Position numbers and translations under genes: made by a program. A stretch of DNA of 58,924 nt from an uncultured Prevotellaceae bacterium. GTDB taxonomy: Bacteria > Bacteroidota > Bacteroidia > Bacteroidales > Bacteroidaceae. The notes beneath the pieces are model-generated. The model was not told the DNA's origin. It searched no databases and worked only from the letters and a program-made list of their open reading frames with translations. Below, one piece after another: positions 1-58,924 of the stretch (within the stretch, counting starts at the first letter, position 1; every line of letters starts with the position of its first letter). Where the stretch lies: assembly GCA_947307015.1 (NCBI GenBank), contig CAMZHV010000013.1, positions 1 through 58,924 of the forward strand, given 5' to 3'.

Positions 1-55
1 GCTGAAGAGCATCAAGCTCTTCTTTTCCTAATGAAGGCTGAAAAACATTAATCAT
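1..55 (-). CDS. DegT/DnrJ/EryC1-type aminotransferase, N-terminal fragment
   Basis: On the minus strand an ATG at 55 opens a frame that runs off the window edge. It gives 18 residues starting MINVFQPSLGKEELDAL. The FQPSLG-x-EEL start is typical of PLP-dependent sugar aminotransferases of the DegT/DnrJ/EryC1/StrS family, which aminate nucleotide-linked keto-sugars. The catalytic lysine lies outside the window, so the family call rests only on the N-terminus. It would be the fourth gene of the radical SAM/ATP-grasp/WbqC operon, 76 bp after the WbqC-like stop, with a palindromic repeat in the gap. Confidence 0.5.
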   Translation of the reverse strand, partial: MINVFQPSLGKEELDALQ

Positions 56-70
56 AATATTTGTGGTTTA

Positions 71-128
71 GGCCCCCAAGCCCCCTAAAGGGGGTGTGGT
101 TTCTCCCCCTTTAGGGGGCTTGGGGGGC
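71..128. repeat. G/C-rich palindromic repeat, intergenic copy
   Basis: Two hairpins with the core CCCCCTAAAGGGGG or its variant are joined by a short spacer and bounded by inverted gcccccaag / cttggggggc ends. This copy lies between the WbqC-like gene and the partial aminotransferase. Related copies lie inside the two upstream genes. It could act as an mRNA hairpin or attenuator, but no U-tract follows on the coding strand. Confidence 0.8.
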
Positions 129-131
129 GAA

Positions 132-851
132 TTATACAAAATGATAACGGTCCAACATATCGTGTATCTCATCGCGCGAGCAGTACATCATCGTGTCGAT
201 GATGCTCAGGTCGGGGACGAACTCGTCACAGCGCTGCTTGTAGCGGATGTCATCGTTGCGGCGTATAAAGTGGAGGGTGATGCCCATCTCGCTGAACGCA
301 TTCTTGTCGTAGAATTTCGTTCCAGTGATAGAGTTGAGATAGTCGGTACAACCGTTATGCAGACAAGTGCGACGGATAACTTCCGGTGCCTTGCAATCCC
401 AGCGGGCAGACACTTCCGAGAGCAATCTGATTTCTGTCGTGATGCCTATATAATCGGCCACAGTCCTCAGTTGCTTCACGAGATAGCGCGTCAGGTCAGT
501 TTCTTCGTCCATGATGATAGGCCTGATGATTTCCATCGCCTCGTTAAAGTGTGGCGCTTTGCTGTAGTAGTACTCCAACACCCGGCACATCTTATCAGCT
601 CGTTTAAGGTTGACCACACGTTTCGTCTCACAGATGTAGCGGTCTGCGGAAGCATGGCTGACCTCAATGCCGAAGTCCAGCGGTTGGCATCCTTGACCTA
701 AGATTCGGTTGTGGTGTATCCAGCCGTTTTTGATATAGTGGGCATTGTCGCCAACAAAAAACATATCGGCGGCATGGATGACTTGCCAATAGCCGATGTA
801 CGGAAAGAAGTACGGCTGCCAAATGGCAATACATTTTTTTCCATCAATCAT
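132..851 (-). CDS. WbqC-like family protein
   Basis: This 239-residue protein starts with the hallmark CIAIWQPYFFPYIGYWQ segment of the WbqC-like family (PF08889). Members occur in O-antigen, capsule and natural-product loci, and their biochemical role is not settled. A second conserved-looking patch, NGWIHHNRIL, follows near residue 42, and TDYLNSITGTKFYDKN lies in the C-terminal half. The protein is predicted soluble, with no signal peptide or membrane segment. The start codon overlaps the stop of the ATP-grasp-like gene by four bases, indicating translational coupling. The family is sure; the substrate, perhaps an amino-sugar or acyl donor, is unknown. Confidence 0.85.
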   Translation of the reverse strand: MIDGKKCIAIWQPYFFPYIGYWQVIHAADMFFVGDNAHYIKNGWIHHNRILGQGCQPLDFGIEVSHASADRYICETKRVVNLKRADKMCRVLEYYYSKAPHFNEAMEIIRPIIMDEETDLTRYLVKQLRTVADYIGITTEIRLLSEVSARWDCKAPEVIRRTCLHNGCTDYLNSITGTKFYDKNAFSEMGITLHFIRRNDDIRYKQRCDEFVPDLSIIDTMMYCSRDEIHDMLDRYHFV

Positions 852-2407
852 AACACAAAACAGTATTTTTTCAGTTCTTCGTCGTCACTGTGGATGACGC
901 ACATTTTGCGGTCGTCCACCTTGTTGGTCACAGGGGCGCTACTGGTACGAAATACACCGCTATCGAAATAGCGGTCGTCCATACAAAGCATCATGCCACA
1001 CACATACTCGTCGTAATGCTTGCCCTCCCACACGCAGGGATAGGTGCGCTGGTGGATGAAGGGCTGCAAGATATAAGCCCCCCGACCCCCTAAAGGGGGA
1101 GTTGCTGCGCATCCCGTAGGCTCACCCCCTTTAGGGGGTTGGGGGGCCAAGGGCTGGCAGGTTATTATTTTCCTCCACGTTTCCTCATCTGTCATCACAC
1201 CGGCATACAGGCCTACACTCTTGCCAAGGTCGTAGGGCTTGAGAATGTAGTTGTCCTTGTGAATGAGGGCATCCTCCCAAGCCCCCAAGCCCCCTAAAGG
1301 GGGTGTAAGCCCCTCCTGCCCCCTAAAGGGGGTGTCTTGTTGCGCAGCCACTCCCCCTTTAGGGGGGTGGGGGGCTTGTTGGGCCAAATAGGTGGGGATG
1401 GTGTGCTGGCGCAAGAACTTCGTTTCTTCTTCCGTGAGGCATTGGCGGGTGAAGTCATCAACGAAGATGAGGTGCAGGAAGCGCTTGTCGTGAGCCAGAA
1501 AAATGGTGCGGAAGTCGTTCAGCATCCGCGCATCAATCATGGCTTGCAGGGTCTCCATCTGGAAAGACAAGAGATCTTGCTGGTTTAGCGCACTGATTAC
1601 TACGGCATCATGATTCCACTGGTCAATATGCGCTTCTACCTCATCTGCTTCATAAACGGTCACTTCATGTCCGTAGTATTCATAGAACTTCGTGTAGAAG
1701 ACACTCTCGCTACCTCGGTCGCTACTTTTTAACACGTAAATAGGAGCCCCCTGTCCCCCTAAAGGGGGAATGATGTCGCGCATGTAGGTGAGCAGCGAGT
1801 TGTAAGCCCCCCAGCCCCCTGAAGGGGGAGTGGCTGCGCATCTCTTAGCTCCCCCTTTAGGGGGCTGGGGGGCTGAGGGCTGGGGGGCTGAGGGCTGGTG
1901 CTCTGCCATGAACTGCTCTGCCTTGACCACTGAGGGATAGTTGGCCCAGATACCATGCCCGAAAAAGCGGCTGGTTATTTCGACAAACAGCAGTTGCCCG
2001 TCTTCGCTGATGAGATAGTCCGGACGGTAGGCGCCTGCTCGGAAGGGATAGCGACTCTGGCGGTCCAGAATCTCCATCACTTTCTCGTCTAAGGGCATGT
2101 ACAGGGGCACCCACTCGCGGTAGTGCTCCGCCATATTGACGATGCACTTGTAGAGCAGGGCCTGCATACGCCGCAGTTCATCGCGCCGCTCCGAGGTAAT
2201 CAGCATCGGTTTGGAATGATACCAGTGATGGTAGTAGTCGGTCCTGTCAGCAAACAGCTGAAAGCAAACGTCAAGGGGACGAGCCCCCAAGCCCCCTAAA
2301 GGGGGTGTAAGCTCCCCCTGCCCCCTAAAGGGGGTGTCTTGTTGCGCAGCCGCTCCCCCTGTAGGGGGTTGGGGGGCCGAGCGGGGGGCAGGGGGCTGCT
2401 TATTCAT
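848..2407 (-). CDS. ATP-grasp-like protein carrying palindrome inserts
   Basis: This 519-residue cytosolic protein is tentatively an ATP-grasp ligase. The stretch NYILKPYDLGKSVGLY near residues 384-398 resembles the lysine/glycine-rich ATP-binding loop. It is followed by YILQPFIHQRTYPCVWEG and a C-terminal DSGVFRTSS segment resembling the metal-binding strand. The N-terminal half (FRAGAYRPDYLISEDGQLLF) recalls permuted or glutathionylspermidine-synthase-like ligases. At least five Pro/Gly-rich inserts interrupt it: residues about 3-42, 170-200, 214-222, 345-375 and 420-443. Without them it would be roughly 390-400 residues. It overlaps its neighbours by 8 and 4 bases, so the three genes are probably translated together. 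The ligase substrate is unknown. Confidence 0.55.
   Translation of the reverse strand: MNKQPPAPRSAPQPPTGGAAAQQDTPFRGQGELTPPLGGLGARPLDVCFQLFADRTDYYHHWYHSKPMLITSERRDELRRMQALLYKCIVNMAEHYREWVPLYMPLDEKVMEILDRQSRYPFRAGAYRPDYLISEDGQLLFVEITSRFFGHGIWANYPSVVKAEQFMAEHQPSAPQPSAPQPPKGGAKRCAATPPSGGWGAYNSLLTYMRDIIPPLGGQGAPIYVLKSSDRGSESVFYTKFYEYYGHEVTVYEADEVEAHIDQWNHDAVVISALNQQDLLSFQMETLQAMIDARMLNDFRTIFLAHDKRFLHLIFVDDFTRQCLTEEETKFLRQHTIPTYLAQQAPHPPKGGVAAQQDTPFRGQEGLTPPLGGLGAWEDALIHKDNYILKPYDLGKSVGLYAGVMTDEETWRKIITCQPLAPQPPKGGEPTGCAATPPLGGRGAYILQPFIHQRTYPCVWEGKHYDEYVCGMMLCMDDRYFDSGVFRTSSAPVTNKVDDRKMCVIHSDDEELKKYCFVL
1077..1148. repeat. In-frame palindromic repeat in ATP-grasp-like gene
   Basis: Two ACCCCCTAAAGGGGG-type hairpins flank a spacer containing gttgctgcgcatcc. 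It is translated on the minus strand as a PQPPKGG...TPPLGGRGA linker near residue 430. The reading frame stays open through the whole unit. Confidence 0.85.
1281..1375. repeat. In-frame palindromic repeat, three-hairpin form
   Basis: Three CCCCCTAAAGGGGG-type cores are spaced by about 29 bp, with the shared internal spacer gtcttgttgcgcagcc. Translated in the ATP-grasp-like protein it gives PPKGGVAAQQDTPFRGQEG and then TPPLGGLGA. The same three-hairpin composite is found at 2283-2399 and at 3303-3411 in the next gene. Confidence 0.85.
1746..1768. repeat. Single-hairpin copy of the palindromic repeat
   Basis: A single core, GTCCCCCTAAAGGGGGAA, is translated as IIPPLGGQGAP. It looks like a minimal unit of the family and shows that one hairpin can sit in frame alone. 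Confidence 0.75.
1806..1892. repeat. In-frame palindromic repeat with extra direct copies
   Basis: A two-hairpin unit is followed on the plus strand by tandem copies of gagggctggggggct, translated as repeated SAPQP. The extra tandem copies suggest slippage or repeated addition at the repeat edge. Confidence 0.8.
2283..2399. repeat. Palindromic repeat at the start of the ATP-grasp-like gene
   Basis: The three-hairpin composite occupies codons 3-42, directly after the initiation codon at 2407. It encodes a Pro/Gly/Ala/Gln-rich N-terminus containing GGAAAQQDTPFRGQGEL. In the mRNA these hairpins would lie just downstream of the ribosome-binding region. It is close to the insert in the radical SAM gene. 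Confidence 0.85.
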
Positions 2408-3845
2408 TTTTAAACAGTTTTGACTGGTAGCCTAAGCACTGGAATCCGTTGCGGTTGATGATGGGGATGATGCTCGTGGGCACCTGTAGCTGGTTGCGCA
2501 CCCAGAAGCAGATGCTGGTGGACATGCCGATGGTCTCGGTATATTTCATCAGTCGCTGAATATTCTCAATGGAGAGCGCACGGTTGGGGGCGGTGCGTCC
2601 GCGCTGCTTGCGGTGGTCGGCATTCTTCGGGCTGATATAGTCCATATAGAGGTCGCGCTCCATATTTTTGTCGAAGTAGCCGAGCCACTGTCCCAACTGT
2701 GCCAGGTTCTCCATGCAGGCCGTGAGGAACTCCGGCTTATAATTCACGATGCCGGCATCGTGGAGCATGTCGAAGAACTCCTTGATGTGCTCGTCGGTGA
2801 GGTAAGGCACGAAGATGGGCTGCACCAGAGCTGAATTGGCCTGTATGCCACGCTCCTGGCACATCTTCACGGCTGCCAGTCGCTCCTCTATCGGGGCTGC
2901 ATAAGGCTCCAACAAATCGCGGAAGGCTTTGGGCATGATGCTCACCGAGGTGTTGAACTGCATTTTGTCCTTCAACTGCTCGAAGAGGTCGAGGATGGTC
3001 TCGCCCTCGTTCTCCACCAACAGGTGCTTGGTGCCGGCCTTCGAGGCAATGAAGAGACGGGCGTTGCTGTTGGGGTAGCGCTTGAAGTGGTCAATGAACT
3101 CGCGCAGTATGCGGTGGGCAATGCCAGTGTAGAGCGTAGGCTCCTGTAGGGCCTCGGTCTTGGGCGTGAAGTAGTAGTAGTGGTTCCAGTTCTTGCCACG
3201 GCTGAGTTCCACAATCTGCCGCTCTATCTCCTTCTTCTTCTCGGGTGCCTCGACGATGGCCTTGGCCAGTTCATTAAGGAGCCGATTGCGTTCCTTGATA
3301 TCAGCCCCCAAGCCCCCTAAAGGGGGTGTAAGCCCCCCCTGCCCCCTAAAGGGGGTGTTTCGCTGTGCAGCTGCTCCCCCTTTAGGGGGTAGGGGGGCTT
3401 GTTGGGGGGCTTGTACTCCGTTCATCTCCTCCAAGAGTTTGCGCACATAGAGGTGGTAGTTCTCGTAGGCCACTAACTTCTGTTCGTGTACGCCATCAGT
3501 CACCAAGCAGTACTGGCAACCCACGTGACAGCCCTTGATGGGGTTCACCTCGAAGGTCAGTGTCGGACAACGGCCCGTGTAGTTGTGAATCTCGGTCTCC
3601 ACAGTCTCGGGGTCGCAATCCTCTAAGTAAAGCACCGACTTAGGGATGACGGTGTGTTCCTCCAAGCGTTTCATGAACAGTTTAGACCCTCGGATGAGTC
3701 CTTGCAGTGTTTCCTCAGAGGGTTCTATCGTTACGCCGAGCTGTTTCAGGTATTCGGCATCGACAATCTGGGGCTTGAAGCCTTCCAGATTGTAGGCGTC
3801 AGTCTCATGTTCATAGAGATGGCGCATTTCAATGGGTTGTTTCAT
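2400..3845 (-). CDS. Radical SAM protein, spore photoproduct lyase-like
   Basis: This 481-residue cytosolic protein has a CxxxCxxC cluster (Cys106, Cys110, Cys113 in GCHVGCQYC), the iron-sulfur site of radical SAM enzymes. The rest, including FNTSVSIMPKAF and the following EERLAAVKMCQERGI helix, resembles the spore photoproduct lyase-like COG1533 group rather than SPASM maturases. Residues about 144-181 are a palindrome-derived insert (PPKGGAAAQRNTPFRGQGG). It is the first gene of the operon, followed by the ATP-grasp-like and WbqC-like genes with overlaps. Either DNA photoproduct repair or a biosynthetic radical reaction is possible. The linkage favours biosynthesis, but that is inference. 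Confidence 0.75.
   Translation of the reverse strand: MKQPIEMRHLYEHETDAYNLEGFKPQIVDAEYLKQLGVTIEPSEETLQGLIRGSKLFMKRLEEHTVIPKSVLYLEDCDPETVETEIHNYTGRCPTLTFEVNPIKGCHVGCQYCLVTDGVHEQKLVAYENYHLYVRKLLEEMNGVQAPQQAPLPPKGGAAAQRNTPFRGQGGLTPPLGGLGADIKERNRLLNELAKAIVEAPEKKKEIERQIVELSRGKNWNHYYYFTPKTEALQEPTLYTGIAHRILREFIDHFKRYPNSNARLFIASKAGTKHLLVENEGETILDLFEQLKDKMQFNTSVSIMPKAFRDLLEPYAAPIEERLAAVKMCQERGIQANSALVQPIFVPYLTDEHIKEFFDMLHDAGIVNYKPEFLTACMENLAQLGQWLGYFDKNMERDLYMDYISPKNADHRKQRGRTAPNRALSIENIQRLMKYTETIGMSTSICFWVRNQLQVPTSIIPIINRNGFQCLGYQSKLFKNE
3303..3411. repeat. In-frame palindromic repeat in radical SAM gene
   Basis: A three-hairpin unit closely resembles 2283-2399, with the same order of cores and a diverged spacer. 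It is inserted between the Cys cluster domain and the next helix (DIKERNRLL), so the core fold is probably preserved. Confidence 0.85.
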
Positions 3846-3895
3846 TCTTGTGATTTTGGTTTAATTGTTAAATTTATTTTTGTTCGTTTTTATCA

Positions 3896-4054
3896 TTACC
3901 ATTTTAATATGCCTTTTCGTCTCTCTTGAAGAGGGGCTGGCACACATCTCACCGATACCCCAGTTTGTGAGCTTTTTGCTTCGGGGGAGGCATCAGGGGT
4001 AAGCCTAATGCTTGGAGGATTTGTCTCGCCTCTTCGAGTTGTCACATTAGACAA
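3896..4054 (-). pseudogene. N-terminal copy of the upxY-like gene
   Basis: A short open frame with a TTG start at 4054 and stop at 3896 encodes 52 residues. It matches the first 38 or so residues of the intact upxY-like gene at 6200-6868: both have NPPSI, LTPDA, PEAKSSQTGV. By eye the DNA match (about 3940-4075 against 6754-6893) is roughly 80 percent and extends upstream of the start. After residue 40 the sequences diverge and the frame ends. No NusG fold remains. It is either a truncated duplicate or a second copy of a repeat element that supplies the N-terminus. It ends 51 bp before the radical SAM start. Confidence 0.6.
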
Positions 4055-4161
4055 TGTGCTCAAATTAGAATTTCAGAACTCAGAAAATCGAGGGCAAAAA
4101 TACACAAAAAGGCATATTTTTCCAAGCAACAACGCGGAAAAACACATTAAAAATGGGTTTT

Positions 4162-4224
4162 CAGACAAGATAAGCAGTCTTACAGACAAAATTAACAGCC
4201 CTATAGACAAAAATAAAGACTCTT
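4162..4224. repeat. 21-bp tandem repeats
   Basis: The motif cAGACAAaAT recurs at 4162, 4183 and 4204, an exact 21-bp period. Each copy follows a semi-palindromic GTCTTACAGAC or GCCCTATAGAC junction. The period is close to the 22-bp palindrome arrays described elsewhere in the window. Confidence 0.7.
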
Positions 4225-4306
4225 TTAGCAAAGATTATATGTATAGCAAGATGACGGATAAAACCGTGTTGACGCATGAAATTTGGAAGGAGGGGGGCAA
4301 CAAAAA

Positions 4307-4337
4307 GCCTGCCCGCGTCATCACGACGGGGGCAGGC
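4307..4337. terminator. Stable hairpin
   Basis: GCCTGCCC at 4307-4314 pairs with GGGCAGGC at 4330-4337 around a 15-base loop. The plus strand has AAAAA just before the stem, which becomes a U-tract after the stem on a minus-strand transcript. It could therefore terminate leftward transcription from upstream genes. A second small hairpin (TGCCT/AGGCA) follows near 4345-4358. Confidence 0.45.
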
Positions 4338-4594
4338 GGGGAGGTGCCTCGAAAGGCAAACCTAAATTAATAACTCCTTAAATCTAATCAACTGAAGAGA
4401 ACATGGCTTGTTAATGCGTAGACGCGGATTTAATTCTTCATGATTGTTGGTCTCTGTCTCTGATTCTGTTCATGACGGGTTGATGTGGTTTCAGGGTTGT
4501 CAATATATTGTCGCAGATAGTCGAGCAGCTGTATTTGTGTATTGGCATCAGTCAGACGGGTAGCATATTGGGCGGAGAGTTGCAGCGACTCTCA

Positions 4595-4975
4595 TCACAA
4601 TTTCTTGAAAAGGTCGTCTGCAGTTATCTGTTTAGTGACTTTTCTCGCATATATATTATCACAAAGGCCGAGGGGATTTACATAAACTTTTGAAAAAGAT
4701 TTCTTTGTGTTCGTCACTTTCCTAAAAGTACGAAGTCTCTGCTCCACATGGCTGGCATGCGCTTTGGTTATCTCATACTCACCTTCGGAATATTTCATTT
4801 CACAAACGCTGATTGTCTTGTCTTTCCTGTCAATCAGCAAGTCAATCTGCCCGCCCGTTTGTGTAGTCCTCCTCTGGCATTTATTAGTTTCTTCAGCATC
4901 CAAGAGGTTGCAGAGCCACACACAATCAGCTTGATATCATTCCTGTAATATGCCCAGTCGTTCCAAATCATTTAT
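4595..4975 (-). pseudogene. AAA-ATPase/DUF234-type relic with internal deletion
   Basis: The minus strand encodes two parts of one protein type in different frames. The upstream part reads WAYYRNDIKLIVCGSATSW followed by MLKKLINARGGLH. This matches the core of Bacteroidales AAA-family ATPases. The downstream part, 4595 to about 4870, reads GGQIDLLIDRKDKTISVCEM and then KYSEGEYEITKAHASHVE, the C-terminal nuclease-like domain. The middle section is missing and the junction near 4862 shifts frame. The Walker A region is also absent. The gene is dead; intact relatives are common accessory proteins of uncertain role. Confidence 0.75.
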
Positions 4976-5520
4976 ATTTTGGCGCAAAGTCAATAAAAAA
5001 GTCTGATTGCGCCAAATAATAACGCTATAATTTGGCGTAATCTTGCAAAAAGGCTGAGATTGCGCCAAGGTTCTTTGCTGTTTCCCCGTCAACAGGAGCA
5101 CGTCCTTTATTCAGCATGTAAACTTGACGAAGTTACCAAAATTGACTTCAAGGCAATTATGGAAAGAAGAACGGTTAATGACGCCATACAATGGAAAAGG
5201 AGTCGCTCAAAGCAAATCCAATGAATAAGAGGAGAAACATACTTGCTGCAAAAAAGCGGGTACATCAAATTGGACTTTTACTAATATTATTTTTCTATCA
5301 AAAACTGCAAAACTGCCACCCTTATAGTGTAATACGCTGATTCATATCTATTAATATGGGTGGCAGTTTTGGTGGCAGATGGCCAAAAAGGTGTAGGTTT
5401 ATACAGAAAAGGAAGTGTTTCCTTGGATTTTTCATGAAAATATATTTTCTTTGCACCATGAAAAACCATAACAATAACCATAAATTTGAAACTTGAATCT
5501 TGGAACTTTGTACCCCATGA

Positions 5521-5769
5521 CTCTCACCTTATTACTTCCCGAAGCCGTCGTATCGTCGTGTCCCATTAGTGGGACAGCCGCGTCCCATTAATGGGACACG
5601 CGAATCCCACTGATGGGACACGGCGATCCTGGAGACCATCAAACAGCGCGCTGGTACTGCCTTCCGGGTGCCAGCCATCAACGCCTTCGGTCGTGCCCTT
5701 TGCGGAAACCCTGTCATCCGCTACCGTCGTTCCAAGAAAGGCAGTGAGCTTTATGTGAAACTCATATAA
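5521..5769 (+). pseudogene. Small broken gene inside the inverted-repeat element
   Basis: A plus-strand frame ending at TAA 5767-5769 reads DTAILETIKQRAGTAF, RVPAINAFGRALCGNPVI and RYRRSKKGSELYVKLI. The basic composition looks like a real C-terminus, but I do not recognise the family. Reading upstream, a TGA inside the third palindrome of the array interrupts the frame. The nearest ATG (5517) is in another frame. It is probably the remnant of a small protein disrupted by the palindrome array. Confidence 0.35.
5560..5619. repeat. Array of three palindromes with exact 22-bp spacing
   Basis: GTCCCATTAGTGGGAC, GTCCCATTAATGGGAC and ATCCCACTGATGGGAC have centres at 5567.5, 5589.5 and 5611.5. The spacers between them differ. 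The array sits inside the inverted-repeat element. Confidence 0.85.
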
Positions 5770-5896
5770 TAATCAAGAAAACCTACACCTTTTTGACCAT
5801 CTGCCACCAAAACTGCCACCCGTGCGACAGTAAGTGAATCAGCTTGTTACGTCGCATGGGTGGCAGTTTTGCAGTTTTTTGTTCTACCACTCTCAC

Positions 5897-6163
5897 CTAG
5901 TATAACTGTGCCGTGAGTTCGGCTACGTCGGACTGGGCGTCCTCTGAGGTGATTTCATACTCCTTGCACAATGCTGCGGCAAGGCTCTCCACGCTGAACT
6001 CTTCGGTGGACGATTGCAGCAGCAGGTAGTAGTCAGTAATTTGTCTTATAACCAGCGGAAATGTGCCTTTTTCTATCTGTTTCAGCCAAAAATATCTCTG
6101 TTTGTTTAATTTTTGCCTCTGAAATATGTTTACGTATAATGTTCGTAGCTTCTCCTTATCCGT
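5897..6163 (-). pseudogene. PqqD-like domain remnant
   Basis: The minus-strand frame from an in-frame stop at 6164-6166 down to TAG at 5897-5899 is open for 89 codons but has no ATG, GTG or TTG start at a sensible place. Its C-terminal half, SSTEEFSVESLAAALCKEYE followed by ITSEDAQSDVAELTAQL, resembles the PqqD/RiPP-recognition fold (a helix, then winged helix, then DxxxFLxxL-type helix). It follows the upxY-like gene by 36 bp on the same strand. It is read as a start-less remnant; an unusual start codon cannot be excluded. Confidence 0.4.
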
Positions 6164-6199
6164 CTATAGGAAGTGATTCTATATTCGTATCTGCATTGC

Positions 6200-6868
6200 T
6201 CAATCTGAGTCAATAGGCCTGATGAAGGCTGTGGGTATATAAGCTGTTGAAATGAGGCCGATGGTCGACAAAGATATTACTACTCTCTGCTGGCCTGCCA
6301 CTCGGGCTACTCTTCCCTCAACACCGGCAAATGGACCGTCGATAACCCTGACCAGTTCACCTCCCTTGAAATGACACTGGGACGGCTGCACAAACAGCAG
6401 ATGCTTGTTCATGCTGCAGGTGGCGAGAATGAAGCGTTTCATCTCTTCATCGGAAACCGTCAACGGGGGATTCTTCTGATACTCATCTTTGCTAAAGTGG
6501 TTATAGTAATAACTCAGATAATAAAGAGCCGGTGTGTTTTTGACATATTCTTCAGCCTTCTCTGCCGTGGTATAAGCAAACAACAGATTGGGGATGAGGG
6601 TTTGCAGGTGCCTCTTGCGTCTTCCTCCCACAATCTTCTCTGCGATCTTCTTGGCAATATAAGTATACGTCCCGTCTTCCACAAGATAATCTGATGCCTT
6701 GTCTTCCCTGCCGAATGAGACGCGAAAGACAAACCATTTCTTGTCTGGTTCTGCTACATACCTCACCGCTACCCCTGTTTGTGAGCTTTTCGCTTCGGGG
6801 TAGGCATCAGGGGTAAGCCCAATGCTGGGAGGATTCGACTCGCTTCTTAGAGATGTCATATCAGACAA
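6200..6868 (-). CDS. UpxY-type transcription antiterminator (NusG paralogue)
   Basis: This is a cytosolic, RNA-polymerase-binding NusG-like protein. The NGN domain starts at KKWFVFRVSFGRED near residue 43 and includes LIPNLLFAYTT near 92. The KOW motif is GGELVRVIDGPFAGVEGRVAR near residues 168-188. UpxY proteins promote transcription of the polysaccharide operon that follows them. The longest frame starts with TTG at 6868; an ATG at 6859 gives 219 residues. The 38-residue segment before the NGN domain is unusual and is duplicated at 3896-4054. The genes behind it are mostly decayed, so its target may be the radical SAM operon further downstream. Confidence 0.8.
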   Translation of the reverse strand: MSDMTSLRSESNPPSIGLTPDAYPEAKSSQTGVAVRYVAEPDKKWFVFRVSFGREDKASDYLVEDGTYTYIAKKIAEKIVGGRRKRHLQTLIPNLLFAYTTAEKAEEYVKNTPALYYLSYYYNHFSKDEYQKNPPLTVSDEEMKRFILATCSMNKHLLFVQPSQCHFKGGELVRVIDGPFAGVEGRVARVAGQQRVVISLSTIGLISTAYIPTAFIRPIDSD

Positions 6869-7166
6869 TGTGCTCAGATCAGAAATTTAGGATTGAGATT
6901 ATCGACTGCAATAGTACATTATATAAGTTTCGGAAGTGATGCCATAGGCATCTGATAGGGATAGCCAGCCATTTTAATGGCTGGTAACGTGTTCGTTAAG
7001 GGATGCGTGCCGTAGGTACGCGATAGGTTTTTTAAGGTCGCGTACCTAAAGGCACGCATTTTCATTGCCATTTGATACCAGCCATTTAAATGGCTGGCTA
7101 ACCTTATTAAGCCCCGCTGGGGCTTTGTCTTCCATGGCATACTTGCGAAAGTTGAATACATTATAT
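6869..7166. repeat. Cluster of short hairpin repeats
   Basis: No gene is seen. Several inverted repeats are packed here: CCAGCCATTTAAATGGCTGG at 7078-7097 (a perfect palindrome), a near copy at 6963-6984, gcgtgccgtaggtacgcg with a partner cgcgtacctaaaggcacgc near 7003-7059, and agccccgctggggct near 7110. They resemble REP-like repeats common between Bacteroidetes genes. No REP-associated transposase is in the window. Confidence 0.6.
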
Positions 7167-8891
7167 CTATGCATCGGGTTCCAATGCTTCGCGGCGGTAG
7201 TTGGTGGGGGGCATACCGAAGTGCTGGCGGAAGCAGAGGCTGAAATAGTTGTGTGTGCTGAAGCCACATTCTTCGGCTATCTGTACGATGTTCTTGTCCG
7301 GCTGTTCTATGAGCAGCTTGGCGGCATATTCCAGACGGAGCTTCTGGATGTAACTTGTGAGATTGGCCCGAGAACTTTCCTTGGAGAAAACAGCGCCTAC
7401 GCGCTCCTTCGGCAAGGAGAAGCGATCCATGATGGCCTTTCGACCAAAATCAGCATCGAGGAAAAGGCGTTCGCGAACGATGACCTCATCAATGTGCTGA
7501 AAGAGCTCCTTGTCGCTAAGCGTGCTGAGATCATCGGGGACGGCTGTCGTCGGTACGGGTACCTGCGCCTGCTTCTCTTCCCAGTACAACTTTTTGTAAT
7601 TGATAGATTCGGCAATCCGCTTGGCCAAGATGCGATTCTTTTGGTTGATGGTTCTGTTCTTACGGATGATGACAACGGCCAGGGCTGACACACCGAGCAA
7701 AATGACTATCAAGAAAATAAGGATAGCTTGTTGGCGGAGGGTGACGACCTTCTGTTCCATAATCTTCTGGTCCTGCTCTTGGGCGTGATAGACGGCGGCC
7801 AGCTCTTGAGCCGTGTTCCTGGCTTTGCGACTCTTTAGGGTATCTTGTATCTCGAGCACTTGCTCGTAGAGGATAGCGGCCTGCTCGCAGTTACCCATCT
7901 TCTGATACACCTCGGCCAGGCCCCACTTGGCGGTGTTCATCATCTCGCCCAAGGTGTCGCCCTGCTGGCGCACGCGCTGAATCAGGTCGTTATAGATGGA
8001 GACGGCCTCCTGATAGCGGCCGCGCTTCTTCATATAGTCCACAATGAAATAGTCGCGGGTGTGGTTGCCCTCGTATTGCACGGCCTTCCAGGCTTCGTAG
8101 GCCGAGTCAGCCTGCTGGTAATACTCGCGTTGTAAGTTGTCAGAGGCAGAGTGCCCCATTTGGGCGAGTACTGACGCCATTTTGGCCAGTGCCATACGAC
8201 GGTCTATCAGCTGCTGGTTCTGGGCAAATCCCCAGCGCGTGCCCTCCATAGTGAGCTGCAGGTTGCGCTCGTTGGTCTTCAGCGCATTGTCGTAGTCCTT
8301 CGTCGCACCATACATGCTGGCAAGCAGATTCAGGTAGCCATGTATCAGGTGGTCGGTATTTTCAAGGTCGGTTGTCGCCATCAGGTCGATGGCCTTGATC
8401 ACGTTCTGGATGCCCTTGTCGCGAGCGCCCTCATAGAAGAGGTTCTGGCCCATCGTGATAAGCGCCAGCGACTGATAGTAGTCGTTGCCAGTCTGCTCGG
8501 CCAGGTCGTGCAACTGTTCCAGCCACTTATGCTGATCTACCTTGTGCCCCGCCAGCTCGCTGGTCATGCAAAGGCAGTTCAGCACGTCCAGCCGTTTTTC
8601 GCTGTCATTCTGAGCTTCCTCGCTATCCAACTGTTTCAGGTACAGGTCGTAGGCGTCGCGGAATTGCATACTGTTGTAAAGCGAGTCGGCCACGCCTTTA
8701 GTCTGGTTGAAGTCAGCATAGAGGGCATCCGCCCCCTGGCTTGCCGCGCTTTGGTCGCCTGCCTGTAGCCCTTCGCTTACAGCGTAGGAACGATCTGTCT
8801 GTGCCGCGTCCTTCGTGTCACCACATCCCGTGTAGCTCACGATGGTCAGCACAGTCATTATGCTAATGAAGAAGTATTTCTTTAAGGTCAT
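7167..8891 (-). CDS. Membrane TPR protein with AraC-type DNA-binding domain
   Basis: This 574-residue sensor-regulator starts at ATG 8891, just downstream of a TAnnTTTG box; the frame is open further upstream, but that would place the promoter inside the gene. An N-terminal export signal ends at YTGC, a possible lipobox. Helical TPR-like repeats fill residues about 60-370. A membrane helix (ILIFLIVILLGVSALAVVII) lies near 392-412, and a two-helix-turn-helix AraC domain ends the protein (NIVQIAEECGFSTHNYF then FRQHFGMPPTNYRRE). TPRs would sit in the periplasm and the HTH in the cytosol. It is monocistronic and divergent from luxS. The ligand is unknown. Confidence 0.8.
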   Translation of the reverse strand: MTLKKYFFISIMTVLTIVSYTGCGDTKDAAQTDRSYAVSEGLQAGDQSAASQGADALYADFNQTKGVADSLYNSMQFRDAYDLYLKQLDSEEAQNDSEKRLDVLNCLCMTSELAGHKVDQHKWLEQLHDLAEQTGNDYYQSLALITMGQNLFYEGARDKGIQNVIKAIDLMATTDLENTDHLIHGYLNLLASMYGATKDYDNALKTNERNLQLTMEGTRWGFAQNQQLIDRRMALAKMASVLAQMGHSASDNLQREYYQQADSAYEAWKAVQYEGNHTRDYFIVDYMKKRGRYQEAVSIYNDLIQRVRQQGDTLGEMMNTAKWGLAEVYQKMGNCEQAAILYEQVLEIQDTLKSRKARNTAQELAAVYHAQEQDQKIMEQKVVTLRQQAILIFLIVILLGVSALAVVIIRKNRTINQKNRILAKRIAESINYKKLYWEEKQAQVPVPTTAVPDDLSTLSDKELFQHIDEVIVRERLFLDADFGRKAIMDRFSLPKERVGAVFSKESSRANLTSYIQKLRLEYAAKLLIEQPDKNIVQIAEECGFSTHNYFSLCFRQHFGMPPTNYRREALEPDA

Positions 8892-8911
8892 TTCTTCCAA
8901 AATGTGCGCCA

Positions 8912-8919
8912 CAAAGGTA
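8912..8919 (-). promoter_or_regulatory. Bacteroidetes -7 box for the TPR-AraC gene
   Basis: TACCTTTG on the minus strand matches the TAnnTTTG consensus and lies 21 bp before the ATG at 8891. This supports the chosen start. Confidence 0.6.
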
Positions 8920-9217
8920 CAAAGAAATCCCGTATCCAATAGCACGAACAAAGGAAAAGACAGCGTTTATATGTTTTTTTAACAAGATGGCGGCGCACTG
9001 TCACCTTACAAAATTACTGTTTTCCTTTTATATAAATAACGTAGCATTGTCAAAAGTGTTGCTCAACGCGTTGCGCAACAGGTCATAGAAAACAGCTGTC
9101 TTTGTTCTAAAGTGTTCAAGTGTTAGAACGCACCGTATGTTGGGCCTAAAAAGATGAAGTGAAGCGTAGGATAATTGTTTTTAACGCCTGAAATTTGGAA
9201 GGAAAGAGGGTATGGCG
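8920..9217. other. Divergent intergenic region with inverted repeats
   Basis: Between the TPR-AraC gene and luxS there are two symmetric blocks. 9058-9079 holds gttgctcaac and gttgcgcaac around an acgcgt core. 9114-9139 runs gttctaa...ttagaac with an internal gttcaa. These are candidate operators or REP-type hairpins. No gene is seen. Confidence 0.4.
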
Positions 9218-9225
9218 TATCTTTG
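9194..9225 (+). promoter_or_regulatory. luxS promoter
   Basis: TTTG at 9194-9197 and TATCTTTG at 9218-9225, 20 bp apart, fit the Bacteroidetes -33/-7 consensus. The -7 box lies within an apparent upstream extension of the luxS frame, which argues for the ATG at 9269. Confidence 0.65.
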
Positions 9226-9268
9226 CAACGCAAAAGCAAAGATTTCACGTCAAAAAAACAGAAGCGTT

Positions 9269-9763
9269 ATGGAAGTTATACAGAGTTTTACGATTGATCA
9301 TACGCATTTGAAACCCGGCATCTATGTCTCGCGCGTGGATAAAGGCTTCACGACTTTCGACCTGCGCATCACGGAGCCGAATCACGAGCCAGCTGTGGCA
9401 CCTGCTGCCATGCACAGCCTGGAGCACCTGATGGCCACGTGGTTCCGCAACAGCGAGGTGAAAGAAGATGTGGTGTACGTAGGCCCCATGGGATGCCTGA
9501 CAGGTATGTATATCATCATGACGGGGGCATACAGCGTGGAGGATATGCGCAGGCTGACGATGGCCTGTCTGCGCTGGATCCTCACACAGGATGAGGTGCC
9601 GGCGACGCGTCCGGAGGCGTGCGGCAACTACCTGCTTCACGACCTGCCGATGTGCAAATGGGAAAGTGCGCGTTATCTGGACCGTCTGGAGCACGATTTC
9701 CACAGCGAGTACACCAAGCTGCAGATCACGCTTGATGACGGTAAGGTGTTTGCGGACGCGTAG
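9269..9763 (+). CDS. luxS: S-ribosylhomocysteine lyase LuxS
   Basis: This 164-residue cytosolic metalloenzyme cleaves S-ribosylhomocysteine to homocysteine and DPD, the precursor of autoinducer-2, in the activated methyl cycle. Metal ligands are visible as His49 and His53 in HSLEH and Cys118 in EACGNYLLHDL. Cys76 in GPMGCLTGMYI is the catalytic cysteine position. The length matches the family. The start at 9269 was chosen because an upstream ATG at 9212 would lie inside the promoter. The gene is alone on the plus strand and convergent with the CE15-like gene, whose stop directly abuts it. Confidence 0.97.
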   Translation: MEVIQSFTIDHTHLKPGIYVSRVDKGFTTFDLRITEPNHEPAVAPAAMHSLEHLMATWFRNSEVKEDVVYVGPMGCLTGMYIIMTGAYSVEDMRRLTMACLRWILTQDEVPATRPEACGNYLLHDLPMCKWESARYLDRLEHDFHSEYTKLQITLDDGKVFADA

Positions 9764-10987
9764 TCATTTTGGTGCTACGCGGACATCGGCTGTGCTGACA
9801 TCGCGTCCAAGCAGGAAGCGGTCGATGAAGGCTTGTACCTCAGGCCATTGTGCTTCGGGCAGCTGGCAGTGGCCGTGACCTCCCATGATGCTCCATCCGA
9901 AGCGGTCGGCAATGCCGAAGCACTCCCACACCTTGATCGCGGCTTGTGCGGAAACGAGCATCGCGTCGTCGGCAAGCCATCGGAAGTCCGGGTTGCCGAG
10001 GAGGAGCAGTGCGCGTGGGCATACCATGGCACATAGTTCGTGCTGGTCGTAGGGGAGGCGGAAAACGCTGTCGCCAGAAAAATCTCGGCGCTGTCGTTCG
10101 AGGAACCAGTGGTAGTCTGTTTTCTCGATATTTTCTACACTATCTTTCCCGTGTGAGGCGCGCCATGCTGCTGCGCCGCCACCGCCTGGCTCTTGGGCTA
10201 TGGTGAGTGCCACGCGCTCGTCGAAGGCTCCACAATAGAGGGCCATCTTGCCTGCGTAGGAACAGCCGGAGACGCCGATATGCTTCGTGTCGATCTTGGT
10301 AGCCTCAGCGCCGAGCTGGCAGAGGCCGTCGATGAGGCGGCTGAGTCCCCATGCCCATTCGCTGTAGGCTCCGTTGTCCGTGAGGTCAGGGTAGAGGCGG
10401 TCAAAGGCGTGCTCGCCCCGGTCGTGATGCTGTCCCCACTGCGAGTAGTCATTAACCTGCTTCTCATGGAAGTTCATCGTGGCGATGGGGCGTCCCTCGA
10501 AGAGCTGCCGGGGCAGCGCAAGCATACTGGTGCCAATCATCAGAGCGTATGGCGGCTGTCCGACAGTGGGGTAGTGGATGGTGGAGGTGAGGGTGAGGGA
10601 GTGGCCGTTCACCGTGACGGTGACGAGAAGCGTGTCGCCGTGCATGGCGGCGACGACGTTCTCGGCTTCAACGGCGGGTTTGACGCCTATGCCGTAGTGC
10701 TGGATCTGCGCTGCGATCTCGTTGCGCTTACGCTCCCAGTCGCCAAAGGTGTTGACGCCGAGCAGCGGGTTAGGCAGGTCGCGGATGACGGGCAGGTCTG
10801 CGACGGGTGGCAACGGGGGCTTGGGGAAGTGGGCACCCGTGTTCTCAACGCTGTAGACCAAGGGAGGGGAAACAACATCCGATGATGTAGGCACTACGTC
10901 GGAGGTGCCGTCAATGGCGGCACACGATGGCAGTGCTGCGAGAAAAGACAGCATCAACGCTGAAATGATTTGCGGGATTTGTCTCAT
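9764..10987 (-). CDS. CE15-like glucuronoyl esterase, lipoprotein
   Basis: This 407-residue alpha/beta-hydrolase has a lipoprotein signal peptide (lipobox LPSC, Cys22). The nucleophile motif [10 protein letters not shown] places Ser at about 243. The following [17 protein letters not shown] carries Glu266, and a C-terminal [12 protein letters not shown] supplies the histidine. This pattern matches carbohydrate esterase family 15, which hydrolyses ester bonds between glucuronic acid of xylan and lignin alcohols. It overlaps the metG stop by four bases, so it is probably co-transcribed with metG, an odd partnership. A plant-polymer substrate would fit a gut or rumen Prevotella. Confidence 0.8.
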
Positions 10988-13224
10988 CCGACCTGACTAC
11001 CGGGTTTCACTTCACGCTGAGGGGTGATAACGGAAAGGGAACCATCGAAGTTGACGGCGGAGAGAATCATGCCCTGACTCTCCAGGCCCATCATCTTGCG
11101 AGGCGGGAAGTTGGCGATGAAGCACACTTGCTTGCCCACGAGGTCCTCGGGATTGTAGTACTGCGCTATACCACTGAGGATTGTGCGGTTCTCGAGCCCG
11201 TCGGCAATCTCGAACTTGAGGAGCTTGTTGGACTTCTTGACCTTCTCGCAAGAGAGGATCGTACCGACGCGGATGTCGAGCTTCTCGAAGTCGTCAAAAG
11301 TCACTTCCTTCTTCACCTGAGCCCCTTCCCGACCTCCCCCAAGGGGGAGGGGATTTGAAGTTACCTCCGAGGATTGAGTTCTCCCCCCTTGGGGGGAGTT
11401 AGAGGGGGGCTGCTGCTCTCTTTCGTTCTCCTTCTTGATGCGGGCCAGACGATCCATCTGTGCCTGAATGGCCTCATCCTCAATCTTCTCGAAGAGGAGA
11501 GAGGGTGTACCCAACTGATGTCCGGCAGGCAGAAGGTCAATAGAGCCAAGGCGGTCCCAAGTGAGAGAAAGCTCTGCGCCAGCCTTCTCCCCTCCATTAC
11601 GGGAGGGGTCGGGGGTGGGTCTTAACATCTGATAGAGCTTCTTCGATGAGAACGGCAGGAACGGCTCGAAGGCGATGGCGAGGTTGGCAGTCAGCTGGAG
11701 CGAGATATTGATGATGGTCTTCACGCGCTCGGGGTCGGTCTTGATGACCTTCCAAGGCTCGCTGTCGGCCAGGTATTTGTTGCCGATGCGCGCCAAGTTC
11801 ATTGCTTCCTTCTGTGCGTCGCGGAACTTGAAGTTGTCGAGCAAGGCTTCCACCTTGGCCTTCACGTCCTTGAACTCAGCGATGGTCTGACGGTCGAAAT
11901 CGGTCAGCTCGCCGCAGGCAGGCACTACACCTTCGTAGTATTTCTGCGTCAGCTGCAGGGCGCGGTTCACAAAGTTGCCATAGACGGCCACCAACTCGTT
12001 GTTGTTGCGTGCCTGGAACTCCGCCCACGTGAAATCGTTGTCCTTGGTTTCGGGAGCCGAGGCGGTGAGGGCATAGCGCAGCACGTCCTGCTTGCCGGGG
12101 AAATCCACGAGGTACTCGTGCAGCCAGACAGCCCAGTTGCGTGACGTGGAGATCTTGTCGCCTTCGAGGTTCAGGAACTCGTTGGCCGGCACATTGTCGG
12201 GCATGATATAATCGCCGTGTGCTTTCATCATCACGGGGAAAATGATGCAGTGGAAAACAATATTATCTTTGCCGATGAAATGGACTAATCTTGTCTCCTC
12301 GTCCTGCCACCAGCGCTGCCACGTGCCCCAGCGTTCGGGGTTGCTTTCGCACAGCTCCTTGGTGTTCGAAATATAGCCGATGGGCGCGTCGAACCACACA
12401 TAGAGTACCTTGCCATCGGCACCTTCGACGGGCACGGGGATGCCCCAGTCCAAGTCGCGCGTCATGGCACGCGGCTGCAGCTCCATATCCAGCCAACTCT
12501 TGCATTGACCATAGACATTCGAGCGCCATTCCTTGTGGCCTTCGAGAATCCACTCTTTGAGCCAACCCTCGTAGTCGTTGAGGGGCAGGAACCAGTTGGT
12601 GGTGTCTTTGAGGATGAGCTTGGCACCGCTTTCCTTCGAGCGAGGGTTGATGAGCTCCGTGGGGTCGAGATCACGACCGCATTTCTCGCACTGGTCACCA
12701 TTGGCTTCGTTGTGGCAATGCGGACATTCGCCGACAATGTCACGGTCGGTCTTGAACGTGCCTGTCGTCTCGTCGTAGAACTGCTTCGTGGTCTTTTCGA
12801 TGAGTTTGCCGTCGTCGTAGAGCTTGCGGAAGAAGTCGCTGGCAAATTGGTGGTGTGTCTTGCTCGTCGTGCGGCTATAGACGTCGAATGAGATGCCAAA
12901 CTCCTCGAATGAGTCCTTGATCATCTTGTGGTAGCGGTCGACGACCTGCTGCGGGGTGATGCCCTCTTTGCGGGCGCGCTGCGTCACGGGCACGCCGTGC
13001 TCATCGGAGCCGCCGATAAACATCACCTCCTCACCTTTCAGCCGCAGGTACCTCACATATATGTCCGCAGGCACATACACGCCTGCCAAGTGTCCGATAT
13101 GCACGCCGCCATTAGCGTATGGCAGGGCGGATGTGACTGTTGTGCGCTTAAAAGCCCCTTCCCGGCCTCCCCCAAGGGGGAGGGGATTGGAAGTTACCTC
13201 TGTAGATTGTTGCTGATTATTCAT
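10984..13224 (-). CDS. metG: Methionyl-tRNA synthetase with palindrome-derived inserts
   Basis: This 746-residue cytosolic enzyme charges tRNA-Met. HIGH (residues 42-45) and the KMSKS-type KISTS are present, as is a CPHCHNE...CEKCGRD zinc knuckle near residues 163-182. The C-terminal EMAP/Trbp111 tRNA-binding domain begins at [13 protein letters not shown]. Three inserts are non-native: residues 10-24 ([13 protein letters not shown]) just before the catalytic domain, a [17 protein letters not shown] linker near 535-548, and a double unit near 606-635 joining the tRNA-binding domain. The N-terminal and C-terminal copies are almost identical in DNA. Genes overlap at both ends (CE15-like downstream, DUF559 upstream). 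Confidence 0.97.
11321..11410. repeat. In-frame palindromic repeats in metG, C-terminal linker
   Basis: Two hairpins are present, CCTCCCCCAAGGGGGAGG and CTCCCCCCTTGGGGGGAG. They encode NSPQGG and [13 protein letters not shown] between the anticodon-binding region and the tRNA-binding domain. The first half is nearly identical to 13153-13200. Confidence 0.85.
11583..11622. repeat. In-frame palindromic repeat in metG, second family
   Basis: The core CCCCTCCATTACGGGAGGGG has flanks ccttct and tcgggggtggg. It is translated as [15 protein letters not shown]. The same family is in typA (15405-15443) and yfhO (18763-18874). Confidence 0.85.
13153..13200. repeat. In-frame palindromic repeat at the metG N-terminus
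   Basis: Codons 8-24 come from a CCTCCCCCAAGGGGGAGG unit. Conventional MetG starts immediately before the [14 protein letters not shown] segment, so the first 24 residues are repeat-derived or adjacent to the repeat. Confidence 0.85.
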
Positions 13225-13592
13225 ATTTGTTCTTTTATGGTCTTTAGTACATTTTCTATATCGTTAAGCACCTCTTCATTGGAGAATCTAATCACTTTAT
13301 ATCCTAATTGATTAAGCCTTTTTGTCCGCTCCTCATCACTGATGTTTTGCTCAGGGAGTTGGTGGTAACCACCATCAACCTCAACAACCAGTTTACTCGG
13401 CAAACAGAAGAAATCTGCAATATAGCAATCAATGATATGTTGCCTTCTGAAAGGGATTCCTAACTGGGCTTTCTTCAGATGCTCCCACAAGACGCGTTCT
13501 GCCAAGGTTGAATTGCGCTTGTTCTTCTGCGCCAATTGCTTTAATAATCCATAGTAAAATGGATCTGATGTAGCGTAGTCGTAATCGCTCAT
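13221..13592 (-). CDS. DUF559 (Vsr-like) endonuclease-fold protein
   Basis: This 123-residue protein belongs to the DUF559 family, related to very-short-patch-repair endonucleases. Visible features are the N-terminal [20 protein letters not shown], then [17 protein letters not shown], and the core [11 protein letters not shown] with Asp/Glu positions of a PD-(D/E)XK-like site. The C-terminal [20 protein letters not shown] is also characteristic. It is cytosolic and its biological role is unknown. Its stop overlaps the metG start by four bases, suggesting coupling. DUF559 genes often appear as single, mobile-looking insertions next to housekeeping genes. Confidence 0.85.
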
Positions 13593-13615
13593 TCTTCGTG
13601 CAAGTGGGAACGAAT

Positions 13616-13647
13616 CCCTCCCCCTTGGGGGAGCAGGGAGGGGGCTT
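13616..13647. repeat. Intergenic palindromic repeat
   Basis: CCCTCCCCCTTGGGGGAG with a gcagggagggggc flank sits directly after the metallopeptidase stop. It belongs to the metG/yfhO repeat family and may double as a 3'-end hairpin for the metallopeptidase transcript. Confidence 0.8.
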
Positions 13648-14532
13648 TTATAGCTGACTCTCGCTGATGCTAAAAGTGTCGCCGCGGCTCATGTCGCCGG
13701 TGTTGAGGCCGAGTTTCAGCCATTTCATGCGTTGTGCCGAGGTGCCGTGGGTGAAGCTTTCGGGCTGCGAGTAGCCACGGGCTTTCTCCTGGAGGTAGTT
13801 GTCGCCGATGACCTGCGCACACTGGATTGCTTCCTGCAGGTCGCCATCTTCGAGCGAGCCGAAGGTCTTGCCCTCGTGGTAGCCCCATACGCCGGCGTAG
13901 AAGTCGGCCTGCAGCTCGATGCGCACGCTGACCTTATTGGCCTGTGTCTCATTCATCTTGGCCATTTGGGCGTGAGCGCTGTTGAGGGTGCCGAGGAGGT
14001 GCTGCACGTGGTGACCTACCTCATGGGCGATGACGTAAGCGTAGGCGAAATCGCCGTCAGCACCTAATGTCCGCTTCATGTCGGAGAAGAAGCTGAGGTC
14101 TATGTAAAGCGCTTGGTCTGCAGAGCAGTAGAAAGGACCGACCTGCGCATTGCCTGCGCCGCAACCCGTCTGCACGCTACCTGTGTAGAGCACCATCTTG
14201 GGGGGCACATACTCCCTGCCGAGCTGTGTTCTGAACACTTCGCTCCACACATCCTCGGTGCTGGCAAGCACCTGTGAGGCAAAGAGCGCGAGCTGTTGCT
14301 CTTCCTCGGTGAACTCACGATCCTGCTGGGCGCTGGTCGTGACATTCTGGTTGGTGATGGCTTCGAGGCCACCGGCCTGCTGGAAAGCCTGAAATACGTC
14401 GCCGCCTGAGAGCCAAGCCATCAGACAAGCGATGATTACGCCTGCGAGGCCGCCGATGCCGGCCTTCGTCGTTCCGCTCATGCGCCGACGGTCATCGACA
14501 TTCGAGCTTTGTCTTCTTCCTGTTAAATCCAT
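13648..14532 (-). CDS. Neutral zinc metallopeptidase, YpfJ family
   Basis: This 294-residue protein of the putative neutral zinc metallopeptidase family (PF04228) has a single N-terminal membrane helix near residues 24-42. The zinc site HEVGH spans 170-174. The downstream ELQADFYAGVWG provides the glutamate ligand, and VGPFYCSADQALYIDLSFF is a family signature. Length is as expected. The protease domain would face the periplasm. It is flanked on both sides by intergenic palindromic repeats. The physiological substrate is unknown. Confidence 0.9.
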   Translation of the reverse strand: MDLTGRRQSSNVDDRRRMSGTTKAGIGGLAGVIIACLMAWLSGGDVFQAFQQAGGLEAITNQNVTTSAQQDREFTEEEQQLALFASQVLASTEDVWSEVFRTQLGREYVPPKMVLYTGSVQTGCGAGNAQVGPFYCSADQALYIDLSFFSDMKRTLGADGDFAYAYVIAHEVGHHVQHLLGTLNSAHAQMAKMNETQANKVSVRIELQADFYAGVWGYHEGKTFGSLEDGDLQEAIQCAQVIGDNYLQEKARGYSQPESFTHGTSAQRMKWLKLGLNTGDMSRGDTFSISESQL

Positions 14533-14546
14533 AAAGGTAAAAACGG

Positions 14547-14692
14547 ACTCTCCCCCCGCCCTCCCTGTTAGGGAGGAAGCAGAATCATTTGCTATTGGAG
14601 GTCTGAGCCATTGGTTAAGGGTTAAAAGATATGTTTATTTTATTCTTGACAAGTAATCGCCCCCTCCCTAACAGGGAGGGCGGGGGGAGAGT
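14547..14692. repeat. Long inverted pair of palindromic repeats
   Basis: The arm at 14547-14575 (ACTCTCCCCCCGCCCTCCCT...) and its complement at 14663-14692 are about 29 bp, nearly perfect, and 87 bp apart. Each arm contains its own CCTCCCTGTTAGGGAGG hairpin. Together they could fold as one large cruciform between typA and the metallopeptidase gene. Confidence 0.85.
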
Positions 14693-14715
14693 CTGGAGAG
14701 GTCTGGAGAGGCTTT

Positions 14716-16617
14716 TTATTCCCTATTCGCCCTCTTCCTTTCCAGATGGTCGAGGATAATCTTTCTCATTCTCATGCTCTTGGGCGTCACCTCTACATAT
14801 TCGTCCTCCTTGATGTATTCGAGGGCTTCTTCGAGGCTGAGGATGGTGGCAGGAATGATGCGGGCTTTCTCGTCGGAGCCGCTGGCTCGCATGTTGGTGA
14901 GTTGCTTGTTCTTCGTCACGTTGATGACGAGGTCATTCTCATGAATGTGCTCGCCCACGACCTGTCCGGCATAAACTTCGGTCTGTGGCTCGATGAAGAA
15001 TTTGCCGCGGTCCTGCAGGTTGTTGATGGCGTAGGCAAAAGCCGTGCCGCCCTCGAGGGCTATCATGGAGCCAGAGATGCGTCGTACAATATCACCCTTG
15101 TACGGCTGGTATTCTTTGTAACGGTGTGCCATGATGGCTTCGCCCTGCGAGGCTGTGAGGACGTTGGTTCTCAAGCCGATGATGCCGCGCGAAGGGATGA
15201 GGAATTCGATGTTCACGCGGTCGCCCTGTGCATCCATTGATGTCATCTCGCCCTTGCGGCGCGTGACCATATCAATCATCTTCGATGCAAACTCCTCGGG
15301 GACGTTAATCGTCAGTTCCTCGATGGGCTCATATCGTTCCAGACCCTCTCCCCGCTCCCCCATCAGGGGGAGAGCCTCGCTATCGCTCGAAAGCTGCGCG
15401 CCAGCCTTCTCCCCTCCCTGACGGGAGGGGTTGGGGGTGGGTCTGTACTTATAAATCACTTGCGGCTGTCCCACCTGTAGCTCGTAACCCTCACGTCGCA
15501 TCGTCTCGATGAGCACGGAGAGGTGTAGCACGCCGCGTCCGCTGACGATCCAGCGGTCGGTATAGCCTTCGGGAACCTCCACGCGCAGTGCCAGGTTCTT
15601 CTCCAGCTCCTTCATCAAGCGTTCGTGGATGTGGCGGCTCGTACACCAGCGTCCCTCCTTGCCGAAGAAAGGCGAATCGTTGATGGTGAAGAGCATAGAC
15701 ATCGTAGGCTCATCGATGGAGATGGTGGGCAGCGCCTCCGGTTCCTCGGCATCGCAGATGGTATCGCCGATTTCGAAGTTCGACAGGCCGATGATGGCAC
15801 AGATATCGCCGCTCGACACGGCATCAATCTTCTGATGACCCATACCCGTGAAGGTGTGGAGCTCCTTGATCTTCGTTTTCTCCTTCGAACCGTCGCGGTG
15901 AACGATGGTGATGGCCATGCCTTCCTTCAGCGTGCCGCGGTGTACGCGTCCCACGGCAATGCGCCCCGTATAGGTCGAGTAGTCGAGGGAGGTGATGAGC
16001 ATCTGCGGTGTGCCTTCAAGCTGCTCAGGAGCGGGGATATGCTCGAGAATCTGATCGAGCAGATAGAAAATATCGTTTGTCGGCGTCTGCCAGTCCTCGC
16101 CCATCCAGCCCTGCTTGGCCGAGCCATAGATGACGGGAAAATCCAGCTGATCCTCGGTCGCATCCAGCTCGCACATCAGGTCGAACACCATCTCATGCAC
16201 CTCTTCGGGACGGCAGTTGGGCTTGTCCACTTTGTTGATGACCACGATGGGTTTCAGCCCGATCTGCAATGCTTTCTGGAGCACGAAGCGCGTCTGGGGC
16301 ATCGGACCCTCGAAGGCGTCGACGAGCAGCAGGCAGCCGTCGGCCATATTCAGCACGCGTTCCACCTCGCCGCCGAAGTCGGAGTGACCCGGAGTGTCGA
16401 TGATATTGATTTTCGTTCCTTTATAGTTAATGCTGACGTTCTTGGAGAGGATGGTGATACCACGCTCGCGCTCCAACTCGTTGTTGTCCAGCATCAGCTC
16501 ACCCGTCTGCTGATTCTCGCGGAAGAGGTTTCCTGCCAACAGCATCTTATCCACGAGCGTTGTCTTGCCGTGGTCGACGTGTGCGATGATGGCGATATTC
16601 CTGATGTCTTGTTTCAT
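14716..16617 (-). CDS. typA: GTP-binding protein TypA/BipA
   Basis: This 633-residue ribosome-associated translational GTPase is involved in ribosome assembly and stress adaptation. The P-loop is [10 protein letters not shown] near residues 12-21, followed by [25 protein letters not shown] and [12 protein letters not shown]. The C-terminal [19 protein letters not shown] is typical of BipA. A palindrome-derived insert ([17 protein letters not shown]... to about residue 425) lies between YKYR and YEPIEEL, at the domain boundary before the EF-G-like domain V. The native protein is about 600 residues, so the insert accounts for the excess. Confidence 0.96.
15342..15443. repeat. In-frame composite palindromic repeat in typA
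   Basis: Two hairpins are present, ctccccctgatgggg-type at 15346-15372 and CCCCTCCCTGACGGGAGGGG at 15411-15430, joined by a 38-bp spacer. The spacer ctcgaaagctgcgcgccagc resembles that of the metG insert. Confidence 0.85.
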
Positions 16618-16681
16618 GAACCTTAATACCTTATGTCTTTAAATCTTAATCGTTAAACGCCCAAGGCGTCCTTTTCGGGGG

Positions 16682-16689
16682 CAAAGGTA
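16682..16689 (-). promoter_or_regulatory. typA -7 box
   Basis: TACCTTTG on the minus strand lies about 65 bp before the typA ATG and fits the TAnnTTTG consensus. Confidence 0.55.
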
Positions 16690-16835
16690 CGAATTTTATA
16701 ACGAAAAATGAAAAATGAAAAATGAAAAGTGAAAAATGAAGGTGAAAAAGGTCGTAAATAGGCTAAAATACAAGAAAAAAGAGGCGCAAACGAAAATAAA
16801 TTGTAATTTGTAAATCGTAACTCGTAAATTTTGCT

Positions 16836-16843
16836 TACCTTTG
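16836..16843 (+). promoter_or_regulatory. rpsO -7 box
   Basis: TACCTTTG on the plus strand matches the Bacteroidetes consensus. It predicts a leader of about 110 bases before rpsO. Confidence 0.55.
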
Positions 16844-16957
16844 CGCCCGCAAATCCCGAAAGACGGGTGCATTCGAGGGTGGGTGCGCGACGATTGATGA
16901 CGACGGCTCTCCACCTGAAGGATGTAATGTTCAACATTTTATCATCAAACAACACTT

Positions 16958-17227
16958 ATGTACTTAGATTCAGCTAAGAAGGCCGAGCTCTTCGAACAGT
17001 TCGGCGGCGGCGCCACCAACACCGGCAGCGCAGAGAGCCAGATTGCTCTTTTCACCTATCGTATCGCTCACCTCACCGAGCACATGAAGCAGAACCGCAA
17101 GGACCACAGCACCGAGCGTGCCCTCACTGGTCTCGTCGGCAAGCGTCGTGCCCTGCTCAACTACTTGAAGAAGCGCGATATCAACCGCTACCGTGCCATC
17201 GTCAAGGCTCTCGGCCTGCGTAAGTAA
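16958..17227 (+). CDS. rpsO: 30S ribosomal protein S15
   Basis: This 89-residue primary binder of 16S rRNA acts in 30S assembly. The pattern NTGSAESQIALFTYRIAHLT, then HMKQNRKDHSTERAL and GKRRALLNYLKKRD, is characteristic. Length and charge match the family exactly. Monocistronic organisation is suggested by its own promoter and by downstream hairpins. Confidence 0.97.
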   Translation: MYLDSAKKAELFEQFGGGATNTGSAESQIALFTYRIAHLTEHMKQNRKDHSTERALTGLVGKRRALLNYLKKRDINRYRAIVKALGLRK

Positions 17228-17228
17228 T

Positions 17229-17258
17229 GCCCCCTCCCGCCTCCCCCATGGGGGAGGT
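17229..17258. repeat. Palindromic repeat after rpsO
   Basis: CCTCCCCCATGGGGGAGG lies a few bases after the stop codon, in the same family as the metG and yfhO inserts. Confidence 0.75.
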
Positions 17259-17294
17259 GAATAGGTGGTCACTTTTCAAGAAGTGAAAACAAAC

Positions 17295-17335
17295 AGTGAG
17301 AAGTGCTCGCGAAGTAGTACTTCTCACTTTGTTAC
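17295..17335 (+). terminator. rpsO terminator
   Basis: AGTGAGAAGT (17295-17304) pairs perfectly with ACTTCTCACT (17319-17328) and is followed by TTGTTA, a Rho-independent-like hairpin ending the rpsO transcript. Confidence 0.6.
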
Positions 17336-17361
17336 TAAACAAAACTATCACCATTATATTT

Positions 17362-20196
17362 ATGAATCACAACGAACAAGTCTCTGGGGTAACTTCCAAG
17401 CCCTCCCCCCTTGGGGGGAGATGGTGGGGGGCTTTCCTCCCTGACCTTTTAGCCATCCTCTTCTTTGTTGGCCTCTCGTTTGCCTATTTCATCCATCCCG
17501 TCAGCGAGGGTTTGGTGCTGACTGGTCACGACCACAGCGGCGGTGCAGGTGCGGCCTCTGAGATGGAAGCCTATCGCAAGAGCCACGACGGCGAGCGCAC
17601 ACGCTGGACCAACACTCTTTTCTCGGGTATGCCGACCTACCAAATGGCACCCTCGTATCCCTCCACCGACAAACTGACGAAGGTCGAGAACGTCTACAAA
17701 CTGTGGCTGCCCGATTATGTTGTTCTCGTCTTTGTGATGCTCCTTGGCTTCTACATTCTCCTGCGCGCCTTCGACTTCAAGGCGTGGATGGCCGCCCTCG
17801 GCGCCGTGATGTGGGCCTTTTCGAGCTATTATTTTATTATTATAGGTGCAGGTCACATCTGGAAGTTCTACACGCTGGCCTATATCCCACCCACGATAGC
17901 CGGTATGGTCCTCTGCTACCGCGGTCGCTATGGCTGGGGTTTGCTCGTCACATCTGTATTTATGGCGCTGCAAATCCTTTCTAACCATGTGCAGATGACC
18001 TACTACTTCGCTTTCGTCATCGCGCTGATGGCGCTGGCTTTCCTAATGGACAATGGACAATGGACAATGGAAAATGAAACAGGCGAGCAAGGTCGACAAT
18101 CCGGAGGCAATTGTCAATTGTCCATTGTCCATTGTCAATTTACAAAGTGGCTAAAAGCCACCCTTACCTTCGCCCTCGGCTGCCTCATTGGCATCGCCAT
18201 CAACGCCTCCAACCTCTACCATACCTGGGAGTACTCCAAGGAGAGTATGCGCGGGAAGAGCGAGTTGACGCAGCAGACGAAGGATCCGACAGATCAGACT
18301 TCCAGCGGGCTTGAGCGCAGCTACATCACGGCGTGGAGCTACGGCATCGGAGAGACCTGGTCGCTGCTCGTGCCGAATGTCAAGGGCGGTGCTTCGCTGC
18401 CTCTGACGCAAAACAAGACAGCGATGGACAAGGCCAACCCGACCTATATGCCCGTCTATCAGAGCCTCGGACAGTACTGGGGCGAGCAACCCGGCACGAG
18501 CGGTGCTGTCTATGTCGGCGCTTTCGTGATGTTCCTCTTCATTCTCGGCCTTTTCATCGTAAAAGGCCCGATGAAATGGGCGCTTTTCATCGCTACGTTA
18601 CTTTCTATCACTCTGGCATGGGGTAAGAACTTCATGCCTTGGACAGACTTCTGGTTAGATTATGTGCCGATGTACGATAAGTTCCGCACCGTTGCCTCCA
18701 TCCTCGTCATCGCCGAGTTCACCATTCCGCTCTTGGCAATGATGGCGCTGAAGGAAATTCTAAGACCCACCCCCGACCCCTCCCGTCAGGGAGGGGAGGG
18801 GCTGCGCAATATTAATAATTCCCAACAAGCCGGATGGCTCCCCTCCCTGACGGGAGGGGTCCGGGGGTGGGTCTGTGCTTTTGCCTTAACTGCCCTTCCT
18901 TGTTTATTGTTCTGGCTCATTCCAGATGTCTTCTTTGGCAACTACATCAGCTCTTCGGAGTCGCAGATGTTGACCAGTGCTGCGCAGCAGGGTTATATCC
19001 CGCAGGAGATGTTGGCACCTATCATGGCCAACCTCAATGAGATGCGCCGCGCCGTTTTTTCTGCCGATGCAGGACGTTCGCTGCTCATCATCCTTGTAGG
19101 CTGTGCCGTTCTCCTCGTGTACCATTTTAAAAAGATCAAGGCGTGGGCCGCGGTGGGCTGCCTCATCGTGCTTTGCACCGCCGATTTGTGGGACGTCAAC
19201 AAGCGTTATCTCAACGACTCGATGTTCAGCGCCCCGCAGCCCGCACAGCAGTTCTTCTCCAAGACGCCGACCGACGAGGCTATCCTACAGGACAAGGATC
19301 TCTACTACCGTGTCGCGAACCTCGCTGTCTCGACTTTCAACGACAACACTACCAGCTACTGGCACAAGAGCATCGGCGGTTATCATGCTGCCAAACTGCG
19401 CCGCTATCAGGAGCTCATCGAAGCTTATATCCAGCCCGAACTTATGGAGCTGTTCCAGGCCGTCAGTACCACGGGCGGGCAGCTTGACAGCATCAACGGC
19501 GATTCCCTCTTCCCCGTGCTGAACATGCTGAACATGAAGTATGCCATTGTTCCCTTGCAGGGTGGACAGACGGCACCTGTGCAGAACCCGTGGGCCATGG
19601 GTAACGCTTGGTTCGTCGATGATGTTCTTTTGGCAGATAATGCCGACGAGGAATTAGCAGCACTCGGAGCTATCAATCCACGCAATACGGCCATTGTTGA
19701 TCGTCAATTCACGGAACAACTCCCAAGCCCCCTCCCAAGCCCCCTCCCAGCCTCCCCCAAGGGGGAGGAGCCCCGAACTAATGACGGGCAAGGGAATTTA
19801 ACTGAACCATCAGCCTTAGAGCCCTCCCCCCTTGGGGGGAGCCGGAAGGGGGCTTTGTCTCTAAAGTCTTACGAAGCCAACGCCTTGACCTTTGAGGCCG
19901 AGACGGATGTTGAGCGCCTTGCTGTCTTCTCGGATGTCTACTATCCCGGTTGGCAATGCACCATCGACGGTGAACCCGCTGAGATCTTGCGTGCCGACTA
20001 CATTCTGCGTGCTGTCGTCATCCCGGCAGGCAAGCACACGATAGCCTTCCGTTTCGACCCGCAGAGTTTACACACCACTGAGGCCTTGGCCAACACCGCC
20101 CTCATCCTCCTTGCTCTTCTCCTCGTTGCCCTCCTGGTCTATTCGTTCTGGCGCAACAAAAAAGCCGTTAGGCCTGAGCCCAACGGCGAGAAATGA
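17362..20196 (+). CDS. YfhO-family polytopic membrane protein with repeat inserts
   Basis: This 944-residue inner-membrane protein of the YfhO type may be a GT-C-like glycosyltransferase or lipid-modifying protein. The many hydrophobic segments include ILFFVGLSFAYFIHP near the N-terminus and a final helix (LILLALLLVALLVYSFW). The periplasmic C-terminal domain carries VFSDVYYPGWQCTIDGEPAE, a family hallmark. The ATG at 17362 was chosen over an upstream start because the latter would lie within the rpsO terminator hairpin. Four inserts from at least three repeat families interrupt it: near residues 12-25, 229-260, 468-505 and 787-832. All stay in frame and fall in loops. Confidence 0.85.
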   Translation: MNHNEQVSGVTSKPSPLGGRWWGAFLPDLLAILFFVGLSFAYFIHPVSEGLVLTGHDHSGGAGAASEMEAYRKSHDGERTRWTNTLFSGMPTYQMAPSYPSTDKLTKVENVYKLWLPDYVVLVFVMLLGFYILLRAFDFKAWMAALGAVMWAFSSYYFIIIGAGHIWKFYTLAYIPPTIAGMVLCYRGRYGWGLLVTSVFMALQILSNHVQMTYYFAFVIALMALAFLMDNGQWTMENETGEQGRQSGGNCQLSIVHCQFTKWLKATLTFALGCLIGIAINASNLYHTWEYSKESMRGKSELTQQTKDPTDQTSSGLERSYITAWSYGIGETWSLLVPNVKGGASLPLTQNKTAMDKANPTYMPVYQSLGQYWGEQPGTSGAVYVGAFVMFLFILGLFIVKGPMKWALFIATLLSITLAWGKNFMPWTDFWLDYVPMYDKFRTVASILVIAEFTIPLLAMMALKEILRPTPDPSRQGGEGLRNINNSQQAGWLPSLTGGVRGWVCAFALTALPCLLFWLIPDVFFGNYISSSESQMLTSAAQQGYIPQEMLAPIMANLNEMRRAVFSADAGRSLLIILVGCAVLLVYHFKKIKAWAAVGCLIVLCTADLWDVNKRYLNDSMFSAPQPAQQFFSKTPTDEAILQDKDLYYRVANLAVSTFNDNTTSYWHKSIGGYHAAKLRRYQELIEAYIQPELMELFQAVSTTGGQLDSINGDSLFPVLNMLNMKYAIVPLQGGQTAPVQNPWAMGNAWFVDDVLLADNADEELAALGAINPRNTAIVDRQFTEQLPSPLPSPLPASPKGEEPRTNDGQGNLTEPSALEPSPLGGSRKGALSLKSYEANALTFEAETDVERLAVFSDVYYPGWQCTIDGEPAEILRADYILRAVVIPAGKHTIAFRFDPQSLHTTEALANTALILLALLLVALLVYSFWRNKKAVRPEPNGEK
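17396..17436. repeat. In-frame palindromic repeat at the yfhO N-terminus
   Basis: CTCCCCCCTTGGGGGGAG encodes SKPSPLGGRWWGA directly ahead of the first membrane helix. It parallels the metG and ATP-grasp N-terminal inserts. Confidence 0.85.
18046..18141. repeat. Different in-frame inverted repeat in yfhO (ATGGACA family)
   Basis: Three tandem ATGGACA copies on the left arm (18046-18071) and inverted tgtccat copies on the right arm (18112-18138) give MDNGQWTMENE and CQLSIVHCQF. The loop is about 40 bp. The sequence is unrelated to the G/C-rich family but is also in frame and in a loop between membrane helices. Confidence 0.8.
18763..18874. repeat. In-frame paired palindromes in yfhO
   Basis: CCCCTCCCGTCAGGGAGGGG and CCCCTCCCTGACGGGAGGGG face each other across 40 bp, with outer flanks agacccaccccc and gggggtgggtct also inverted. 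Translation gives [14 protein letters not shown] and SLTGGVRGWVCA. Confidence 0.85.
19721..19857. repeat. In-frame paired palindromes in the yfhO periplasmic domain
   Basis: A tandemly duplicated ccaagccccctcc precedes CTCCCCCAAGGGGGAG. A CCCCCCTTGGGGGG hairpin follows after about 60 bp. Translation is PSPLPSPLPASPKGEE and PSPLGGSRKGAL. Confidence 0.85.
20155..20187 (-). terminator. Terminator for the leftward CotH gene
   Basis: GCCGTT (20164-20169) pairs with AACGGC (20182-20187). The A-run at 20157-20163 becomes a U-tract after the stem on the minus strand. It lies within the last codons of the yfhO-like gene, so the convergent genes share this sequence. Confidence 0.6.
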
Positions 20197-20213
20197 TGTG
20201 AGAAATTGCGTGC

Positions 20214-22076
20214 TTAGTTGATTAGCACCTTCTGGACAGCCCTTCCTTGGCGCACGAGATAGATGCCTTTTGGCAGATTCTTCAGGTCGCCGGGGCAGGG
20301 CTGTCCTGATAGGTTATAGATCCGATACGCCTTGGTGAAATCGACATGGGTTTCATCGATGCCGTTGGGTGTATAGGTGTAGCCTAACTTCTTGTCAATC
20401 CATAGAAGACGTTCGCTGATGTATCGGCGCACGTTCTGCACCTCTGCCTCATAGCTGCCCCAGATGACAGGGTTCTGGTGAACCAACTCGTTCATGATGG
20501 GCCATCGCATGAAATTCAGCTCCTGCGATTGCTGTAGGCTTTCTTCCAAGGAGTCGACATAAGCCAGGAGGTGCTCTTCGTTGATGTCTCGCTGCCTGGC
20601 CTCGTCCCAGATCTCCAGCATCTTGGCTTTGGCCGCCGCGTTGCTGACGCAGATCTTGTTAACAAAAGCTTTCATATTACCCGTGGTGCTGCCCCCGCTG
20701 CGGTAGATCCAATCCCTCTTGCTATTGACGGGATAAGTGCGGGTGTCGTTGTCAAAGGCGAGGTCGAAATCCCACACCGGCCCTGTGAAGATGGTGTCGT
20801 TCTCACGGTGCTTGTACATATATACGCTCCAGTAGGTGTCGGTGTTTCCCGACAACTCGCCAACAAGGAAGTGGCGGAGGAAGGTGTTCAGATCCAGGTA
20901 CTGCTGCCATTGGGTTTCCATCCTGTTGAACTGCGACTTGATGAAAGCGTATTGTTCCGTGGTGATGGTGTCTTCGTCGGGATAATGGATGGTGACTGGC
21001 GTCCCTCCGGCGGATTGGAACCAGCTGGGCTCCGTCTGTGCGCGTGCATCCACCTCTACTAAGAACGCCGTGGCGCCCGACTGCTCTTCATGCTCCTCGG
21101 CCAAGGTGTCGACGAGCTCCACGCGGTTCTTCTTCACGTCGATGTGGTCGCTGAGCTGGTAGTTACCTTTGTATTCGCCGTTCAGCAGCACATCCACCGC
21201 TTGGGCGTATGGGGTGTAGGGCATATCGAAGCTGCGGCTCAGCTTAAAGGCGAGGAGGTTGCGCATTAGCGTCTTGTCGCCGTAGTTGTTGATGAGCGTC
21301 CATTTCTTGGCTTTGGCAGGAGCGTCAAGCACGCGGTGTTTCTTATTGAACTTGATGCGGTACGGTTTCTTAGGGAAGGACAACGAGGCGTTGCCGCGCA
21401 GACGCACAACACCCGTATCTGTCCTCAACTTCTTGTCTTTATCGCTGATGATGGTGATGAGCGCATTGATATTATGCTCCTTGTCGTATGGTTCCACATT
21501 ATTCTCCGTGTGTATGCTGACCACGGGCAAGTTGGTCAGGCGGTAGAGCTGCGAAGAGTCGCCCACACCGACGTGGCCGTAAAATTCCAGCTCGCCGACA
21601 TTACAGCGCATATCCGCCGGGCTTACGTATCGCACATATCGGAAGCCCTTCGAGCACTTTACATCGACGTAGGACATCTTCTTGGCCTCTCCTGGCTCCG
21701 TGATAATATGTAGTGGCAGTGCATCCATAAAATCAGGGCTGTTGGCGCCTTCAAATACGCCCAACAAGACCCGTTCCGCCCCACGACTTCGAGATGCTGG
21801 TGCCCAGCCGATGCGTGTGACGATGTACGGTTGTCCGAGGTCAAGTCCTACCCACGTGTAGCTACGGTCGTAAGTGGCGAAATAGGTATTGAGGTTGCCG
21901 TCGAAGGCGCACTCGCGGGTGTTGACGGTCGTTGATGCCTGATTGGTGGCATAATCTATGAATTTCGCTGTACCTATGATCGTACCCTTAAGCTTTTGAT
22001 CTACTGCTCCCGTTTGTGCTGTTGCTGCATAGCAAGTGCAAAGCAGTATGGATATGATGGCGACGATTCTTTTCAT
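20214..22076 (-). CDS. CotH-domain protein with discoidin-like domain and T9SS-like tail
   Basis: This 620-residue exported protein has a signal peptide ending near CYAATAQ. An N-terminal F5/8 type C-like domain (NTYFATYDRSYTWVGLDLG, residues about 55-165) is followed by a CotH kinase-like domain. That domain shows VVRLRGNASLSFPKKPYRIK, WTLINNYGDKTLMRNLLAFK, LLNGEYKGNYQLSDHIDV and GPVWDFDLAFDND. The C-terminal IYNLSGQ...LPKGIYLVRQG...KVLIN resembles a type A sorting domain of the type IX secretion system, implying surface display. CotH proteins are atypical protein kinases, but activity here is inference. The ATG at 22076 follows a taaggagg-like site. It is the last gene of the envelope cluster. 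Confidence 0.85.
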   Translation of the reverse strand: MKRIVAIISILLCTCYAATAQTGAVDQKLKGTIIGTAKFIDYATNQASTTVNTRECAFDGNLNTYFATYDRSYTWVGLDLGQPYIVTRIGWAPASRSRGAERVLLGVFEGANSPDFMDALPLHIITEPGEAKKMSYVDVKCSKGFRYVRYVSPADMRCNVGELEFYGHVGVGDSSQLYRLTNLPVVSIHTENNVEPYDKEHNINALITIISDKDKKLRTDTGVVRLRGNASLSFPKKPYRIKFNKKHRVLDAPAKAKKWTLINNYGDKTLMRNLLAFKLSRSFDMPYTPYAQAVDVLLNGEYKGNYQLSDHIDVKKNRVELVDTLAEEHEEQSGATAFLVEVDARAQTEPSWFQSAGGTPVTIHYPDEDTITTEQYAFIKSQFNRMETQWQQYLDLNTFLRHFLVGELSGNTDTYWSVYMYKHRENDTIFTGPVWDFDLAFDNDTRTYPVNSKRDWIYRSGGSTTGNMKAFVNKICVSNAAAKAKMLEIWDEARQRDINEEHLLAYVDSLEESLQQSQELNFMRWPIMNELVHQNPVIWGSYEAEVQNVRRYISERLLWIDKKLGYTYTPNGIDETHVDFTKAYRIYNLSGQPCPGDLKNLPKGIYLVRQGRAVQKVLIN

Positions 22077-22114
22077 TGCCAATACCTCCTTATTAGAACA
22101 CATTTTGTATAAAG

Positions 22115-22146
22115 AAGGGGATACGCCAAGACTGACATATCCCCTT
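22115..22146 (-). terminator. Hairpin between the LruC-like and CotH genes
   Basis: AAGGGGATA (22115-22123) pairs with TATCCCCTT (22138-22146). On the minus strand it is followed by ctttat. It may terminate, or act as a partial attenuator, after the LruC-like gene. Confidence 0.45.
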
Positions 22147-22184
22147 GTTATGGCTATCGGAGAAAATCTTTCCGTAGATTATAT

Positions 22185-24365
22185 TTACTCAATAACATAC
22201 CAATCTTGATTGTTGATTCCATTGCTCTTTGACCAACCAATGAATAAGGGGAATAGTTGGTCGATGGGGACACTCTCTTTGGAGGCATCCAGCAGGGTGT
22301 TTCGGAAGCTATCCATTTTAACACCATCCAGGTAGAAGGCAAATGGGTATGCTTCCTTAGATGTGTAGAAATTTTTCTTATTGGCATAATCGCTACAGTC
22401 ATCGTCTTTGCCGAAGTAACTGGTCTTTACTTTTGGACTTGGAGCATCGTAGGGGGGATGTACTTCCCAATATGTACTTCCCTCCTTGCGGCACAAGAAA
22501 ACTTTCACGGAAGCCTTACTGTCTTTCTGAGCCACATTGTAGGTCACCTCTATGGAATAAGTCGTTTTTCCATGATCATTGTTAATTGCATCGTTGAAGT
22601 AGAAATAGTATTCACCATTTCCATCACTCTTGTTTGTCAAAACAGGCGTGAAATTCGGGTGCGAATATACGGCGCTCTTCAAATTACTGTTAATCGTACT
22701 CTTCGTTGTGGCAGTTGATGGGTCTGGGGCAGTACCTGTTGGAGCCTTGTTGACATAGATAGAGGCAAGTTGGGCTTTAGTATTCAGCTTCACACCAAAA
22801 CTATTTGTCATGGTAACATAGTTGTGGTCAGTGATGAAGTTGAAGGTCTCCTTGACCAGTGTCTGTTCAGCACCAGCGTGAGCGTAGAACTCCTTCACAT
22901 GCTCAACCTGAATCACCGCGTCATTCATGTCGTAGTCGTGAGCCTTGGGCCACTTGTCCTCAAAGCCATAGACGCCGTAAGTAGAAGTCTGCTTGCTTTC
23001 TACACCAGCCACCTCTGTGAATGCGTTGGCAGGGTTGAGTGCGAAGACGAGGTCATCGTAGTCTTTGTCATCGTTGGCATCCTCGAAGGAGATAATCACA
23101 TACTTGTTGCCATTGACCGCATCGAACGAGAACTTAGCAGTACGGCTCTCGCCATTGGGGTTGGAGTAAGTCTTACCCGTCTCATTCGATGTGGAAAGAC
23201 CATCGGTAGAGGTGGCCCACACGGGTTTATAGTTACTGTAAGAACCGTTGACGGCATAGTCTTTACCTAAGCAGCCCCAACCATTCGACTTCAGTATGAA
23301 ACCGATCTTGGTTCCTGCGGGGAATATCTTCGTTCCGCCCGAGAGATCGCCATTGGCAATGTTGGGATAGTACATCAGCTGCACCACGTCGCCACGCAAG
23401 GCACCGATGTTGCCATTATATTTGTTATTAGGATATGAGCCGCGTGGCCATTCGCCGTCCTGCGTGTTGGGGAAGATCATGATGATGTTCATGTCCTTTT
23501 TGTTGGTCGGTACATCCCCTGTGTAGTAATAGTATCCAAGGGAGCTGTTCCAACATGTGCTGCTGCCCAGCATAGTGATACTGACCTCCGAGTCCTTAAT
23601 CACCGTCATGTCACTGTTGGCACGATAGGTTTCCTTGACGGAAGTACCAGAATTAAGTGCCGAGCAGGCTGTAGCATACAGTCCGTCAAATTCCTCGTCG
23701 GTGAATACCAAGCCAGGTTTGGCTGTTGCTTTGTCAAGCAGGTAGTAGGGACGACCGCTGGCCGAGTTCCACTTTCCTAACGGCGTGTACCACGGTTTGT
23801 AAATCTGTGTTCCATTGTGCTCATAGAGGTTTTTCATCTTCGTGATGTCGTTGGTGGGTTCTCCTGCTCCAGCGACACGTGTGATAACACTGCGTGTTAC
23901 AGCGTCACGCAACGGGTTCTTGACCAACATTCTGGCCTCGCCGTTCTCCACAGTAGTCATTGTGCGGCGCAGACCTACGAGGAAGTTGCCCGTCACGATG
24001 TGCAGGCGCTTGGCGTAAGCAGGCAGTGTGATGGTCTGGTCAAACTTACCGTTCTTGTCTGTATAACCCGAGAAGATAGGTTGGATACTCTCGTCAATGT
24101 ATTCGGTGATCGTGTTCTCGTTGACAAACGGGTTGGTGTTGTACACGCTGAAGAATACGGGGACATTGGCGTCAAACTCGGAATAGTCAACAATGAGGTC
24201 AACTTCTTGTGACGTGGAGAAATCGAACGTATTGACATTCTTGGTTACGGTTTTTCCATCTTTCTCTTCAGAGAAGAACTCATCGGTGTCGTGGCAGGAA
24301 ACGCCGACGAAAAGGAGTAATGCGAAAGACAATGTTCTCGCTAAAAAATTGGCGGGATTGCGCAT
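22185..24365 (-). CDS. LruC/DUF4842-domain lipoprotein
   Basis: This 726-residue exported lipoprotein has a signal peptide with lipobox GVSC at about residue 24. A DUF4114-like Asp-rich stretch (FEDANDDKDYDDLVFAL) is followed by the LruC/DUF4842 signature DKWPKAHDYDMNDAVIQVEH. The tail YWEVHPPYDAPSP and LFPLFIGWSKSNGINN also fit the family. Acidic repeats suggest calcium binding. These lipoproteins are surface-exposed in Bacteroidales, with unknown function; several are immunogenic. A second family member lies at 33169-35079, bracketing the sensor genes. Confidence 0.8.
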   Translation of the reverse strand: MRNPANFLARTLSFALLLFVGVSCHDTDEFFSEEKDGKTVTKNVNTFDFSTSQEVDLIVDYSEFDANVPVFFSVYNTNPFVNENTITEYIDESIQPIFSGYTDKNGKFDQTITLPAYAKRLHIVTGNFLVGLRRTMTTVENGEARMLVKNPLRDAVTRSVITRVAGAGEPTNDITKMKNLYEHNGTQIYKPWYTPLGKWNSASGRPYYLLDKATAKPGLVFTDEEFDGLYATACSALNSGTSVKETYRANSDMTVIKDSEVSITMLGSSTCWNSSLGYYYYTGDVPTNKKDMNIIMIFPNTQDGEWPRGSYPNNKYNGNIGALRGDVVQLMYYPNIANGDLSGGTKIFPAGTKIGFILKSNGWGCLGKDYAVNGSYSNYKPVWATSTDGLSTSNETGKTYSNPNGESRTAKFSFDAVNGNKYVIISFEDANDDKDYDDLVFALNPANAFTEVAGVESKQTSTYGVYGFEDKWPKAHDYDMNDAVIQVEHVKEFYAHAGAEQTLVKETFNFITDHNYVTMTNSFGVKLNTKAQLASIYVNKAPTGTAPDPSTATTKSTINSNLKSAVYSHPNFTPVLTNKSDGNGEYYFYFNDAINNDHGKTTYSIEVTYNVAQKDSKASVKVFLCRKEGSTYWEVHPPYDAPSPKVKTSYFGKDDDCSDYANKKNFYTSKEAYPFAFYLDGVKMDSFRNTLLDASKESVPIDQLFPLFIGWSKSNGINNQDWYVIE

Positions 24366-24460
24366 AATAAAGATATTTTAAATGAGAAAATCAGATTAAT
24401 TCGGTGCAAAATAAATGAAAATATGTGAGCCGCCCAAAACAATTAAGCTTTTTTAATAAA
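24366..24460 (-). promoter_or_regulatory. Possible promoter of the LruC-like gene
   Basis: The A/T-rich gap has TTTTGGG near 24433-24440 and TATTTTGC near 24402-24410 on the minus strand, an imperfect match to the -33/-7 pattern. It suggests the LruC-like gene can be transcribed independently of the sensor genes. Confidence 0.3.
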
Positions 24461-24528
24461 AGAATTTTGTTGTAAAAAATACACTTATATCAATCAGTTA
24501 GGGTACATCTGACGGCTTCACATCCCGC

Positions 24529-25203
24529 TCAGAGCGCGAAGTCGATGCCCACGACGACCCTTGGATCTGCCTTCAGAAAATCGTTGCCCCAGACATAGAA
24601 GTTCCATTGGTTCAGCGTGTAGTAGAAGCCGGCGGCGATGTCGATTGGTTGATCAAAGCGCCAGGAATGGATGGCACCGGCCATCGGCGTGATGGCGTGT
24701 CCGTTGTGGAGATGGATGGTGTAGCCCAAATATTCGTAGTTGGAGAAGGTGTGCGTGCCTCCACGGTTCACAATCCACCATGTGTTGGTACACCAGAAGA
24801 GGTTGCCGTCAGGCGTGAGCGCACCATTCATATAGAGGGCATTCGTCAGGTACGAGAACTTGAAGCTGTCGCTCAGGTTGAAAGCGGGCGTCACCTCAGC
24901 ACCCACATTGAACCACTTACAGATATTATACCCATAGCGCACGAGGAAGCCCCAATTTACGCACCCCCCGTCCTCAGTGATGGGCGTCTGTGTATAAAGG
25001 TCGGTTCCAACGGCAAAATGATTCCCCAATCCGTATTGGAAGGTGGTGTAGGTCTCCTGACGGTTGATGCCCGGACGGAATTTCAATGAGGTGTAGCCAT
25101 ATAGCTTGCCATCGCCCACGGTTCCGGCAAAATAAGGTATCTGTGCGATAGCTTGTATGGCAAACATCACCCCCAACGAAAAGACTGCAATAACCCTTTT
25201 CAT
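24529..25203 (-). CDS. Exported beta-rich protein, outer-membrane barrel candidate
   Basis: This 224-residue protein has a clear signal peptide (MKRVIAVFSLGVMFAIQAIA). Alternating aromatic/polar strands follow: LYGYTSLKFRPGI, TFQYGLGNHFAVGTDLY and FYYTLNQWNFYVWGNDF. It ends in a hydrophobic VVVGIDFAL C-terminus typical of small outer-membrane beta barrels. I do not recognise a named family. It sits 30 bp behind the last sensor gene on the same strand, so it may report on or serve the same envelope process. Confidence 0.6.
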   Translation of the reverse strand: MKRVIAVFSLGVMFAIQAIAQIPYFAGTVGDGKLYGYTSLKFRPGINRQETYTTFQYGLGNHFAVGTDLYTQTPITEDGGCVNWGFLVRYGYNICKWFNVGAEVTPAFNLSDSFKFSYLTNALYMNGALTPDGNLFWCTNTWWIVNRGGTHTFSNYEYLGYTIHLHNGHAITPMAGAIHSWRFDQPIDIAAGFYYTLNQWNFYVWGNDFLKADPRVVVGIDFAL

Positions 25204-25233
25204 TTTCTAAAATACGCCTTAAATGTTCACCTC

Positions 25234-27126
25234 TTACTTCGGCATCATCAGGATGATGCGGCAGCCTTGCTGATATTCCGTGTCGAAGATAATTTCGCCG
25301 CCTAAGTTGCTGATGTGGCGCTTGACCAATGGAAGTCCGAGACCAAGACCTCGAGACATCTCATCACCTTTCTTGAACGGCTGGTTGAAGAGATCCTGCC
25401 AGTCTTTAGGTATACCCGGACCCACATCCTCAACGATGAAGTCAACGGTAGAATCTGATTGGGAGAGGCGCAACGTGATGTGCTTGCCGTCGGAGTATTT
25501 GTAGGAGTTGAGCAGGAGTTCGTTGATGGAACGCATGAGATAGAGCTGGTTGGTGAAGATGCACGTGTCATCAGGCAGCTCCGTTTCCACACGCACTTCC
25601 ATATCTGGATTGTAGGAGCGCATATAATCCACACATTCCTTGGCGACCTCATTGCAGGGCACTTTTTTGTTCCGCTGGTATAGGGTTTCGTTGTTCGCCT
25701 GCGTGTCGGAGCTGTCGTAGAGCATAATCACACGACGAATCAGACGGGTGGCTTGGAGCTTCATGGTGCTGGTGATATTGCCCATATCACTCTTGGACTC
25801 CATATTGGTCAGCATCACCTGCGTCAGGCCCTCAATGACATTCAACGGCGTCTGTATCTGACGCAGCACGTGACGTACGAAATGTCGCTTTTCTTCGGTA
25901 GAAGCCGCAGCCTGCTTCGTGGCTTGTTCCAGTTCCTCGTTCTCTTTCGCCAATGCTTCTGTCGCTTGCTTGATGTTTTCCATGCGTTCCATGATGGCCT
26001 GCTGCATCATGGCAAAGGCATTCTGGAGTTGAGAGACAACATCCTTACGGTCGGAACGCGGAATCACTACATCATATTCTCCCCCGGCAATCTTTTGTGT
26101 AGCCTCCATGAGCTGGTTGAGAGGTTTAATGTTTCGCCTGACGACAATGGCGGACATCCACAGGATGAGCAGCAAGCCAACAACGACGATGATGATCACG
26201 AGATAGGTTAGATGATAGTAGTCAGAGAGCACTTCATCGTCGTGGCATACCAAGGCAAGGCTCCATTGGGTACCCGGGACGGGCGCATAGCAGACATGGT
26301 ATTTGACATCATCCTTGACGACATGCTTGGTGCCTCGGTTTCCAGCAACCATCTCCCTTCCCAGCGCGATGACATCCGGGGATTGAATGGAATCAACCGC
26401 CGTGAAGATGGTCTTTTTGAAGAGATAGCTGACCTCCGGATGGATAAGGTAGCGTCCGTCGGCACCGAGCAGCATATAATATGCACTGGGGAAAGGAGAC
26501 TCGGAGGTACGGATGATTTCAGCCAGGTGGTTGAAGGAGAATTCAGTTGAGACGACGCCTGCAATCTGTTTCCCGTCTGGTCGGAGGGGAATGCTATAGG
26601 ATGCAACGGCATCTGTGAAATTGATAGCTCCTGAATTGAAATCGCTGAAGGGATCGACCCAACAGGCTTTGCCTGTCTCCAATGCGGCCTTATACCATGC
26701 TCGCTCGGTATATTCGTAGTCCGGTTCGAGCATGGTCATGATGGTGTCGCCTTCGTTGATGGTGAAGACAGAGAAATAACGTCCGAATTCTGGAAAAGTA
26801 TTGGGGACGGCAGATACCGCGCAGCTGAGCACACTGGCGTTCATCCTGACAATGCGGTTTGAGAGGGCCTCCAACGATTCGGGATTAAAATTTTCCTCCA
26901 ACGTCCAGACGTTCGCGTTGCCGGCTGTTTCTACGGCAGTCATGAAGTTGACCACGCGCTGCATGGTGGTGTTGAGGACGGAGGAAGAACGTTCCACTGC
27001 CTCTTTGTGCAGGATATCCTGTGCGTGCTGGAAGAAGATTCCCAAGCATACCACGAAAAGCGGGAATGCTAACAGGACGAGCGTGATGCTGAGCTTCTTG
27101 GGAAGTATTCTACGTGGTTTACTCAT
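25234..27126 (-). CDS. Cache-HAMP histidine-kinase homologue lacking the phospho-acceptor His
   Basis: This 630-residue inner-membrane sensor has an N-terminal helix (LSITLVLLAFPLFVVCLGIFF) and a periplasmic dCache-like domain (YTERAWYKAALETGKACWVD). A second helix lies near 311-333, followed by HAMP (NIKPLNQLMEATQKIAGGEY) and a coiled coil. The dimerisation segment HFVRHVLRQIQTPLNVIEG aligns with the canonical FLANMSHEIRTPLN but has Arg422 where His is phosphorylated and Gln instead of Glu. The ATPase domain keeps its N, G1 and G2 boxes (INELLLNSYKYS, VEDVGPGIPK, GLGLGLPLVK). It may bind ATP yet cannot autophosphorylate conventionally. Its start overlaps the preceding gene by 8 bases. Confidence 0.85.
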   Translation of the reverse strand: MSKPRRILPKKLSITLVLLAFPLFVVCLGIFFQHAQDILHKEAVERSSSVLNTTMQRVVNFMTAVETAGNANVWTLEENFNPESLEALSNRIVRMNASVLSCAVSAVPNTFPEFGRYFSVFTINEGDTIMTMLEPDYEYTERAWYKAALETGKACWVDPFSDFNSGAINFTDAVASYSIPLRPDGKQIAGVVSTEFSFNHLAEIIRTSESPFPSAYYMLLGADGRYLIHPEVSYLFKKTIFTAVDSIQSPDVIALGREMVAGNRGTKHVVKDDVKYHVCYAPVPGTQWSLALVCHDDEVLSDYYHLTYLVIIIVVVGLLLILWMSAIVVRRNIKPLNQLMEATQKIAGGEYDVVIPRSDRKDVVSQLQNAFAMMQQAIMERMENIKQATEALAKENEELEQATKQAAASTEEKRHFVRHVLRQIQTPLNVIEGLTQVMLTNMESKSDMGNITSTMKLQATRLIRRVIMLYDSSDTQANNETLYQRNKKVPCNEVAKECVDYMRSYNPDMEVRVETELPDDTCIFTNQLYLMRSINELLLNSYKYSDGKHITLRLSQSDSTVDFIVEDVGPGIPKDWQDLFNQPFKKGDEMSRGLGLGLPLVKRHISNLGGEIIFDTEYQQGCRIILMMPK

Positions 27127-28612
27127 GGCTGTCCTCCTTTCCTGCCTCCGTGCCAGAGGGATTAAACATTTGGTTGAGCAATCCGAGTATTGTTTCCCGT
27201 TGCTGTCTGATGTTGTAGACTTCTTGCGTCGCTTCCTCTAAGCTCATGTCTTGATGTGTGTCGCAAAGGCTGTCGACGCTCTTCTGGATGGCTCGTGCAG
27301 GCTCAATCATTTGATTAGTCATATTGTGCAGGAAACCTTTCTTCACCTGTTCGGCTTCCTGCACCTGCTCATAGGTCTTACGTAGCAGTTCTCCTCGTTC
27401 TTGTAAGGTGGCTGTCAATTGCTCCTGTTCCTCAGCCTTGGCATACAGGGCCTCCTGCATACGCTTGAAGTTGCGTTGGAACTCACCGACTTCATCTTTG
27501 CGTCGTGTGTCGTCAATCTCCTCATCGTAGTTGCCTTCGGCTATTTCTTCTGCTGTCGATGTGAGTTTGCGCAAGGGCTTCAGTTGTCGACGGATGAAGA
27601 TGCGAGTAAGCAAGAAGAAAAGGAATAGGCCGACAAAGGACACAGTAGCCACATGGGTGAACATGTTCCAGAATGCAGAATTGATGTCCTCCTCCGGATA
27701 GATGATACTAATACTCCATTTGATATCGTATAATGAACGTCCGGGCTTATCGGTGAGCAGGAAGGGCTTGTAAAATGCATAATAGCCTTTGCCCTTGGAA
27801 CGGAAATATTGATGACCTGTCTTGCCAGACAGCATGGCATGGGCGGTTTTGTTCATGGTTGAGTCGGCATCTTCTTCAATTACGGAGAAGACCGTTTGTC
27901 CAAGGAGTTTGCTGCGGTCAGGGTGTATGATGTATGAACCGTCGTTATCCAACAGCATGCAGTAGCTATGGGGTGAAGGCTTGGCCTTCTCCACGATTTC
28001 CGTGAGCAGATCCATAGAGACTTCTATGGCAATAACCGCTATGGTCTCTTGGTTAGCCAGACGAACAGGTATACAGTAGAGTAGGACAGGGACGTCATCA
28101 TCTCTGCGGTCTGTCTTGGGAAGCATCCAGAATATCTGCCCTGTTTCCGAGGGGTCAAGATACCAGGCCTGTTCCATGTAGGATTTTTCGCTGTAGCGGT
28201 CTGACGTGATGAGTTCCGACGAGTCGTATGTCTTTCGATGCGTGTAAGCCAGGAAACGGTCGCGGTCCTCGCTAAGGGCTTTCGAACTATAGGCGATGGC
28301 GCAGCCGTAGATGTAGGGGTTGCTCTTCACGATCTCCCGTGTGTAGGTGAACATCTGATCGGGGTCGGAGAAATGGCTTATCATGTCCCAATAGAAGTTG
28401 CCCGTCGTCTGTTCCACACTCATCAGCACATTGTCGGCTTTTAGAATTGTGGCGTCCAATGTTTGTTTAACATCCTGTATGGCCTCCTGTCGTAAGGTCT
28501 GACGCGACTGGTAAAATACCACGGCCAGCGACGTGACGAGCAGGAGTATGACGCCGAAGACGATGGTCGTATTCAGCCTGAGTGATGGCGGTGAGAGGAA
28601 GAACTTTCGCAT
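27119..28612 (-). CDS. Cache-HAMP sensor with degenerate HisKA and no ATPase domain
   Basis: This 497-residue inner-membrane protein has an N-terminal helix (TIVFGVILLLVTSLAVVFY) and a periplasmic Cache domain (SYMEQAWYLDPSETGQIFWM). A second helix near 320-345 is followed by HAMP (LKPLRKLTSTAEEIAEGNY) and a coiled coil. It ends about 65 residues after a HisKA-like segment, FLHNMTNQMIEPARAI, in which Asn433 takes the histidine place. No HATPase domain follows before the stop. The ATG at 28612 was chosen because the longer frame would run into the upstream gene. It could act as a dimerising partner of the next, ATP-binding homologue. Confidence 0.8.
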   Translation of the reverse strand: MRKFFLSPPSLRLNTTIVFGVILLLVTSLAVVFYQSRQTLRQEAIQDVKQTLDATILKADNVLMSVEQTTGNFYWDMISHFSDPDQMFTYTREIVKSNPYIYGCAIAYSSKALSEDRDRFLAYTHRKTYDSSELITSDRYSEKSYMEQAWYLDPSETGQIFWMLPKTDRRDDDVPVLLYCIPVRLANQETIAVIAIEVSMDLLTEIVEKAKPSPHSYCMLLDNDGSYIIHPDRSKLLGQTVFSVIEEDADSTMNKTAHAMLSGKTGHQYFRSKGKGYYAFYKPFLLTDKPGRSLYDIKWSISIIYPEEDINSAFWNMFTHVATVSFVGLFLFFLLTRIFIRRQLKPLRKLTSTAEEIAEGNYDEEIDDTRRKDEVGEFQRNFKRMQEALYAKAEEQEQLTATLQERGELLRKTYEQVQEAEQVKKGFLHNMTNQMIEPARAIQKSVDSLCDTHQDMSLEEATQEVYNIRQQRETILGLLNQMFNPSGTEAGKEDSHE

Positions 28613-28622
28613 AGCGTAATAT

Positions 28623-29645
28623 TTATGTTGTCTGAAGGCTCTTCCGGAGGACGCGCCGACAGACAGTTCTGACAATAAGCATGCCAATCACGGTGAGCAG
28701 CAGGAGGACAGTGACTATAGGAATCAACGGCTTCCAGAGATCCTGCTTGGGCACGATGACGGCCAGTGTCCAGTCGACAAATTCTATCGGACCGTAATAC
28801 ACCGTACAAATCACTCCGTTGATGTTCAAGTCAGCTATGCCGGTTTTCTTCTGCTTCATGTCATTGAGGATTTCCGGATCGGTGATAACCACTGGCTTTT
28901 CTTCGGGATGGGCAAGCGCAGTGCCGTCGTTGTCGTCGATGATGACGGAATAGAAGTCAAACTCCTTAATCCAGTGATAGGCATTCAGGGTAGTACTTCT
29001 CTTACTGGTTTCATCGACCCATGCCAGCTCTTTTTCCAGCCACTCAAACTTGAGGTCGGCTCCGCAGACGCAGACCAGAGCCCCTTTCTCATCATAGATG
29101 GGCTTGATATATGTGCAATAGTGGCCGCTCATGCTGGTGCCGTCATAATAATAGTATGGCTTGGACCAGAAGGTCTTACCCGTTGCCTTCGCTCGGATAT
29201 ACCACGGTGATTTGGTGTAGTTGTGGCGTGCTGACCCCACTTGTCTGTACTCAAATCCTGTGACGTCAGGCTGGTAGATATAAGGCTCGAACCACGTCCC
29301 TTGTTCCGGGAAATAGTTCAACTCGAAGGCGGCAAAATAACCGCGCGTGTCCATGTTCAGGTTGGCCTTGCTTTCTAATGCCGTAATCACGTCCTCTGGG
29401 CTTTCCAGATGTTGACTTACCTCGTCAAAGGCGTTTTGGGCATTCATCTCCACGCCGCGGATTGTTTTGGCCACTTTTTCTGCGGACATGCTTCTAATGC
29501 CTGTATAACGGGCGTACGCCTCTGCCTTGATCGCTTGATAACACATCGCGAAAGCTGTGGCTATCGTGATGATTTTGACAATCAGAAAGGTGAGTAATAT
29601 GCGACGTATTGGCCTTTTGAGCAATTGTTTAGCTGTTTCTTCCAC
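28623..29645 (-). CDS. Cache-domain membrane receptor without output domain
   Basis: This 340-residue protein is only a periplasmic dCache-like domain between two membrane helices (LLTFLIVKIITIATAFAMCY and LIPIVTVLLLLTVIGMLIVR), plus a 15-residue cytosolic tail. The ligand-pocket signatures RHNYTKSPWYIRAKATGKTF and GHYCTYIKPIYDEKGALV are present. There is no HAMP, kinase, cyclase or methyl-accepting region. It lies 10 bp upstream of the HAMP sensor gene. It may form a mixed complex with the neighbouring Cache proteins, passing signals across the membrane through them. Confidence 0.75.
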   Translation of the reverse strand: MEETAKQLLKRPIRRILLTFLIVKIITIATAFAMCYQAIKAEAYARYTGIRSMSAEKVAKTIRGVEMNAQNAFDEVSQHLESPEDVITALESKANLNMDTRGYFAAFELNYFPEQGTWFEPYIYQPDVTGFEYRQVGSARHNYTKSPWYIRAKATGKTFWSKPYYYYDGTSMSGHYCTYIKPIYDEKGALVCVCGADLKFEWLEKELAWVDETSKRSTTLNAYHWIKEFDFYSVIIDDNDGTALAHPEEKPVVITDPEILNDMKQKKTGIADLNINGVICTVYYGPIEFVDWTLAVIVPKQDLWKPLIPIVTVLLLLTVIGMLIVRTVCRRVLRKSLQTT

Positions 29646-29686
29646 GGATGTATTTGTTTACGTTTTTTGATAAATAGTTGGCAAAA

Positions 29687-31375
29687 TTACAGGTTTTTTG
29701 TCATACTATCTACTCCCCCCTTCCTATTTTTATATATATTTAACAGAGGCTCGGGGTCTTTCGGCAACTCAAAATAGAAACGTGTACCCTCGGTGTATTC
29801 GGCGTCATGCCAGATGCGGCCGCACAGCAGGCGGGTGATGGACTGGCAGATATTGAAATTCATGCCGACGTAGCGGATCTTGTTGCCCTGTTCGGAGAAC
29901 ATACCGATAATGTTGTTCGCCGGCTTGTTGCCGAGGCCGGCACTGGTGTCTGTAACGCTGAACAGCACGCTATCCCCTGCATCCGCACAGATCAATTTGA
30001 TGTAACCTTCGTGCGTGAAGCGTGCGGAATAGTGCAGCAGGTGTGCCACCAGTTTCTTCAAGGCGTCGGGATTGCTCTTGATCTCAAAGTCATCGTCGAA
30101 CGCCGTCTGGAACATCACTGTGACGCCCTTGTAGCAATGCGCCTGTGTGGCATCGCAAAGGCGGCTGCACACTGGATTCAGCTTCACAGGCGTGTTGAGC
30201 ACCAGCTCCGTCTGGCTTTCGAAGAACGACAGCTCATTGAGGTCTGTGAGCGCCCGCTCGGCATCCTTCCGCTCGTAGATGAGCATCTTATTGTCATTCC
30301 TGAGCGCTTTCGCCATTTTATGTCCCCTCCAGATGAAGAACAGCAGGATGAGGAGGACTACCGCTCCCATGGCGGCATAGAGTCGGTTACGAAGCACGTT
30401 GTTCTCATGTTCCAGCCTGTTTTGTTCCAGCTGCATGCGATCGTCGTTCATCTTCGCATAAAAATCGGAAAGGGTATTGTCGTGGGACGCTGCTGTGATG
30501 GAGTCGCTGATGTGCTTGTACTGCTGCATATACTTGTAGGCATTCGCGTCATCTCCCATGCGGTGATAGATGAGCGCCTTACACTCGGCTTTGTTCTCTT
30601 CTTCCAGCTCGTCAGCAAGTTGCAAAGCTTTTTCATATTCCCCATTGAGGATGCAGTGGTTGACCTCAATGACAGGCTTCAGTGTACTGAGACCTTCCGT
30701 CTCCTTCAGGAGTTCCATTTCATGGTAGAATTGGTTGAACCCCGCCGTGTCATCCAGGTTGAAGGCCATCTGGCTGAGCCAGTACAGCGCTCTGCCTTTG
30801 TGCATGGGTGTCACATTGGGCTCGTCAAGGATCTGACGGGCATAGCGCGCACAGGTCTTGAGGTCTTTGCGGTCATCGGCAATCTTCATGAGTTCCAGAA
30901 GATCCTCACCGGCACTTTCGTTGGGGAAGTGTCTGTGGTGGAACTCCACGGCATTCAGGAAGGCTTGTTCCGCAGCTTCAATGTTTTGCTGATACAACAA
31001 GATGGTGGCTTCCGTGTGCATGGCGATATATTCGCCATAAATGCTGCCGTTTTCTTGTGCGTTGTATTTGATTTCCTTCGTGATGTCGAAAGCCTGTTGG
31101 AAATTCTGCTGCGTTGCTTCGTAGACACCTAATTTGCCCCACGCTATGTAGTACATCCGCTCGTCGCCGGCATCCTTGCAGGCTGCTCTCAGCTCGTTGG
31201 TGACGCGGATGAACGACGCTCGGTCTTTGGTGCTGAAATACCTCATCATGTCAGACTCTAACTGTTCAATCTCGACCTTCGCGACGGCCCAAAGGGCATC
31301 GCTGCACAACAGGAGTCCCAGCAGCGCAAGAACAAGAACCTTAATACGATAACTTGTATGTAATATCATCTTCAT
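29687..31375 (-). CDS. TPR sensor with degenerate histidine-kinase ATPase domain
   Basis: This 562-residue exported-domain sensor has a signal or first helix at residues 8-31 and TPR-like helices to about 320. A membrane helix (LYAAMGAVVLLILLFFIWRG) and a cytosolic HATPase-like domain follow. The ATPase fold is recognisable from DALKKLVAHLLHYSARFTHEG, VTDTSAGLGNKPA and FNICQSITRLLCGRIW. The N box has lost its Asn (HYSARFT instead of NAxKFT), and no histidine appears in the LSFFESQTELVL segment where HisKA should be. Architecture resembles Bacteroidales TPR-histidine kinases. Catalysis seems doubtful. Confidence 0.75.
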   Translation of the reverse strand: MKMILHTSYRIKVLVLALLGLLLCSDALWAVAKVEIEQLESDMMRYFSTKDRASFIRVTNELRAACKDAGDERMYYIAWGKLGVYEATQQNFQQAFDITKEIKYNAQENGSIYGEYIAMHTEATILLYQQNIEAAEQAFLNAVEFHHRHFPNESAGEDLLELMKIADDRKDLKTCARYARQILDEPNVTPMHKGRALYWLSQMAFNLDDTAGFNQFYHEMELLKETEGLSTLKPVIEVNHCILNGEYEKALQLADELEEENKAECKALIYHRMGDDANAYKYMQQYKHISDSITAASHDNTLSDFYAKMNDDRMQLEQNRLEHENNVLRNRLYAAMGAVVLLILLFFIWRGHKMAKALRNDNKMLIYERKDAERALTDLNELSFFESQTELVLNTPVKLNPVCSRLCDATQAHCYKGVTVMFQTAFDDDFEIKSNPDALKKLVAHLLHYSARFTHEGYIKLICADAGDSVLFSVTDTSAGLGNKPANNIIGMFSEQGNKIRYVGMNFNICQSITRLLCGRIWHDAEYTEGTRFYFELPKDPEPLLNIYKNRKGGVDSMTKNL

Positions 31376-31385
31376 GATTATTTAT

Positions 31386-33161
31386 TTACTCGTCGACGAC
31401 CACTCGGCGGTTCTCAATTCTCCATTTCACCGTACCTTCCATGGCCTTGACCACGTTGGATACATAGCGCGCTTCTGACGTGTTGCCGGCTTTCTTCAAG
31501 AAGCGCTTGGCATCAGTGAGGCGCTTGGTCATCACGCAGGCACAGGCCGCATTGAGGTTGGCATTGGCATCGTCGGGATATTGCTTAGCAGCGATGAGGA
31601 GCGCATCGAGCCATTCTTCCGACAATTCGTCATAGCTCGTAGCCACATTGTACATCTCTTCCAAACTGAGGGCTTCCGGATGGGCGTAAATCAGCTTGCG
31701 CCCCTTCTCCACGGCGAAGGCCTTGATTCGGTATTCGATGATATAGTCGGTGTGTCGCAGTCCCGGATAGACGTATTGTAACAGCCATCGGTACGGTTCG
31801 CCGTTCCCCACCTTCTTGAGCATCTCATTCTTCGCATCAGGATCCATCTCCTGGTTGCAGATGTGCAGCAGCTCGTCGCGGTTGTTCAGCACGTAGCCTG
31901 GCACTTCGGGCATCTCGATGAAGTTCGGGCTTTCGTACCAGAAGTCGCCCTTCACCCTGCGTCCGTCCGTATTGACCAGGAAGCCTTTCAGGTTATCCCA
32001 GTCCTCGGGGGTGTACTCGGTGAGGAATATCTGCGAGTCGAAGTGGTATTTCCGCATTAGGTAGTTCTTCATGGACTCCGTGCGTCCCTTGGCCAGCCGC
32101 GTATTGTTGCTGTAGGGACTCTCGGGCGAAGCATAGCCGTGGAGCGTGATGCTCGTGATGGTCACTGACTTGTCGAACATGGCGCTGTCGATGGATCGTT
32201 GTATCTTGGCCAGTTCGTTGGGGTTGTTGCGGTAGTCGGGATAAATGACAGTCTCGTTCACGGGGAAGTCCAGGAAGGCGTGTCCCTGAATGCGGCGTAG
32301 CTTCGTATCCTCCGGGTCGGGCATAATGAGCGGGAGCGGCGGGCACTGTTTCAGCTTGTTGATGCGTACGACAGGTTTTTTAATAGTACGCTTTTTCTTT
32401 TTCATGAAGAGGTACGTCACGCCAACTTTGAGGTTGGTGCGCGTGTCCAATGGCGTATCGTAGGCCACTCCGTTGAAGCGATCTCCGTACATGTTTTGAC
32501 TCAGTTCGAGGCCAACACGCCATCGGTCGGCAACCCTGTAGGTGGCGGTCAGACCTACACGGAAAGCAGGCGCAATCCGGCTGGCACGTGAATAGGGATG
32601 CGTGTAGGAGAGGGGCACTTTGTCGAAGCTCCATGTATATGCACCTCCTACGCCGACGAATGCTTTGAGGTTGAACTTATGGGGCCGGCGGCGGATGGTG
32701 TCCAGCTGATGCATTTCTGCCTCGGAATCAAAATCTTGGTCATCAGCCTCTGTATAAGCGTTGCGCGTCTGATGACGGGAACGCCTGAAGACATCTGTGA
32801 TGTCGAAGGTGACGTCGCCAAACAGACTTGTGCTGTTCCACCCCCATACATCGTATGATTCGCAGACAGGTACGTTGCGGCTCTTGTTGCGGTTGATACG
32901 CAGTGCGGCACGCCATCCCCACAATGGTTTGAACTCATGTCCTATCGCGAAGAATATGCCTGTGGACCAAGGGTATCTGGTGAATTCCGTCCAGGGGAGG
33001 TTCTCATTGGCCGACTTGTTGACACCCAGATACAGCTGCATATAAAATGGATCCTTTTCTGCACCGAACGTGTCCACCGCGATGCTATCTGGAGCCGTAT
33101 GTGCAGATGCGCTGGTGCAGAGTGTGCAGAGAAAACAGAGAATATAGAAGTATTTTTTCAT
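31386..33161 (-). CDS. OmpA-like outer-membrane protein
   Basis: This 591-residue protein has a signal peptide (MKKYFYILCFLCTLCTSASA). An N-terminal beta-barrel half (WSTGIFFAIGHEFKPLWGWR, VGVGGAYTWSFDKVPLSY) is followed by a Pro-rich linker and an OmpA/DUF3868-like peptidoglycan-binding domain. The latter includes VTITSITLHGYASPESPYSN followed by NTRLAKGRTESMKNYL. The C-terminal 120 residues are helical, TPR-like (LLIAAKQYPDDANANLNAAC). It would link outer membrane and cell wall. Similar proteins lie beside fimbrial genes in other Bacteroidales, but no fimbrillin is seen here. It is 7 bp from the lipoprotein gene upstream and 10 bp from the TPR sensor gene downstream. Confidence 0.75.
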   Translation of the reverse strand: MKKYFYILCFLCTLCTSASAHTAPDSIAVDTFGAEKDPFYMQLYLGVNKSANENLPWTEFTRYPWSTGIFFAIGHEFKPLWGWRAALRINRNKSRNVPVCESYDVWGWNSTSLFGDVTFDITDVFRRSRHQTRNAYTEADDQDFDSEAEMHQLDTIRRRPHKFNLKAFVGVGGAYTWSFDKVPLSYTHPYSRASRIAPAFRVGLTATYRVADRWRVGLELSQNMYGDRFNGVAYDTPLDTRTNLKVGVTYLFMKKKKRTIKKPVVRINKLKQCPPLPLIMPDPEDTKLRRIQGHAFLDFPVNETVIYPDYRNNPNELAKIQRSIDSAMFDKSVTITSITLHGYASPESPYSNNTRLAKGRTESMKNYLMRKYHFDSQIFLTEYTPEDWDNLKGFLVNTDGRRVKGDFWYESPNFIEMPEVPGYVLNNRDELLHICNQEMDPDAKNEMLKKVGNGEPYRWLLQYVYPGLRHTDYIIEYRIKAFAVEKGRKLIYAHPEALSLEEMYNVATSYDELSEEWLDALLIAAKQYPDDANANLNAACACVMTKRLTDAKRFLKKAGNTSEARYVSNVVKAMEGTVKWRIENRRVVVDE

Positions 33162-33168
33162 GTCGTCG

Positions 33169-35079
33169 TTAATATGCTACGTATGTCTCTTCTTCGGGTT
33201 TCCTGTACCATTCCCAGAAACGCGTTCTTGTTAAATCATTTGCCCAGCCGGGGAACTCTTCGTATGCATCCATGATATGCACTCCCTCCATGGGCCACTG
33301 CCATTCGCCGGCCACCAGCAGGGCTTCAGGCATCTTGCCCGGTTCTAACGCCAACGTGATGATATCCGAGCAGTCCGTGCAGCTGCCTCGCTGAATCTCA
33401 ATGTAGAAACGCTGAGCATCATTGGCCATGGTGTAGTCCTTCGGCCAGGGAACACAGTCTATCGTCACAAACGGTGAGCTGGCAAGAGCACCTAACGTAT
33501 TGACGTATGTCTGGCTACTCCCAAGGATGTCGTGTACCTCACCCAGATTCTTGTCGCCTTCAGGACCGTCATAATGCAGGTACATACGCTGTGGTGAGCC
33601 AGCCGCCCTGACCTGAACGCAGCATCGCTCGTTCTCGTAGTCGGGGATGACCCTGATAACAGCATCATTGAAATCGAAGTCCGCATTGCGCCCGACATCC
33701 TCGTAGGCAATCGTCCAAGGGAATGGCTCTCCATCTTCCAGAACAGGGGTTTCAGGTTCTGGATCATCAGGATCTTTCAATTGGGGATCAATGATGTCTG
33801 GCATCCAGATCTTGAGATTTGACACCACACCGAAGATCACGTCGTTGCAGTCATGGTCGCCGCCCGAGAGCAGGTCTTCCATACCCATCCAATAGACCAC
33901 GTCGTAGTCCTTGATGAAGCTGCGGTGCTTGCCCATGCCGTTACCCTCGACATTCATGGCTTCTACACAGAAATTGGTTCCCATGAAACTGCTTTGATTG
34001 GTAACGTATGGTCTGATGCCTTCCTGCTTCAGTATCGTCCATTGCTCAGGCAAGGGCTCTTCATTGGCACGTAAATAGAACCCGACACGTGTGTCCTCCG
34101 GAACATCGATCAAGAATGAGATACCTCGCAGTGCCGAGATGTTTCTGCCATACCGATTATATACTGCAAACATATTGTATGCATTATCGCCATTGCGATC
34201 CGCATTATTGGCTCTACTGGTGCCGAAGGTGTCATGCATGTCAAAGTTGGCGTCATACCATGTGTTGGCCAGGAAGGTATATCCGTCGGCAGTCGCATCT
34301 ATATTGAGCTGATACTGCACCTTTGCCAGTCCGTCAATATAATCCCATTTGTGTGTCTCAGAGAGATCCACATAGACGATGTCATCGTAGGTGGTTGGAG
34401 AGTGATAGTAATATCCCAAAATGTGTGAATGTTGATCAGCCTCGTTGCCCGTGACCCAAGTGATATAGAACGGGCCATTGGATTCGAGCTCATAGTTGCA
34501 AATCTGTCCTTCAATTAGCTTGGCATCTGTTTTCTCCTCATTCGTCCCCCTCCAAGCGAAATAGGCATCCAACTGATCGTTCGTAAACTGATGATATTCG
34601 GCATCTCCGTGAACGCTGTGACCCACCAATGATGCAGGTGGGGTTCGGTTCGACTTCTTGGGTGCTTTGTTCGGTGAGGCCGTGTCCAAAGAAATATATT
34701 CCTCGGGTTTACCGCTGAGTGTAATGGTCTTGTTATATACTTTGTTGTTGTACAGGTAGCGGATGTAGAGCGAGTTGGTCTGTCCTTGAGGGGCGGTCAT
34801 GGTCACGGATCCGCTACCAGGCACTTCTTTGTAGTCGTAGGTATATGTCCGTCCGCTCTGCTGACCCATCAACCATAGTTTCACGGGCTGATCTGAGATG
34901 ACATTGATGGTTATTTTCACTGCTGTCCGCCACCAATGTTGTGAACTGATATCTGTCCCCAAACTATCAAGGAATGCTGCGTTGACCCGCTCATGTTCTG
35001 TAGCCTCCTCGGTGTTACAGGCCATAAAAGTGAAAAGCGAGAGTGTGAAAAGTGAAAAATAAAGAAAACGATGTCTCAT
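33169..35079 (-). CDS. LruC/DUF4842-type lipoprotein
   Basis: This 636-residue exported lipoprotein has a signal peptide with lipobox TFMAC (Cys21). Two acidic calcium-like motifs, GGDHDCNDVIFGV and NADFDFNDAVIRV, mark the LruC/DUF4842 type. The central part (DTFGTSRANNADRNGDNAYN) is also Asp/Asn-rich. It is the first gene of the sensor cluster and starts only 16 bp after the GT32 gene of the polysaccharide locus, with no evident promoter between. It may therefore be a read-through product of the long locus or be driven from inside the GT32 gene. Confidence 0.75.
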   Translation of the reverse strand: MRHRFLYFSLFTLSLFTFMACNTEEATEHERVNAAFLDSLGTDISSQHWWRTAVKITINVISDQPVKLWLMGQQSGRTYTYDYKEVPGSGSVTMTAPQGQTNSLYIRYLYNNKVYNKTITLSGKPEEYISLDTASPNKAPKKSNRTPPASLVGHSVHGDAEYHQFTNDQLDAYFAWRGTNEEKTDAKLIEGQICNYELESNGPFYITWVTGNEADQHSHILGYYYHSPTTYDDIVYVDLSETHKWDYIDGLAKVQYQLNIDATADGYTFLANTWYDANFDMHDTFGTSRANNADRNGDNAYNMFAVYNRYGRNISALRGISFLIDVPEDTRVGFYLRANEEPLPEQWTILKQEGIRPYVTNQSSFMGTNFCVEAMNVEGNGMGKHRSFIKDYDVVYWMGMEDLLSGGDHDCNDVIFGVVSNLKIWMPDIIDPQLKDPDDPEPETPVLEDGEPFPWTIAYEDVGRNADFDFNDAVIRVIPDYENERCCVQVRAAGSPQRMYLHYDGPEGDKNLGEVHDILGSSQTYVNTLGALASSPFVTIDCVPWPKDYTMANDAQRFYIEIQRGSCTDCSDIITLALEPGKMPEALLVAGEWQWPMEGVHIMDAYEEFPGWANDLTRTRFWEWYRKPEEETYVAY

Positions 35080-35095
35080 ATTATTAGAATGACGA

Positions 35096-35848
35096 TTATT
35101 TATTATTGTATCTTTTCATCATACATAAAATCCTAATGCAAATCGCCCTTAAACGATGGCGTAGAGTTTGCCAGCGGTTGGTCTTACTCACCCACGATGC
35201 CATATAGTGATGAATAGTTCGTGTGTTCTCTGTGATATTCTTTTGGCCTGTATAATAGTCGATGGGGCAGAAATACTCGATGGGGTAGATATACAGGTCA
35301 CTCACCTTGACTGCCCCATCAGAAAGTTCCTGTTTGTGCTCGTAATCGAGGAACTTTGTGACCTTTAGCGTGATATTACCTGTGCTTTTACCATTCCACC
35401 GCACAAAATGAATGGTATTATAGTAATCCAGCATCAACTTAAAGAATGGGTGATGCTTACTGACAGCAACCCCAAGACCTGGATTAACATTACCGTTAGG
35501 ATTGTCTAATGGCGTACCTTCCTGACATTCGAAGCCGAGGAACGACCCTTTGGCCAAGAGATCGTCTATTGGACGGATTACCTCCACGTCTGTATCGAAA
35601 TAGATTCCCCCATGATGGTAGAGAACCCAGAAGCGGGCATAATCGCTGACATGCGCATATTTCTTTAGTCTGTAGGCTTCAGCGACATACGGAGCCTGAT
35701 AGACATCGAAGTTGCTCTCATTCCACTCCTTGATTTCGTAGTCGGGAAGAAATCTCTTCCACGATGCAATACATCGATGAGCCAACTCAGGAAGAGGATT
35801 GCCACCGAACCAGCAGTAATGGATTACCTTGGGTATCTGGTCTTGCAT
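35096..35848 (-). CDS. GT32-family glycosyltransferase
   Basis: This 250-residue cytosolic enzyme of the DXD sugar-transferase group starts with IPKVIHYCWFGGNPLP. It has SDYARFWVLYHHGGIYFDTD, where the DTD motif binds the metal-nucleotide sugar, and a C-terminal GGxHxxxxSW-like HHYMASWVSK. It transfers a hexose to the growing repeat unit; donor and acceptor are unknown. It is the last gene of the polysaccharide locus, 1 bp from the flippase gene. Confidence 0.9.
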   Translation of the reverse strand: MQDQIPKVIHYCWFGGNPLPELAHRCIASWKRFLPDYEIKEWNESNFDVYQAPYVAEAYRLKKYAHVSDYARFWVLYHHGGIYFDTDVEVIRPIDDLLAKGSFLGFECQEGTPLDNPNGNVNPGLGVAVSKHHPFFKLMLDYYNTIHFVRWNGKSTGNITLKVTKFLDYEHKQELSDGAVKVSDLYIYPIEYFCPIDYYTGQKNITENTRTIHHYMASWVSKTNRWQTLRHRLRAICIRILCMMKRYNNK

Positions 35849-35849
35849 A

Positions 35850-37397
35850 CTATTTGCCTGAATGATATTTTACTATTTTTGCGAAGACATCCTTCACCTT
35901 TGCCTGAACGACTTGCCGCTCCTCTGCCTCCAATCCGAACGCGAAACTGAACACACATGTCCAGATGAGCGTCAGGATGATGTTTATGATAGAGAGGAAT
36001 AGAGTATCTTCCATTAAGAGTGTTACGCCTACAGTAACAATCGCAGAGAAAAACAGGACTCTCGCACAAGGCCATACGGCATTCTTCACATAGTCTATGA
36101 GATCGAGTTGTATCTGCGGCAAAATGATACGTAATGTTACTATGTAAGCCAATATGACGATAGCAAGAAAGGCTACGAATACAGACCAGGGGGCTCCACC
36201 CATTTTCAGTACGATGTATGCTATAGGCAACACGGACAGCATAACGCACCCTATAATTGTCTCATACCTCCTGATTTTCCCCGTTGCAGCCACTGCCGTG
36301 ACCAAAGCAGAGGTGCTTTGCTGTATGATAAGAATAACCAGCAACAGCCTTAGGAATATATCACTCCCCTCCGGAACCTCTTTTAACCATATATTGAGAA
36401 CGGCTGGTGCCTCAACAATAAGCGGAAGACAAATGATGAGCAGCAAACAGAACGTCATCCGAGTTCCCTTGAAGATAAGCTGATGAGTACTGTCAAGCTG
36501 GCCTGAAGCGTATGTCTTTGTTATCTGAGGGTTGATTGCCATCTGGAAATTACTGGAGATATTGCCTACAGTACGCTGGGCAAAGTATGCTGTGGCCCGG
36601 GCTGCATTGACTACCGGCCCGAAGAAAACATTAAGCAGCAAGTCCAGACCTTGTGTATAGCCCACAAGAGCCAGCTCACTCCACATCTTCCACCCGGCAA
36701 AAGAGGCCATTTCCTTAAAAAGATGCTTACTGTAGAACCATTTATATTTGCATTCTTCAAAATGACGGATGCAATAAATGTTATAAACAGAACGTATCAG
36801 AAGCTTCTCAAGAGCATAAAGGATAGCGTATAGAATGAGGCGGTCGAAATCGAACACCAAGAGCAAATATACCAGCAGAAGCTTCAATATTGCATCAAGT
36901 ATGGCAATGTACGCGAACGACTTCATCCTCTCATGAGCTATGATGGCTGAGATGTATGGGTAACTCAGGACGTTGAGCACAGCGGTAAATATACTCAGCT
37001 GATAACACCACTGGGCAGCCACCATGCGCTCGGGCGGGATAACCATCTCGTTGTGAAGGAACCACAGTCCGACAGTCTCACCGAAGAAAATCACTGCAAG
37101 GGAAATCAACAGGTGGATATTGATGCTTGTGATAAACACCTCATGCAGTTTCTGCTTATTGCCCGAACCGAGTTCAAAAGAGAGAAAGCGTTGTGTGGAG
37201 GCGGTCATGCTATCATTTATAAAACTAAGCATGACCACCACACCACCAACAACATTATATATTCCGTAGTCCTCAACTCCCAGCGTCTGCAACACAATTC
37301 GCGATGTATATAAGTTGATACACATCATTAGCACCATCCTAAAATACAAGAGGATTGTGTTCTTTGCTAAACGCGCATTGTCGGGAGTATATGCCAT
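35850..37397 (-). CDS. Wzx-type polysaccharide flippase
   Basis: This 515-residue polytopic inner-membrane protein of the MOP exporter superfamily has about 14 helices. The N-terminal pattern NTILLYFRMVLMMCINLYTS followed by RIVLQTLGVEDYGIYNVVGG is typical of Bacteroidales Wzx. It flips the lipid-linked repeat unit to the periplasm before polymerisation. The ATG at 37397 was chosen because the residues before MAYTPDN are not conserved-looking. It is tightly coupled to the GT32 gene downstream. Confidence 0.9.
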   Translation of the reverse strand: MAYTPDNARLAKNTILLYFRMVLMMCINLYTSRIVLQTLGVEDYGIYNVVGGVVVMLSFINDSMTASTQRFLSFELGSGNKQKLHEVFITSINIHLLISLAVIFFGETVGLWFLHNEMVIPPERMVAAQWCYQLSIFTAVLNVLSYPYISAIIAHERMKSFAYIAILDAILKLLLVYLLLVFDFDRLILYAILYALEKLLIRSVYNIYCIRHFEECKYKWFYSKHLFKEMASFAGWKMWSELALVGYTQGLDLLLNVFFGPVVNAARATAYFAQRTVGNISSNFQMAINPQITKTYASGQLDSTHQLIFKGTRMTFCLLLIICLPLIVEAPAVLNIWLKEVPEGSDIFLRLLLVILIIQQSTSALVTAVAATGKIRRYETIIGCVMLSVLPIAYIVLKMGGAPWSVFVAFLAIVILAYIVTLRIILPQIQLDLIDYVKNAVWPCARVLFFSAIVTVGVTLLMEDTLFLSIINIILTLIWTCVFSFAFGLEAEERQVVQAKVKDVFAKIVKYHSGK

Positions 37398-37445
37398 GAC
37401 ATTTTCTTTTTTGTACCTTGAGCTTTGTACTAATGACACAAGATA

Positions 37446-38429
37446 CTATCTCTTATCATCCCAGCCGAAGGGATGCGCAGACAACGGCATCTTAGCCATC
37501 GGGTGGTAGTCACCCTTCAAGCCGATGGGAGAAGCATTGCGGATGTCGCTGACGATTTCGATGCTGGGACGAGCCTCGCTGATGCGGAAGCCCTCGCCGG
37601 CAAAGATCTTTTCGTAGCTCTTGGTGTGCAGCTCAGTGAAGCCCTGACTGAACTCGAACTCATCACCATCGATGTTCAGCGTACGATAGGTCTTCTTCTC
37701 GCCTTGTACGGCATTCGCTGGCAGACATTCCGCATTGATGCTGAGGAAGTAACGCACGCGAGCCTTTTCCAGTTCCAAGTAGCCGGCCACGCGGTCGAAA
37801 CTCATCACATGGACAACATTGCGTTTCACACCACCAAACACCCACTGCAACATATCATAGAAATGTACACCGATATTAGTAGCGACACCACCGCTCTTGC
37901 GAATATCGCCCTTCCAGGAGATATAGTACCACTTGCCGCGTGAGGTGATATAGGTTAGATCCACATCGTAGATCTTGTCCTGTGGACCTTCGTCAACCTT
38001 CTTCTTCAGGGCGGCGATGGCATCATGCAAGCGGAGCTGTAAAATAGTGTAAGCCTTGTGGCCCGTCTCCTGTTCCATCTCCACAAGGTTGTCGATGTTC
38101 CAGGGGTTGAGGACAAGGGGCTTTTCACAGATGACATCCGTACCCAGACGGAGACCGTAGCGGATGAAGGCGTCGTGGGTATAGTTAGGCGTGCAGATAG
38201 ATGTGAAATGCAGGGGATTGGCCTTGCGCATCTGCTTCGAGCAGTAACGGTCGAACTGCTCGTTCTCCGTGAAGAACATACAATCGGGGAATGAGCTGTC
38301 GAGACGTCCTACACTGTCGAATTTGTCATAAGCGACCATCAGATTGTTGCCAGTGTCAGCAATGGCTTTGATGTGGCGCGGGGCGATATAACCAGCTGCC
38401 CCAATGAGAGCAAAGTTCTTCTTTTCCAT
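37446..38429 (-). CDS. UDP-GlcNAcA 3-dehydrogenase, WlbA/WbpB-like (Gfo/Idh/MocA)
   Basis: This 327-residue NAD-dependent oxidoreductase has an N-terminal Rossmann start NFALIGAAGYIAPRHIKAI. It also has ICTPNYTHDAFIRYGLRLG and the CEKPLVL motif with the catalytic lysine. The closest recognisable group is WlbA/WbpB, which oxidises the 3-position of UDP-N-acetylglucosaminuronate in ManNAc(3NAc)A biosynthesis. Partner enzymes WbpE-, WbpD- and WbpI-like are in the same locus. An ATG seven codons upstream is possible. Confidence 0.85.
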   Translation of the reverse strand: MEKKNFALIGAAGYIAPRHIKAIADTGNNLMVAYDKFDSVGRLDSSFPDCMFFTENEQFDRYCSKQMRKANPLHFTSICTPNYTHDAFIRYGLRLGTDVICEKPLVLNPWNIDNLVEMEQETGHKAYTILQLRLHDAIAALKKKVDEGPQDKIYDVDLTYITSRGKWYYISWKGDIRKSGGVATNIGVHFYDMLQWVFGGVKRNVVHVMSFDRVAGYLELEKARVRYFLSINAECLPANAVQGEKKTYRTLNIDGDEFEFSQGFTELHTKSYEKIFAGEGFRISEARPSIEIVSDIRNASPIGLKGDYHPMAKMPLSAHPFGWDDKR

Positions 38430-38477
38430 TTTCTTTTGTTTTTGTTTCATTGTAAATATATAAGTAGTTAGAAAAAA

Positions 38478-41400
38478 TCAATTATTGACGAATCTGTGGA
38501 GGATCTCAATGGGGTGTACGGCTTTGACGCCGGTGCCATCGAGAATCTGCTGTCGACAGGATGTGCCGGGTGCGGCGACGAACGTGGGAAACGATGTCTC
38601 GTTTTTAACTTTTCCCCTTTCAATCTCCCTGATTCTTGGGAACAGCACCATCTCGCCGATGGCGAGGGACGTCTTGTAGTGTTCCTTTTCGTAGCCGAAG
38701 GAGCCCGCCATGCCGCAACAACCGCTGGGAATAACATGCACCTTGGCATTCAGCAACTGGCGCAAAACCTCTGCCATCACCTCAACAGCCACCAGTGCCT
38801 TCTGATGGCAATGGCCATGCAAAAAGATCTCTATGGGCGTCTGGTCAAAAGCGTCTCGGCGGATATGTCCGGCCTTGATTTCCCGCAGCAGGAATTCATC
38901 GAACAGCAGGCTGTGTCGGCCCAACTCCTGAGCTTCACTCCTCTGTGAGGCGGGTACCAAGTCGGGGTATTCGTCTCGGAAAGAAAGGATGCATGAGGGT
39001 TCGATACCTACCAAGGGATGCTCCTCCGTTACCAAGCCTTCCAACATACGTACATTCTGATTGGCCAACTGTTTGGCCCGCTTCAGGCAGCCTTTTGAGA
39101 TAGCTGCCCGACCGCTCTCCCGATGTTTGGGGATTCGGATGGCATAGCCCAAAGAGGTCAGCAGGCTCATAAATGCCTCTGCCAATTCAGGTTCGTGGTT
39201 ACGGGTAAATTCGTCCAAGAAAAACCAGACAGACTTCTCGCTCACGATGTCCGATGCACGGTATTTGAAGGTTTTCAGTCTTGGCAGATCTCTTTCTTCT
39301 GCAAAACCGATGACTTTTTTTATGAGAGAGGCAGTAGGCTTAAACGAAACGAAGAAGTTATAGATTGGGCGTACATGTTGGGCTATCGCCTCCATTTGAG
39401 CTGTCCTTGCTACCAACCATGTGCGCAATGGTGTTCCATGCAGGTCATGCTCCTGTTGCAGCAGTTCTGCTCGGATGCGTGTCAAGTCAACGTTCGACGG
39501 GCATTCGCCGCGGCAGCCCTTGCAGGCCAGGCAGGAGTCGAGGACTTCTTTGATGAGTGAGAAGTCGCCGCCGCGCGTCAGGACTTCACGGATGACATTG
39601 GCACGGGCACGGGTGGTTTTGAGTTCATCGCCACTGACTTTGAAGGCAGGGCATAGGGTGCCGCCGATGACGTTCGACTTGCGGCAATCGCCTGCGCCGT
39701 TGCACTGCTCGATAGAGCATATCAGCGCGTGTGTCTGCGATTTGGCACCCGTGGCTCCGGGCGCATCACACTCGTCGAAGGCTGCCTTCCAGTTATAATA
39801 AGGTTGAAAGTTTAAAGTTGAAGGTTTAAAGGCAGACGACGTAGCTGGTTGTTTCTCTATAGCATACTGCTGGTTCTCGTCGAAGCGCAGCATAGAGTCC
39901 ATGGGCAAGGTATCTACTATCTTATGGCGGTTCAGCAGTCCTTCGGGATCCCAGCACTTCTTCAACTGTCGCATCAGTTCGTAGGTCTCATCGCCGTAGA
40001 GTAGGGGGATGAACTCCCCACGCAAGCGACCGTCGCCATGTTCGCCACTGATGGTGCCACGATGTTTCTTCACCAACAATGCGGTTTGATAAGCCACCTC
40101 GCGGAACAGCTCGCGTCCTTCGCGCGTCTTCAGGTTGATGATGGGTCGCAGGTGCAGTTCGCCTGTGCTGATATGTCCATAGAACACGCACTTGGCTCCT
40201 AACCTGTCGAGCATGGCTCGGAAATCCTTCATATAGGCGGGCATCCGTCGCGGCGCCACTGCTGTATCTTCAATCACACCCATTGGCTTGGCATCACCTT
40301 TCATGCCGCTGAGAATACCTAAGCCAGCTTTGCGCAGGTTCCATACTTTGGAGACATCCGCGCCATACACGCGCGTACATTTATATATAAGGCCGCTCGC
40401 AAGCAAATCCTGCTCCAGCGCATCGGCCTTGCGATCAAGTTCCTGGCGTGTCTCAGCTCTTAGTTCTGTGATGAGCAACGCTGCGGGGTCGCCATCTACG
40501 AAGAAACGATTTTTCTGCTGCTCGGCATTACCCTTGCTCAGTTCCAGAATGTCGCCATCCATTAGCTCTATGGCTGTCGGCTCATGGCGCAGTGCCACGA
40601 GGTTGCCCTCGAAGCTCTTCATCAGGTCATCGCAATGTCCGCACACCACCATGATCTCCTTCGGTGGCAGCGGATCGAGGCTTACGGTAATCTCTGTGAT
40701 GAACGCCAAAGTCCCTTCACTGCCAGCGAGGAGCTTGCAGAGGTCAATGGCCTCACCCCCGGCCCCTCTCCCATGGGAGAGGGGAGTCTGAAAATTGAGC
40801 GTGAGGCTTTCGTCTATTGCATAACCGCAACTCCTACGGTTCAATTCTTTATCGGGATAGTTCTCCTCAATAAACCGCCTTGTCGTCACGTCCTTAGACC
40901 AGTTGATCAGCTGTGAGTAGATCCGTTCTATCAGCAATTCATGCTTGTCACGCTTCCAGAACGCCTTCCCAAATCGATCTTCTAATTCCTGGACTTGATA
41001 ACTTTTGAACTCTTCAACGCTTCCGTCTGTCAGGATGCCTTTGCAGGCGATCACATGATGGCGTGTGCTGCCATAGACGAGGGAATGTGTGCCGCATGAA
41101 TTATTGCCGAACATACCACCGATGCAGCAGCGGTTGCTCGTTGAGGTCTCAGGGCTGAAGAACAGACCGTATGGTTTCAGTGCGATATTCAACTCATCCC
41201 TGACAACGCCCGGCTGTACCCTGGCCCAACGCTCCTCGGTATTGATCTCAAGAATCTTGTTCCAATGCTTACTGATGTCCGCCACGATACCGCTGCCTAC
41301 GACTTGTCCGGCTATTGATGTCCCGCCTGCCCTCGGTATCAGGTCCACACCTTTCTCTTTGGCCAGCTGCATCAATGACCGCACATCGTCTACCGTTTCA

Positions 41401-41489
41401 GGATAGGCTACACCATGCGGTATCTCCCGATACACCGAGGCATCGGTAGCGTAGGCAATTTTATGTAGGCTATCAGTATAGAGTTTCAT
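38478..41489 (-). CDS. FAD-linked oxidase fused to Fe-S domain (GlcD-GlcF/D-lactate dehydrogenase-like)
   Basis: This 1003-residue protein carries the FAD_binding_4 region (DLIPRAGGTSIAGQVVGSGI, residues about 55-75), a glycolate-oxidase C-terminal domain with HISTGELHLRP, and a 4Fe-4S domain (CLACKGCRGECPSNVD). It ends in CCG-type motifs (HGHCHQKAL, SGCCGMAGSFGYE). It probably oxidises a 2-hydroxyacid such as D-lactate or glycolate and passes electrons to the membrane. Two inserts are repeat-derived: QTPLSHGRGAGGE near residue 240 and FKPSTLNFQP near 560. It is a metabolic gene lying inside a polysaccharide locus, separating wbpB-like from wbpI-like. The ATG at 41489 was chosen because it precedes the conserved KLYTDSLHKIAYATD start. 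Confidence 0.9.
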   Translation of the reverse strand: MKLYTDSLHKIAYATDASVYREIPHGVAYPETVDDVRSLMQLAKEKGVDLIPRAGGTSIAGQVVGSGIVADISKHWNKILEINTEERWARVQPGVVRDELNIALKPYGLFFSPETSTSNRCCIGGMFGNNSCGTHSLVYGSTRHHVIACKGILTDGSVEEFKSYQVQELEDRFGKAFWKRDKHELLIERIYSQLINWSKDVTTRRFIEENYPDKELNRRSCGYAIDESLTLNFQTPLSHGRGAGGEAIDLCKLLAGSEGTLAFITEITVSLDPLPPKEIMVVCGHCDDLMKSFEGNLVALRHEPTAIELMDGDILELSKGNAEQQKNRFFVDGDPAALLITELRAETRQELDRKADALEQDLLASGLIYKCTRVYGADVSKVWNLRKAGLGILSGMKGDAKPMGVIEDTAVAPRRMPAYMKDFRAMLDRLGAKCVFYGHISTGELHLRPIINLKTREGRELFREVAYQTALLVKKHRGTISGEHGDGRLRGEFIPLLYGDETYELMRQLKKCWDPEGLLNRHKIVDTLPMDSMLRFDENQQYAIEKQPATSSAFKPSTLNFQPYYNWKAAFDECDAPGATGAKSQTHALICSIEQCNGAGDCRKSNVIGGTLCPAFKVSGDELKTTRARANVIREVLTRGGDFSLIKEVLDSCLACKGCRGECPSNVDLTRIRAELLQQEHDLHGTPLRTWLVARTAQMEAIAQHVRPIYNFFVSFKPTASLIKKVIGFAEERDLPRLKTFKYRASDIVSEKSVWFFLDEFTRNHEPELAEAFMSLLTSLGYAIRIPKHRESGRAAISKGCLKRAKQLANQNVRMLEGLVTEEHPLVGIEPSCILSFRDEYPDLVPASQRSEAQELGRHSLLFDEFLLREIKAGHIRRDAFDQTPIEIFLHGHCHQKALVAVEVMAEVLRQLLNAKVHVIPSGCCGMAGSFGYEKEHYKTSLAIGEMVLFPRIREIERGKVKNETSFPTFVAAPGTSCRQQILDGTGVKAVHPIEILHRFVNN
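39802..39832. repeat. In-frame tttaaa-rich short repeat in the oxidase gene
   Basis: aagtttaaagttgaaggttt is translated on the minus strand as FKPSTLNFQP, a phrase with internal repetition of ttcaacttt/ttcaacctt. It is inserted between the FAD and Fe-S halves. Confidence 0.5.
40751..40790. repeat. In-frame palindromic repeat in the oxidase gene
   Basis: CCCCTCTCCCATGGGAGAGGGG is a perfect 22-bp palindrome with flanks ccccggcc. It is translated as QTPLSHGRGAGGE. It is the same design as the unit in the carbamoyltransferase gene at 58723-58764. Confidence 0.85.
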
Positions 41490-41518
41490 GATGTGAAACT
41501 TTTTCTTTGAGCCGCTCA

Positions 41519-41596
41519 CCCTTATAGGACAATACGCATAAACCCTTAAGGCTTTTGGGCAAAACCTTTATAGGTTTAAGCGCAAACCCTTAGGGT
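41519..41596. repeat. Array of four CC(TA-rich)GG palindromes, about 22-bp period
   Basis: CCCTTATAGG, CCCTTAAGG, CCTTTATAGG and CCCTTAGGG have centres near 41524, 41547, 41569 and 41591. The array fills the gap between the oxidase and the WbpI-like gene. The same core motif recurs at 57546-57619. Confidence 0.8.
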
Positions 41597-41599
41597 TTG

Positions 41600-42745
41600 C
41601 TACGTGAGATATTTGGCAATAGTTTCAAGAATATGTTCAGCTGCTTTTCCATCGCCGAATAACCTCGGAAATGTTACGGGTTTACCAGTCAAATGATGAT
41701 AAGCATTCATGATTCTATCATAGTCGGCATCAGCAATGATGCCAGCTCCATGCTCCACGATTTCCACCCATTCTGTTTCTGGGCGTAGAATCACACAGGG
41801 ACGTTCAAAGAAGAAAGCTTCCTTCTGAACACCGCCGCTATCGGTCATCACCAAACGGGCATTGCGCTCCAGTTCTATGATTTCGAAGAAGGATGCGGGA
41901 GGAACCAATCTCACTCTTTTTGTTGCCTGTAACCTGTCGTATGTCGCTGGCTCCAGATTTACAGGGAGAAATTTCTTGGTTCTGGGATGCAGTGGCAGCA
42001 CAATATCTATTTGCTCTTGTACTGCAATATCCAACAAGGCTCTGAATATACTGGTCAACCGCTTAGAATCATCCGTGTTGTTGTCTCTATGAATCGTGGC
42101 TAATATGTAGCCATTATTCTCCAACTTCAATGTATGGATAATGTCGCATCTTTTTGGAGAAAGTTGTGAGAAATAGAGGCTGTTATCGTACATCACATCT
42201 CCGCTGTTGACAACTAAACGTGACTTTCCATTCTTAAACTTTGCTTTAGAACTTAAGAATCCTTCAGCCTCAAGGTTCTTCATTCCAGTCTCTGTTGGAG
42301 GGAATAATATAGAAGATAGTTGGTCACAGACGATACGGTTAATCTCCTCAGGCATCGCCATATTATTCGACCTGAGTCCCGCCTCAACATGAAAGATGGG
42401 TACATGTATCTTGGATGCTGCCACAGCACCTGCCAACGTAGAGTTGGTGTCGCCATACAATAGGATTCCATCAAAATGTTCTGAAGACAGCACGCTTTCT
42501 ATGCCTGCAATCATCTTAGCTGTCTGTTCGCCGTGAGAACCAGAGCCGACGCCGAGGTTATAATCAGGATGCGGAATTCCCAGCTCGTCAAAGAATACCT
42601 GCGACATATTCTGGTCATAGTGCTGCCCAGTGTGTAAAATCTTTTCTTCTATGACAGCAGCGAATTTCTCTTTAACTGCACGTGAAATGGCAGCAGCCTT
42701 GATTATCTGCGGCCTTGCACCGATGATGGTTAGTATCTTTATCAT
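41600..42745 (-). CDS. UDP-GlcNAc(3NAc)A 2-epimerase, WbpI/WecB-like
   Basis: This 381-residue cytosolic enzyme of the UDP-GlcNAc 2-epimerase family has KILTIIGARPQIIKAAAISR, LHTGQHYDQNMSQVFFDELG, LYGDTNSTLAGAVAA, HVEAGLRSNNMAMPEEINR and MTDSGGVQKEAFFF. The AAAISR start is typical of WbpI, the last step to UDP-2,3-diacetamido-2,3-dideoxy-mannuronate, rather than WecB. Neighbouring WbpB, WbpD and WbpE homologues support this. Its start overlaps the DUF354 gene by 4 bases. Confidence 0.85.
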   Translation of the reverse strand: MIKILTIIGARPQIIKAAAISRAVKEKFAAVIEEKILHTGQHYDQNMSQVFFDELGIPHPDYNLGVGSGSHGEQTAKMIAGIESVLSSEHFDGILLYGDTNSTLAGAVAASKIHVPIFHVEAGLRSNNMAMPEEINRIVCDQLSSILFPPTETGMKNLEAEGFLSSKAKFKNGKSRLVVNSGDVMYDNSLYFSQLSPKRCDIIHTLKLENNGYILATIHRDNNTDDSKRLTSIFRALLDIAVQEQIDIVLPLHPRTKKFLPVNLEPATYDRLQATKRVRLVPPASFFEIIELERNARLVMTDSGGVQKEAFFFERPCVILRPETEWVEIVEHGAGIIADADYDRIMNAYHHLTGKPVTFPRLFGDGKAAEHILETIAKYLT

Positions 42746-43848
42746 TTGAAGTTGAATTGATAGTTTGGATCCTCGCTCATTATCTGTCTGCTCTGAGGAT
42801 AGTTCTCAATAAACCAAGTCATGAATGCCGTGACATCAATCTTCTCATCAAGCATTTTCCTCTGCCTATTCTGGAACTCAGCCCTAACATCCGACATACC
42901 AAGCAATCTTTCCTCTTCATCAGTCAACCGTTGCGGCTCACTGGTCTTTATACCCATTGTCAAACCATAATCGTTTTCCAGTTCCTCCAACACGCTTATC
43001 TGCCCGGCGAAATCGCTGAATCGAAGGTTTGGAACCCCCAACATTGCAGCCTCCACCGACATACTCTGACTATCTGATATGAGCAAAGAAGCAAACGCCA
43101 TTACGTGATGAATATCAGTATGCTTTATTTTAAGCTGGTATCTCTGGAGGTAACCATCAAGATTTATCTCTGAACTGATATATACCTTATAACCCTTCTC
43201 CTCGGCAATGGCAATGACCCTGTCGACAAGTTTCTTATCCAGCCCCTTGATACCATCATCGTGATGTGCCGACAATTTGGCGAGACGGATAAGAATGAAT
43301 CTCTTGTCAATACCATAGCTACTAACAACGTTCTCGTCTGGTGTGAAATAATCAGGATGCAAATAAGCTAATTTCATATAACCGGCATATCCTATTTTCT
43401 TTGCCTCCCATTTACCAACCCTACAAACCGTTGGAACCAACAGGTTGCTTGTAAACGGGTAGGTTAGCTTGGCAAAAGTCTTTATGATTTCCACATCGTC
43501 CTCCAGCGTGGTAATAGCGGGCTTGTTCAACAGCCAGCTTGCCTGAGCAATGGAAGAGTCTGTTCCTGCCAATAAATCTGCCTTGAAACGTCTGGCTATT
43601 CTATACACTGCCCAAGTGCGCTTGAAAGAGGCCGATAATATTCCCCACTTCGTATTCTTTCTGAAAGTGTCTTGAATATTCAGATAGTCCTGCCCATCTT
43701 CGTTTAAAAGCTGTTCCAGGATATCCTTGGTCTTAATGAGTAGCTTAACATTGTTCCCGTCGGCCTTAAGGTTGCTAATCGTATGCTTGAAAAAATGGTA
43801 TTGGGCAGGATGGCCTACATATATCAGAACATTCATGGGAATTGACAT
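42742..43848 (-). CDS. DUF354 glycosyltransferase-like protein
   Basis: This 368-residue cytosolic protein with a GT-B-like fold belongs to DUF354. It starts MNVLIYVGHPAQYHFFKHTI and carries TDSSIAQASWLLNKPAITTL and MAFASLLISDSQSMSVEAAM in the nucleotide-binding half. Members lie in polysaccharide loci next to 2-epimerases, and the proximity to the WbpI homologue fits. Exact transfer activity is unproven. The longest start (43848) adds four residues. Confidence 0.8.
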   Translation of the reverse strand: MSIPMNVLIYVGHPAQYHFFKHTISNLKADGNNVKLLIKTKDILEQLLNEDGQDYLNIQDTFRKNTKWGILSASFKRTWAVYRIARRFKADLLAGTDSSIAQASWLLNKPAITTLEDDVEIIKTFAKLTYPFTSNLLVPTVCRVGKWEAKKIGYAGYMKLAYLHPDYFTPDENVVSSYGIDKRFILIRLAKLSAHHDDGIKGLDKKLVDRVIAIAEEKGYKVYISSEINLDGYLQRYQLKIKHTDIHHVMAFASLLISDSQSMSVEAAMLGVPNLRFSDFAGQISVLEELENDYGLTMGIKTSEPQRLTDEEERLLGMSDVRAEFQNRQRKMLDEKIDVTAFMTWFIENYPQSRQIMSEDPNYQFNFK

Positions 43849-43857
43849 TTTTTATGG

Positions 43858-45267
43858 TCATTGAAATACCGAGAAGTCAGAAACACAGTAATCCTCTTTT
43901 CCCGAAGGCAAAGGAGGTATATCATCCACGAACTCTATATCTACCTTGGAGTCCGGGAAATATATTCTAAAGTTATCTTTGACGTAATCAAACGTTTCCC
44001 TTGGCTCCTTACTGTCAACAGGCTTAATCAGTATACGCAGGTCTCCGTGGCTGTCCTGCCGTATCTGGAACCGTTCCATCTTCTCGTATAGTCGCTGGCA
44101 TTCTTCCGTGTGTATGTCCAAGTCCTTGAACATCATGTTATCAATTACTATTGACGAGAACGGACGGCCCTGTTTGTTATATACTGCGCGTCCTTCACGT
44201 CCTATTACTTCACCAAGCAGCCTATGCTTTCGGCCACATGAACACAGCTCCTTTTTAATGTATGCCAAATCGCCTACTTTATAGCGTAGGAATGGAAATA
44301 CATAATTGTTTAGATCGGTCGTGAGAACATGCCCCACTTCACCCTCAGGAAGAATGTTGCCAGTGTTGTCGACAATTTCTAGCACACAATGTTCTTCGGC
44401 TATGTGCAGACCTTCGTGCATATAACACTCGTGAGCTGTAACTCCGCCATCTGAAGCTCCATATCCATCGAAAACCGGTGCACGAAAGACCTGCTGAAGC
44501 TTATAGCGATACTTGGGATGGAGTTTTTCGCCCGTGGTAAATACCACTTTCACCTGACAAACAGGCAACCTGTTCTGTTCGATGTACTTAGCCAAAAAAT
44601 ACAATGATGAAGCATAGCCACGAATGCCTGCCGGCTTATATTTCATCATAGCATCATAATGTGTCCGAAGGGCTTCGGGAGTGATATCCGTACAGTCATG
44701 CTTGTTATTTCGCATTATAAGTCTGTCATACAGATTCTTTAAGAACAATTTCCTTCCTTCTGTATTCTTCTTCACTAATGAGTTTCCGGCCAAGGTAAAG
44801 AGCTTCTCGCCAACGTTGAACCCGGCCCATGCCCATCCTCGCAGATTTACTCCCTTTAACTTGTTCCAGGTTTCGAGATCTTCCTTGAATCGCATAGGGG
44901 TTCCCGTGCTACCCCCTGTGGAGCCGTCTATAGCCTTTCGCTGACTTATGTCTTTTGAGATTATTTCGTCATAGTGCTCCTTTATCAGCTGTTTGGTGAG
45001 AATAGGAAGTTTTACGAGGTCGTCTCTGGTTCTGATATCATCGGGAGTGAGATTCCGTTGGTCGAATATGTTTCTATAATAGGGTACGTTCTCGTAGCAA
45101 TGACGAACCAAAAGCTGCAACTTCCTATTCTGCAAATCCGCCAGGTCTTTCTCTGAGAGCCACTGTGTCCGCATAGCCTCTGCAAACTCTCCATGAAGAT
45201 TCCTGTCTTTGAGTTTATCACCCAGCGGAATGAGTATTTTCCTGTCAATGATACTATAAATGCTCAT
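43858..45267 (-). CDS. CapK-like phenylacetate-CoA ligase family protein
   Basis: This 469-residue cytosolic adenylate-forming protein resembles CapK of capsule loci. The nucleotide-binding loop GSTGGSTGTPMRF lies near residue 115. HYDAMMKYKPAGIRGYASSL, FTTGEKLHPKYR and FDGYGASDGG mark the AMP-binding core. Family relatives activate carboxylic acids, so it may add an acyl or amino-acyl decoration to the sugar; the substrate is unknown. It directly follows the CapA-like gene, with 1 bp between. Confidence 0.88.
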   Translation of the reverse strand: MSIYSIIDRKILIPLGDKLKDRNLHGEFAEAMRTQWLSEKDLADLQNRKLQLLVRHCYENVPYYRNIFDQRNLTPDDIRTRDDLVKLPILTKQLIKEHYDEIISKDISQRKAIDGSTGGSTGTPMRFKEDLETWNKLKGVNLRGWAWAGFNVGEKLFTLAGNSLVKKNTEGRKLFLKNLYDRLIMRNNKHDCTDITPEALRTHYDAMMKYKPAGIRGYASSLYFLAKYIEQNRLPVCQVKVVFTTGEKLHPKYRYKLQQVFRAPVFDGYGASDGGVTAHECYMHEGLHIAEEHCVLEIVDNTGNILPEGEVGHVLTTDLNNYVFPFLRYKVGDLAYIKKELCSCGRKHRLLGEVIGREGRAVYNKQGRPFSSIVIDNMMFKDLDIHTEECQRLYEKMERFQIRQDSHGDLRILIKPVDSKEPRETFDYVKDNFRIYFPDSKVDIEFVDDIPPLPSGKEDYCVSDFSVFQ

Positions 45268-45268
45268 C

Positions 45269-46354
45269 TTACAATTTAATGAGATAGTTTTTTAGGTTCT
45301 TGAGTAACTGTTTTCTATGCCTGTGATGTACATTAAACAGATGTGCTGCCATGCTGAGACGCATGAGTATGCGTTCCTTTGTATGAGCACGCTGCTGCCT
45401 TTCCTTATACAGTTCCTGATAATCTTTATCTGCCAAGTGTTGAATACGGGCATATTCATCGTTGATTCTCTTGAAATAATTCTTGAAAACCTGCTCATCC
45501 ATAGGCTTGACAAGCTCGTCGGAATAAGCTTGATCCTGAAGTAGAAGCCCTTCAAAGCGTATCTCATCGATAGCTCGCTCTTGAATGCACACATTGGCTA
45601 TCATTCCCCTGGCAAAATGCTCTGACTGAACATCGTCGAAACAGAAATTACCGAGCGAATAAATGATGTGCCCCTGACGATACTGCTCGTAGGGCTGTAT
45701 CACATGAGGATGATGACCTATTATAAGATCTGCACCATTCTCTATCAATTTGTAGGCCAATTTCCTTTGTGCCAACGATGGGATATGTGTATATTCATTT
45801 CCCCAGTGGAAAACAAACACCGTCAAATCTGGGTGCAGTTGTTTCATGCGTTGCAAAGTGTCCAACACATTTTGATCATCAAGCCCCGCAAAACATCCCG
45901 GATTCTCAAGGGAGCACACGTGTTCATCACAGAAGCCTGCCATACATATCGTCGTTCCGGCATTCTTAATGGTTAAGATCTTAGGAACACCCTTTTCCAT
46001 CTCCCCGATAGTTTGCATGCGCTTCTTATGTAATGTTGCCAACGTGTAAGTAAAACCTTCAGCACCATGTTCCATGATATGATTGTTGGCAACATTCAAC
46101 ACGTTGATTCCGCTATCCCTTAATAAATCAGCGAATAGGGGAAGTCCGTAAAATGTGCGCCCCCTGGCATTCCTATCATCTACCAAAGGACTTTCCAGAT
46201 TACCTATGATGTAATCAGCCTCACCTACTACCTCACGGATATTCTTATCCCATACTCTGAGATTTTTTTCGTTTGTCTTAGACTTGAGACCAAAGCCACT
46301 CGTAAAGGATTCGTCGCCTGGGAAAATGTCGCCTGTGAATATCAATCTTAGCAT
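45269..46354 (-). CDS. CapA-family putative metallophosphatase
   Basis: This 361-residue protein of the PGA_cap (CapA) family has a calcineurin-like start RLIFTGDIFPGD, IIGNLESPLVDD, VLNVANNHIMEHGAEGF, FHWGNEYTHIPS and DLIIGHHPHVIQPYE, which carry the metal ligands. CapA proteins act with capsule ligases or in poly-gamma-glutamate export. No signal peptide is visible, so the site of action is uncertain. It probably works with the CapK-like neighbour. Confidence 0.88.
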   Translation of the reverse strand: MLRLIFTGDIFPGDESFTSGFGLKSKTNEKNLRVWDKNIREVVGEADYIIGNLESPLVDDRNARGRTFYGLPLFADLLRDSGINVLNVANNHIMEHGAEGFTYTLATLHKKRMQTIGEMEKGVPKILTIKNAGTTICMAGFCDEHVCSLENPGCFAGLDDQNVLDTLQRMKQLHPDLTVFVFHWGNEYTHIPSLAQRKLAYKLIENGADLIIGHHPHVIQPYEQYRQGHIIYSLGNFCFDDVQSEHFARGMIANVCIQERAIDEIRFEGLLLQDQAYSDELVKPMDEQVFKNYFKRINDEYARIQHLADKDYQELYKERQQRAHTKERILMRLSMAAHLFNVHHRHRKQLLKNLKNYLIKL

Positions 46355-46360
46355 AGCGTA

Positions 46361-47440
46361 TTATTGAAAGATATACGATAACACCTCATCCCATATTTTC
46401 CCGTTATGAGCAACGGAAATTTCATTTTTTATTTTGTATGCCTCCAGGCGCATGGCTGCGACCCGGCCATTATCAGCAAGGAGTATATCAAGATAGTTAG
46501 TAAACTCGGTGTCGTCATCGGTATCGTTGAACACGTAGCCGTTCTTTCCATTGTCAATGACATCCACGATATCACCCACGTTTGACACAACTGGTACACA
46601 GCCACAATTCATTGCCTCCAACAAAGAGACCGGGAAACCCTCGCCTTTAGAGCATGAGATAAAGATTTTACTGTCAGAGAGTATTTTCACCTTGTCGTCA
46701 AACCCATTCACATAGCCCAGGAAATCTATCATCTCACTAACTCCGTATTGCTGTGCTGCCGCCTTGATAGCATCCAGTTGGTCTCCATCGCCTGCAACGG
46801 CCACCTTCATCTGGTGTTTTTCTTTTAGGCGCGACAATGCCTTGATGAGTAATATAAGATTCTTATTGAGATCAATTCGAGAGAAGGACACGATATCGTA
46901 ATGTCTGTGTTCGTTCTGCGTAACCTTTGTGAAGGCCTCATTTGGCAAATTAGGAAGGATGAAGATCATGTCCTCACGGATGCCTTTATTTACAAGATAC
47001 GCTTTTGTCTGACTTCCTGTTACCGTGATGGCGGCTCCACGGCCAAAAGCCCATAGATTCAGACGCTCCATCCAAGAACCATCCACCCAGAACTCTCGGT
47101 GGCCTGCTATTGTCATGTGAACATACGGGGTATGTGTCAGCATGCTTATTGTCCTGCCTATTAGGCCATGCGGAGTATTCAGCACTCCAATGATGGCATC
47201 TATCTTATATTTCGACACGGCTCTTACTCCACTCCATATCTTACTGATATGCCGTAGTTTGCTCTTTGACTGCTTCTCAGAACACAGGTACGTTACACGA
47301 CCGTCGAAGCTATCACTTTTCTTATCCCGGAGCACGTAAATGTGTCTTACCGTCTTACTGCTCAATAGAGGCTGCAGAACATTTTCACGTAAGGTGTGAT
47401 CTGCGAGCTTACATACTAATAGAATATTCATAGAATCCAT
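46361..47440 (-). CDS. GT4-family glycosyltransferase
   Basis: This 359-residue GT-B enzyme has an N-terminal MNILLVCKLADH start and the C-terminal retaining-enzyme patch SDSKIFISCSKGEGFPVSLL followed by EAMNCGCVPV, including the EGFPxSLLEAMxCG motif. It transfers a sugar from a nucleotide donor in the cytosol to the lipid-linked repeat unit. An alternative start at 47431 removes three residues. Spacing is tight to both neighbours. Confidence 0.92.
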   Translation of the reverse strand: MDSMNILLVCKLADHTLRENVLQPLLSSKTVRHIYVLRDKKSDSFDGRVTYLCSEKQSKSKLRHISKIWSGVRAVSKYKIDAIIGVLNTPHGLIGRTISMLTHTPYVHMTIAGHREFWVDGSWMERLNLWAFGRGAAITVTGSQTKAYLVNKGIREDMIFILPNLPNEAFTKVTQNEHRHYDIVSFSRIDLNKNLILLIKALSRLKEKHQMKVAVAGDGDQLDAIKAAAQQYGVSEMIDFLGYVNGFDDKVKILSDSKIFISCSKGEGFPVSLLEAMNCGCVPVVSNVGDIVDVIDNGKNGYVFNDTDDDTEFTNYLDILLADNGRVAAMRLEAYKIKNEISVAHNGKIWDEVLSYIFQ

Positions 47441-47449
47441 GTTTTGCCG

Positions 47450-48787
47450 TCATGCTCTTAGCACATTCCAGAACAATAAAATACCTATCACAATCAAATA
47501 GTTACAGAATGTGAGGAAATGAGTCAGACGAACGGGTTGAAAACAACGATACAAGCCGTAAAAGGAAAGTATATACATAAAAGGTATATGTAACAGGACC
47601 TTACGCAGCTCCAGACTGGCGCATATATAGGCAGCAGAGAGCATTTCGAGCAGGATAAATAAGATAAGAGGAATCATATCGAATATCCGTTTTTTCACAG
47701 AATACACAACACCAGCCCAAAAAGGGATGACAAGGAAGAGCTTGTTCATCAGGCCTGCACCGTAGAAAACCAGTCTCGAAGGGGTTTCCGACTTTGAGAA
47801 GAAGGCGGGAAAGGGTCCCAATAAAGCGCCGAAGAAACTTACAAAATAATTGAAAGAGCCAGAATAGCTGCCATTGCTGCGATAAGCGATCACAGCATCA
47901 ACATCTCCTCCCGCTGTATAGGAGTCAACCATTCCTTGTATCATCTTCAAGGATATGAGAAGTCCGCCTATTGCCGCACCGTAAAGGAAGAGGGATATTG
48001 CAGTGCCTCTCATCGTTATACCATAGTATAAAAAGGATGACACGACAATCATACCTGCAACGGCCGGACGGAAGAATAGCAACAGGGCGAGGCATAATGC
48101 TACCACCAGTAATGAAAACGGGGAGTTCCCTACAATAAACTGGTACAAATAATAAACGGTGCATATTACCACAAACACGAACAATGACTCCTTAAGGAAG
48201 GTACAGTGAAAGAGAATGATGTATGACGATGTGCCATAAGACAATGCCGACAGGAAGGCATACGAGTCAGGCATATAATTCTTGCCTATTCTGAATAGGA
48301 GAACGGAAGAGAATGCCCCTAATACAGTATAGACAGTATTCAGGAAGAGTTTATATGGTAGAATGGACATCAGAATACTGTCAAAGACCAATGCACCCCA
48401 GTCATCAAAGGCATAGGTGCTCATGATATTCCTCATGCCCGCTAAAAGCCCAGATTTCGCCACACGCATACTTACGTTATAGTAGAGCATAGCATCAGTC
48501 TTACTGAACATGAATGTATCCCTGTCATAATAATAGGATATCCACATGAATACAGAGCCGAGCAATAAAGAATAAAATAGTACTACTAAGAAAAGTGTCT
48601 TTTCCGAATATATTCTTTCCTCTTCCCTCGAAAAATGAAGCAACAAGCCTCCTTGTGTGATAAACGCAACCACTGCGCTTGCTGTGATGACGCTGAATGC
48701 TTTCTCATAGGCCACTGCTGCCATAAGCCCTATGGTCAGCACTCCCAAGACAAGAAACAAGGTATGCAGTCTATACAACATTTCCAA
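47450..48787 (-). CDS. Polytopic membrane protein, Wzy polymerase candidate
   Basis: This 445-residue inner-membrane protein has about 10-12 hydrophobic helices and a longer extracytoplasmic loop (SYTAGGDVDAVIAYRSNGSY). Sequence is poorly conserved, as is usual for Wzy repeat-unit polymerases. The call rests on topology, position between glycosyltransferases, and the absence of any other polymerase candidate beside the Wzx. Confidence 0.6.
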   Translation of the reverse strand: MEMLYRLHTLFLVLGVLTIGLMAAVAYEKAFSVITASAVVAFITQGGLLLHFSREEERIYSEKTLFLVVLFYSLLLGSVFMWISYYYDRDTFMFSKTDAMLYYNVSMRVAKSGLLAGMRNIMSTYAFDDWGALVFDSILMSILPYKLFLNTVYTVLGAFSSVLLFRIGKNYMPDSYAFLSALSYGTSSYIILFHCTFLKESLFVFVVICTVYYLYQFIVGNSPFSLLVVALCLALLLFFRPAVAGMIVVSSFLYYGITMRGTAISLFLYGAAIGGLLISLKMIQGMVDSYTAGGDVDAVIAYRSNGSYSGSFNYFVSFFGALLGPFPAFFSKSETPSRLVFYGAGLMNKLFLVIPFWAGVVYSVKKRIFDMIPLILFILLEMLSAAYICASLELRKVLLHIPFMYILSFYGLYRCFQPVRLTHFLTFCNYLIVIGILLFWNVLRA

Positions 48788-48790
48788 AAC

Positions 48791-49771
48791 TTATCCCAGA
48801 ATACCTGTCCTGATACGCCAGTAAAGGCCCAAGATGAGGACTGTATTCCTTACTCCTATGTGCGACACCATCCAGGCGACGCGCAAAGCCTTGGGCGTCT
48901 CTGCATAGTCCAGCAAATCAGCGTGACGCTCCAATATGGTGAGGGCTGTAGGCTTATCGGTCTCTTGCAGCCTGTGGTAATTATACCCCCTGTTCACCCA
49001 GAGGTTTGCTAAGTAGATGCGTATTGCTGAGGCATTGATACATCCCTCATTACATCGTTCCTTCCAATACGTGAGAATTTTATCATAATCCTCGTATACA
49101 CGAATTGTCGTTGAGGTCGATACACTGGAGTCACGGTGGAAATAGCCATAAAGATCGAGATTAAGAATAACGACCGACTGAATGTACTGCCACAGATGCA
49201 AACTCCAGAAAACATCCTCGCTGATAATGCCTAAAGGAAAGAAAATCTTATTTTCAACAAGTAAGTTCCTGCGTATTATTATAGGACAGGCACTCATGTT
49301 AAACTGCTGAGTCCTCACAAGATAGTCAAACATCACGGTAACGGAGGATAAGGCGGTGATGTGTTCGACATCATAGTCTTGTATAAAACTCTTTTGCCCA
49401 TCCTGATTGATATGTACCATCTTGAAGATGACAACATCCGCAGGAGAGGGTTGAGTGTGCAGCATGAGTCGTTCCAATCCATCTGACAAGAGCCATGCGT
49501 CGTCGGAATCAAGGAATGCCACATATTCACCGACAGCCCTGAGCAGACCGGTATTACGAGCTCCTGATATACCTTGATTATCCTGATGGACAGATGTAAC
49601 AAGAGAATAACGCGAGGCCAGTTCATCGCATAGTTCCCCGCTACCGTCGGTGCTGCCATCATCAACAAGGATAATCTCCACATCCTTGTACGTCTGACCC
49701 AGGACGGAGCTGACACATCGTTCGAGGTATGGCTTGACATTATAGACTGGTATGACAACACTTATTTTCAT
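48791..49771 (-). CDS. GT2-family glycosyltransferase
   Basis: This 326-residue inverting GT-A enzyme starts ISVVIPVYNVKPYLERCVSS. It has EIILVDDGSTDGSGELCDEL, GISGARNTGLLRAVGEYVAF and LDSDDAW, where the DSD motif binds metal and donor. It is cytosolic and acts on the repeat-unit intermediate. Only 3 bp separate it from the polymerase candidate. Confidence 0.95.
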   Translation of the reverse strand: MKISVVIPVYNVKPYLERCVSSVLGQTYKDVEIILVDDGSTDGSGELCDELASRYSLVTSVHQDNQGISGARNTGLLRAVGEYVAFLDSDDAWLLSDGLERLMLHTQPSPADVVIFKMVHINQDGQKSFIQDYDVEHITALSSVTVMFDYLVRTQQFNMSACPIIIRRNLLVENKIFFPLGIISEDVFWSLHLWQYIQSVVILNLDLYGYFHRDSSVSTSTTIRVYEDYDKILTYWKERCNEGCINASAIRIYLANLWVNRGYNYHRLQETDKPTALTILERHADLLDYAETPKALRVAWMVSHIGVRNTVLILGLYWRIRTGILG

Positions 49772-49781
49772 AGATATCTAT

Positions 49782-50696
49782 TTATTTGCTGCGCTTACTG
49801 CGGATGAGAATATTGTAGACAGTGCCCCAGAAGTAGCGCCAGTCGGTGAGGAAGGGGTGTTTCAGATAAGCTTCAATGTAGCGGCGCTCGGAGGCTTGGA
49901 TCTCATCTAAGCCTACGGGCGACTTCTTCTCATAATAAAATGGTGGGAGCATACCAGGCTTTACCTTGGTACGCAGCTCCTGCATTTCAGGCGTGTAGAG
50001 CGAGAAAAAGTGTGCAGACAACGGACGTACGCCGACCCATTTCATGTCACCGCGCAACACGTTCCACAGCATAGGAAGCTCATCTAACCAGATGGGACGA
50101 AAAAGCTTACCCCAGATGTTGACGCGGAAGTCGTTCTTCAGTTTGCCGCTCTTGTCCAGCTTGTTCAGCTCGTAGACATAGTCCTGCAGATACTGCGAGT
50201 AGCTGTACATCGTGCGGAACTTGTACACCTTGAGCATTTTGTGGTCTTTGCCGACGCGATCCAGGGTCAGCAGCGGCGACACCGTTGAATCGTTGCGCTC
50301 TAACGGTTCGGATTTTTTCTCTGCTACAATATGCAGATAGCCGCTGCGATTCTTAGCGCTGACGATGCGGAAGCCGGCGCGGCAGATGCGTCCAAGTATC
50401 TCCGTATGACTGTAGGTGCGATGGCGCTCACGCGTCATGAAAAAATAGAATTTACGCGTCATCTTGAGTTTGGGGCACATGTCGTTCCAGAAATAGGACC
50501 AGACGACGATGATGTCTCTCAAGCCGCGGGGGTAGCGTTTCCTGATCGACCGGAACTCCTGGAAGGAGGTGAAAGCGGAACATTCCAGCTGGTCGCCGAT
50601 CTGCAACTCATGGTTCCATTCGTCCAGATGGTCGTTCAGGCGGGGGACGTCGTTGAGCTTTGCCTTGATGAAAATCTTCATGTTATAGCGCGGCAA
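49782..50696 (-). CDS. Sugar-1-phosphate transferase (PGT) lacking the usual membrane helix
   Basis: This 304-residue protein with the monotopic phosphoglycosyl transferase core has LDRVGKDHKMLKVYKFRTMY, PIWLDELPMLWNVLRGDM (catalytic Asp-Glu) and WVGVRPLSAHFFSLYTPEMQ. It should transfer the first sugar-phosphate to undecaprenyl phosphate. The canonical re-entrant N-terminal helix is absent. In its place are about 135 residues with FRSIRKRYPRGLRDIIVVWS and a C-R-x-GFRIVSAKN domain. A family of such PGTs exists in Prevotella-like genomes. Membrane attachment might come from the aromatic C-terminus. Confidence 0.8.
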   Translation of the reverse strand: MPRYNMKIFIKAKLNDVPRLNDHLDEWNHELQIGDQLECSAFTSFQEFRSIRKRYPRGLRDIIVVWSYFWNDMCPKLKMTRKFYFFMTRERHRTYSHTEILGRICRAGFRIVSAKNRSGYLHIVAEKKSEPLERNDSTVSPLLTLDRVGKDHKMLKVYKFRTMYSYSQYLQDYVYELNKLDKSGKLKNDFRVNIWGKLFRPIWLDELPMLWNVLRGDMKWVGVRPLSAHFFSLYTPEMQELRTKVKPGMLPPFYYEKKSPVGLDEIQASERRYIEAYLKHPFLTDWRYFWGTVYNILIRSKRSK

Positions 50697-51804
50697 TAAG
50701 CTTGGAACAGATGTATTCTATGTCGGATGTCTCTAAGTAGGGGTGCATGGGCAATGAGAGCACAGTGTTACAGAGACGGTTGGTGGAATACGATTGATAT
50801 ATTGGTAATTGGCAGTTCTTGAATGCTGTCTGCTCATGCATGGATTTCGGGTAGTAGACCATAGATGGTATGCCAGCCTCCTTCAATGCAGCCTGTAGGC
50901 TGTTGCGGGTAGCGACGTCAGGCAGCTGGATGGTGTATTGTGCCCAACTGGAACCGAAACCGTCGGGAATGACGGGAGTCTGGACGTGCCCTTTCAATAG
51001 CTGTGTGTAGGTCTCTGCCGCTTTGTTGACATGCTCCACCTCGTTGTCGAAGGCGCGGAGCTTGACTTGTAGGATGGCTGCCTGCATGGTATCTAAACGG
51101 GAGTTCAAGCCGATGCGGACATTGTCGTATTTGTCACTGCCCTTGCCGTGGACGCGGTAGGACTCCATGAGTGTGGCCCACTCGTCGTTGTCGGTGAACA
51201 CAGCACCGCCGTCGCCATAGCAGCCTAAAGGCTTGGCGGGGAAGAAGGAGGTGGTGCTGATGTCGCCGAAGGAACAGGCTTTCTGGCCATTGATGGTGCC
51301 GCCGAAGCCCTGAGCGCCGTCTTCGAGGATCAGCAGCTGGTATTTCTCGGCAACGGCTTTCACCAAGGGATAGTTGGCGGGCAGGCCGAAGAGATCGACG
51401 GCCACGATGACCTTCGGAGTCAGCTGCCCTGCGGCTATGGTCTGCTGGATGGCAGCCTCCAAACTCTCCACATCGATGTTGTATGTCACGTTGTCCACGT
51501 CGACGAATACGGGAGTTGCGCCCTCGAGCGCCACAACCTCGGCGGAAGCGAAGAAGGTGAAGTCGGGAACGAAGACAGCATCGCCGGGACCTATGCCCCA
51601 AGCCTTCAAGGCCAGGGTCAGCGCGTCGGTGCCATTAGCACACGTCAGGCAGTGCTTAACGCCGACGTATGCGGCCAGGTCGCGCTCCAATTCTTTCACT
51701 TGCGGTCCCATGATATAGTGGGACTGCGATGCCACGTCAATCATGGCCTGATCAATATCAGCCTTCAACGTCTGATACTGTTTACCTAAATCTCGGAATT
51801 GCAT
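50683..51804 (-). CDS. DegT/DnrJ aminotransferase, WbpE-like
   Basis: This 373-residue PLP enzyme starts MQFRDLGKQYQTLKADIDQA. It has CLTCANGTDALTLALKAWG, DFTFFASAEVVALEGATPVF, LILEDGAQGFGGTING and the SFFPAKPLGCYGDGG motif, where Lys forms the Schiff base. In the WbpB/E/D/I set it would aminate UDP-3-keto-GlcNAcA. The ATG at 51804 was chosen as it precedes the conserved start. It overlaps the PGT gene by 14 bases. Confidence 0.92.
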   Translation of the reverse strand: MQFRDLGKQYQTLKADIDQAMIDVASQSHYIMGPQVKELERDLAAYVGVKHCLTCANGTDALTLALKAWGIGPGDAVFVPDFTFFASAEVVALEGATPVFVDVDNVTYNIDVESLEAAIQQTIAAGQLTPKVIVAVDLFGLPANYPLVKAVAEKYQLLILEDGAQGFGGTINGQKACSFGDISTTSFFPAKPLGCYGDGGAVFTDNDEWATLMESYRVHGKGSDKYDNVRIGLNSRLDTMQAAILQVKLRAFDNEVEHVNKAAETYTQLLKGHVQTPVIPDGFGSSWAQYTIQLPDVATRNSLQAALKEAGIPSMVYYPKSMHEQTAFKNCQLPIYQSYSTNRLCNTVLSLPMHPYLETSDIEYICSKLIAAL

Positions 51805-51844
51805 AGTTTTATTTGACAATTTACGATTTGACATTCTTCATACA

Positions 51845-52351
51845 TCACTCCTCATTCTTCACTCTCTCCACGATTTCGCCGCGCTCGTTGACAATGCCAA
51901 TCTGGCGGGCAGGGACACCGGCCATGAGGGCGAAATCGGGGACGTCCTTAGTGACAACGGCTCCTGCAGCAATCATGGCGCAACGCCCTATCGTATGACC
52001 ACAGACAATGGTGCAGTTGGCACCTAACGATGCACCTTCCTTGATGAGGGTCTTGCTGTATTGACCGTGTACGGGGAAATGGGCACGGGGCACAAGGACG
52101 TTGGTGAACACGCAGGAGGGACCGCAGAAGACGTTGTCTTCCAGTTCCACGCCCTCATATACGGAAACGTTGTTCTGGATGCGGACGCCATTGCCTATCT
52201 TGACGTTGTTGCCGATATTGACGTTCTGCCCGAACGAGCAGTTCTCGCCAATCACGGCACCGCGCTGTATGTGGCAGAAATGCCAAATCTTGGTGCCGTC
52301 ACCGATAGTGACGTCATCGTCAATGTAGCTGGATGGATGAACTTGATACAT
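51845..52351 (-). CDS. WbpD-like N-acetyltransferase
   Basis: This 168-residue left-handed beta-helix acyltransferase has hexapeptide repeats from [20 protein letters not shown] through [20 protein letters not shown]. It also has [16 protein letters not shown] and the C-terminal [19 protein letters not shown]. It matches the UDP-2-acetamido-3-amino-glucuronate acetyltransferase group (WbpD) in length and motifs. It lies between the aminotransferase and the Wzc-like gene. Confidence 0.92.
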
Positions 52352-52370
52352 AAGCTGTGAATAATGAATT

Positions 52371-54548
52371 TCAAGACTGATTTTGTCTCTTTCTAAAGAT
52401 AATTTTATTCAAGAGGATGGTCTTCCTACTGATTTCTACACGTTTCTTGTCCTCTTCACTCCGCTCGTACTTGTGCAGATAGGCATAGCCATAGCGTGCA
52501 TTGATACTCACCCCGTTCAAGATGATATATTGCGGCTTGGTCGTGCCGTTGATGACCTCAATCGGGCTGAGCTCATTCAGACGGTGGCGGTTGAAGCGCC
52601 CGGCACGGATGATGAACAATGTGCAGTCGACGAGGTTTTCAATGATGTCGGCGTCAGCCAGGATGCCTGCTGCCGGGCTGTCGATGATGATGCTGTCATA
52701 ATGCTGCCGTACGGTGTTGATGAGCTGGCCCAATAACGGACTCTGCAACATCTCCGTAGGATTGGTGGGCAGGGCACCTGCAGGCAGCACATCCAACATG
52801 GGGTAATCATCCTGATGCCACAGCAGCTTGCGGTAGTCGCGCTCCTCACCGCTCAGATAGTCGGTCAAGCCCAACAGCGGCGTGCGCCACAGTCGGGAGG
52901 CAGAGGCTTGGCGCAAGTCGCAGTCGATGAACAGTACGTGCTTACCGCCAATGGCCTTGGTCAGCGCCAAGTTCATTCCCACGAAGGTGCGACCGACTTC
53001 TATCTGTGTGGATTTGATGAGATAGACCTTGCTGCTATTGGCAGAAGACTTATCTGTTTGAATGGATTCCATATTGTTGCGTAGGACACGGAACGCTTCA
53101 TTGGAGGCATTGAGCATATCAGGTCCCACGACGATACCGCTGGATTTTGCTTTCTTGCCGAATCCCAAAGGCATCAGCAAACTCTCCAAACTATGTTCGC
53201 GACCGGAATAAGGAACTTCGCCAAGGAAAGGTATATTGCAGTTGCGCTCTACGTCGTAGCGATCACGCACGGTTTCATCCATGGTGGCACGCAGGAAAAG
53301 GAACGTGACAGGGAAGATCATTCCCATGAGGAGAGCAGCGAAAAGCACCTTTGTCTTTTTAGGTGACGTCGGCTTGTAGCCGCCATGAGGGATGTCTATT
53401 ACCTGGGCATTCTCAACCTGGTAGGTTATACTGATGTCGTTCTCCTCTTTCTTCTGCAGGAGGAAGAGATAGAGGCTCTCCTTCACCTTCCTCTCGCGCT
53501 CTATTGTCGCTAGATATTTTGCCTGAGACGGATTAGAGGTGACTTTTGTCGTAGCCTCATTATAATAATCTACCAAAGACTCCAACTGAATGTCGATGGA
53601 ATGGATATGATTAATAATCGAAGCCAATATCTTGGAACGCAAACTTTTGATTTCATCCTGCTGATGAATAATCAACGGGTTTTGCTCTGAGGTATATTTC
53701 AGATGATTCTGAAGTTCCAGGAGCATATTGTTGTAAAGGCTGATCTGAGACTCTATTCCATTGTTGCTAATGCCCGAATTTACCAATAACAACTGATGCT
53801 GCGACGACTCATCCTCCAACAGCTCACGAATGTACTCTGCCATCTGCCTCTGACTCGTAAGCTTCATTATCTCAGTATCTGATTCACTCTGCTGCCGGAG
53901 GTAGATATCGCTTACATGTTCTAAGTCTGTGATACCATAGCTGCTCTTATACACAGCAATGCTGTCATCTACGATATTCAGTTCCTGCTCCAGCATCTCG
54001 AGACGGGCATCAATGAAGCGGGATGTATTCTGCGTCATCACCTTCTTGTATTCCAGGCACTTGTCGTTATATGTCTGTAAAATGAGAGTCAACACTTTCT
54101 CAGTCTCATCTACCGAATTATCACTATAACTCAGGTCTATTATCATAGATTTATCCCCGACGGCATCCACCGACAATGCCCCCTGTATGTCCAGAGCCCT
54201 GAAAATCAGGGCATCTCCCTCCAATGTAGAATCCAGACGATGAGACACTTCCATGAGGACGTCGAGCGAAGTGATGTGGCGTACGACGTCTGTCATGTTG
54301 TTGTTCTGTTTCAAAAAGCCCAGTTGCGAAAACTCATTGCCACTCTCAGAAGAATTGTTGCCCTGCATCTCATCACGTATCATGATCGTAGCGGAGCGGG
54401 TATATAGCTTGGGAGTCGTTGCCAAATAGTACATCGCAAACATAAGGCACACCATGACAGATGCTACAAACCATCGCCAGTGTGCTATGCACATGTGCCA
54501 AAGGTCAGATATTGAGACGAAACTATCAGTGCTCTTTTTATTGTCCAT
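52371..54548 (-). CDS. Wzc-like tyrosine kinase/co-polymerase with degenerate Walker A
   Basis: This 725-residue inner-membrane protein has a Wzz domain with first helix [19 protein letters not shown] near residues 24-42, long periplasmic coiled coils, and a second helix near 403-425. The BY-kinase domain follows. Walker A' ([10 protein letters not shown]) and Walker B ([10 protein letters not shown]) are normal. The Walker A stretch reads [16 protein letters not shown], with Arg520 instead of the lysine and no PGEGKS. A tyrosine-containing tail ([12 protein letters not shown]) lies near the end. It controls chain length and export with the Wza homologue. Catalytic activity is doubtful. Confidence 0.9.
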
Positions 54549-54557
54549 TTCTTGCGC

Positions 54558-55430
54558 TTATTTAAACAATAATGCTCCTAAAGTGGTTAGAATCGATGCT
54601 AATGAAATCCAGATGGCGGGCTGATTAAAGGTGTTGCCCGTAGAGCGTGCCTCACGCTTGCGCTTGGAATTAGGGCTAACGTAAACCAAGTCATTTTGTT
54701 GCAAATAGAAAGCTGGCGAACTGAGCGTCTGCTCTCTGTCACACAGATTGATGACGAAGGTTTGATCTTCGCCATCTACCTCGCGCATCACCATCACGTT
54801 TTCTCGCTGACCATTGATGGTAAGGTCGCCCGTAGCTGCAATAGCGTCAAGGATGGTGAAATAGTCTTTCTGCAAAAGAATACGACCTGGGCGGTTGACT
54901 TCGCCAAGGACGTTTATGGAAAGATTAACAAATTCTACAGTGACAATAGGATCCTTAACCAAATCGCGGGCAATCAACCTCTGTCTTATATATGCCGCTA
55001 CCTCCTGACGGGTCTTACCCTCAACGGCAATTTTGCCCAAAACAGGGAAGTCAATATCGCCCTGACCATCAACGGTATAAGCTAACAACTGAGACTGACC
55101 GGATGAACCACCGATGGACGTCTGGGGGGTGTCGGTGGAGCCTAAAGACTGGCTGGAGATAGTGCGAGCGACTAAATTGAACTGCTGTATCAGCATCGGG
55201 TCAGCACTATTCACTATAATGTTGATCTTGTCTTCAGGACGCAAACGCAAACGTTGTTCTTCCTGTAATGTCATGCCTTTAATGAGTTCAGCATCTTGGA
55301 AGTACGCCACATTCTTGGGAGCAGAGCAGCTGCCAAGCAGCAACAACAAGGCGATGGCTATCCCAAATGTTGCAGATAGTCTTTTCCTCAAATGAGCCGT
55401 TATCATCTTAGTTTTAGTCATCTGGTTCAT
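54558..55430 (-). CDS. Wza-like polysaccharide export lipoprotein
   Basis: This 290-residue outer-membrane export protein has a lipoprotein signal (LLLLLGSCSAPKNVAYFQD). The Poly_export domain includes LRLRPEDKINIIVNSADPML and GDIDFPVLGKIAVEGKTRQE. An SLBB domain includes INVLGEVNRPGRILLQKDYF and ILDAIAATGDLTINGQRENV. A C-terminal hydrophobic helix (PAIWISLASILTTLGALLF) ends it. It would form the secretion channel with the Wzc homologue encoded 9 bp downstream. Confidence 0.93.
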   Translation of the reverse strand: MNQMTKTKMITAHLRKRLSATFGIAIALLLLLGSCSAPKNVAYFQDAELIKGMTLQEEQRLRLRPEDKINIIVNSADPMLIQQFNLVARTISSQSLGSTDTPQTSIGGSSGQSQLLAYTVDGQGDIDFPVLGKIAVEGKTRQEVAAYIRQRLIARDLVKDPIVTVEFVNLSINVLGEVNRPGRILLQKDYFTILDAIAATGDLTINGQRENVMVMREVDGEDQTFVINLCDREQTLSSPAFYLQQNDLVYVSPNSKRKREARSTGNTFNQPAIWISLASILTTLGALLFK

Positions 55431-55462
55431 CTTTCTTCGATTGTCTATTATTCTTATTTCTC

Positions 55463-56557
55463 CTACAACTTCTTCCCCGTCCGGATGAGTTGGACGAAGC
55501 GGCGGAGGCGGTCGGACTTGGGCTGGTAGTCGCGGACATATTGTTTGGCGGAGTCGCGATAGACGGGGTTGCGGGTGGCGATATAGAGGGCGATCCAGAG
55601 GTAGGCCCGGGTGTCGGTGGCGGCTTTGGATTCGCTCTTACGGTTGATCTCTGCGAGGCTGTCCAAGGCTTTTGCCGTGAGCTCCTGCTCATCCTCGGCA
55701 TAGCGGCAGAGGTGGGCGCAGATGAGCATGAGGGCGAGGAAATGGACTTGGGCGGCGGCGTTCTCGACGTGGTGGTGGCGGTAGCGGTAGAGGCGGGATA
55801 GCATGGTCATGTCCTGCTGCTTGACGGTCTCTTCCTTCACGCCTTTCACGCGGTGCTCCAGGATGGTTAGGAGGTGAGTCTGCGTGTATTCGATAAAGTC
55901 TTTGCGGATGGCGTCGACGGCGCTGCGGTTGAGGATGGTCACCTGACTCCTGTCGACATTGGACATGCGGATGTTCATCACGCCGTTCACAAATTCCAGC
56001 GCTAAGTCCAAGTGTACTTCGCCCTTGGCATGTTGTACGCGCACCACGGAGGCTTGCTGTCCGGCAAAGGGACCGGCCTTGATCTCCACTCTATCCATGG
56101 CTTCGATGCCGGCGATGGGCGGGATAATCTCGAAGAAGCCGCGGTGCTGCAGGCAAGCATCGAAGAAATCCTGCATGACGCGTGATGAGACAACAGCGTT
56201 GCGTCCGTCGGTGTCGGTGTAGTGGCGCAGGTATACGAGGTAGCCTTGCTTGCGGTCGGCGGCGATGATTTCATCGACGTCAGCTGTGGTGCCCTTGAGG
56301 AACACAAAGCGGGCGAGGTCGGTGGCTATGGCGCGTGTATTGGCACCAGCTACGTTCTTGGATCCGTCGGTGCCTTCGCCGCGCAGGAAGTCGGAGGGGA
56401 AGAAGGGTTCGACGGCGACTGCTCCACGGCCAAGACGCCGCACGTTCTCGGCCACGACCCATGCCTTGAAACGTGGCATGTCAAAATGGGTCATAACGAA
56501 CCACTGTTGCAGTTCGCCGTTCTCAGGAACCCATTGCGGGGAAGTCGTGTCGCCCAT
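55463..56557 (-). CDS. NusG/UpxY-like regulator with long C-terminal extension
   Basis: This 364-residue cytosolic protein is the first gene of the polysaccharide locus. An NGN-like domain (QQWFVMTHFDMPRFKAWVV, residues 15-33, and DLARFVFLKG near 80) is followed by a KOW motif (DRVEIKAGPFAGQQASVVRV). About 150 helical residues follow that normal UpxY proteins lack, including LTILEHRVKGVKEETVKQQD and HHHVENAAAQVHFLALML. The ATG at 56557 was chosen because it precedes the NGN fold directly. It probably promotes elongation through the 21-kb locus. The extension could be a regulatory or partner-binding module. Confidence 0.85.
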   Translation of the reverse strand: MGDTTSPQWVPENGELQQWFVMTHFDMPRFKAWVVAENVRRLGRGAVAVEPFFPSDFLRGEGTDGSKNVAGANTRAIATDLARFVFLKGTTADVDEIIAADRKQGYLVYLRHYTDTDGRNAVVSSRVMQDFFDACLQHRGFFEIIPPIAGIEAMDRVEIKAGPFAGQQASVVRVQHAKGEVHLDLALEFVNGVMNIRMSNVDRSQVTILNRSAVDAIRKDFIEYTQTHLLTILEHRVKGVKEETVKQQDMTMLSRLYRYRHHHVENAAAQVHFLALMLICAHLCRYAEDEQELTAKALDSLAEINRKSESKAATDTRAYLWIALYIATRNPVYRDSAKQYVRDYQPKSDRLRRFVQLIRTGKKL

Positions 56558-57095
56558 GCTGATGAAAAAAAAGAATCTTTTCTTGCACGGGATGTGGCCG
56601 CACAAGATAATCGTTTGCTTTCCAGTTGGTTGGCTGTTGCTAAAGAGCCCTCTGGGGCTGCCGGGATTCCGTGAATGTCGTTTGGCTTCACTCCTGGCTA
56701 ACGCCGAACCTGTTTGTACTTAATAAATTTCACGCGCGAAGGCGCACTAGTCTAAAAGTCTACAAAAGTACGTAAATAATGTGATACTTCGGCAAAAAAC
56801 GCCTGAAAAACTATCCCCAACGGCTCTTTTTAATGTTTGTTAACTATATCTGGGGCTCAATGGCTCCTTTTGCTACGTGTTATTGCTGTTGAGGTGCATA
56901 TTCTTGCCCCAAAGTAATGAAGACGGCGGACGGTCTTCAGCATTTAGACGCTGTTTCGAGCTTCTGCTCATGAGGCGTGTTGGAAGAGCGCAAATGAAGA
57001 ACGTCGCTTGCGGTGACTAAACTCTCGCAGCTTTAACCATCGCGGCGACCAAACTTGACAAATCTTTCGCGCGCGTGAGAAGAATCTAAAAATCC
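56558..57095. other. Leader and upstream region of the polysaccharide locus
   Basis: No gene is seen. The segment holds the promoter box and a leader of about 200 bases with a gcgccttcgcgcg hairpin near 56736 and gccccagagggct near 56650. UpxY proteins act on 5' leaders, so this stretch is a candidate target. Confidence 0.45.
56763..56770 (-). promoter_or_regulatory. -7 box of the polysaccharide locus
   Basis: TACTTTTG on the minus strand matches TAnnTTTG. It lies about 205 bp before the NusG-like start and predicts a long leader. Confidence 0.55.
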
Positions 57096-57338
57096 ATGCA
57101 CTTTTGCACTCTATGCTCATAATACATTGAATCATTGTTTGTTACATGAGTGCATGAGGAGTGCAAAATTGAGTGCAAAGTGCAAAATTAAATAAAAGCA
57201 GGGTGCATTACTGTTTTTGACTACATTTGATGCTTTTCTTCTGCATTTTTGCACTTTGCACTCTAAAATACATCGTTCATGCACTCTGCTAAAATGCTTA
57301 TCCATAGTCTATTACTGAGGTTTAGTGCAAAAGTGCAT
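57096..57338. mobile_element. 243-bp inverted-repeat element of TGCAC/GTGCA units
   Basis: The outer arms ATGCACTTTTGCACT (57096-57110) and AGTGCAAAAGTGCAT (57324-57338) are perfect inverted copies. Inner arms (57145-57189 and 57242-57288) are also inverted and built of gagtgcaaagtgcaaaa. On the left, a 33-bp loop separates outer from inner arm, as in the element at 5299-5881. No protein is encoded. Confidence 0.6.
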
Positions 57339-57474
57339 GAAAAATCACGCTTTTCACGTAAAATCAAATTTCGTAAAAGACTCCAATAACTACTATTTCC
57401 ATAAAAATCCCTTCTTGTATATCTCATTAAAGTCTCCTATAGCTTTTATCGTACACCCCTTAGTCTCTTCGTTG

Positions 57475-57534
57475 TTCGGCCATGGCCGAATCATTGTTCC
57501 ACCGTGGCCGAACCATTGTTCCACCATTGCCGAA
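57475..57534. repeat. Array of three palindromes with exact 22-bp spacing
   Basis: TTCGGCCATGGCCGAA, TTCCACCGTGGCCGAA and TTCCACCATTGCCGAA have centres at 57482.5, 57504.5 and 57526.5. The first is a perfect palindrome; the others are partial. Confidence 0.8.
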
Positions 57535-57545
57535 CAACGAACACT

Positions 57546-57619
57546 CCTAAGGGTTTTCGCCAAAACTCCTATAGGTTTTCGTCGAAACCCTTAGGTGTTT
57601 TGGCAAACTCTCCTAAGGG
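57546..57619. repeat. Array of four CCTWWAGG palindromes
   Basis: Cores CCTAAGG, CCTATAGG, CCTTAGG and CCTAAGG are spaced 20-23 bp apart, with interspersed gttttcgycaaaac-like spacers. The cores match the array at 41519-41596. Confidence 0.75.
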
Positions 57620-57689
57620 TTCATGTAAACGATCTTAGGCGATTATGGAATATTTATGAAAGAAAACGGGCTATGTTAGGATTTTTTTG

Positions 57690-57697
57690 TACATTTG
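57690..57697 (+). promoter_or_regulatory. Promoter -7 box of the DUF4236 gene
   Basis: TACATTTG matches the Bacteroidetes consensus. It is followed by a small aggcgtatcgcct hairpin (57706-57718) in the leader. Confidence 0.55.
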
Positions 57698-57775
57698 CAG
57701 CCGCATAGGCGTATCGCCTCGCAATGTATTAAGTAACTATATACATGATTTTTCACTTCATTATCACTTCCAATA

Positions 57776-58303
57776 ATGGGTATCAGATACAATAAACGCA
57801 TTACCATACTCCCGTGGCTGAAGGCCAACGTGGGGAAGAGCGGTGTGAGCCTGTCGATAGGTCCGAAGGGCAAGACGCTGAACATCGGTTCGACGGGCGT
57901 CACCGTCAACGTGAGCATGGGCAAGGGCGTGAGCTACAACAAACGCCTAATCACGTGGAAGAAACTCAACCTGCTTTCGAAGCTCGGCATCGGCGGTGCG
58001 GCTGCCGCGAAAGCGGCCAAAGGTAAAGGCGGCAAGAAGGGTAAGAAAGGTACGACGGCATCCACCGATCTCAGCCTCGACGACGCTTTGGTCGAAGCAG
58101 AGAACGGTAACACCGCCCAACCCGTTACTCCCGTGGAGGAGGACACTGGGCAAGGCGGTGTCATCGGTCAGCTGCAGGAACAGGGTGGCTGCTCGTGGGG
58201 CTGTGCTATTTTGGGGTGCTTGGGCACCCTTATCATTCTCGCCCTTGTGGGCGTGATCATCTATCTCTTGGTGCGCGACGGTTCCATCAACTTCGGGCAG
58301 TAA
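57776..58303 (+). CDS. DUF4236-domain membrane protein
   Basis: This 175-residue protein has the N-terminal DUF4236 motif (RYNKRITILPWLKANVGKSG then SLSIGPKGKTLNIGSTGVTV). A Lys/Gly-rich linker (GKGGKKGKKG), an acidic stretch, and a C-terminal membrane helix (CAILGCLGTLIILALVGVII) follow. The function of DUF4236 is unknown. The protein seems anchored by its C-terminus with the DUF4236 part in the cytosol. It has its own promoter. Confidence 0.85.
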   Translation: MGIRYNKRITILPWLKANVGKSGVSLSIGPKGKTLNIGSTGVTVNVSMGKGVSYNKRLITWKKLNLLSKLGIGGAAAAKAAKGKGGKKGKKGTTASTDLSLDDALVEAENGNTAQPVTPVEEDTGQGGVIGQLQEQGGCSWGCAILGCLGTLIILALVGVIIYLLVRDGSINFGQ

Positions 58304-58336
58304 TGCCTAAGCCTAAAATGCTTCGAGCATCCTAAA

Positions 58337-58924
58337 CTAAAGCGCTTCGAGCATCCGCTTGAGGACGACCTGTGCGGAGATCTCGCGGTTGGCAGCTTCG
58401 GGAATGACGAGGCTGCGGGGCGACTCGATGACGTCGTCGGTGACAATCATGTTGCGGCGCACGGGCAGGCAGTGGAGGAAGGCGGCGTTATTGGTGACAG
58501 CCATCTGGCGTGCGCTGACGCACCAGTCCATCATGGTGTGGTAGTCATGCAGCACCTTGCCGTAGTCTTCGGGGCGTGTGACACCTGGGCAACTCCAGTT
58601 CTTGGCGTAGACGAAGTCGGCACCCTCAAAAGCTTTCATCTGATCATATTCTACACGGGCACCCTTGACGAACTGCGGGTCGAGCTCGTAGCCTTCGGGG
58701 TGAGTGATGACGAAATCAATAGAAGCCTCTCCCCCGTCCCCTCTCCCGAGAGAGAGGGGAGACTTGGCAGCGGCAATCATCCATTCGGCGAAGGAATTAG
58801 GTACGGCCTGCGGAAGTGCCTTGGGATGGGGTGCCCAGGTCATGACAACCTTGATGGACTTTCCCCACTCAGACTCTCCCCCCGAACCAGTCCAGCCGGA
58901 ACACTTAATAGTTCCGTCTTCCTG
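58337..58924 (-). CDS. argF': N-acetyl/N-succinyl-ornithine carbamoyltransferase, C-terminal part
   Basis: This carbamoyltransferase of the Bacteroidetes arginine pathway acts on acylated ornithine. About 195 residues are visible and the N-terminus is outside the window. The motif FLHCLPVRRNMIVTDDVIES includes the catalytic HCLP. IPEAANREISAQVVLKRML ends the protein, as in Bacteroides fragilis ArgF'. Upstream of the ATG at 58843 the frame stays open to the edge with KSIKVVMTWAPHPKALPQAV, so 58843 is not the start. A palindrome insert (SPLSLGRGDGGEA) interrupts it. Confidence 0.88.
   Translation of the reverse strand, partial: QEDGTIKCSGWTGSGGESEWGKSIKVVMTWAPHPKALPQAVPNSFAEWMIAAAKSPLSLGRGDGGEASIDFVITHPEGYELDPQFVKGARVEYDQMKAFEGADFVYAKNWSCPGVTRPEDYGKVLHDYHTMMDWCVSARQMAVTNNAAFLHCLPVRRNMIVTDDVIESPRSLVIPEAANREISAQVVLKRMLEAL
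58723..58764. repeat. In-frame palindromic repeat in the carbamoyltransferase gene
   Basis: CCCCTCTCCCGAGAGAGAGGGG with flanking ctcccccgt is translated as SPLSLGRGDGGEAS. A further fragment, actctccccccgaacc (about 58872-58887), encodes GSGGESE upstream in the same gene. Confidence 0.8.

Follow-up and report, generated by a model that had tools for sequence, protein, structure and literature searches.

In-frame G/C-rich palindromes of a Prevotellaceae genome as the probable ends of a homing-type element carrying DUF559

Introduction

Intact protein genes of an uncultured gut bacterium of the Prevotellaceae were found to contain G/C-rich palindromes that are read in frame, which raises the question of what these palindromes are and what moves them. 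The stretch analysed, called the window below, comprises 58,924 nucleotides of contig CAMZHV010000013.1 in an assembly of 94 contigs. Bacterial genomes often contain palindromic repeats, and for some families of these no mobilising enzyme is known. The Pfam family DUF559 is of unknown function. The in-frame palindromes match the ends of an element with DUF559 as its sole gene, probably of homing type, and were probably moved by DUF559. The link to DUF559 is an addition to the first-pass annotation of this DNA, in which it was not mentioned.

Results

Palindromic inserts of the window

The window was found to contain 18 G/C-rich palindromic elements (Table 1), with 14 inside intact reading frames and four outside any long ORF (73-127, 13613-13649, 14660-14687 and 17230-17257). 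The first-pass annotation had described in-frame hairpins inside intact genes, and these were confirmed in metG, typA, yfhO, the FAD-linked oxidase gene, the carbamoyltransferase gene and the radical SAM gene. Its 'ATP-grasp' gene does carry hairpins, as four inserts in ORF 848-2407, but the name was not upheld, since a Pfam scan of the protein matched no family; the label PF28486 on its homologues is a precomputed one. Copies of the same families between genes, also claimed there, were recovered in the intergenic family A pair at 73-127. The span 1077-3411 contained five palindromic inserts, four in ORF 848-2407(-) and one in the radical SAM ORF 2400-3845(-). The insert peptides were found to be Pro/Gly-rich and to lie in variable loops.

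Of the 16 occurrences of the core CCCCCTTTAGGGGG in the 2.99 Mb genome, 14 fell within positions 81-3389 of the window, and the reversed control pattern had none. The window and 17 stretches of 20 kb (398,924 nt) contained 84 G/C-rich hairpins, where a single shuffle in blocks of 60 nt gave 28.

Table 1. Features of the window, with state of the site in relatives or other remarks
Feature	Position	Strand	Remark
Family A palindrome pair, intergenic	73..127	.	absent in G099 and G086
ORF hosting four family A inserts	848..2407	-	homologues labelled PF28486
Family A pair	1078..1146	.	same site holds a whole DUF559 ORF in 11 homologues
Family A insert, in frame	1282..1397	.	absent in G099 and G086
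In-frame family A inserts	1747..1887	.	absent in G099 and G086
Family A insert near N-terminus of the 848-2407 protein	2275..2395	.	absent in G099 and G086
Radical SAM host ORF	2400..3845	-	PF04055
Family A insert, in frame, radical SAM ORF	3305..3409	.	absent in G099 and G086
Nuclease-less copy in metG, both end types joined	11320..11413	.	absent in 80/80 orthologues
Half element, F1 family, in metG	11575..11623	.	absent in 80/80 orthologues
Element with nuclease gene, DUF559 ORF flanked by two hairpin ends	13153..13649	-	exact 18-nt inverted repeat between flanks; D6/D7 repeats
First element end (hairpin), translated in metG frame as 11 residues	13153..13209	.	absent in 11 orthologues listed
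DUF559 (PF04480) nuclease gene	13221..13592	-	PF04480 E 3.3e-34; 3r3p E 1e-6
Second element end (hairpin), intergenic	13613..13649	.	
Intergenic hairpin	14660..14687	.	
typA insert, F1 half joined to half of another family	15340..15444	.	ends AGACCC...GGGTCT; absent in L048
Hairpin upstream of yfhO	17230..17257	.	
yfhO N-terminal insert, in frame	17388..17434	.	
yfhO insert, complete F1 pair	18762..18873	.	
yfhO insert near C-terminus	19736..19855	.	
FAD-linked oxidase insert, single hairpin	40748..40798	.	
Carbamoyltransferase insert, in frame	58697..58759	.	

Filled and empty sites among relatives

The relatives G099 and G086 were found to be syntenic with window positions 1-3932, in aligned blocks of 83-94% identity, and in both of them all six sites of the first 3.4 kb, genic or intergenic, were without such a palindrome. 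A heptad-type repeat replaced the palindrome at 1078-1146 in both and at 2275-2395 in G099. Both internal metG inserts were missing from 80 of 80 metG orthologues, the N-terminal metG insert from all 11 relatives among the orthologues listed, and the typA insert (15340-15444) from L048. Judged by sequence comparison, many of the window's palindromes are recent, because the metG orthologues and the two syntenic relatives are empty. At the best empty sites the sequences were too diverged for a target-site duplication to be read.

A simple view of all inserts as new is opposed by the inserts of ORF 848-2407, which are common to the homologue P0001 (93% identical), and by the mid yfhO site, where two of the six homologues listed, beside the window's own protein, contained a like palindrome-coded peptide. 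Shared ancestral linkers, a possibility raised in the first-pass annotation, are contradicted by the many empty orthologous sites.

The DUF559 element and the nuclease-less copy in metG

The DUF559 gene (13221-13592), whose stop overlaps the metG start codon, was found between two hairpin ends, and by ORF and Pfam analysis nothing but DUF559, and no transposase, was found between them. The metG copy was found to contain a segment at 11320-11376 with 91% identity to the element end 13153-13209, followed by a segment at 11377-11413 that belongs with the element end 13613-13649 to one repeat family (D7).

Homologues of the 848-2407 protein were found to contain a whole DUF559 ORF in frame between both palindrome halves, a tie of family A to a DUF559 element that is made at the protein level only. 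P0005-P0010 contained half, DUF559 and half, whereas the window and P0001 contained half, seven residues and half at that site. P0003 and P0013 contained a complete palindrome pair followed by DUF559 and then a half.

Inverted repeats bracketing DUF559 genes

An exact inverted repeat of at least 12 nt, within 250 nt on each side, was found at 51 of 68 DUF559 loci (the window's counted twice), leaving 17 without one. In the controls it was found at 0 of 65 distant flanks (650-900 nt) and, in the sampled genome, at 6 of 260 ordinary ORFs. Among the 70 same-genus loci, 40 had been picked by hand. The genome of the window contained six DUF559 copies, two of them with shorter repeats (C22, 11 nt; C1, 6 nt). 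Bracketing was also found phylum-wide at 8 of the 29 best-scoring DUF559 loci (control 0 of 27) and on plasmids of three phyla at 6 of 10 loci (control 0 of 10).

The longest inverted repeats measured 36-63 nt, and several included the outermost motif. Nuclease similarity was found to follow end similarity (rho 0.17, matched by none of 300 permutations), and end family and nuclease similarity were coupled even with unrelated outer flanks. The end families of the genome's DUF559 copies matched many nuclease-less copies elsewhere in the genome, both pairs and halves.

End motif, families and reading frames

The elements were found to consist of two G/C-rich hairpin ends in inverted orientation, with a DUF559 ORF between them or none. 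The shared outer motif [AG]G[AC]C[CT]C was present at one or both ends of 48 of 56 elements, and in the controls at 1 (left), 2 (right) and 0 (both) of 56. The several unrelated families of the first-pass annotation are better read as one architecture, with a shared terminal motif and a shared DUF559 gene.

An open frame of at least 150 nt on both sides was found for 28 of 56 sampled elements against 70% of random placements, a mild depletion of the elements in genes. This share runs contrary to the suggested preference for a translated frame; the in-frame copies look like what selection leaves.

The F1 family was spread over many contigs. A search for DUF559 remnants near 57 elements gave hits at none except the two ends of the window's own element, and so no intermediate was seen at the other sampled elements. 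DUF559 was present in 9 of 10 F1-rich genomes and in 59 of 91 others, a difference that is not significant (p 0.16) and is not counted as support.

DUF559 inside host genes

In MiaB, guanylate kinase (Gmk), IspG, LeuRS and MetH, DUF559 was found either as an internal segment in frame or as a fusion. Its hosts were often essential-looking genes. The DUF559 copies were found to sort by host gene, with 6 changes, the fewest that seven host groups allow (reached by none of 200 shuffles), and not by genome, same-genome pairs being 54.0% identical and others 52.8%. Occurrence was patchy, with kin at the same site, and the divergence rates of DUF559 and Gmk were similar. Grouping by host gene is also expected from an old insertion followed by repeated loss. 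An intein reading was not supported, no protein-splicing domain being present among the Pfam matches of eight host fusions.

The homing endonuclease I-Bth0305I (PDB 3R3P) was found to be related to DUF559 by profile (E 5e-9) and to the window protein (E 1e-6), and the predicted fold of DUF559 resembled 3r3p (Foldseek E 7e-5) and NGO0050 (3hrl), with a weaker match to Vsr (1vsr), which ranked below both. The residues E32, D60, E71, D73, H77 and D86 were invariant in 29 DUF559 sequences, and these acidic and His positions form a putative active site.

Discussion

A homing-type element with DUF559 as its sole gene is the probable source of the in-frame palindromes. The predicted nuclease would cut DNA, possibly recognising the hairpin ends or the empty allele, and the element would be copied in during repair. 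Fusions of host and DUF559 would be translated, nuclease-less palindromes may derive from nuclease-bearing copies, and insertions out of frame would be lost, leaving those in frame. It is suggested more tentatively, as something plausible that falls short of probable, that this is a new class of mobile element, with an EDxHD/DUF559 nuclease between G/C hairpin ends, spreading in frame through coding genes without intron, intein or transposase. In this class the nuclease would be made within LeuRS, MetH, Gmk, IspG and MiaB, and nuclease-less remains would account for many G/C palindromes of Bacteroidota, Deinococcota, Cyanobacteriota and Alphaproteobacteria.

The tie between DUF559 and palindromes would give a role to an uncharacterised Pfam family and a candidate engine to G/C palindromes. 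If it is true, a nuclease gene persists in core genes without splicing, translated with them as a linker or domain that the host protein tolerates; natural nuclease fusions with LeuRS, MetH or guanylate kinase are predicted, as is an origin from mobile DNA for some insertions in annotated proteins that so far lack an explanation. No prior account tying DUF559 to palindromes or inverted repeats was found in the open-licence literature as far as listed titles and abstracts show, and an earlier description elsewhere is possible.

The palindromes could instead be moved by another agent, with DUF559 as a separate parasite whose homing targets, the palindrome pairs, serve it as a landing platform. 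The order of pair, DUF559 and half in P0003 and P0013 reads as if a nuclease had entered a palindrome cluster, G018 (80% complete) contained 27 F1 copies with no DUF559 found, and the nuclease-less elements are without DUF559 remnants. Such an arrangement is rather unlikely, as the end family tracks nuclease similarity despite unrelated outer flanks, the repeats of 36-63 nt, several with the outermost motif, are what element ends should have, and no alternative agent was found, RAYT being rejected.

Local template switching at replication would copy palindromes nearby with no dedicated enzyme, in keeping with family A, which has 14 of the genome's 16 exact cores within 3.3 kb, and with the 15 of 57 elements whose best match lay on the same stretch (300 shuffles: mean 6.1, maximum 14). 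This process is improbable as the general source: with family A left out, the clustering lost significance (9 of 51, where shuffles gave a mean of 4.2 and a maximum of 13), F1 lies on many contigs, and the bracketing of DUF559 genes is left unexplained.

Movement of REP/REPIN-type repeats by a RAYT (Y1) transposase would fit the paired inverted hairpins, their many copies and the one Y1_Tnp gene of the genome. It was found to be unsupported by a PF01797 search of 101 genomes and by the flanks of ten Y1 loci, and is very improbable: strong Y1 matches were present in 2 of the 10 genomes rich in F1 and in 15 of the 91 others, the inverted repeats that flank the Y1 loci are of another kind (TAGCCAGCCATTTCAATGGCTGGT in L017), and half of the elements lie in open frames, unlike REPs, which are mainly extragenic in the available text of PMC3116915. 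Ancient linkers maintained by selection, or errors of assembly, are barely credible, since the Pro/Gly-rich peptides in variable loops, the inserts common to close homologues and the 94 contigs that speak for them are set against orthologous sites that are empty in relatives, which contradicts this reading, intergenic copies of the same families, and the same architecture in other genomes and phyla.

The preferred reading, of hairpin ends moved by DUF559, can be placed beside five known systems. The sequences of Rickettsia palindromic elements probably differ from the palindromes described here, and none of these elements is known to bear a nuclease. These elements, of different organisms, are likewise palindromic, about 100-150 nt long and in frame in unrelated metabolic genes, according to the accessible part of PMC10969869, and the parallel drawn in the first-pass annotation pointed in the right direction. 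That annotation had also called the elements selfish or REP-like; selfish and frame-tolerant behaviour is upheld by the empty sites and the 28 of 56 elements in open frames, but REP-like behaviour, taken as mobility by a RAYT, is not supported. REP/REPIN repeats with RAYT (REPtrons) are alike in paired inverted palindromes and many copies, some beside a presumed mobiliser gene, as given in the available text of PMC3116915 and PMC3733652; the elements here differ in a PD-(D/E)XK-type nuclease in place of a Y1 transposase, in another end motif and in having half of their number in open frames. For CGTC-type REPs the REP survey, in its available text, gives the mobilising enzyme as not known (PMC3733652). 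MITEs are likewise short, have inverted ends and are presumed to depend on an autonomous partner, whereas the partner here encodes a nuclease and not a transposase. DUF559 is described as Vsr-like in the accessible part of PMC12907096, but unlike the Vsr mismatch-repair endonuclease the DUF559 copies here are flanked by hairpins and occur within genes. The EDxHD homing endonucleases (I-Bth0305I) are alike in nuclease sequence, predicted fold and patchy, host-gene-specific occurrence, whereas the elements described here have no intron or intein and are marked by hairpin ends, nuclease-less copies and several unrelated host genes per genus.

Palindromic elements and reading frames

The best reading of the window's palindromes is that they form the ends of homing-type DUF559 (PF04480) nuclease elements, both those that carry cargo and those that do not. 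The first-pass annotation of G/C-rich palindromes translated in frame inside intact genes was confirmed, as 14 of the 18 elements counted in the window were found within ORFs that remain open. The window is contig C13 (58,924 nt) of its genome; the closest metG relatives are MAGs of Bacteroidaceae or Prevotellaceae, the first of them from water buffalo rumen, which points to a Bacteroidales bacterium that probably lives in the gut. Family A (family names are our own) was found at six sites in the first 3.4 kb, with the core CCCCCTTTAGGGGG, and 14 of the 16 exact occurrences of this core in the genome (2.99 Mb, 94 contigs) fell in this region. The crowding of family A into 3.3 kb (81-3389) of a 3 Mb genome is a local spread; local clustering of the other families was not significant. 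The families F1 (ACCCACCCCCGACCCCTCCC...), F2, F3 and the CCTCCCCCAAGGGGGAGG type were found in the metG, typA, yfhO, FAD-linked oxidase and carbamoyltransferase genes as well as between genes. The typA insert was found to contain joined halves of two families, with the ends still AGACCC...GGGTCT.

Features of the window
Position	Strand	Feature	Context
73-127		family A site	intergenic
848-2407	-	ORF	four family A sites
2400-3845	-	radical SAM ORF	one family A site
3937-4104 and 6751-6918		168-nt direct repeat, 82% identical	
11320-11413		metG insert, both end types joined without nuclease	1.8 kb from the nuclease-bearing element
13153-13209		palindrome	translated as MetG N-terminus
13221-13592	-	DUF559 ORF (PF04480, E 3.3e-34)	
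18052-18141		heptad-type insert	yfhO aa 253-282
57469-57534		three tandem 22-nt copies, TCGTTGTTCGGCCATGGCCGAA type	

The families, annotated earlier as unrelated, were found to share the outer motif [AG]G[AC]C[CT]C, present at one end at least in 48 of 56 elements (left 36, right 32, both 20) and in controls at the left of 1, the right of 2 and both ends of 0 of 56. A 399 kb sample of the genome contained 57 elements, and an open frame of at least 150 nt was present on both sides of 28/56, against 70% of random placements (p 0.002). Genes are tolerated by the elements, not preferred, and the in-frame copies would most simply be survivors of selection.

Inverted repeats around DUF559 genes

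The palindromes on both sides of the DUF559 ORF beside metG share an exact 18-nt inverted repeat, and at 13221-13224 the last codon of DUF559 (its stop) and the first of metG overlap. In the metG insert 1.8 kb away, 11320-11376 was 91% identical to 13153-13209, followed by 11377-11413 of the repeat family of 13613-13649.

PF04480 was present in 68 of 101 same-genus genomes. Flanks were compared for 72 domains, from the window and 70 same-genus loci (the 30 best-scoring and 40 picked by us, with preference given to the window genome, to long frames and to genomes rich in F1). Of the 68 domains having 250 nt on either side, the window element being counted twice (also as locus L173), 51 showed an inverted repeat of at least 12 nt, matching exactly, within 250 nt of each side; the mean of the longest repeat was 19.4. 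Control stretches 650-900 nt away contained such a repeat in 0/65 (mean longest 7.8), and 6/260 ordinary ORFs of the sampled genome passed the same treatment. Across the phylum, PF04480 was found in 138/247 genomes, and 8 of the 29 usable loci among the 30 best-scoring were bracketed, against 0/27 distant controls. Ten plasmids taken from 37 records with a match (Alphaproteobacteria, Cyanobacteriota, Deinococcota) gave 6/10 bracketed loci against 0/10 controls; the DUF559 gene that lies between paaD and paaZ in Deinococcus psychrotolerans is flanked by a perfect 45-nt pair. Bracketed DUF559 genes of other phyla were seen between genes of one operon at L305 (paaD-paaZ) and L308 (NAD(P) transhydrogenase subunit genes).

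An inverted repeat of at least 12 nt within 350 nt was found at 7 of 10 Y1_Tnp loci of the genus. These RAYT-type genes are flanked by their own, different palindromes, with TAGCCAGCCATTTCAATGGCTGGT in L017 (G000:C32:18081-18422).

The DUF559 copies on contigs C4, C80 and C22 of the window genome are alike, all starting with WAASDR, and were found to contain F1 ends with the inner GGCTGGCGC/GCGCCAGCC motif (on one side only in C22). The C31 copy starts with YKTSSP and has TTGTA-loop ends, and the C1 copy was not bracketed, its longest inverted repeat being 6 nt. In the sampled genome, the ends of the C4, C80, C22 and C31 copies match numerous elements that lack the nuclease. Among 71 nucleases, protein similarity correlated with shared end 8-mers in pairs with unrelated outer flanks (rho 0.17; 0/300 permutations as high); for 8-mers shared in distant flanks rho was 0.06.

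DUF559 in frame inside host genes

Among the 120 homologues listed for ORF 848-2407, 106 were parsed at site 1078-1146: 11 contained a whole in-frame DUF559 ORF, 7 were assigned to palindrome only, 68 to another insert of more than 12 residues and 20 to a short linker. The pattern used for this sorting was crude: 14 'other' inserts shown include about 10 that seem to be of heptad type and two or more (P0022, P0030) that seem palindromic. Homologues P0005-P0010 contain half, nuclease and half (e.g. LAPQPPKGG ... TPPLGGRGAYI); the window and P0001 contain the same halves with seven residues in between. Open frames of at least 250 aa were found in 31 of the 150 entries listed in the genus DUF559 census (counted by eye). 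DUF559 co-occurred in Pfam with MiaB domains, NAD epimerase, guanylate kinase (Gmk), PurD, GcpE/IspG, iPGM and an aconitase-family protein (LeuC by reading); reading of the sequences further identified LeuRS, MetH, HsdR and a UvrD-like protein. The MiaB query was matched in 101/101 genomes, a few perhaps through its DUF559 or paralogues alone, and among the matches listed only G097 matched in full length. Where G097 carries the nuclease, its best orthologue (in G069, protein 96% identical) has 21 nt, and this stretch includes a small palindrome of a different kind.

Filled and empty sites in relatives

Window 1-3932 has counterpart blocks, 83-94% identical, in the same-genus genomes G099 and G086, where all six sites are free of family A palindromes. 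Site 1078-1146 was occupied in both by a ATTGACAATTGA-type heptad repeat, site 2275-2395 in G099 by a CTTCACT-type heptad, and site 3305-3409 in both by a short plain linker. Both internal metG inserts were missing from 80/80 orthologues, the metG N-terminal insert was not found in the 11 relatives shown among the matches listed, and typA of locus L048 lacked the typA insert. Some inserts were shared: P0001 (93% identical) contained the same inserts as the window's 848-2407 protein, and P0122 and P0125 a like peptide at the mid yfhO site, which held a plain linker in P0131 and a different palindrome-coded peptide in P0123 and P0124. The window palindromes are largely recent insertions, though some are shared with homologues, and the insert-bearing loops have the look of permissive hot spots where inserts turn over, and not of ancestral linkers.

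A second in-frame repeat class, heptad-type (GGACAAT / ATTGTCC) and coding NGQWTMEN...CQLSIVHCQF, was seen in yfhO of the window and in L027, L028, P0011, P0014 and P0124, in the same permissive loops that hold G/C palindromes in other species.

Kinship of the nuclease and its proposed role in movement

The palindromes are associated with DUF559, which is also carried as in-frame cargo. The nuclease probably moves the elements, nuclease-less copies would derive from nuclease-bearing ones, and in-frame DUF559 would be translated with the host gene. The chief rival explanation is that the nuclease homes into palindromes that something else moves.

In a tree of 103 nucleases, a quick one with few columns and many unresolved forks, seven host-gene groups required 6 changes, the minimum possible (0/200 shuffles as low), and genome labels 30. 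The DUF559-Gmk fusion was found in at least 9 of the 137 genomes with a match; the Gmk of G073 and G012, at 88% identity with the query, was without DUF559, and that of G047 and G046, at 74%, with it. The host-gene grouping and the patchy Gmk fusions fit homing. The host-gene pattern may also be explained by an old insertion with repeated loss, because the rate of divergence of DUF559 is similar to that of Gmk.

Six residues (E32, D60, E71, D73, H77, D86) were invariant in 29 DUF559 domains and 98-100% conserved in 100. The profile of the 29 domains matched 3hrl (E 1.6e-27) and 3r3p (E 5e-9) in the PDB, and the window protein alone matched 3r3p (E 1e-6). The predicted model of the window DUF559 (pLDDT 83.2, pTM 0.78) matched only 3r3p and 3hrl in Foldseek at E <=0.001, followed by a weaker match to E. 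coli Vsr; 3r3p is named there as the catalytic domain of the homing endonuclease I-Bth0305I.
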